Of a DNA stretch of 64,000 nt, positions 1-64,000 are shown in pieces; positions within the stretch are counted from its first letter, which is position 1, and each line of letters starts with the position of its first letter. The translations under genes were made by a program, and so were the position numbers. Below the pieces are notes generated by a model. That model saw only the letters and a program-made list of their open reading frames with translations, searched no databases and was not told the origin of the DNA. The stretch is from Ianthella basta (Eukaryota > Porifera > Demospongiae > Verongiida > Ianthellidae), in the NCBI GenBank assembly GCA_964019415.1, contig OZ025884.1, positions 5,085,233 through 5,149,232 of the forward strand, given 5' to 3'.

Positions 1-16
1 CTCCGCCCCAGCAGCC

Positions 17-447
17 TCATTGTACCATCTGGTCCAGGCACTCCTGGGCGGCTTTGTACTCGTCCGTCTCGCAGAGGTCATTCTGAAACTCGTTCTGAAA
101 GAAAACAGGCAATAAGACATGTATAAAGTAATATCAAGACTATATAAGAGATCTCTTATCTACTCTTGGTAATATCAATTTCAGGATAGACATACAGTGG
201 AACCTCTCAATGAAGGATATACTGAATAAGTACACAGTTCTATTCTGATATTGGCAGACAGCCTGTGCCACTTGCTATAGGGAGGCTCCACTGTACACAC
301 ACGGAGGTGGGCCTACCTGCATTAAGAAAGCTAGTAAAGCAGGGAAAAATAAAACACTTCACCGGTCAAGGTGCCCTCTCCTATCAATGTCACATGGACA
401 CAATGTGACACACACACAGACACACACATAAGCACACATAAGCACAA

Positions 448-532
<85 letters not shown>

Positions 533-3500
533 AGACTTCACTACAGTACAGCACTTTGCAGAAGCAGACACTGCAGAGATGATCAGAATAGACACTGTTC
601 ATTGCTCCAAGGTTACCCAGTGATGTATCTGGAAATTCCTCAAAAGGGAGCAAAAGTGAGGTTTCAAGATTAAGGGGTGGAGGGGCAACACCAGATGTAA
701 GGGGGGGACACTATGTTAACAAATGACTTGCCAAACTTTTAAGGGGCGGGGGGAGATTACAGCAGGGGGCAAATGCACCCCTGGTAACCTAGTCTCTGAT
801 ACGTCACTACACAGCTTGGAATACCAGTACCTGACAGCAGCCATGCAAGTGCCACACCATATGAAGCATCCACAACAGGAAGGATAAATAAAACAACATA
901 AGATGGTCCCTGGTGGGTTCATATGCCCAAGTGTGTTCCCTGCATGGAGGTGAGCAGGTCACGTACCACTAGTGCTTGCAACTCTGCCTGTGCCTTCTGT
1001 AGTCTCTTTGTGCAGTCAGGGACCATCTGACGGGATTCCTCAAGAACTTCCTTCTGTAGAAGAGAAGCACTAGACATAGTGGGTGTGAAGGTGTGCAGTG
1101 TGTAGGTGATGGTGTGAGGGTGTGCAGTGTGTAGGTGATGGTGTGAGGGTGTGCAGTGTGTAGGTGATGGTGTGAGGGTGTGCAGTGTGTGTGATGGTGC
1201 GAGGGTCTGCAGTGTGTAGGTGATGGTTCGAGGGTGTGCAGTGTGTAGGTGGTGTGAGGGTGTGCAGTGTGTAGGTGATGGTTCGAGGGTGTGCAGTGTG
1301 TAGGTGATGGTGTGAGGGTGTGCTGTGTGCAGGTGATAGTGTGAGGGTGTGCAGTGTGTAGGTGATTGTGTGCAGTGTGTAAGTGGTGTGAGGGTGTGCA
1401 GTGGATGGATGAAATCCTGAGTGGTACACACGCACACTAGTGTGTGAGCTTGCTTTACGTGCAGCAGTGTGTGTGTTTGTGCGTGCAAGTCCATTTACTA
1501 ACAGTACCTGCTTCTTTATCACATATTCATCCTTTCCATCTGTCTGCATCTGCTCAACCTTGGCCTCCATCTCCTCCACCTCCAATATGTACATGTTTCT
1601 CTCCTTGACCAGTCTGGGAGGTAGGGCAAGGGACCGGGATGGTGCACCATGTCAGACACAAAGAAAGACAAGTATATAGGAACCCAAATTAAAAGTAGAT
1701 ATTGCAGACGTCTTGCGCAATCGCAACAAAAATGTCTGACCGATTCGATAATACCGCGTGGTATGTCAAATTAAAGAGCTCGCCGCTGGTACCAGAAGAA
1801 ACGAAACTCAGCAAACTTGGTATCAAACGAAAGATCGTTGGCAGATCTATCAGACCTTAGTACTTTCATGTTGACTGATAGTACTGGCTTTGAGTAATGG
1901 GCGCTCAGTTTCTATGGTAATGTGTAGTGAGCCACCTTTCAGCCAGCTGGCTATTAGAAGGAACGCGAAAGTGCTGTAATCAGTGGCGTAGGGTCGAATC
2001 TGGATGTTCAACAACGCTTATTTGCTATTAAATGGTGTCCTGCTTAAGCGAAGTTGAAAAGGCTTCGGACTTTGGGTAATTTTGGAAGCTTTGATGCTAT
2101 TGCGCCTGTGGGCAAAGATGTACTCTTTTTAAAATGTTCGCACTCATCGACAACTCAACTTATGCGACGGCGAAACCTGCAGTTTCGCGAAACTAGCTAT
2201 ACGGGAGTCGAATCACAGTCATCGCTGTGCGATGCCAAGCGCTCGGTTACTGCTCGCAAGCGACGAATGTTCTTGTTCTACTAAACGTGACTGCGTTATT
2301 CAGTGACGTCATGCGTGCGTGATTCGTACATATCGTAATTCCTATTACTACGTGTCAGAAAAAAATCGTACGGTAACAATATTCAGAAGCTTGTAATTCA
2401 GCTTCTACCGAACAGAATTGGATGAAAAAAGTCTCATACAGATCGCAAAAGGTAGGTGAATCCGAAAATGGGTTTGAGGTGTGACAAGATGGCGGGTGGA
2501 GACCCCTTACCCGAATCAGGAGCCGCCCTTGTCGCAAACCTTCCAATCGACTGGCGAGTTGTCAACGCTGACTTACAGGCTGACCTAGATGTCCTACATC
2601 ACCAGTTGTCATCTCATTCTATTAGTATCTCCGCTGCCGAGGAGTCGTTTGTCACCATCACCGTTAGCACCTTATCGCGGAGCAACCTCCTGAAGGAAAA
2701 GCGTCCGGGAATCAACCCGCGTGGGCCTCACCGCCTCTCTTCAATCCAGAAGACAGCACGGAACTTGGCTATGGCCAAGAACAGCCTTCGTGGGTCCATC
2801 TCCACCAACCCTAGGCCCTTCTTAAATGCAGTTAGGGCACATAACAAAGTGGCCAAAGTGGCGGCTGACGCCGCTAACCACCGCTCCACCCTACAACAGG
2901 AGAGGAAGTACCGCCAGAATCCTTTCGAGTTTGCTAGATCTATTCTTCAGTCAAAGAAGAACCAACCTCCAGAGTTCAGCGCACAAAGTGCGCACCAGTT
3001 CCTACGAACATCATTCAGCAAGGAATTGTGCACCTATGCTGGCCTCCCTGATTGGATCCACTCCGTGATGCCCACCCCCCTAATTAGGAAACCTTTTGAC
3101 ATGTCTCCCATTACCCCTAGCCAAGTCAAACGTGCCCTGAGGAAATGCTCCTCCAAGTCATCCCCCGGCTGCAACGGCATTTCCTATCATCACCTGAAAC
3201 ACCTACCGACCACCCACCATTTCCTTGCTACTTTATTCTCCCACATCCTACTTGATGAACACAGCTGCCCCCCATCCTGGTGTGTTGGAAAGATCACCCT
3301 TGTACACAAGTCAGGTCCCCCATAGCTCCTTCCGTCCCATTGCCCTGACCTCCACAGTGGGGAAGCTATTCAACCGCATCATTGCCAGTCGCCTAGAACA
3401 CTTCGTCCTTGCAAATGATATCATCGACCCTTCTACACAGAAAGGCTTCCTATCTGGAATCCCAGGTGTGATTGAGCATATCTTCACCACCTCAGCCATC

Positions 3501-6500
3501 CCGAGCAACGCCAAGACGAATGGTCTCCCACTGTATATGACCTTCCTGGATCTCAGCAATGCCTTTGGCTCCATCTCTCACCAGCTGATCACAGATATGC
3601 TAAAACACATATGCATCCCCACCCCAGTCATCAGCTACATCAGCAACGCCTACTCTCAATTGAAGGGCTTCGCCTCCTCACCTAACTGGACAACTGATGT
3701 GTTCCCGATAGAACGTGGGGTTTTTCAAGGTGACACTCTGTCCCCAATGATCTTCCTCATTGCCTTCAACCCCATTGTGGAACTAGCTAACATGGACAAG
3801 GCATCAGGCTTCTCCCTCAGATACCCCGTCCCATCTTCAGCTGGCTTGCCCCCTGTGAACGCTCATATCTATGTGGAGTGGAACGAGCCCTCATCAGATG
3901 AACCCCCTGGTTGGTACCGCTGCTCTGTCACCGAGTACTCGCCCGCAGGCCTGTCCACAGTCCTCTACGCCAACGGCAGCACCGAAACGGTTGACCTTCG
4001 CACAGTGCAGTGGCACCTTGCCACAGGCAACTCCAGACATTTCTTGTCCAAGGACAGCACGCCACCCACTGCAAAGGTCCCAAAAGTGAGGGCAAAGCTC
4101 CAAGACATCAAGTTCTTCTCAACCCGTCCCCACAGAGCCAAGGCATACTGTGATGACCTGTCCCTGATATCGACCAATCGTGAAGAACACAAGTCTGCCC
4201 TCCACCTCATCGACGCCCACTGTAAATGCCTGGATCTCCACCTGAAGCCATCAAAGTGTATGTCCCTGACATTCGATGGTAAGAGGATTGTCCCCAACGC
4301 CACCTTTCCCCTCTCTTCTGGCAGCACCACCAACATCCATGACCACCCGACCAAGTTCCTTGGGAAGACCCTAGCCGACTGCCCCAAGTCTACCGGCCAG
4401 AGCGCTTCACAGCGGTTGAAGGCACTCATTCTGCCCCAACTCACAGCTCTGGACGAAACACCAGTCAGAGGTGAATACAAGACATGGATGTTGAACCACT
4501 CACTGCTACCATCCCTACACTTCCACCTCATGGTCAATGACATCCCCAAGAGCCATGTCTATTCCCTTCAGAGGCTGCTCACAAGAATGGTGAAGAAGTG
4601 GCTGCACCTCCCTCGCTGCACCACTCCATCTGCTATCTTTCATCCGAACAGCCTTGACCTGAAGTTCCTCCCGCTATTCCTGGAAGAGGCCAAGATGTCA
4701 CTGCTGACAACGGTGGCTCACTCTACTGATCCACATGTTCTTGAGTGTCTCCCCTCTCTGCAGGACCCATCTTACCTGAAGGCCTCCTACCTTGACCCAA
4801 AGACTGTGGAGCGGTTCCAAACAGCCGTTGCCCAGTGCAGAGCTGAGCCACCCGCCCCTAAGAAGCCGCAGGTGCTTGCCAAGTGTAAGAAGCTGGCGAG
4901 AGAGAAGCAGGTGCAGGATTGGGAGAACCATCTCAGCCAGCTCACTGTCCAGAATGGTCTTTTAGACATCCTCCCTCTTGGTGCAGAAGACCACCTCTGG
5001 CAGCGCTTCCTCACAGGAATGCCAGCGGGTCAGCTGTCCTTTATACTGAGGGCAAGCTGTGACTGTCTACCATGCCCAAGCTCCCTGGTCCGATGGGGCT
5101 ACTCACTTAACCGGAAGTGCCCTCTGTGCAATGGCCCCCTCTGCAACGTGCAACACGTGTTGAATTGCTGCCCAACAGCCCTGACTGATGGCAGGTACAC
5201 ATGGCGCCATGACATGGTGCTCACCGCCCTACTCCCATTCTTGCAGAGGTTCAATCCAGAAGCCTCCGTCTATGCAGACCTGCCGGATCACAGAGCATGT
5301 GAATCTCCTCCAGCAACCATTCCCCCCACCATCATTGGGACCACCGCTCGGCCGGATCTCTTTATTGTGGATGGTAAGCGTGCTACCATGTTGGAACTCA
5401 CTGTGCCCTGGAACAACCTCACCAGCATCAAGAATGCTAGAGCCCGGAAGCAGGGGAAGACCAACTACCAGCTTTTGGCTTCGGACCTATCTGCCCAGGG
5501 TTACCAAGTTCAACTGCTGACAATTGAGATTGGCTGCCTAGGCCACTACACACACGAGGCTTATACGGCTCTAAGGCTTGCTGCCCCCCAGAGCAAACCC
5601 TCTGACAGACGTAAAGCCCTGACCGACGCGGCTAAAGCAGCCATCTCTGGGAGCTACATTATCTTTTCAGCCCACAAAATCACCCTGGAACCTGGGTGCC
5701 GGTTGCCCAAATGGAGACTGAGCCCCAATTGACTGCCAATATGCCCATCAATCATTGTTTTTTTTTGTTTTTTTTTTAATGTTATGTTTAGTGTATTGTT
5801 CACATGTAGCACCACCGTCCCCTTACATATCCATGTATTATTGTTCACATGTAGCACCACCGTCCCTTTACATATCCATGTATTATTGTTCACATGTAGC
5901 ACCACCACCCCTTTACATATCCATGTATTATTGTTCACATGTAGCACCACCATCCCTTTACATATCCATGTATTATTGTTCACATGTAGCACCACCGTCC
6001 CTTTACATATCCATGTATTATTGTTCACATGTAGCACCACCGTCCCTTTACATATCCATGTATTATTGTTCACATGTAGCACCACCACCCCTTTACATAT
6101 CCATGTATTATTGTTCACATGTAGCACCACCGTCCCTTTACATATCCATGTATTATTGTTCACATGTAGCACCACCATCCCTTTACATATCCATGTATTA
6201 TTGTTCACATGTAGCACCACCACCCCTTTACATATCCATGTATTATTGTTCACATGTAGCACCACCACCCCTTTACATATCCATGTATTATTGTTCACAT
6301 GTAGCACCACCCCTTTACATATCCATGTATTATTGTTCACATGTAGCACCACCGTCCCCTTACATATCCATGTATTATTGTTCACATGTAGCACCACCAT
6401 CCCTTTACATATCCATGTATTATTGTTCACATGTAGCACCACCACCCCTTTACATATCCATGTATTATTGTTCACATGTAGCACCACCATCCCTTTACAT

Positions 6501-7357
6501 ATCCATGTATTATTGTTCACATGTAGCACCACCGTCCCTTTACATATCCATGTATTATTGTTCACATGTAGCACCACCACCCCTTTACATATCCATGTAT
6601 TATTGTTCACATGTAGCACCACCGTCCCTTTACATATCCATGTATTATTGTTCACATGTAGCACCACCACCCCTTTACATATCCATGTATTATTGTTCAC
6701 ATGTAGCACCACCGTCCCCTTACATATCCATGTATTACTTGCCTATATATCCCCCAAATTGTACCCCCATACAGTCCTTTTGTTCCCCAAAGTTATGTTT
6801 TCCCCACTTTGTTCCCTCTAGCTTTTTCTCACCCTTACCTTGCCAGGGCATTCCCTAGCAATGCAGTCTCTACTGCTTAGCAACCTGTAACCCTGTGTCC
6901 GAGGTTCTACCCCTTTTCTATCACACCATTATCACTGATTGTATACCCCTGTTTTAATAATGATGTGGTCCCCCCGTGACGTCATGCGCGCGTGATTCGT
7001 ACATACCGTAATTCCTATTACTACGTGTCAGAAAAAAATCGTACGGTAACAATATTCAGAAGCTTGTAATTCAGCTTCTACCGAACGGAATTGGATGAAA
7101 AAAGTCTCATACAGATCGCAAAAGGTAGGTGAATCCGAAAATGCTACCAACATATTGTCAAAACTGAAAGCATGTTTGAGCCTGCAGTCTCTATTAAAAA
7201 TGTCTGTCAGGTCACTGCATCGAATTGACTTAAATGGAACAGCTTAAATGCTAGGAATTTAGAAACTACAGGCTTCGTATAAATGTGACTACGATACTCA
7301 CCTGGTCACAACACCTGTTTTGATCTTCAAGTTTCTCAGCGGGTCATTTGCAGCCAT
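17..7357 (-). CDS. TBCA: Tubulin-specific chaperone A (tubulin cofactor A)
   Basis: TBCA binds beta-tubulin released during tubulin folding and holds it for assembly with alpha-tubulin in the cytosol. Four coding exons on the minus strand: 7302-7357, 1508-1613, 967-1053 and 17-94. Phases match and give 108 aa, the same length as I recall for human TBCA. Matching blocks include LKIKTGVV (exon 1), LVKERNMY (exon 2), ESRQMVPDC (exon 3) and TDEYKAAQE (exon 4). The protein is helical and highly charged, as expected of this three-helix-bundle family. Intron 1 is about 5.7 kb because it holds a LINE-type retrotransposon; the intron between exons 2 and 3 holds a 29-bp minisatellite. The start lies 176 bp from the divergent gene at 7534. 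The 3' UTR probably runs off the window edge. Identity is confident from sequence recall; exon edges are read by eye. Confidence 0.93.
193..295. mobile_element. Short MITE, CAGTGGAACC-type ends
   Basis: About 103 bp in the last TBCA intron. It begins TACAGTGGAACCTC and ends GAGGCTCCACTGTA, imperfect inverted repeats that start and end in TA. The ends resemble those of the elements at 26509 and 60965, but the interior is different. A nonautonomous Tc1/mariner-like origin is inferred from the TA ends. Confidence 0.55.
451..531. repeat. (CA)n microsatellite
   Basis: About 80 bp of near-perfect CA dinucleotides in the last TBCA intron, preceded by a looser CA-rich stretch from about 410. Confidence 0.97.
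612..811. mobile_element. Possible MITE with AGTGAYGTATC ends
   Basis: About 200 bp with G-rich interior. The left end reads CAGTGATGTATCTG and the right end, reverse-complemented, TAGTGACGTATCAGAG. No clear target duplication is seen, so this is a weak call. Confidence 0.35.
1084..1402. repeat. 29-bp minisatellite in a TBCA intron
   Basis: About eleven imperfect units of roughly 28-29 bp containing GTGTGCAGTGTGTAGGTGAT. Long open frames across it are repeat artefacts. Confidence 0.9.
1685..2302. other. Unassigned CpG-richer part of TBCA intron 1
   Basis: This stretch lies between TBCA exon 2 and the LINE target repeat. It is richer in CpG than its surroundings and holds a short open frame (2054-2284) that I do not recognise. 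It may be an older repeat into which the LINE landed. I see no splice-bounded exon in it. Confidence 0.3.
2303..2470. repeat. 168-bp direct repeat, upstream copy (target duplication?)
   Basis: This segment is repeated at 6976-7143 with about three mismatches. The two copies exactly bracket the LINE-type element, and the flanks diverge abruptly on both sides. It begins GTGACGTCATGCG, containing a perfect CRE palindrome. Best read as an unusually long target-site duplication. Confidence 0.85.
2484..2495 (+). promoter_or_regulatory. YY1-like site at the 5' end of the LINE
   Basis: CAAGATGGCGGG lies 14-25 bp inside the inferred 5' end and overlaps the likely start codon (2489). It matches the YY1/TISU-type AAGATGGCGG core. 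Human L1 also carries a YY1 site just inside its 5' end (established knowledge); a role here is inference. Confidence 0.5.
2489..3325 (+). CDS. LINE protein, N-terminal part up to RT motif 1
   Basis: This frame opens at ATG 2489 (MAGGDPLPES), with a further in-frame ATG at 2456 inside the target repeat, and closes at 3323-3325. About 278 aa. It has no zinc finger that I can see. The pre-RT block NPFEFARSIL and the later SSPGCNGISYHHLKHL are typical of the region leading into the RT fingers. The frame breaks within LVHKSGPP, just before the RPIALT block, which is found in the next frame. It is the front part of a single ancestral polyprotein. Confidence 0.8.
   Translation: MAGGDPLPESGAALVANLPIDWRVVNADLQADLDVLHHQLSSHSISISAAEESFVTITVSTLSRSNLLKEKRPGINPRGPHRLSSIQKTARNLAMAKNSLRGSISTNPRPFLNAVRAHNKVAKVAADAANHRSTLQQERKYRQNPFEFARSILQSKKNQPPEFSAQSAHQFLRTSFSKELCTYAGLPDWIHSVMPTPLIRKPFDMSPITPSQVKRALRKCSSKSSPGCNGISYHHLKHLPTTHHFLATLFSHILLDEHSCPPSWCVGKITLVHKSGPP
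3318..5732 (+). CDS. LINE reverse transcriptase plus RLE endonuclease
   Basis: The remaining 800 or so residues of the element's polyprotein. RT blocks in order: FRPIALTSTVGKLFNRI (3332 on), motif A FLDLSNAFGS (about 3543), motif B RGVFQGDTLSP (about 3714), motif C AYCDDLSLI (about 4143, active-site DD). Between motifs B and C lies about 110 aa of extra sequence with a Tudor-like block (3850-4020): VEWNEP, GWYRCSV, VLYANGSTE and VDLRTVQW. After RT come a thumb region, the CCHC knuckle CPLCNGPLCNVQHVLNC (about 5120-5172) and an endonuclease-like block RPDLF, LELTVPW and GKTNYQLL (about 5350-5480). It would copy its RNA at a nicked target site. An open frame continues upstream to an ATG at 3225, but that part is out of frame with the homology. 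Confidence 0.87.
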   Translation, partial: PHSSFRPIALTSTVGKLFNRIIASRLEHFVLANDIIDPSTQKGFLSGIPGVIEHIFTTSAIPSNAKTNGLPLYMTFLDLSNAFGSISHQLITDMLKHICIPTPVISYISNAYSQLKGFASSPNWTTDVFPIERGVFQGDTLSPMIFLIAFNPIVELANMDKASGFSLRYPVPSSAGLPPVNAHIYVEWNEPSSDEPPGWYRCSVTEYSPAGLSTVLYANGSTETVDLRTVQWHLATGNSRHFLSKDSTPPTAKVPKVRAKLQDIKFFSTRPHRAKAYCDDLSLISTNREEHKSALHLIDAHCKCLDLHLKPSKCMSLTFDGKRIVPNATFPLSSGSTTNIHDHPTKFLGKTLADCPKSTGQSASQRLKALILPQLTALDETPVRGEYKTWMLNHSLLPSLHFHLMVNDIPKSHVYSLQRLLTRMVKKWLHLPRCTTPSAIFHPNSLDLKFLPLFLEEAKMSLLTTVAHSTDPHVLECLPSLQDPSYLKASYLDPKTVERFQTAVAQCRAEPPAPKKPQVLAKCKKLAREKQVQDWENHLSQLTVQNGLLDILPLGAEDHLWQRFLTGMPAGQLSFILRASCDCLPCPSSLVRWGYSLNRKCPLCNGPLCNVQHVLNCCPTALTDGRYTWRHDMVLTALLPFLQRFNPEASVYADLPDHRACESPPATIPPTIIGTTARPDLFIVDGKRATMLELTVPWNNLTSIKNARARKQGKTNYQLLASDLSAQGYQVQLLTIEIGCLGHYTHEAYTALRLAAPQSKPSDRRKALTDAAKAAISGSYIIFSAHKITLEPGCRLPKWRLSPN
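5798..6738. repeat. 45-bp minisatellite in the LINE 3' UTR
   Basis: About 21 head-to-tail copies of a 45-bp unit containing TGTTCACATGTAGCACCACC. Units differ mainly at one short site (CGT, CAT or CAC), and one unit is 3 bp shorter. Because 45 is a multiple of three, several long open frames run through it on both strands; I do not regard them as genes. Confidence 0.96.
6976..7143. repeat. 168-bp direct repeat, downstream copy
   Basis: Partner of 2303-2470 with about three substitutions. It sits immediately after the LINE 3' tail. Sequence beyond 7143 is ordinary TBCA intron 1. Confidence 0.85.
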
Positions 7358-7533
7358 TTTTGCCGCCAAGCACCAGATTCCTTATTTGGATCCCTCGAGG
7401 GTGACGCATCCGCTGTACTGTCACGTGAGAGAGGTTGGGGAGGGCCGAAGCCATTCACTGTACTTCAGCTATTATAGCTGTTGCATTCGGTGAGACGTGA
7501 CTCTCTGGGCCTTCGCACTACGAAAGAGACAAG
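7358..7533. promoter_or_regulatory. Bidirectional promoter between TBCA and the NT-C2 fusion gene
   Basis: Only 176 bp separate the two divergent start codons, so both genes probably share this promoter. A perfect palindromic E-box TCACGTGA lies at 7421-7428 and a CRE-like GTGACGCA near 7401. No TATA box is evident. Use by any particular factor is inference. Confidence 0.6.
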
Positions 7534-9796
7534 ATGAGTTTAGCCAAGGCTGGAAGGAAACTCAAACGCACTGGAAAGACGGCTGTTCAGTTCAAGTTCA
7601 CGTCAACATTTGAGTACATTGACCTGGAATGCATCGGGGCATGGTAAGTGACGTGCTAGCTGGGTCGATCGGATTAATTGTTATGTCCGTCCCAGAACAG
7701 ACGACGATACGGATGCGCAGCGAAAGAGCGCCGGGTTTCTCCCCATGTTTACAGCGAGAAAGTGTTCATCTCGAGACGCTCTTCTGCATACTCAGTGTGT
7801 GAAGCGGCGACTTTCAATGTGGTGCGCGACTACCCCTTGCATTGTCTGCAAACGTGTTCCGAATTCTTGTATTCTTTCAGAATCTTAACCGTATTACTGA
7901 TAGACAAACGTCAACACCCATTGCTTGTAGGCCAGCATCAACAGTGAAATCGGTGGGATGTCTCTGCGTGCATATCATTGAGGTTCCCATTACTGTGGTG
8001 GTCATGTGTTTGATAGAGTAGAGGTTCATTACCACGTCTCCATAGTATAGAAAAGGGAGTAAATTTTGAGCATGTATATCATGTGGTACACTAGTATCAT
8101 GTGATACACTAGTATCATGTGGTACAGTGTACCGTGTGATATGTATGCTTGAAATTTACCCCCCTTTCCTATGTTCATGTGTTTGTTTGCAGGCGCCCGG
8201 AGAATGTGAAGGTGGTGTGGCAGAGAGCACACAGGAAGGCTGAATCCAATAATGTACGTTGCCTTTGGCACTACACCACTGTAAGCATCTGCTTATACTG
8301 CACTAGCCTCTAATCCTGCACTGGTTTACAATATGTGCAGCTTTGCACACACATGCACTTGTGATCAGTTGCCCACCCTCCACAACAGTGAAGCACTTCT
8401 TTCTCACCCCTGTGTCTTGTGGTGAATCTCTTGCATACTGATGACCTTAAGTGCTAATGTGTGTGTAAGAGAGAGATAGTGTGTGAATGCATTTGTCAAG
8501 ACTGTTATCATTTCTACAAAGTGTATTTGTCATAATGTATAAGTGGTATGTGTTGTGCAGTGAAGACCAGTCAGTATGGGAGGGGTGGCATGGCCTGTTG
8601 TGTATGTCTGTCCTTCTGCCCACAAATGAGAGTGTCAGTGATTTCAGTGACTCAACATAGCTGTACATTGCCTATGGGATACTTATATAATTATTAGAGC
8701 AGTATATTCAAATTTGGGACTATACATGATTTAATAGTCTCTCACATGATGCATCACATGACTTATGGGTATACATTAACTATGTGAATAAATGCATACA
8801 CATTATACTGTACCAGAATCAGGTGATCTATTCACACCTTATGAGATGACCTTATTTGGCTGGCTAACACGTATAATTATATAAGCAGTGCCCACTAAGG
8901 ATACAGTGTGAAGACATACTGTGCTGTTGGTGGTCAGACAACTGAGCATGAGTGTGCTGGTGTATCTTGACCTGAAATGAGGAAGTTACGGAGGCGATAC
9001 CTGGATGCAACACTCCTGTATTGAAGTACATGGCCTTTGAATAGAACACACCCACGTTAACCCTTTCAATCTTAGAAATAGCCTTCAAATGACCTTTTTG
9101 ACTAGTGACCTTTCATGTGAGAGGGGACATTATCCAGGCGTAATCATCTGAAGTGAATGAAGCCAGTTGAGCTGTACTAGCTTCATTTCAATGACTTAAG
9201 AGTTTGAAGGGGGACCTATATCTCCCAGACTGTCAGATTCTTGCATATACCCACCGATCATTGTATGAAAATTAATACCTACCATTGTTTTGAGTCAAGT
9301 GTGTCCCATCTGCACTGACCGATGTCAATGACTGTTGTAGTTTCGGCAGGTCTACACTGAAGGAATTCTCAGGAATTCTGATGTTGTTATGAATGACTCG
9401 CTGGAGTGTGAAATTGCAGTGGTCCGTACTACTTGAGTGTTCCTTCTTTAAAACAGCTACTTTCACAAGTTCTTAGGGTTTGATTATGCATAACACCTCA
9501 GTAACTGGTTCTTGCTTTCTGTGGCATTTGGTGAAGTCAAGTCCTTGCGTTGTGACTTCCGTGAAGATGTTTCTGAGTGTTCTTTCACTCCTTCTTGAAA
9601 CTAAACTTAAAACCATTCAAACATCTTCAACTAAACTGTGTAAACACCTTCAATTTGGTCACACTTATAAATTTCCCCTTCCCTTTGTAGATAAAATGGG
9701 TGCCAGTAGCGGATCGCGGTCCTGATGGAGCTACTGGGCGGGCAATGTTCGATCCCACCATTTCTGTGGCACTGATTGTCACACTCTACAGGGTAT

Positions 9797-9863
<67 letters not shown>

Positions 9864-11650
9864 AAGTGTAGGTGGGGAATTCTACGGCCAGGAGCACAGG
9901 ACGGATACTCTGATGCTGTCACTCAAGGTTGTACCCCACCTCTCTCATCTCATGGGTCTTGCAAGCCCATAGATGAGTACCCCTACTGCACCGAGGGGGC
10001 CATGCTACTGGGGTGATAAGGCTGGTGTCTCCACAGCCAACGGTGCCACTGGTCTTGTTGCCACCTGCTGGCTCACCCCATTCATGGGGTCCACTTAGCC
10101 ATGTCTTGGCTGTGGTATTACAAGTATTACAAGTACAAGTGTGTGTGTGTGTGTCACTGTCCACATATGGTATGGTGCATGGAAAAGGTAACGGTGAACT
10201 GTTAAATGGTGACATTTTACGGTTTACCATATATCGCAAAATTTTCGCGACCTAAAAATTTCGCAAATCACTGCCAAAACGGGTGTCAGAAATGTTCACA
10301 AATAAAAATTTCATGAAGGAGACTCTACAAGGTAGACATTAAGAACTTTTTAGTGTAAATAGCAGGAGCAATCACTTCTAAAATGAAGCAAACGAAAGAG
10401 CTACACGCTGTTTGTTGATCCGCCATTTTATTATGACATCATGAGCATACACAAGTTATTATTATAACATAGGTATTATATGCATATAAAATTCACGACA
10501 GAAATTTTCGTGAATTGTTTCATTCGCAAAAATTGCGAAAATTATTGGTCGCAAACATTTTGCGATATACGGTATTTTGTCTTTTAGCATTTACCGGTTA
10601 GTGGATATACGTTAACGGTTAACCAAATTAGCGGTATGAGTTAATGATTCAGCTTAACCGTTGACGCTATGTTACGGACAAACCTTTTTAGAGTACTTGA
10701 TTGGTAATACGTACGTAACTGTGTAGCCTTAGCGAAGAGAGCTTTATTGAAATAGCGTATTGTAAACAGCGAATTGTGCAGCTACACCATGAGCGAAGCG
10801 CGACCTACTGTATTGTTGTGATCATTCATGTAGAAGAAATAGAAGATGTTTTGGTTCAGATGTTGTCCAGCTATCGAAAATGGGCCGCGTCCAATGGTTT
10901 CAGACTGCTGCGCTTTAAGCGTTGGCTGTTTGAACACTAAAACTCGTTTTACGAAGACTCACCTGTAAAACACCGCTTGATCTCTGCTTATTCCAGACGC
11001 TTCAACCATGACCTCGTCAGTATGGGACTCTTTTTTCTGACACGAAGAATGACGTGCGCATATTTGGTCACGTCATTTTTCGCCAGAGCGATAGGCTAAC
11101 ATCGAGGAGCTGCTGCACAGTGAACCTTTTGGACGGCCATTTTCCTTTACGCACGAAACCATTAACCCTAAAACTGCTACCGGTTAGCTCCTAACCAGTA
11201 ATGAAACGGGGACAATTTTTGGGCGACAAACGAGACTATTCACCGAAGAGTGCTAAACGACAAATGCAATTATCGTTACCTTTTCCATGCATCGTACCGT
11301 ATGTAAATCTGTGTAGCAGTTAAACTGCAAGTTTTCTGTGAGTGAGAGCTCCACTTGCATGTCTTGCACTGGCTGGTACATCTGCTCCCTACCCCACCTC
11401 AACCCCTACCATTGTCTCCTGTTCCAAGTGGCTCCCTTAAGTTGGTGCATAGTTAGGTCCTAAAAGTAGTGTTCTTCCCCTTGCCTCAAGTAATGTATGC
11501 TTCAGTGGTATGTCCTCACATCTGTACAAGTGTTGTGTCATCTCGTGACATGTTCATGTGCTCTGTACAGGACCCCAAGACAACGGCATTTGAAGAGAAG
11601 GTGTACAAGTATTACATTGAGCATGTGAGCACAACACACATGCACGCACG

Positions 11651-11687
<37 letters not shown>

Positions 11688-14600
11688 CTGCCCATCATCT
11701 CTGAAACAGAATTTCTTGATGATGGCACAGTTCTCACGTACCTGCTTGCATCCGTTGGTTCAGTAGAGAAGTCTGCTTTACATGCAAGCGTCGCTTATAA
11801 TTGGTCATGTTGTTGCAACATACAGATTTACAATACAATATCCTGAGGTATCCAAATTTTGCAAGTACATAGTTTGAGCAATGCGGGTTTGCCCTTGATG
11901 CTAATGTATGCTTACAGCAAGAGAACAGTTAAAACAGTTTTATATATGAATGCAGTCAGACAATGGAAGCTTATTTTAACTTAGTCGGTTTTTGTACTAC
12001 CGAGGTATTGGTGGGAATAGTTATTCAGCATACCCCACATGCCCACACATACATGTTTATACACACACATTCACACATACACACTTACATGTGCACGAGC
12101 TCCACACTGCACAGTGATATTCCAGCTACCTCTCAATGGAAAATCCTACACTTGCCACTCTCTTCCCCTCCTCCCTTACAGGAAGGTGCAGCTGGGAAAA
12201 AGGTGCTCGCCTCCTTCCACTGCGATGTGTCCGAATACGCTGGGATTCCCAGTACCAAGTAGGTGTGGTAGTGGTGGGGGTGTGGACGTGTGATCGTGAG
12301 GGAGGGGTGGATATGAGCATTAGACGTACACACTCTTTGCACATGCTCACGCCAGTCATGCAAACAGGACTGCCATTTTGCGGTGACTATGACCCTCCCA
12401 AAATGAAGTCAATGGAAAATTGCAGCCATATTTATTTTCCAGTCTTTACTGCTGAAATGTAGTCAAATGTCTCCAGATTGTAGTTACCTGACTGAAGTGG
12501 GACAGCCATGTGTCCTGCAGTAGGCAGCCTAGACATCTCTGCACCGCTGGGGTTGTTGTTCGGATGTATTGTTACAGGTGGTGTGACATCGGTGTGTGTG
12601 CAAGTGTGTGCATGTGTGAAGGTGTACCCTAATTATAATGCTGACATCATACATACATGGCACCTCACCTCCACCCCTAGGAGTGCCCTTGAACTGGACT
12701 GCAAACCTGTCTCCAAGAAGATCCGCAAGGCACACATCGGAGTGACACTGGAAACAGAATACATCAAGGAAGGAGTGGCCAAGTAAGTGCACATAGACCT
12801 GAATCATCAGAAGCAGAGTGAGGCCACTCCACTTGCTAGGGTGTTGTAAGTACTATTTTACAATACCTATTCATCTTATTAGTATTGTGCTTACGTGTAA
12901 TAGTTAGACAACAGTTAGACACCGGGGTATAGGCTTTTTCTCGTGTCTGCAATGAATACATTCGAGCAGTTGCCCCGGCAATGGAGTGTATATTATTCTA
13001 CATCCAGTTGCTGTATGTGTGATACAGACCTCTGGGGTAGGAGCGGTGACTACCAGCACCACTGCAGCAGGTTTTGCCTGTGTTCTGCTTCCTTGCCACC
13101 AAATTTGCTGCTGTGTTTGTACAAAGTGTGTGCGTACATACTATCTTCTATCTCTATCTACGTACATACATACTTTTCAGCACTGTTCCTGTACTGCTCC
13201 ACTGTTCCCAGTATATTAGTCGGTCTGCCACCTCAATGACTACTTACGTACATTGTTAATTGGACAATGGGAGGAACAGTCCTCCTTCTTCATGCCTCGC
13301 TGACCAGTAATGGTACCCTTTGATTACCTTCGTACACTATATGCTTATTGAGGACTTTGAACTCATGTAAGGTAGAGTTGTGTTCACCCTCTGTACAGGG
13401 TAAGTGACTAGCAGCTCTTTCCTTCATTTCTGTAGTGATGCGGACATGCAAAGCACGTATAGTCACATGACATCTGTGGGCGTGGCCAGTGTCATGGACG
13501 ACCAGGACTCGGATGAAGATGAAACACATCCTCTTCCAATCCTTGGTGCCAATCCAACTGCTGACGAAGAAGGATCCAAAGAACAGGAAGATACCGATCT
13601 CTCTTATGGTAGGTGTGGGTGGTCTGTTGGGTGCATGAAACTGCCTGTCTAGACACCATTGGGTGCCAGACCAGGAGGTATGCTCCTTTTCAGGTGGGAG
13701 GATGCAGAGGCATGTATTCTTTTGTGGTGTAGTGTGATGTGTACTAGTGAGATATTACACAGGGTTTCCCCCAAAGGACCCACAGCAGTGCCCACCCCCC
13801 CCTATAGATAGCTTTCAGCAGATAGAGAGTTGGTCTCGGTGCTAGAAGCCATTGCCTATTGCCAGATACGTATGTCCATTAAAAGATACAAAAAAATTTT
13901 AATTTTATTTTTTTTACAAAATGACGTCACTTGGGTTAGATTTGTCACCTTTGTGGTAGCATGGGGGTTAGTACAGTAGACTGACAATCGAAATCTTAAG
14001 GTTTGAATCCATCTGATCACTTTTCTATTTTTTTTTCCATAGCAGTTTCTTTGTCCGCTGGTCTCTAGCATTGCATATATTCCTTTTTGCACCATTAGCA
14101 CAGCCCATCATGCCACAGTGGTGCATGTGAGCATCTGATTCACTGCACACATCTGCTCACAATCATGACATAGCCACTATACTGCCGCATACTACAATAC
14201 ACACGGTGCATGATAGAGAGCATCCCCCCCCCATTATTCCTTATCTGGGAGAAACACTGATGATTACACACACATTGATGCCTCTCTTTTCTGGACACGC
14301 CCACATGTACTGATTAGAGATGTGTCCTCATTTCAAAGGTAGTTTTGAATGCAACTTTACGTAGCTGGGGCAGTAAGTAGTCGATTGAGTATGTGTTGGG
14401 GGCAACATTGGAGCTAGCTTAATTTAAGTGGGGAGTACCAGAATGTGGAGATGTTAGAGAGGTTTAGCATAGCGTAAAACGAACAAATTACAATAAGTTA
14501 TTGTGCAATCACAAAATACGATAAATCACGTTTTGTATTTTATGATAGAACCGAATTTTATTGTTGCTTTTAACGGTATAAACTTCACAGTCTTTTCAGT

Positions 14601-17600
14601 GTTTGCGAGCGTCCTAGGCACTTCTACAGGGTCTGTGCGCATGCCCCTATTCAGCCAGCAAGTGGCGCACAGCATAGTTACACATGCTTTACCAGTAAGC
14701 AGGTATCCAGCTTTATCAGCACGAGTGTGCCTTCGACCATGCCTCCTGCTCCTTCTGTGGAGGTTCCTCTAGCTTATACGGTTGGCGCTCTTCTTACAAG
14801 GATACATACAGCTTCACCTGTACGTTTTAGCATTGCTGACGACGTCCTCCTGCTTCACGAGTTCGTCGGACATGAACAGAACTGCCTGTGAAGTGTGACC
14901 TGCTGCGGTGGAAGTCGCTACCGATCTAACTGCTTCTTGCACTCAATTGCAAAGGGGCGACGTCTTATTCCTGGTCGTCGTCTTCCTGCTTTGGCAAGTA
15001 ATTGTTCATTATGTGAGTTCCATCGCCACCATCTTATCACTAATACCACTTTTATCAAAATTAATTACTCTATGCCGAACATGCTGAAGACATCATAATA
15101 ATGGTACGATATCCACAGTATCTGTGGGATACCGTAACATTATTACGCTATGCTAAAGCTCTCTATTAGCCAATGAATTTCATCTGCCGATAATATAAGA
15201 ATTTTTATATTGAATCAATCAACCAGGGTCAATCTATGCAAGGGTTTCTTAACGCAGTTTCATTCCTTTAAAAGGAGCAAAGAAAACAGAGGAACCTGGC
15301 AGAGCATTCTCACTAGTTTTGAGGACTCTGGAACAAGTTGTGTCTTTTTCACGCAATTTTCTATACTGATATTCCTTTGCTGTCATTTGTATGGTTTGAT
15401 TGTGCTCTGTCACTTCTCCAGTCTCTTCTGCTGATGCTAAAGTCCTTCCGTTGGAGCTGTCATCTTCACCGTTGCTGCTACCATTTCCTTCACTGTTAGC
15501 ATCTCCTTGGTCACTACCATCTCTGTTGACAGTGATACTCTGAACTATAGTTTAGTCACCTATAGGCAATGGCTGCACCCTGCATGGTTGTGGAGGTGCC
15601 CTAGTGATACACACACACTCACCTAACCTCAACAGAAGAATTGCCCGTGCATTATGGAACAGTCTAGGGCTGGGACAAAGCTTCAAAGCTTCAAACTTAT
15701 CTTACACATTTGAAGCTTCGTTTCTGTTTCTTTGTGAAACATTTTCTTGGCAGTAACAAAAAATGAATTGCATTATAGTGCCTGCTTTGCTTTGTTCGCT
15801 CATCATTACATCCCTAACACATCCTGTCAGGATTCTGAGGGAGTAAAAACTTTAACCTTTGCATGAGACAGCCATTTTAATGAGTCTCACTAAGCATATA
15901 GCATATATGTCAATAGCTGTATACCTTATCCTACACAGCAAAGCTTTCCAAGTGAAGTTCCAAATAGTAAATTGAATGTTCATCCCAGCCCTAGAACAAT
16001 CACAGTGTGATGTTTCTCAGCGTATTAATCCACACACTCCTTTTACATATTGTTCCATTCCCCTCCTGACTTCCATTTCACTTCTTGGGTATGCAATAAT
16101 TTACGTACTAGCTCTGTAAGGGTGGCACTTTTATTGTGTAAGTGACGGAACACCCTTCATTCTTGGTTCTGCCTTAAGGGGACGTGTTTCTTGGGAGAGA
16201 AGTAGTGGAGATGGAGATGGGCATGCATGCTGAAGGCTTACTGCGTGTCTCATCTCTTCCACTTGTCCTCACAGACAAGACCGTGGCTATTATTGCAGAA
16301 TGCAGTGGTACATTTCAGGGGCAGCCCCAGCCAGAGGAACAGAGGAAATCCGAGCTTCAAAAAGAAGGGGACTCCTCACTGGAGAAAGGGGGGGCATTAC
16401 AACATGGGGAAATGAGAGAGTCCCATAGCCAGCCTGCGAATGAGGTGGGTTCCAAGCCAGAGGAATCCCAAGTTGAGACTGAGGGCCCATCCAAACTGCG
16501 GGAGGAAGGCCACTCCCAGCTGGAAAGTGAGGTGGCATCTCCAGATGAGGTAAAGGACAAGCCCCGTGAGGAGCTTGACAGCAAACTAGAAGAGCCAGAT
16601 ACTGCACAGGAAATGGGTTCACAAGCTGTGAGCAGCGAACAGGAGTCATGGCTTCTTGTCAATGGTGGGCTTGGTGCTGAGAGTGATCAGGAAGCTCGCC
16701 CTGAACCAATGGTGGATACGGAAGACAACAAAGGATCCATGCTGGATACAGCAGGTGTGAATAATATCGTGGAGAAGTTGGGAGATGGTAGTGTGTCTTC
16801 AGCCAGGGAAGGCCCAAAAGGAGTAGAAGATGCCAAACCAGGTTCGGAGCAGTCAAGCTTTGAAGCAGAAAAGGTTGTTGAACAGGAAGTGACAGCTCCA
16901 CAAGAAATTAAACCACAAGAAGAACCAAAATTGCAGGAAGGTGGCTGGATTGATGAACCTCCGGAAACAAGGAAGAACGAGGCTTCACTTCCTCCTGCAA
17001 GCTGGGTGTTGGTCACTGGAGGGGAACACCAGGACGGCCCCACATCTGTTGAAGATACTGCAGGTAATCAATTTCCAAATGAAGACCTGGGTGGAGGCAA
17101 AGGTGAACAGGTTGAAGCAGTACAAGAGCCAGAGGGAATAGCTGAGGGACTGAACAAGGGAGAGTCCCAAACAGTGCCAGAAATTGAAGGAATACCTAGA
17201 CCAGTGGAGACTGATATCACCAAAGCTGACCCAGACCCACCTAAGGAGGAAACACCAAAGATTCAGCAGCAAGCACCTGTGGAGATGCAGAGCAAAGCCT
17301 CAGAGGCCGTGGCTACATCAGCGAGTAACAATCTTGTTCCTCCTCCCAAGCCAGAGCGCGGCAGGTCTCTAAAGGGCGCCAAGGCACACACTACAGGTAT
17401 TTTCATTTTCATCAGTAGTGCAATGGCAGTTGAGTGCCTCCTTAAGCCACTCCCTATGCAATCCGTATCCACAGTAGCTTTGTATGTTGAAAGTAGTAAA
17501 ATTACCGTGGAGACAAATTTTAGTTTCTTTGATAGAATTTGCCGTGCACACGTGTGCAACACATCAAAAATAGTCAGCCTAACTTGATTTTGTGAATAGC

Positions 17601-20600
17601 AGTATTTAGCAGCTGTCCAAACTGTGGGCCACTTGCAGCTGTTTCAAGTACAGATGTACACTTGCAGCTGTTTCAAGTACAGATGTACACTTGCAGCTGT
17701 TTCAAGTACAGATGTACACAGGAAACAAGTACAAATTGGTACAAGTTGTACAAGGCACAGCTGACCTATTAATGCTCAAAGGTTTCGTTAATGACTCCTT
17801 TTGTGCGTAAGATATCCGTACCTGTTGGGCTCTGACATCACTGTACAATTTGCTTTCTACCCAGCACTTTAGAGGATAGTTACTGACAGCTGAGAGAGGT
17901 CTTTGGTACACCTACATACATACATACGTACCTGTGTTGGTGGGTATTCGTGTACAGGGATTCCTACACTCACAAGCAATGCTTTCTTGATCGGCTTAGA
18001 CCTTAGGGGAGTGCTCCACTTTGCAAAGCAGCACAAGCATTGTTCTTGGCAGTAGGTGTGTAGCTGAGTTAGGAAGATCCCATTTGTTTGCAGCTTGTGT
18101 CAGTGGTTATTGGCATATGCATTCAGTTGCGTGCACAAGCATTGTTCTTGGCAGTAGGTGTGTAGCTGAGTTAGGAAGATCCCATTTGTTTGCAGCTTGT
18201 GTCAGTGGTTATTGGCATATGCATTCAGTTGCGGATGTACCCAATGTAGCAGTGTGTGAGTTTGTTGAGATTAATTATCCACTGTGGGGTGTTCACAAAC
18301 AACACTGGCATATAGAGGTTGAGGGTTAGATATTTTGGAGTTATCAATCGTGTCTAAAGAGAAATGTACCAATGGTTGCCTGCTCATAAGAATGCTATGC
18401 AAGTATGACATGCCTGTTTACCACTGGTGTGGGGGCAGGACCTGTGGAATTAGTGTGGCATGCATGGGGCTTCCCTCACATTTGCTAATTACCTGGCCCT
18501 TTGTACTCTCCTCAAAATCAATTGATCCCCAGTGTGTAGCCAGCAGCCTGTACAGCCTTAATGTGTATGTGCTACAGTCCACACCAGGCTGCTGCCAGTG
18601 TGTGAACCCATTCATGGTACAAATGCACACACAGCAAGAAGCCAATCAATTATAGGTGCACAGATGGTCTATAGGAACACCATGTACCTTACAAATGCCA
18701 TGGCTTCCTGCTGACGTAGTCAATCTGTGGGAAGGGCAAAGTGGGAGGAGTTTGTTTCTCAAGCTTCAGTTTAGCCTGGCTGGCTGGCTGTGGTGTAGTG
18801 AGTGCTATTTTTGCTGTGTGAGCTAACACTAGTTTAGAGGAAGTGGTGAAGTTACTCTAAAGGACAGTCTGTCCATTGGCAGTCCACTCTGGAGTTAAAC
18901 AGTTGTGCAGGCCTGTAAGCTCAGGTTGTTGTTATTGACTGTGTTCTTACCACTTGTTAAACCTTCAGTTCTGATAGCAAGTCTTCTGTGCTGTGTGGTA
19001 GGCCTTCAGTGCTGTTTGGTAGGCTTTCAGTGCTGTGTGGTAGGCTTTCAGTGCTGTTTGGTAGGCCTTCAGTGCTGTGTGGTGGGCCTTCAGTGCTGTG
19101 AGGTAGGCCTTCAGTACTGTGAAGCAAGCCTTCAGTACTGTGAAGCAAGCCTTCAGTGCTGTACAGTAAGACTTTAGGGCTGTGTAATGACCTTTCAGTC
19201 CTGTTTGGTGACCCATCATGCTGTTTAGTGACCTCTCAGTGCTATGTGGTGACCTTCAGTGCTGTTTAGTGACCTCTCAGTGCTATGTGGTGACCTTCAG
19301 TGCTGTATAGTGAGCCTTCAGTGCTGTGTGGTGAATCTTCAGTGCTGTATAGTGAGCCTTCAGTGCTGTGTGGTGAGCCTTCAGTGCTGTGTGGTGAGCC
19401 TTCAGTTCTGTATAGTGAGCCTTCAGTGCTGTGTGGTGAGCCTTCAGTGCTGTATAGTGAGCCTTCAGTGCTGTGTGGTGAACCTTCAGTTCTGTGTGGT
19501 GAGCCTTCAGTTCTGTGTGGTGAACCTTCAGTGCTGTGTGGTGAGCCCTCAGTGCTGTATAGTGAGCCTTCAGTGCGGTGTGGTGAACCTTCAGTGCTGT
19601 ATAGTGAGCCTTCAGTGCTGTGTGCAGGGGCGTAGCCAGGAATTTCATTAAAGGGGTTCCGGTTTATGCTAAGAATTACGTCATATTACATCATCAAAAT
19701 GGCCGCCAAACGCGAGGTTGCTATTTTTTACAACTGAAATCATGAGGGAGACTATGTAAGTTTGAACGAAACCTGTCTTCTATAGTGCACCAGCTACAAA
19801 AAGGCCATTGGCTGCACTACCTCAAGTACCAGTTAAGTTTTCAGTAGCTACTTCTCTTCAGTTTATTGGTACTATTATTTTGAAAGGGGTTTCCTGAAAC
19901 CCCCAGAAACCCCCCTCCCTGTGGTGAACCTTCAGTGCTGTGTGGTGAGCCTTCAGTGCCACGTGGTGACAGTCTGTTGATAACACTTCAGTGCTGTTAA
20001 GTCTCCAGTACTAGTCAGCATTAGAGCAGCCCTTCTTCCCTACCCTGCTTGGTGGTAAAGCCAGTAGCCAGCTATAGCTACCAGTCAAATGTATGGATTT
20101 GGAGGGGGGAGGAGCAGCTTGTAGCTAGGAGGTCCAGGGGTCCTCCCCTGGGAAAATTGTGAAGGAGATTTTTATTGTATTTGTAAGACTCTAAGAGTCT
20201 TCTGCTATTACCTCCAGGTTGATTGAACTTGATACCAGCTAGCCTGCTAGCTAATTCCATCTGCTAAACCATAGAGGATCTATGACTAAATCTTCAAGTT
20301 GTCAGTTTGACTGTCCTTCATTCGCTGATCCACCACTTGGCCTACGTTCAAACTAGATAGTGCAACTTCCACTACTGCAGTACTACTACTGTAGCAGAAG
20401 AAGCAATAGCAAAGAATGAACATAATCATAAGACTAGGCGGCCATTTTTATGACATCACTGTTTAATAAGTAGAAGCACCTGTACACGCATCTTTTGACA
20501 TGGTGTCATTCAAAGATTTGGCTGCAGCAAAAGACACATCTTAATCCAGTATCCATTTTGCTTCCCTACCTGCCTTAGCTGTTTTAAGGCCGATTGCCAT

Positions 20601-21417
20601 TGGGTATAAAGGTGCAGTAATAATATGAATTTAAATGTCAGTGAGCTCGCACACAACAGCAATAGCAGTTGAATGACGTTTGAGTGCTTAAAATGAATCG
20701 TTGAAAAGCTGTAAGTGTTGAGGACATTTGCAGTCAAAATGTCTTACAATTGTTTGCTGTTGCTACATCTGTGGAAGCTCACTCAAAGTCATACCATTGC
20801 TGTGGCATGAGCCTCTACCACATTAACATTGTGTGTGTGTTTATGATGTATTTCTCCTCTTTTCTGCAGTCCCCGAGGCAATGTCCGTTTCTGAAAGTGT
20901 CAAGGTGGACAACCCCACCACGTCCCCTGCTGCCTCGCAGCCATGGCTCCCTGCAACAGCAAAGCTAGTTAACCAGAAAGGGGAAAGCGTACCAGTCACC
21001 GAACTGGATGATAAGCAGATCATTGGAGTAAGTTCCTTCAATTAGTGACAGGGTACTTTCTGGGGGGAGGGGGGCACTTTCCAAATGGATATTGGTATGT
21101 AGATGCTAGTCTGTATGAAAAGGGTCTGAGAAAGGGTTGGTTCTCCAATACCAGCTTCACAACAGGGTTGAAAACCTTGCCGATGTTTCGACCAGATGCT
21201 CTGGTCTTCTTCAGGGCGAAGAAAGGGGTCTTATTCCATTGGCTTAGCGGGAGGAGGATTGGAGGCTGCTGGATAAAGGAAGAGATGCGAGTGTTCCAGT
21301 CTGCTGACTGTTACAGCTTGTGTCTTTTCTCTCTTCTTTAGTTGTACTTCACTGCTCAGTGGTGCCCTCCGTGTAGGAAATTTATGCCAAAATTAATCAA
21401 GTGAGAAGTGTACATAT

Positions 21418-21489
<72 letters not shown>

Positions 21490-21841
21490 CACACACACTA
21501 CCATAATTTAATCCTGCCCCTTCTATCCATTTTATCTGACAGGTTCTACAAAGTGATGAAAGAGAACAATTGTCGTTTTCATCTCATCTACGTTTCTAGT
21601 GACCAGTAAGTTCTTGGAATGGACGCTTGAGTAGAATACTTTGGTGTGTGTGTGTGTGTGTGCATGTGCTAAATTGGTCTTGCTTAGCGGAGATTCTATA
21701 TAATTATGACTGTGCGATAATAAGCTCATGGTGAATTGGGGCTGGACATGGAGACTGGTGCACAGTGAACTGTTATCAGAGCTTGTGTGCGTAACATGTT
21801 GGAGGTTTATCGCATGAAACGACTAAATGTCCCTGTCCACA

Positions 21842-21911
<70 letters not shown>

Positions 21912-24900
21912 GCACACACACTACAGCACTGAAGATGACATGTTTGAGTACATGCAGATGCAGAAGGTCCCCTTCCCTGCCATCAGCTTCACAAGCTCCA
22001 TCGGAGATGAGCTAAGGCAGAAATATGGGTAAGGAGAACATCTCAACCAACATTCTATCTACCGTTTTTGCAATAAGCCCACTTCCTTTGTGTTCCCTAC
22101 CCTGCAGGGTCCATCAGGTGCCTCACTTGGTGATAATCAATCGTGACTGCAAGCTGGTGGATGAACAGGCCCGCAAGTCTGTGGAGCATGCCGTCACCAA
22201 TACCTCTGCGATGCAGTGCTATCAAGATTGGTTGGAGGTGGGTGGCACCAAACTGTAACCATGGTAACCACACATACTCAAGGAATGTGTGTGCTAGGAA
22301 GACCAAGACAGCTAGTAATGTGTACATCAGGTGTATATCACTTATGCATAACACTTGAGTGTGGTATAACTAATCCATATATAACCTTGTGTATGTTTTG
22401 GCAAACCATAAATATTTTAACTTGATAAGTGGCTAGTGATTGTGTTGAAGAGCTGTTTGTAATGATATTCATTGAGTGTCATGTCATGTGACTTGTGCCA
22501 CGTACATAGGGAGTGGCTCCAAAACAGGCACGGAGGACTGTGGATAGTCTTGGGAAGGCAGCAAAGAGTCCAAAGGTGTGTGTGTGTGTGTTTGTACATG
22601 TGTGCATGTGTGCACGCGCCAGCCATCACTCTCATGTCAGTGATGATGTGTGTGCATGTCTTTTCTTTCTACACGTGTAGCAACCATCTGCTGTTGCTAG
22701 TGGAACGTCTCCTCCTCCTACGTCTCCTCCTGCTGTTGTTGTCACTAGAGAGACGGAGAGAGAATTGGTGTGTTGCCTTTGAGCAATGGGTGGGAAGGAT
22801 GATGTGTTTGTGTGTGGGAGGGGGGAGGGGGATGGTGAATGATGATAAGATGGTGAATGATAATGGGAAGGATGTTCGATGATGTTGGATGGTTGATGTG
22901 ATAGGTGATGGCAAGGATGATGGAGACATTAGACTAGATTGATGTCCGTTTCTGTTCACGTGTTTTACAGGTTCAGTCTCATGGCAGAAGAACGGTGCAG
23001 TCTCAAGTGTCAAGTAGCCCGGTGGGTGGGGCAGTGGGTTGTACCGTGCATTTCCTGAATACCACAGAGTTGTTCCAGGCTTGTACCACAATACTTTCTA
23101 TGCTTGGAGGTTACAGTATGTTAGCCACATCCCTCTTTGACAAATTGTCTGCAGCGAACAAAGAATGTAACCAGCGAGGAGCTGGAGGAGAAGCTGGATC
23201 GCATTAGGTAAGTGGTAGCTATTTGTTGTTTTACAGCCATGAACGTGTGTCCATTGTCTGGACTGCAATGGAGAAACAATCCCATCTGTCACTCACCCTT
23301 GCTTTTCATGAGTTACCTCATCTCTCAAGGCGTGAAGCCATTTGTCGGGCTATCCCAATAATTGGGGGGGGGGGAAGGGGGGGGGGCCTCAAGCTAATAG
23401 TTGCCGAGCGTAGCGAGGCTCTGAATTCGGGGTCGCGGGCTCGCTTAGTGTTTGTATGTATGTATGTGGCCAACGCTTCAGGAATGCAATTAGTGTAACG
23501 CTTCAGGAATGCAATTAGTGTAAAGCTTCAGGAATGCAATTAGTGTAACGCTTCGGGAATGCAATTAGTGTAACGCTTCGGGAACACAATTAGTGTAACG
23601 CTTCAGGAATGCAATCAAACATGGCACCGGCTTGGCTGTGTTCCCCGGGTGCCCTTCTGCTGTCAGGCAGCAGTCGGCAAGGGGCGCCAGCTGTGACAAA
23701 CGAGAAGATGCTGCATGCAGTGCACAAGCGCTGCCTAACTATATAGAGACGGAGCCAATTTACATCATTGCCACCATATACCAGTTAGTCCTTGACCTCT
23801 GTAGTTGTACCTTACAGCTCCGTGCTACCCAACTGCATCCACTGTCACAAATATCCTATTTGCTTCCAGCTACAGACAACCCTACATGCCAAGTGCAATA
23901 GCACCAGCATGTGGCTTGCTAGGACTATACAATAATATAGCTTGCTTCGCGAGGCTCCTGAGTTAGCTTACAACTAGTTTTATCTTAAGCACTACATAAA
24001 ACACATCATAGCCTGGAAGGAATTCCTTAGGAGGTCAAAATGGGCGTTGAGTCAATCCCTGGTTCCTCTACGGAGGGTTGTAAAGGATCGTAAGAGGATG
24101 TTAAAGCAGGAATAGGTGTATTGTGTGAGTGCAGTGGTTCTACGGGCTCCTGTCCACAGTCTTAATAGAGTGGTGTTCAATAGGTCCAGTGAATAGGATG
24201 CAGGAATATAGAGTATCTTGTGATCTGCTGATATGCCAAGGCTGGACTCATGTAAGACACCACCCTTCCTCTAATTAACTACATGAAATCTGCAAACTGC
24301 TGCATTGGCAGGAAGTGCTATCTTCACTGCATCAGTAAATTGCATGACAGACATGTGTTCAACTTACCTTACATTGTGTTGGTATGCTTTGTGGTCTACA
24401 GCCATTTTGTGAACTTCACTTGTGATTCTGTCATGTGAGATGTACCTCTGTGTAGCATGGTCATCAGTGTCTGCCGTGCAGTGATGTTGCTTTGTTGCTG
24501 TGTGCCCAATGCAGAGAGCTGGAAGTGACCAAAGAGGCTCTGCAGCAAACTGTTACAGATGTGACTGAAGAGAATGTGAAACTGAAGGCCAGAGTGGAAG
24601 AACTGGAGGATAGGGTGAGGATGGGGAGGAGAGGGGAGAGCGGTCGGAGGGTCAGTCAGACATGGGGAAGAGAGTAGCTGGAGGAGAAGATGAGGGGAGG
24701 AAAATGGTAGGGTACAAGAACTAAAGGGAAGCTCTCTCTTTCTCCCTCTCCACTGTCTTCCCCTCATTGACCTGTAGCTGAGGGAGGTGCACACAGTCCA
24801 AACTAACCTTCTGCGACAGAAGAAGGACTTGGCGGATCAGATGAACCTGCGTGGTTGGCTGATGAAGAGAGGAGTGAGTGGACCCACTGGACGCAAGTGG

Positions 24901-25940
24901 AGGAGACGGTTCTTCAGAACAGACCAGGGCAACCAGCTCTGTTACTACAAGGGGACAACTGGCGAGCCTCAGGGGTGAGGATGTGAGGGTGTAGGTGTGA
25001 CTGCTGGTGTGAGGGTATGAGGGAGTGAGGGGTGCTGGTGCGGAGTGAGGGGTGCAGGTGTGGAGTGATGGGTGCAGGTGTGGAGTGATGAGTGCAAATG
25101 TGGAGTGATGGGTGCAGGTGTGGAGTGATGGGTGCAAGTGTGAAGGAGTGATGGGTGCAGGTGTGGAGTGATGGGTGCAAGTGTGAAGGAGTGAAGGGTG
25201 CAGGTGTGGAGTGATGGGTGCAAGTGTGAAGGAGTGATGGGTGCAGGTGTGGAGTGATGGGTGCAAGTGTGAAGGAGTGATGGGTGCAGGTGTGGAGTGA
25301 TGGGTGCAAGTGTGAAGGAGTGAAGGGTGCAGCAGTGAAGGGTATAAAGACCAGGCAGTTTCCAGTTCTCCTGTCATCCACTTGGTCTGTGTTGTATCCA
25401 TTCAGGTGGATTGACCTCCTCAGAGTGCAGGATGTACGCAAGGCAAGAAGTGAGGCACAAGACAAAACCAACCTCACCTTTGAAGTCATTACAGATGGGC
25501 GGGTGTATGAACTGCTTGCTGAGAATGCTACAGACATGGATAAGTGAGTGGTTGTTGATTAAAGGGAGTTACTAGATTCAAGAAGTGGCCCAAGAAATTA
25601 AACACGGCCAAGTGCAGTCTGCTTGAAACTATTTGCTTGGGAGATCACTGCATAATCTATAACTGCATTGTGGAGCTTAGCTGCTTAGCACTGATGGTTG
25701 CTTGTGTAGTTGGTGTAGAGAAGCGCTTGTCAGATGTGTTTGGTGCAGAGACTATGTTGTCTGTTGTCTGTTTCATTGACAGTCTACTCATACAGTAGTG
25801 GTACATGTGTGTGTTGCTTGTGCAACTTGCTTTACCATCTCCTGTTGTCGGTCCACAGGTGGATAACAGCCATCAAGAGCCTTGCTGAATTCTGTCAGCG
25901 AAACGCGGAAGGTGGTCAAGCCACGTCTCATTCCTCGTGA
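7534..25940 (+). CDS. NT-C2 / nucleoredoxin-like / coiled-coil / PH fusion protein
   Basis: Predicted 1028 aa from 21 exons: 7534-7643, 8193-8253, 9691-9792, 11571-11624, 12182-12258, 12681-12782, 13436-13608, 16275-17396, 20870-21027, 21342-21400, 21543-21605, 21927-22028, 22108-22237, 22510-22575, 22681-22767, 22971-23021, 23155-23207, 24515-24614, 24778-24974, 25406-25543 and 25859-25940. All phases agree. Residues 1-190 match the EHBP1 NT-C2 domain (KLKRTGKTAVQF; later EGVANDADMQS), which binds membranes in that family. Residues 227-600 are acidic and probably disordered. Residues 601-771 are a nucleoredoxin-like thioredoxin fold with WCPPC (about 660-664) and cis-Pro VPHLV. Residues 844-912 are coiled coil and 913-1018 a PH domain (LRGWLMKRG...KWITAIKSL). 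A membrane-tethered oxidoreductase is inferred. Alternative: two genes, the second starting at ATG 20882. Each domain call is firm; the single-gene model is moderate. Confidence 0.72.
9798..9862. repeat. (TG)n microsatellite just after a splice donor
   Basis: About 65 bp of TG repeats starting 5 bp downstream of the exon 3 donor of the NT-C2 fusion gene. Confidence 0.95.
9887..10135. mobile_element. SINE-like interspersed repeat, copy 1
   Basis: About 245 bp starting CCAGGAGCACAGGACGG and ending GTATTACAAG followed by a TG tract. A second copy, roughly 90-95% identical by eye, lies at 50851-51087 in the same orientation. Both are preceded and followed by (TG)n. No coding capacity. I cannot place a convincing Pol III A/B box, so SINE status is inferred from size and copy structure. 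Confidence 0.65.
10164..11303. mobile_element. 1.14-kb nonautonomous DNA transposon
   Basis: Terminal inverted repeats of about 30 bp: CATATGGTATGGTGCATGG on the left, and CATACGGTACGATGCATGG on the right after reverse complement; both continue AAAAGGTAACG. No transposase frame inside. A second inverted-repeat element (10225-10574) is nested within it. It occupies intron 3 of the NT-C2 fusion gene. Confidence 0.7.
10225..10574. mobile_element. 350-bp MITE nested in a larger element
   Basis: The left end TACCATATATCGCAAAAT and right end (reverse complement) TACCGTATATCGCAAAAT form inverted repeats that continue into TTCGCGACC-like sequence. The interior has further palindromic AT-rich sequence. 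TA at both ends suggests a Tc1/mariner-type target. Confidence 0.7.
11652..11686. repeat. (CA)n microsatellite
   Basis: Short CA tract about 28 bp downstream of exon 4 of the NT-C2 fusion gene. Confidence 0.9.
13955..14040. mobile_element. tRNA-like SINE head or degraded tRNA pseudogene
   Basis: GGTTTGAATCC near 14000 resembles a Pol III B box, and GGGGTTAGTACAG about 35 bp upstream could be an A box. A T-run follows near 14030. The T-stem does not pair well, so it is not called as a functional tRNA gene. Confidence 0.35.
14456..15164. mobile_element. 0.7-kb DNA transposon with AGAGAGGTTTAGC ends
   Basis: The left end AGAGAGGTTTAGCATAGCG and right end (reverse complement) AGAGAGCTTTAGCATAGCG are near-perfect inverted repeats of about 22 bp, with TA flanking both sides. 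No long transposase frame. Near the right end is an extra palindrome (about 15103-15145). It lies in intron 7 of the NT-C2 fusion gene. Confidence 0.7.
15665..15993. mobile_element. Nonautonomous hAT element with 8-bp target duplication
   Basis: Ends TAGGGCTGGGA and TCCCAGCCCTA are perfect 11-bp inverted repeats of hAT type. The flanks GAACAGTC (15657-15664) and GAACAATC (15994-16001) form an 8-bp target duplication with one mismatch. 329 bp, no coding capacity. Confidence 0.82.
17632..17719. repeat. 29-bp tandem repeat, three copies
   Basis: Three near-identical copies containing CTTGCAGCTGTTTCAAGTAC in intron 8 of the NT-C2 fusion gene. Confidence 0.85.
18031..18234. repeat. 102-bp tandem duplication
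   Basis: Two adjacent, essentially identical copies with period 102 bp, beginning GCACAAGCATTGTTCTTGGC. The near-identity points to a recent duplication. It is open in one frame because 102 is a multiple of three, but no exon evidence is seen. Confidence 0.88.
18975..19640. repeat. 21-bp minisatellite
   Basis: About thirty units of the form CCTTCAGTGCTGTGTGGTGAG, with TATAG variants, in intron 8 of the NT-C2 fusion gene. The array continues for about 40 bp after an inserted element (19921-19960). Open frames through it are artefacts. Confidence 0.93.
19625..19921. mobile_element. MITE inserted in the 21-bp minisatellite
   Basis: About 295 bp starting CAGGGGCGTAGCCAGG and ending CCCCCTCCCTG. 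The minisatellite unit is cut in mid-repeat and resumes on the other side, so the insertion is certain. The duplication is 2-4 bp (TG, GTG or TGTG) and cannot be fixed because the target is itself repetitive. Confidence 0.75.
21136..21224. repeat. Interspersed repeat, CTTCTTCAGGGCGAA motif, copy 1
   Basis: Contains GATGTTTCGACCAGATGCTC then TGGTCTTCTTCAGGGCGAAG. Related copies lie at 59582-59665 and 52750-52832. Family unknown to me. Confidence 0.55.
21421..21499. repeat. (CA)n microsatellite
   Basis: Interrupted CA tract in the short intron after the CPPC-encoding exon. Confidence 0.95.
21845..21923. repeat. (CA)n microsatellite abutting a splice acceptor
   Basis: The tract runs to within a few bases of the acceptor of the exon starting at 21927, so it forms most of the region usually taken by a polypyrimidine tract. 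Confidence 0.95.
23355..23960. repeat. Repeat-rich insertion with 25-bp array
   Basis: A G-run, then GAGCGTAGCGAGGCTC, then six 25-bp units (23471-23615) containing CTTCAGGAATGCAATTAGTG, and at the far end a similar CGCGAGGCTCCTGAG block. It probably represents a mobile element, but no clear terminal repeats could be placed. Confidence 0.5.
24985..25332. repeat. Minisatellite, GGTGCAGGTGTGGAGTGAT units
   Basis: Alternating short units (GGTGCAGGTGTGGAGTGAT and GGTGCAAGTGTGAAGGAGTGA) fill the intron inside the PH domain of the NT-C2 fusion gene. Long minus-strand open frames rich in HLHPSLHTCT come from this repeat. Confidence 0.92.
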
Positions 25941-26039
25941 CATGCATGGATTATATATTAGATGCATTCTTATTGTAGCTTTGACTTTTGATTGCGTTAG
26001 TTGTGCGTGTTTTCTAGTTAACTCGTGTGCGGATAAAAA
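25941..26039 (+). promoter_or_regulatory. 99-bp gap between two co-directional genes
   Basis: This short spacer must hold the 3' end of the NT-C2 fusion gene and the AFG2A start region, unless the UTRs overlap or the two are co-transcribed. It is T-rich, with an acceptor-like TGTTTTCTAG at 26008-26017. No AATAAA is seen. Confidence 0.45.
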
Positions 26040-28716
26040 ATGTCTGCCAAGAAGCGAACGCCGAAGAAGGTCTCATCCAACCCCCGGAGGCCCTTCACAG
26101 CTCCAAACACGTCTACAAAGAAGCAAGGCTTCTTTCTCGGGTCTGCACTGTGCGTGGACAGGAGCATGTTGGGTACGTAGGGCGCTGCAGGCGCCCGGGT
26201 GCATAACAGCAACACTTTGCAAGAGCACGCAAATCTGTAACCATTTTCCATCACAGTAAGATATTATAGACGCGCTGCTGAAGTTTCTTGTAATACTTTC
26301 AAGCAACATGCGTGCTTGAAATATATACGTATTAACTCTTGTGCTGCTGCCAATAGCTGTCCTGCTTCTGTCTGCATGCGAGCTAGCATGTTGCGTTCTG
26401 ATTGAGTTACTAGCTTTAAGTCTGTATGATAAATGGCATGCACTACAGACAGTTCAAATGGACATGCATGCATAGGTCGAATGGTAGCTTAAATGATGAT
26501 CATGTTACTACAGTGAAACCTGTCTGTGATGGTCACTGAGTTAGGCAGCCACCTCTCTGAAACAGCCAGCCTCCCTGGCCCCAAATAGCACTAAAACATT
26601 GCAGACTACCTCTGTAGAGCAGCCACCTCTCTATACAGATCAGGTAGAACTGGCACACAGGTGGCTGTCTTAGACAGGCTCGACTGTAATTTACCACACC
26701 ACCATCAGTTACGTACTACTTGTTGTTAAGGAATGAATGGATAGTTAATGTACCAGGAGGCAATTCTTCCTTCATTCGTTGGCCACCTCATTGGCTGGCA
26801 GCTCAGGAGGGGCCTGGGTGTAGTAGCATTTGGTACAGAGAGGAAGGGTAATGTTTTGGTTGCTCAATACGTAATTGCAATGTGAGATATTGTTGGGATA
26901 TTGTATTAATAATATGGGAGTTCTTTGAACTTAGAATGTAGCATCTTGAATATTCATAGATTAGTAAGCATTCTGAGATTTAATACTCTGTGTATTTAGT
27001 GGGTGATCAAGAATACTATTATCGTGCTAGTGTATGGCATATGGTTCTTCTATGTTCATATGTAAGCCAAATGGAAGCAATGGAATTGTGCTTTGTGGAT
27101 CATTTTGTATTTCAATGGCACATAGCTACATACAGTGTAGCTGAATTGCTGTATAGCGTTGGTGTCCTTGTACATTGGATAGGATAGGCGTGGCAGGACT
27201 GTATGTAGAGGGGCCACATCATACTGCAGGTGAGCACACCCCACTGCGGGAGGACCTCGTTTACTGTCACCCTGATGCCATGACGTCATGTGGGTTTGTC
27301 ATCAACCAGCCTGTCATGGTGACAATCAAGGTGACACGGGAGCCAACTGTCACAAGTGATGCATCTGACGTGGGACGAAATGTCATAGTAATGAAGGCCT
27401 GGCCACTGTCAAGAGTCCCTCTTGACCGTAAGTGTTTCCTGCACTGCCCCTAACCTCCTTGACCAATGTAGTCTTCGTTAGCTGAATTTGGTGTGCTAGT
27501 AATAATTGGCTGTTGCTAGTCCAACTGTTTTGAATACCAGTACTTGTTTGAATTGCCTCAGCAGTGATCCCATTGGGTGGGTGGATGACACCTTCTCATG
27601 GGCCTGCTTCCTTGTTAATACAGTTTAAGTGCATACATTTACATATTAATGATGTACGGTGCTGTACATGCTATGATGTATGTTTTTGTTTCTTCGCTTC
27701 CTGCCTTCACGGTTGTAAGGGGTGGGGTTGACAGAAGCAATTCACAGCTGCTATGGCATTGCTGATGGGCAGGAAGTGAGCATGGCTTGTTTGAGTGCTG
27801 CAGTGAGCGATGCTGAGGAGGTGGTCCTGAGAACATGGTGAGGAGGAGTGCCCTGTAAGAAGAGAGCTAGAGAAGAGTAAGACCCTGTAATTGGAATGCT
27901 AGCGGGGAAGATCCTCCCATTATGAAGGAGTAATCACACCTGTCTGTGTGTGTAGATTTGCGTGGTAGCTATGAAGTCCATTTGACACGCTGAGCATTTA
28001 CTTTGAAAAGTGGCACTTACGAGACAGCGTGTATTTTAGTTGTTAGTTCTTCACTCCTAACCTTCCTCCACTGCAGCTCGCCTGTACGATTCTCTCTTGA
28101 CGCTGCCTTCAAAAACTACCTCCTACGCACCCTTGGTCAGTACCTCGTTATACGAATGAATTGTTCACTAGTGACGATTGCTCTCTCCATCACCTTTCCA
28201 TCTCTGACTGCCCGCAGATGGACGTCATGTGTTGCCCGGCAACAGCATTTCTGTCCATTACTTTGGTGACACACTGCACCTGATGGTAGCGTCTGTGTCT
28301 CCTGTCAACTCATCTGCATTGGAACCATCATCGGCCATGAGCCCACCCAGTGGGCACACAGGTGCTGACCTTAATGACAGTCATGACATTGACACCAAAT
28401 TAGGTAACTTGTCAGTGGTAGATGTCAGTGGGGCAAGCGACGGTGACACTAGTCGACTGTCCACTGATGACAGTGTGATGGAAGCTTCTGAACTAGCCTC
28501 AATTGATGCAATAAAGACTGTTTGCAAGATCAGAGCGAGGACTAAGGTTATGTTTGATTTGGAGCTGGAGGGACTGACCAATAGGAAGGTTAGCCTTCTG
28601 ATGCTTTATGTATGGTCCTTTGATGGTGCTTTTCACATGCATCTCCTTCAATTTACTGTACGTAGTGTGATTTTACATGGTTAATAGTGATTGATTAGTG
28701 GTCCTCTTTTCCTGTA

Positions 28717-28792
<76 letters not shown>

Positions 28793-31700
28793 AGAAGCTA
28801 GGTTATGGTGATGTAGCTGGACTGGAGAACACTTTAACCCTACTGCATCAACTCATCCAACTGCCCTTGGAGGAGCCTCTCGTGTTTGCAGAGAAGGGAA
28901 TTCATCTGCCAAGGGCTATCTTGCTACATGGACCACCCGGCACAGGGAAGTCCCTACTGGCGCAGGCAGTGTCTGGAGAAGTGAAGGCTGCCTCCTTTTG
29001 CTTAGATGGTTCTATGGCACTTGGAAGGTGTGTGGTGAGATAGGGGAGGTGTGTGGTGAGGTAGGGGAGGTGTGTGGTGAAGTACGTAGGGAAGGTGTGT
29101 GGTGAGATAGGGGTGTGGTTGGGCAGGGGTGGAGTGTAACGCATTATATTAAACTTACCAATCCTCCCTTAGTTCCTTGAGTGAATCTGCAAAGGACAAG
29201 ATTGTGAAAGTTTTTGAAGATGCAAAGACCAGGTACTGGTAGAGTGCTGCATGGTAAACCTGATGGTGGACAGCTAAGTTGATGATTGTGTGCCATGCAC
29301 AGTACCATCAAGAGTGTATGTATTCTTTGTATACTACTTTGTCTTACTTCCCCTCAATCGCACAGAGCTCCATCTCTGATTGTGATTGATGACCTCCACC
29401 TGTTGTGCCCCCACCATGACCTGTCCCCCGGGGAGAGTGAGAGGCAACTCACTGCTGCCCTTGGCTCTTGTCTAGACACACTCAGTCAGCAGCCAGTGGG
29501 CAGGCCTGTTGTTGTCATGGCAACAACATGTGCTCTGGATCAGGTGGAGCCAAGTCTAAGACGTCCTGGTCGATTTGACAAAGAAATTGAAGTTTCAGTG
29601 CCAACAGTTGTTGAAAGAGTTAAGGTACAGTTGCCTAGTACACTCAAACAGTCAGTTCATCTTCCCGCTCAAAATGTTTGCCAATGGCAGTAAAAAAATG
29701 TAGTCAGGAATGTGATGTTTGACCTCTCAGATTGCATAAATCTCAAAGGGTCTACAATCCAAAATTTCCCTTTGGACATTACCCCAAACCCAAAAGGCAT
29801 GCTTTTACTGTAGGTAGTACACCTTCCCACCAAAATCTTCTCACTAAGTTCTGATGCACCTTACCAGCTACATACATATATGCAGCTAGGCTGAATGTAT
29901 TGTGGTTGTGGTTCTGTTGGTGGTACGTAAGTACTGAGCCTGTCGGTGCCTTGTGTGGTTGGCTGCAGCTCCTGAGGTTTTTTGTGAAGGACATCACGCA
30001 CTGTTTGAGCGACGGGGAAGTGGGGGCTCTGGCAGAGATGGCGCACGGTCATGTTGGAGGGGACTTGAAGGCAGTCTGTCTTGAAGGTTTGGAGGGGATA
30101 CAGGGAGTTGCAGTGAGGTCTCCACTAAACTTTCACCAATCTGTACACAACTGTACTTGTGCTCACCTGTTTGTTCACTGTGTGCAACTGATAGAAATGG
30201 TACCTACTGGCTGTGCTTACAATTTCTTGTTTCTTTCATTCATTCTTTCTCTTCCTCTCTCTTCTCTCTCTGTCTTTGCAGCCCAGTTGGTGGCCCTGGA
30301 TCGTTGTCTAGGTCCACATGCCACAGAGATGGACTCGTCCTCCTCAGACCCTGTCTCTCCTCCTACTCATCCTTCATGCTCATTCCTCCTTGAGCCCTTC
30401 TCTGTTTGTCTTACTGACTTCAAACAGGCACTTCACAAGGTCCGGCCCAGTGCAATGAGGGAGGTGCAGATTGAGGTGCCAAAGGTGCACTGGAGCGACA
30501 TTGGGGGCCTTGAGGACATCAAGACCAAGTTGAAGGAGTCTGTCGAGTGGCCTCTGAAACATCCAGAGGTACAGTACAGTGTGTGAAAGGTGTCATTCAT
30601 TGCTACATTCTCTCATGGCACTCAGCCATTCTAGCAAGGAGGAGTTACTATAAGGGAATCTTCTAGGAAGAATTACTGTAAGGGAGTCTTCTAGGAAGAA
30701 TTACTGTAAGGGAGTCTTGCTATGTACAGAGAACTTGACCCTGACAGGCACTTTTAAAGCACCCTCGTAGTTCACAGAGTCACTATTTCTTCACTTAGCC
30801 ATCCCTTGCATTAGTGTGCTGATGTTTGGTCTATTACAGTGGGTCTTGTTTGTACAGTTGCTATGACAAAACAAGATGTCTGGTGTCATGCCATGATTTT
30901 TCAAAGCTATGGCACTTTTCTGCAGCACTGTACCACTGTCGCTTCATCTGTGTAGTCACATCTTCCATATATAAGATTACATTTCTGCTCCCTCCCTCCT
31001 TCTCTCTCCTTCCCTCTCTGTCTTTCCACCCGACTAAGGCATTTGTTCGTCTGGGTATCAAAGCCCCTAAAGGCATCCTCCTTTATGGCCCTCCTGGATG
31101 TAGCAAGACAATGATAGCTCGGGCCCTGGCCACTGAGAGTGGACTCAACTTCTTGGCAGTTAAGGGACCAGAGCTGTTTAGTAAGTACGTGGGGGACTCA
31201 GAAAGAGCCCTCAGACAGGTGAGGGTGGTTGGCAGCACTGAGGGATGGAGCAGGGATGGTTCTGGAAGCAGCTAGTGGACTGGCCTCTGCTGTGTTCCCA
31301 ATGTAGGTGTTCCACCGCGCTAGAGCAGCCGCTCCATCCATCATCTTCTTCGACGAGATTGATGCTTTGGCTGTGCATAGGAAGAAGTGAGGAGGGTGGT
31401 ATTTGTACGTAGCTCAGCAGAGCTGTTATTTCATTCAAATGTGTCTCAGACAACATTGTTTTGTTCTTAAGTTGAAGGCGTCACACACACACAAGGATAC
31501 ATGGCTCTATGCATATGTTGTATCTGCATCATGCACATTTGTGTGCATGTGTTATGTGTTGCGTATGTACATACTTGCATAATTATATGGTTTGTGTAGT
31601 GAATATACGTGTGTGTATGTATGCTTATGTGTGCAACATTGCTTGTGTGTTTTGTATATGTACTGTGTGCCAAATGAGTGTAGTATGTATGTGTGTGTGT

Positions 31701-32893
31701 GTGTGTGTGTGCCTGTGTATGCATCTACACACAGTATACGTACTAGCTGCTACGGCATACCTGCACAACATTGTGGCAGTGACCCTTTTTTCAAAGTCTG
31801 TCCTTCTGTACCTGTCAGTGAAGGCTCCAGTGTTGCTGATCGCATGCTGGCTCAGCTGTTGACAGAGATGGACGGAGTGGAGTATCTCCAAGATGTCCTC
31901 GTGGTGGCTGCCACCAATCGGCCAGACATGATAGACAAGGCCTTGCTTCGTCCAGGAAGGTTTGACCGACTCATCTACATCCCACTACCAGATGACAAGG
32001 CCAGGGAAGAGATATTCAAGGTAAAGGATTATGGTAGACCTGTGTAGCAGAACTGTTGTTGGCTACATGTGACTAAGGATTTGAGGCTCTTGGTTGAGTG
32101 GCGATTTCTGTAATGTAATGTATTGACAGCACAATGTATCGCGCTGTCTGAAGTGAATGAAAGAGGGTACTAAAAGTAAGGGATTACTGTAAGCTTAGTG
32201 AATGAATATTGTTGTGTCATGCTTGTCAAACTGGCAGAGTTACCCTCATCTTCTGTCTTTGACTTCTTTATGTCATTCTGCCGACAACTTCAGATTGTAG
32301 CGATATTGTGTCTTTCACTTTCTTTTCCTCTCTTTAGATTCAGTTCAAGTCAACACCAGTTGGGGAGGATGTTGATGTGGCCAAGTTGGTTGCAAACACA
32401 TGCAGGTGTTCAGGTGCAGAGGTGAGCAAGTGCCAACCACACACTTGTGCACAAGAACATCACTTGTGACTGGCACTATCCTAGTAGGAGCACAGGAAGC
32501 ATCTTGTTGTTCAGGTCTTGTAGTTTCTAAGCTGTTGCTACTGTCATGTAACTGACTCACACTTGTTGGATGCAGTCAATGCATTGTAGTCTCCACAACA
32601 CCTACGTATGTACATGCTAAGCACTGTTGTTAGCATTTGCTGTTCATCTATCCATTGACACTGGTGCAACTGTGTTGTTGTTTTGTGTTGTATAGATTGT
32701 GTCAGTGTGCCAAGAAGCAGCCCTGGCTGCTCTTCATGAAGACATTAACTCCACTTTGGTGTGCAGAAGACACTTTGAGGGGGCTCTGGCTGCGGTTAAG
32801 CCGCAGACAGATGCCACAACCATCCAGTTTTATGAAAATTACAACCAGACTCGCTCAAAAGTGCCTGCAACCTTTTCTTTTGGCAATTCTTAG
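26040..32893 (+). CDS. AFG2A: AFG2A (SPATA5) type II AAA ATPase
   Basis: AFG2A releases the recycling factor RSL24D1 from cytoplasmic pre-60S particles and, with partners, remodels other complexes. Fifteen exons: 26040-26172, 27230-27427, 27720-27837, 28077-28135, 28218-28588, 28795-29027, 29173-29232, 29366-29624, 29969-30086, 30282-30568, 31039-31218, 31307-31386, 31819-32020, 32338-32421 and 32696-32893. Total 859 aa; human is about 893. Residues 1-290 are the N domain with an acidic tail; D1 spans about 294-540 and D2 about 575-859. D2 is canonical: GPPGCSKT (629-636), [10 protein letters not shown] and ATNRPD. The GPPGCSKT variant and SAMRE linker are family hallmarks. D1 keeps GPPGTGKS (339-346), but its Walker B is VIDDLH, its sensor-1 Asn is replaced (ATTCA) and the aromatic pore loop is missing. 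The donor at 30086 was chosen because it alone restores the LEAQLVAL frame. Confidence 0.93.
26509..26688. mobile_element. 180-bp MITE, CAGTSGARCCTGTC ends, copy 1
   Basis: Inverted ends TACAGTGAAACCTGTCT and (reverse complement) TACAGTCGAGCCTGTCT, bounded by TA. A second member lies inverted at 60965-61153. Located in AFG2A intron 1. Confidence 0.75.
28717..28792. repeat. (CA)n microsatellite abutting a splice acceptor
   Basis: The CA tract runs directly into the CCAG acceptor of AFG2A exon 6 (28795). Confidence 0.95.
30638..30722. repeat. 29-bp tandem repeat
   Basis: About three units containing AATTACTGTAAGGGAGTCTT in AFG2A intron 10. Confidence 0.8.
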
Positions 32894-33035
32894 CGAAATG
32901 TTATTTTGTGTATTCAATTTGTCGCGGGCACTGACTGTACGTGACGTCATCACACGTTGTACTGCGCGTGCTCAGTCCCCGTTGGACGCCATCTTGACCA
33001 TCTTTTATTGCAACAGATTTTGGGAGGGCAGAGAA
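32894..33035 (+). promoter_or_regulatory. Compact ATP5F1A promoter
   Basis: The 142-bp gap between the AFG2A stop and the ATP5F1A start codon carries a perfect CRE TGACGTCA (32942-32949), a GC-rich TGCGCGTGC that loosely resembles an NRF-1 site (about 32963), and GACGCCATCTTG (32985-32996), the reverse of a YY1 AAGATGGCGTC site. Such sites are common in promoters of nuclear genes for mitochondrial proteins; use here is inferred. Confidence 0.55.
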
Positions 33036-37376
<4,341 letters not shown>

Positions 37377-38466
37377 TCAGCGATCTTGAGGAGGAATGGG
37401 AGCACACATCATCACTGTGGTTCTTGTCTAGGCACCTGTATATCTAGAAACTTCTCTCTATCCATCCTAGCCGGTTATGTAACTTATTCCTACTTACTTG
37501 CATACTTATGTGGACTCCAGGTTAATGTGGGTGGATGTTACTCTGTACTTGTGCTTCTGGTGTCAACTTTGTAATGAGCTTACGTACCATTTGTCCGTCT
37601 GGCATGTGGCACTAGTGTGCATGGTGTACAGTGGAACCTGTCAGGAGTGCATGGTCGCCGTACACTGCCGAGCTTCAATTGCCCAGCCCTGAATACGTGC
37701 AATGTGAATGTGTACTTGAGTGATGTAGTCAACTGTCTGCTGGCAGTGGACTCCCGTGGCCCTGACATATATAATTTATGCTAGTAGGAAATTGAATCTC
37801 TATAACATAGCCACCTATCTATATCTTTTAGTCTTGCCTAGCCTGGACACTTTCCTCTGTTTGCGTCAGAATATGGAAATGGAGTGGAGTAGAGATCTGG
37901 GCAGTGTGAGACTACCTATCTACAGCAGCAGCCAGGTCGGGAGGTCCAACATTAGCCTCGTCCCCAGGCCGTCCGCGATAATTAGCGTGGGCAATTAACG
38001 CGAAGGGCCTGGGGACAAGGCTAGTCCAACATGCAAGTGGGTGGATGCCACATCACAATATAATTATACGTACATAGGCTATTACACAAATGTAACAATC
38101 ACACAAGAACAGTGAAAACTTGGGGCTATTTCCATTCCAACTGAGCAGAAAGTAGGAACGAAAATAGGGACTGGGTACAAGATGGCTAGGTGCTCGGTAA
38201 AGGGTTCACTCACTCACCTGAGCTGAATGGAGGGGCAGTGAAAGAGATTTCCTGAACAGCAGCCTAGAAAATGAAAGCCTCGTCATATTTACAGGCAATG
38301 GGAGTAGTTGTATTGCCGTGCACAAATGGAACACACAGTACAAAATGAATGTGTGGTGTGTACAAGGAAGCTTCATTGAATAAAACTGCATTCAGCAGTA
38401 CAGTGAGAACAGCGAGCAGTGTGAGATAGTGAATGGTGAGAGAGAAAGGCCAGAGGTGTGCCAAGT
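37377..38466. other. Convergent intergenic gap, ATP5F1A / HAX1
   Basis: About 1.09 kb holding the two facing 3' UTRs. It contains a 71-bp MITE (37953-38023) and a plus-strand AATAAA at 38379-38384 that could be a distal poly(A) signal for ATP5F1A. No other coding signal is seen. Confidence 0.5.
37953..38023. mobile_element. 71-bp MITE with 9-bp target duplication
   Basis: Starts TAGCCTCGTCCCCAGGCC and ends with the inverted copy (one mismatch). It is bounded by GTCCAACAT at 37944-37952 and 38024-38032, a perfect 9-bp duplication. That size fits Mutator-like elements. It looks very young. Confidence 0.85.
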
Positions 38467-42399
<3,933 letters not shown>

Positions 42400-42874
42400 G
42401 AGATATAATATCGTAAACGGTCTTTGCACCAAGCTACTGCAAGCTCCAACTCTGATAGTGAACCTCTTCATGCGGTGGCTGATGCTCGGCCTACAACTGA
42501 GTGTCCCTTGTTTCAACATCATGGCATCGTAAGTCGTCTAACCACAACTGTTCCAAGTTACCCCATCTGCCATATTTCTATATGGCAGCAACTTTCACTG
42601 CTCGTATGCCTAGAAGCGCAAGCAAAATCCAAGTCTGCTTACTGCACTGTGACTGGGGAAGGGTAACCTCACGTGTCAACATGTTTTTGGAGACCCAGCT
42701 TCTTTCGTCTAGGTATGAGACACAGTAAGTAATTGATGTTCCAAGTTGCTCCGTTTTACCTTAGGGGTTGGGGAAAACTTGCTATTACTTAGTAATAACA
42801 GGCGCAAAACTCAAGCCTCAGACACATGGGTAAAATTGACAAGAGTAGGAACATGTCAAGGAATAACCTGGCAA

Positions 42875-42878
<4 letters not shown>

Positions 42879-42966
<88 letters not shown>
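42879..42966. repeat. (TG)n microsatellite
   Basis: Near-perfect TG tract in the HAX1/IQGAP intergenic region. Confidence 0.97.
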
Positions 42967-42967
<1 letters not shown>

Positions 42968-43070
42968 AGGACATTAGCAAAACTGATCCGCACTACAAAC
43001 CCTCACACATTAACTACATATTTTGGACTATGCGCACTTTTCAAAGGGTTCTGCCTGTTCGTCTCGTAAA

Positions 43071-43352
43071 ATGTCATCACAGTCCCTCCCAAAGAAGACC
43101 CTTGGGCTGAACATCCCACCAAATCTTCCACCGAGACTCATTTTGTCTGACGCGGGAGAAGGGACCACGTGCGCCCATTGTGACGTCACCATTTCCTCTC
43201 CCATCTCGACAACAGTCGTGGAGCGGCCAGGGTTTTACCTTTCTATTTGGCGTAGAACAAGGGTAGGTTCTAACGATTTGCGTAATGTAGATCACGCTTC
43301 ATACAGCCGCGCCCTGTCCCTGTTACTGTTCCGTATCAATTTGCTGGTATGA
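43071..43352 (+). other. Unassigned open frame upstream of IQGAP
   Basis: A 94-codon frame opens MSSQSLPKKTLGLNIPPNL and holds a CAHC pair. The first 30 residues look protein-like and proline-rich; the rest does not. I do not recognise it. It could be a first exon of an unknown gene, an IQGAP upstream ORF, or chance in CpG-rich promoter DNA. Confidence 0.25.
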
Positions 43353-43460
43353 ACTGTTTCTCTTCCGCAGGGTAGTGATTGTTCCGTGCCTGCATCGAAG
43401 AGCTTTACCGCAAGAACGGAGCCCGCGCCATTCGGCTTTGTCCGACATCTGCTGTGAACA

Positions 43461-60691
<17,231 letters not shown>

Positions 60692-61369
60692 ACAATGTGC
60701 ATAGGATAACAAATGGTGTTTCACACACTCGCATGCAGACTTGCCCCAATTCTGGACATTTGAGAATATAGATGCATTCATTCACTTCATAGCATATATT
60801 GTACCTTACATTGGCAGAGTGCAGTTTTGAATAGTGCACGTGCACGTGTGTGTCCTGCATGCGCTGCTGCTATATATATAGGCTCTTACATATAGTTATC
60901 CTGTTTGAGAGAAGTTACTGGAGTCATTGATGGTGTGAATGCATGCGCAGCAGCACAGCTAGAATACAGCAGAACTTGGCTAAGACACCTGTGGGCCACT
61001 TCTGACTGACCTTTATATTATAGAGAGGTGGCTGCTTTACAGAGGTAGACTGTATGCAATGTTTTAGTGCTATTTGGGGCCAGAGAGGCTGCATTGCTGT
61101 TTTAGAGAGGTGGCTGCTCAACACAGTGACCATCTTAGACAGGTTCCACTGTATAAGAAATGGATTGGAACTCACTATAATTCAATGAAGCAGAAGGCAC
61201 ATTAGCAATAGAAATGATTCACAGTGAATGCAAGATACAGGGGCAGTTGGTCGTCCTGCACGGGCCTTCCACCTCCCTGCATGTTTGCAGCTGTATACAT
61301 GTTGAAGACAGGGCATCACGTGCACGCGCGACAAGCTAGCTGTTTATTAATGGCGGGATTCGTTTAAAG
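60692..61369. other. IQGAP / MCM8 intergenic gap
   Basis: About 680 bp with the IQGAP 3' UTR, a MITE (60965-61153) and the MCM8 promoter. Near 61318 is a CACGTGCACGCGCG block. No clear AATAAA. Confidence 0.5.
60965..61153. mobile_element. MITE, CAGTGGAACCTGTC ends, copy 2
   Basis: Inverted relative to 26509-26688, with blocks such as GGCCCCAAATAGCACTAAAA shared after reverse complement. TA-bounded, about 189 bp. Confidence 0.75.
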
Positions 61370-61376
61370 ATGGCGG
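61367..61376 (+). promoter_or_regulatory. TISU/YY1-like element over the MCM8 start codon
   Basis: AAGATGGCGG spans the ATG at 61370, matching the core of the translation initiator of short 5' UTR element. This supports the chosen start and suggests a very short leader. Confidence 0.5.
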
Positions 61377-63919
61377 ATTGCAGAGGCAGGCCCCCATTTC
61401 GCGGACGCGGTCGATGGAATGGTGGTGGCTGGAGAAGAGGCGCTGGGGGAAGGTGGAGGGGAGGCGGAATGCGTGGACGAGGTGGAAGTGGTTGGGTTCC
61501 GCGTTCCAGCATCACGGACACTCCGCACAGTGCAGCCAAGAGACCTCGCCTGCAGCAAACCCTTTTAGTGGACTGTCCTTACAGCGCATGGTCGACATAT
61601 TTCCCTGACCAGTCTTTTGGCGAGATACACGCTTCAGTCACGAACGTAAAAACATTCGAAAAATACTTCCAAAGTAGAGTACAGCTCCAGCACCTGGATT
61701 GTGTAGAGACTGCAGGGGCTTTGTCTCTAGATTATGAGGAGCTAGTGAAGGATGCTGACGTCCTACGGGACCTACCCAACATAGCCAGTGCTATTCGTGA
61801 CCAACCTGAAGCCACCCTGAATGCTGCTGCGTTGGCCCTCCACACCATCTTAGAGAAATGCTACAAGGCATCAGTTTGTGCACCGGTGGAGGATGACACA
61901 GATGGAAGCAGTGACGATTTAGAGCTTACAACAGAGGAGTCTCTGCCTGCTTTTGAACTCCCTCGTCTCTTCATCCGTCTGTTCAACTACCATCCTGTGC
62001 TTCCACTCAAGCAGCTAAAAGCTCCTCAGTTTGGCAAGTGCGTGGCTGTCAATGGGACGGTTGTACGTGTGAGCAACGTAAAGCCTCTTGTGACCAAACT
62101 GGCCTTTGAATGTGCTGTGTGTGCAGAGGTCCAAGTGCTCACACTGCAGGATGGTAAGTACAGGGTTCCAACTAGGTGCCTGTCGGATGAGTGCCGCTCT
62201 CGCACCTTCTCCCCCTTGAGAGGCAGCCGGCTGACAGAGACCATTGACTGGCAGAGTGTCAGGCTGCAGGAGGTAGTGAGTGATGACTCTCGTGAGGCAG
62301 GTCGAATCCCCCGTACAGTGGAGTGTGAGCTGACAGGGGACCTTGTGGATCAGTGTGTCCCAGGTGACACCGTCACTGTGACTGCTATCGTCAAGGCAAC
62401 CGGGTCAGAAGAGAACTATGGTAAAAACAACAAGGACAAGTGTATGTTCTTGCTGTACCTCCAAGCTGTGTCTGTGTGCTGTAACAGCAAGAGCAGCGAC
62501 GACGACTCTGATCCGCAGTTAGACTTCTCTACCAATGAACTGTATGGTATCCAGGAAATTCAGGGTGACAGGGACGTCTTTAGGCTAATTGTAGGTTCCC
62601 TCTGTCCGACCATATTTGGCCAGGAAGTTGTCAAGGCTGGACTCATCCTTGGGCTGTTTGGTGGCAGCACCAAGCATTCACTCGACAAGAACAGCATCCC
62701 TGTTAGGGGTGACCCACATGTGTTGGTTGTGGGGGACCCAGGGTTGGGTAAGAGCCAGCTGCTTCAGGCTGCTGCCAATGTGGCCCCTCGAGGCGTCTAC
62801 GTTTGTGGGAACACCACCACCGCATCTGGCCTCACTGTCACATTGAGCAAGGAAGGAAGTGGGGGAGGGGATTATGCCCTAGAGGCCGGCGCCCTGGTCC
62901 TGGGAGATAGAGGTTGCTGCTGCATTGATGAGTTTGATAAGATGACCAGCCAACACCAGGCTCTTCTGGAAGCAATGGAGCAGCAAAGCATTAGCCTGGC
63001 CAAGGCAGGCATCATCTGCAGTCTCCCTGCGCGCACATCCATTCTTGCTGCAGCGAACCCAGTTGGGGGACACTACAATAAGGGGAAGACTGTGGCCGAG
63101 AACCTGAAGATGGGGAGTGCCCTACTGTCACGGTTTGATCTGGTATTCATCTTGCTTGACAAGCCGGATGAAGAAAGGGACCAGCTTCTGTCAGCACATG
63201 TGATGCTCATGCACTCCAGAAGGGCAACAGGGCAGGCAGCCACGGCTCGCAGGGTGCCTGGTGGTAACATCGAGGTGGGAACCAGCTCTCAGGATACATC
63301 ACGAATTTTCTGTGACACCTCCATTAGTGATCGCCTGAAATTGCCTGCCGGCGAAATTTTTGACCCCATTCCTCATCGACTACTGCGCAAGTACATTGCC
63401 TATGCCAGGAAATATGTGCATCCCAAGCTTAGTCCTGAGGCTGCTAAAGTCCTTCAGGACTTTTACCTGCATCTCCGCAGGCACAGACAAGGCCCCAACG
63501 CCACGCCTATTACCACTAGGCAGCTGGAGTCACTGATCCGGTTGACTGAAGCTAGGGCAAGACTGGAGCTGCATGAGGTTGCGAGTGAACAAGATGCAAA
63601 AGATGTGGTGGAGATCATGAAATTCAGCATGTACGATGCCTTCAGTGATGAGTTTGGACAAGTGGACTTCCAGCGGTCACAAAATGGAGCCGGGATGAGT
63701 TGCCGGTCAAATGCAAAGAGATTTATTGCCGAACTGAACAGAATAGCAGATGCTACTTTTAACTCACTCTTTTCTGTGCCACAGATGAAGGACATTGCGA
63801 GGAAGATGGGGTTACAAGTGTCCAGTTTGGACGATCTCATTTCTTCTCTCAACAATCAAGGCTACCTGCTGAAGAAGGGCCCAAGGATGTATCAATTGCA
63901 GACATCTAGTTGCTTGTGA
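61370..63919 (+). CDS. MCM8: MCM8 helicase, single exon
   Basis: MCM8 pairs with MCM9 as a hexameric helicase in homologous recombination and crosslink repair, and acts in meiosis. One uninterrupted frame of 849 aa; human is 840. The N-terminus is Arg/Gly-rich (residues 1-60), as in human MCM8. A zinc-finger-like set CAVC...CLSDEC lies at about 247-274. The MCM core has GDPGLGKSQ (Walker A, about 457-465), CCCIDEFDKM (Walker B, about 516), AAANPVGGHY (sensor 1) and SALLSRFDLVF (arginine finger). The canonical GKS Walker A separates MCM8 from MCM2-7, which have SKS-type loops. A winged-helix end follows (NNQGYLLKKGP). The lack of any intron contrasts with all neighbours. No poly(A) tract or target duplication is seen, so retrocopy origin is unproven. 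Start fixed by the TISU-like site. Confidence 0.97.
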   Translation: MADCRGRPPFRGRGRWNGGGWRRGAGGRWRGGGMRGRGGSGWVPRSSITDTPHSAAKRPRLQQTLLVDCPYSAWSTYFPDQSFGEIHASVTNVKTFEKYFQSRVQLQHLDCVETAGALSLDYEELVKDADVLRDLPNIASAIRDQPEATLNAAALALHTILEKCYKASVCAPVEDDTDGSSDDLELTTEESLPAFELPRLFIRLFNYHPVLPLKQLKAPQFGKCVAVNGTVVRVSNVKPLVTKLAFECAVCAEVQVLTLQDGKYRVPTRCLSDECRSRTFSPLRGSRLTETIDWQSVRLQEVVSDDSREAGRIPRTVECELTGDLVDQCVPGDTVTVTAIVKATGSEENYGKNNKDKCMFLLYLQAVSVCCNSKSSDDDSDPQLDFSTNELYGIQEIQGDRDVFRLIVGSLCPTIFGQEVVKAGLILGLFGGSTKHSLDKNSIPVRGDPHVLVVGDPGLGKSQLLQAAANVAPRGVYVCGNTTTASGLTVTLSKEGSGGGDYALEAGALVLGDRGCCCIDEFDKMTSQHQALLEAMEQQSISLAKAGIICSLPARTSILAAANPVGGHYNKGKTVAENLKMGSALLSRFDLVFILLDKPDEERDQLLSAHVMLMHSRRATGQAATARRVPGGNIEVGTSSQDTSRIFCDTSISDRLKLPAGEIFDPIPHRLLRKYIAYARKYVHPKLSPEAAKVLQDFYLHLRRHRQGPNATPITTRQLESLIRLTEARARLELHEVASEQDAKDVVEIMKFSMYDAFSDEFGQVDFQRSQNGAGMSCRSNAKRFIAELNRIADATFNSLFSVPQMKDIARKMGLQVSSLDDLISSLNNQGYLLKKGPRMYQLQTSSCL

Positions 63920-64000
63920 CAATAACATTCTGCTATATTGTTGTATTATATTCTAATCAGCAACTAATCTAATTGACAACAATGCAACAGGAGATTGTAC

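Follow-up and report, generated by a model that had tools for sequence, protein, structure and literature searches.

A candidate membrane-tethered thioredoxin of the sponge Ianthella basta, predicted to combine EHBP1-type NT-C2 and PH domains

Here, we describe a locus of Ianthella basta that, with a probability of about 0.6, is a single gene for a 1028-residue membrane-tethered thiol-disulfide reductase composed of an EHBP1-type NT-C2 domain, an acidic linker, a thioredoxin fold, a presumed coiled coil and a TAPP/PEPP-like PH domain. The window analyzed is a stretch of 64,000 nucleotides, in which the gene model occupies positions 7534-25940 (+ strand). Most likely, the protein is a new combination of known parts.

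The initial annotation proposed 21 exons in one orientation that join without a phase clash into 1028 codons. On rebuilding the model, all exon positions were reproduced, giving 3087 nt (1028 codons and a stop) with GT-AG borders at 20 of 20 introns, consistent phases and no internal stop, and both alternative frames carry stops in 15 of the 21 exons. Exons were scored with a codon model for which the independent MCM8 ORF served as training set: the frame used scores above zero in 19 of 21 exons (barely so in exons 16 and 21) and negatively in exons 10 and 11, and an alternative frame outscores it in six. The coding signal is also weak in exons 15 and 16. No second copy of the gene was found in the host genome.

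NT-C2 (residues 19-162, 40.3 bits, E=3.2e-10, cut-off 25.2), Thioredoxin_8 (residues 650-743, 74.7 bits, E=7.5e-21, cut-off 27) and PH (residues 914-1010, 56.4 bits, E=4.9e-15, cut-off 25.1) all exceed their Pfam curated cut-offs, and the original domain assignments hold. Exons 1-7 (7534-7643, 8193-8253, 9691-9792, 11571-11624, 12182-12258, 12681-12782 and 13436-13608) encode NT-C2 and then an acidic segment. The label "EHBP1-type" holds for this domain, given the Pfam match and two intron positions common to the host genome's NT-C2 plus CH gene (C12), one before DPKTTAFEEK (phase 0) and one within EGVAN|DADM (phase 2). As in EHBP1, NT-C2 is N-terminal and is followed by an EG-x-A-x-D-x-DM motif and an acidic stretch. 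EHBP1 and EHBP1L1 combine NT-C2 with CH and bMERB domains (PMC7442826); in this family CH is central, and bMERB and a CaaX box lie at the C terminus. The predicted protein differs: neither CH nor bMERB is among the 22 Pfam families matched at E<=1 by the 1028 residues, and the C terminus (...TSHSS) has no CaaX box. Their place is taken by a thioredoxin fold, PH and, between these two, a presumed coiled coil. In C. elegans EHBP-1, endosome binding by NT-C2 requires two basic patches, RRLRR ahead of strand 1 and HRRRK within strand 2 (PMC4894640), and two basic clusters read in the translation of the NT-C2 part, RKLKR (8-12) and RAHRK (48-52), are similarly placed when compared by eye without an alignment. 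In an overlay assay, human EHBP1 NT-C2 bound the phosphoinositides PI(3)P and PI(5)P as well as PS when calcium was present (PMC7442826). Exon 8 (16275-17396) encodes residues 227-600, an acidic linker (net charge -44) that is probably disordered and contains two W-x-x-V motifs, ESWLLVNGG (W352) and ASWVLVTGG (W470).

The critical join is across intron 8 (17397-20869), which at 3473 bp is the longest intron of the gene. The favored reading, that the NT-C2/linker exons and the thioredoxin/PH exons form one gene, has indirect support from the coding signal, which is lost beyond 17396, from the strong acceptor of exon 9 and from the distribution of CpG; it would have the transcript spliced from 17396 to 20870. 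The last 63 codons of exon 8 score +0.288, whereas the 63-codon extension of the frame beyond the donor scores -0.185, close to the 205 intron segments scored with the same codon model (-0.201 +/- 0.128); exon 8 therefore probably needs a downstream exon. It is possible, though we consider it less probable than not, that this one gene yields alternative products, namely the full fusion together with a short NT-C2-linker form that continues into intron 8, a thioredoxin-PH form initiated internally, or both. The exon 8 donor (CAG|GTATTT) is weak, with 4.1 bits placing it at the 94.5th percentile of GT sites but third weakest of the 20 donors, and about 190 bp beyond it lies the in-frame stop anticipated in the initial annotation, which spans 17585-17587 and had been placed at 17586. 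Exons 14, 15 and 16 (22510-22575, 22681-22767 and 22971-23021), which encode a proline/serine-rich stretch, each have a length that is a multiple of three and phase 0 at both ends, so that they could be skipped without a frame shift and splice variants would arise easily. Against such products, the codon signal stops at 17396 and the CpG sign of an internal promoter is absent from intron 8.

This CpG sign was calibrated on three starts, those of the gene under study and two others. The start of exon 1 is CpG-rich (o/e 0.96, 97th percentile of the window), as are those of the next gene (94th percentile) and MCM8 (93rd percentile). In a 600-bp window the ATG of exon 9 reaches the 45th percentile, and no 600-bp window in intron 8 has an o/e above 0.40. 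CpG peaks also occur in repeats and at sites without an explanation, such as in intron 17, where a peak of 0.77 (23201-23600) overlaps a 25-bp array. Peaks in intron 3 (10401-11200) and intron 7 (14401-15200) were considered as hidden promoters and rejected, each having at least 40 other matches in the genome; for 10401-11200, most of the matches listed fall within the initial 175 bases, and the others cover parts of the sequence beyond them.

Exons 9-13 (20870-21027, 21342-21400, 21543-21605, 21927-22028 and 22108-22237) encode a single thioredoxin fold with a WCPPC active site at residues 660-664 and a V-P turn presumed to be the cis-proline. Its best solved relatives are 2lus (2e-26), 4fyu (4.4e-21) and tryparedoxins, and the alignments with 2lus and 4fyu run through the WCPPC site. 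The description "nucleoredoxin-like" is borne out by the Thioredoxin_8 match, by 2lus and by an alignment, at 41% over 69 residues, with the first fold of the host genome's nucleoredoxin (NXN), a family that shares the Thioredoxin_8 fold with WCPPC. Unlike nucleoredoxin, which in the host genome (C23) has two thioredoxin copies in tandem, the predicted protein has one Thioredoxin_8 stretch, fused to lipid-binding domains, and, if the one-gene model holds, it differs from the stand-alone tryparedoxins and 16-kDa thioredoxins (~16 kDa) in carrying the fold inside 1028 residues. A doubtful alternative is that the fold is not a reductase but a scaffold or a binding module that responds to redox state, much as nucleoredoxin, according to a title cited in PMC3415087, keeps an inactive pool of Dishevelled; the intact WCPPC site and V-P turn argue instead that the chemistry has been retained.

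Downstream, a heptad-rich segment presumed to be a coiled coil is encoded by exons 17-18 (23155-23207 and 24515-24614) and continues into exon 19; in a crude, simple heptad scan the top windows begin at residues 864-870 and also at 990-992, inside the PH domain. PH and the C terminus are encoded by exons 19-21 (24778-24974, 25406-25543 and 25859-25940), and the best solved matches of PH are the TAPP1 PH domain 1eaz (3.1e-8), 3tfm and 1upq. Lipid-binding PH domains follow the pattern K-x-[GASP]-x(6-11)-[KR]-x-R-hyd-hyd, which is fitted by K-x-G-x9-R-x-R-F-F at residues 920-936. This motif is shared with PH domains of the TAPP1/PEPP1 type; unlike TAPP1/PEPP1-type proteins, the model has a single PH domain with a thioredoxin fold ahead of it.

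Two adjacent genes, one with NT-C2 and the acidic linker (exons 1-8) and one encoding thioredoxin-PH from its own ATG, with a non-coding first exon hidden at 17.4-20.87 kb, would also account for the exons, and we consider this arrangement unlikely. It would suit the weak donor and great length of intron 8, the continuation of the exon 8 frame to its stop, and an in-frame ATG at codon 605, the fifth codon of exon 9, ahead of the thioredoxin fold (at 20881, not at 20882 as previously annotated). Yet the intron-like score beyond 17396 would leave exon 8 in probable need of a downstream exon anyway, and the exon 9 acceptor (99.8th percentile of AG sites, third strongest of 20) implies an upstream exon, for which the donor of exon 8 is phase-compatible. 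A CpG-rich start is missing both near exon 9 and in intron 8, and a dispersed repeat with six other matches ends roughly 40 bp short of exon 9. Repeats make up about 1.6 kb of intron 8, nearly half its length, including tandem arrays of 29-bp (x3), 102-bp (x2) and 21-bp (x31) units. Dispersed copies were sought for 19625-19925 and 20250-20868, which yielded an element of ~296 bp (19625-19920) with at least 40 other genome matches and no detected inverted repeat, as well as repeats at 20286-20469 and 20710-20829. An assembly error fusing two loci is very improbable, for although tandem arrays such as these can be misassembled, the window is free of N letters and both sides lie on one contig.

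For the single-gene reading, the basic clusters of NT-C2 and the lipid-binding motif of PH suggest, from sequence, tethering to membranes at both ends; both the lipid binding and the enzyme activity are predictions. With phosphoinositides bound by NT-C2 as well as by PH, the protein would be expected where the two lipids occur together, on endosomes or the plasma membrane. It would dimerize through the coiled coil, and its thioredoxin fold would reduce oxidized cysteines of signaling or trafficking proteins in the vicinity, for instance following local NADPH-oxidase activity. Should the transcript prove real, thiol-disulfide chemistry would be localized by anchoring the enzyme to membrane lipids, as opposed to a diffusing thioredoxin, and the EHBP1 NT-C2 module would have been recombined with an enzyme, beyond cytoskeletal and Rab-binding parts. 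Such a protein would also allow a direct test of how cells confine redox signaling to particular membranes.

Lacking CH, bMERB and a CaaX box and having one thioredoxin fold, the protein belongs to neither the EHBP1 nor the nucleoredoxin family. The view that no known family joins these parts agrees with our searches of open-licence literature text on this point, which brought up no paper except one unrelated GWAS. Pattern searches of prokaryote genome contigs gave 399 matches for the coiled-coil/PH part and 27 for the NT-C2 part, and those of viral contigs one for the NT-C2 part and four for the thioredoxin part; none was a relative, which says little given the prokaryotic and viral collections. 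Tentatively, the gene may represent an undescribed family of dual-lipid-anchored thioredoxins, in which an EHBP1 duplicate exchanged its actin-/Rab-binding half for a nucleoredoxin-type enzyme and PH, yielding an oxidoreductase active only where two phosphoinositides coincide, with the W-x-x-V motifs of the linker possibly recruiting Atg8-like proteins.

A ribosomal L3 match to residues 1-198 (E=0.33), the sole solved-structure match to this part at E<=10, was set aside as chance. Rfam gave no matches within the 64-kb window. Among silicatein-like genes of the papain family, Cys-type and degenerate copies were found, whereas one regular expression detected no Cys-to-Ser form in 30 of the 45 matches (one of them partly masked), a result that is neutral as to a sponge host. 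ATTAAA/AATAAA signals occur once in intron 7 and once in intron 8 (19647, inside the dispersed repeat) and not in 25941-26500, downstream of the stop; among ten types of variant signal, one was found after the stop, GATAAA at 26032.

The gene model put forward in the initial annotation was rebuilt on the forward strand (7534-25940) as 21 exons, whose joined frame encodes 1028 residues and a stop codon, with GT-AG boundaries and agreeing phases in 20 of 20 introns. NT-C2 (residues 19-162, E=3.2e-10), Thioredoxin_8 (residues 650-743, E=7.5e-21) and PH (residues 914-1010, E=4.9e-15) all exceed their curated Pfam cut-offs, and an acidic linker (residues 227-600, net charge -44) lies between the first two. 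Exons 14-16, a proline/serine-rich stretch (22510..23021), are frame-neutral by the lengths and phases of the model, so thioredoxin-PH spacing could vary by splicing. By a codon model whose training set was the independent MCM8 ORF, 19 of 21 exons score positive in the frame of the gene model (exons 16 and 21 barely), and the short exons 10 and 11 of the thioredoxin core are negative. Stops occur in both alternative frames for 15 of 21 exons, and an alternative frame outscores the model's frame in 6 of 21. In exon 8 (16275..17396), all 373 whole codons are open in the model's frame; the two alternative frames contain 10 and 30 stops. A whole-protein search of the 209-Mb genome (96 contigs, E<=1) found no second copy of the gene among the best candidates: 20 of 25 matches fall inside its own span on contig C17, which holds the window, and the other five are partial, to thioredoxin (two on contig C23), NT-C2 (one on C12) or PH (one each on C8 and C23).

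Intron 8 (17397..20869; 3473 bp) parts exons 1-8 (NT-C2, acidic linker) from exons 9-21 (thioredoxin, presumed coiled coil, PH), and the evidence at this join bears on whether there is one gene or two. Against one gene, intron 8 is the longest of the model and its donor the third weakest of 20, exon 9 has an ATG as its fifth codon, the 560 bp 3' of the stop codon show no canonical poly(A) signal (of ten variants sought in 25941-26200, only GATAAA at 26032), and intron 17, between the thioredoxin and PH exons, contains a CpG peak (23201-23600, o/e 0.77) over a 25-bp array, in a CpG-rich stretch at 23201-23615. The codon score, exon 9 acceptor, CpG pattern and intron 8 repeats favor one gene. 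Codons in frame with exon 8 score +0.288 over the last 63 before the donor and -0.185 over the 63 beyond it, the latter at intron level (-0.201 +/- 0.128, n=205 overlapping intron segments). This drop places the apparent end of coding near the donor rather than at the in-frame stop ~190 bp on. The exon 9 acceptor ranks third by strength among 20 (99.8th percentile of AG sites), making an upstream exon very likely. Over the 600 bp surrounding the start codon, CpG o/e reaches 0.96 at exon 1 (97th percentile of the window), 0.81 at the next gene (94th) and 0.76 at MCM8 (93rd); at the exon 9 ATG it is 0.33 (45th), and intron 8 has a maximum of 0.40. Only two gene starts, at positions assigned in this analysis, serve as controls from outside the gene. 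Tandem or dispersed repeats account for ~1.6 kb of intron 8 (3.5 kb), one stopping ~40 bp before exon 9, and the window, also counted for one gene, contains 0 N bases. A dispersed ~296-bp repeat (19625-19920), in which no inverted repeat was detected, lies inside the intron's 21-bp tandem array and shares up to 96% identity with other copies among the matches listed.

By its sequence, the NT-C2 domain is of the EHBP1 type. Region 94-184 shares 32% alignment identity with an NT-C2 exon on C12, and two intron positions are common to both (C12 splice sites read by eye): before DPKTTAFEEK in the gene and SSKQALFESK on C12 (phase 0), and inside EGVAN/DADM and EGKAT/DDDM, at the slash (phase 2). Because a CH match (25.6 bits, 26.2 with neighbors; cut-off 26) lies 1.6 kb downstream of the C12 exon on the same strand, the genome seems to retain an EHBP1-like gene there; none of the genome's four bMERB matches is on C12. 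The thioredoxin is similar to members of the CPPC nucleoredoxin/16-kDa clade (2lus, 2e-26; 4fyu, 4.4e-21; tryparedoxins from 5.8e-19), and its WCPPC active site is intact. A separate C23 gene has two such folds and is taken to be nucleoredoxin; a C10 gene is presumably NHLRC2-like. The PH domain resembles TAPP1 and matches the PH motif K-x-G...R-x-R-F-F at residues 920-936. Since the protein lacks the CH, bMERB and CaaX features that define EHBP1, has a single fold unlike nucleoredoxin, and searches of open-licence papers for these domain combinations yielded either no paper or one unrelated GWAS, we rate the product predicted from the gene model as a new combination of known parts. The sequence comparisons suggest that recombination joined a duplicated EHBP1 N terminus to a thioredoxin-PH unit, in an order of events not readable from one genome.

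With WCPPC intact, the simplest function predicted from sequence would be that of a reductase kept at the membrane by the coincidence of two lipids. The NT-C2 of C. elegans EHBP-1 uses RRLRR and HRRRK to bind PI(4,5)P2-rich endosomes (PMC4894640); the protein studied here has RKLKR and RAHRK in similar places, as judged by eye. In an overlay assay, human EHBP1 NT-C2 bound PI(3)P, PI(5)P and, with calcium, phosphatidylserine (PMC7442826). The acidic linker would supply reach, and copies might pair via the presumed coiled coil. Linker motifs ESWLLVNGG and ASWVLVTGG match W-x-x-V, the pattern of Atg8-binding motifs; short patterns of this kind are frequent by chance.

Upstream, an uninterrupted, LINE-like 835-codon reverse-transcriptase ORF (3225-6858, forward strand; RVT_1, weak zf-RVT) ends ~1.8 kb from the studied gene; after it comes a 45-bp x21 tandem array, mostly open in ORF 5755-6858. 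The next gene (26040-28960, forward strand) has a likely ATG 100 bp past the studied gene's stop; its Walker A motif of AAA ATPase type, GPPGTGKS at 28930, suggests what we presume to be an AFG2/SPATA5-like ATPase. The region 43200-54000 (forward strand), with a CpG peak (43201-43600), a CH match (~44642-44779) and a WW and IQ ORF (53240-53731), suggests a gene that we take to be IQGAP-like. Contig C6 carries a cluster of papain-family genes whose active-site region is degenerate (NQGEIGDS or NQGETGSY) and whose products are probably non-catalytic. MCM8 (61370-63919, forward strand) is a single uninterrupted 849-codon ORF beside an intron-rich gene, and may be a retrocopy or reflect intron loss.
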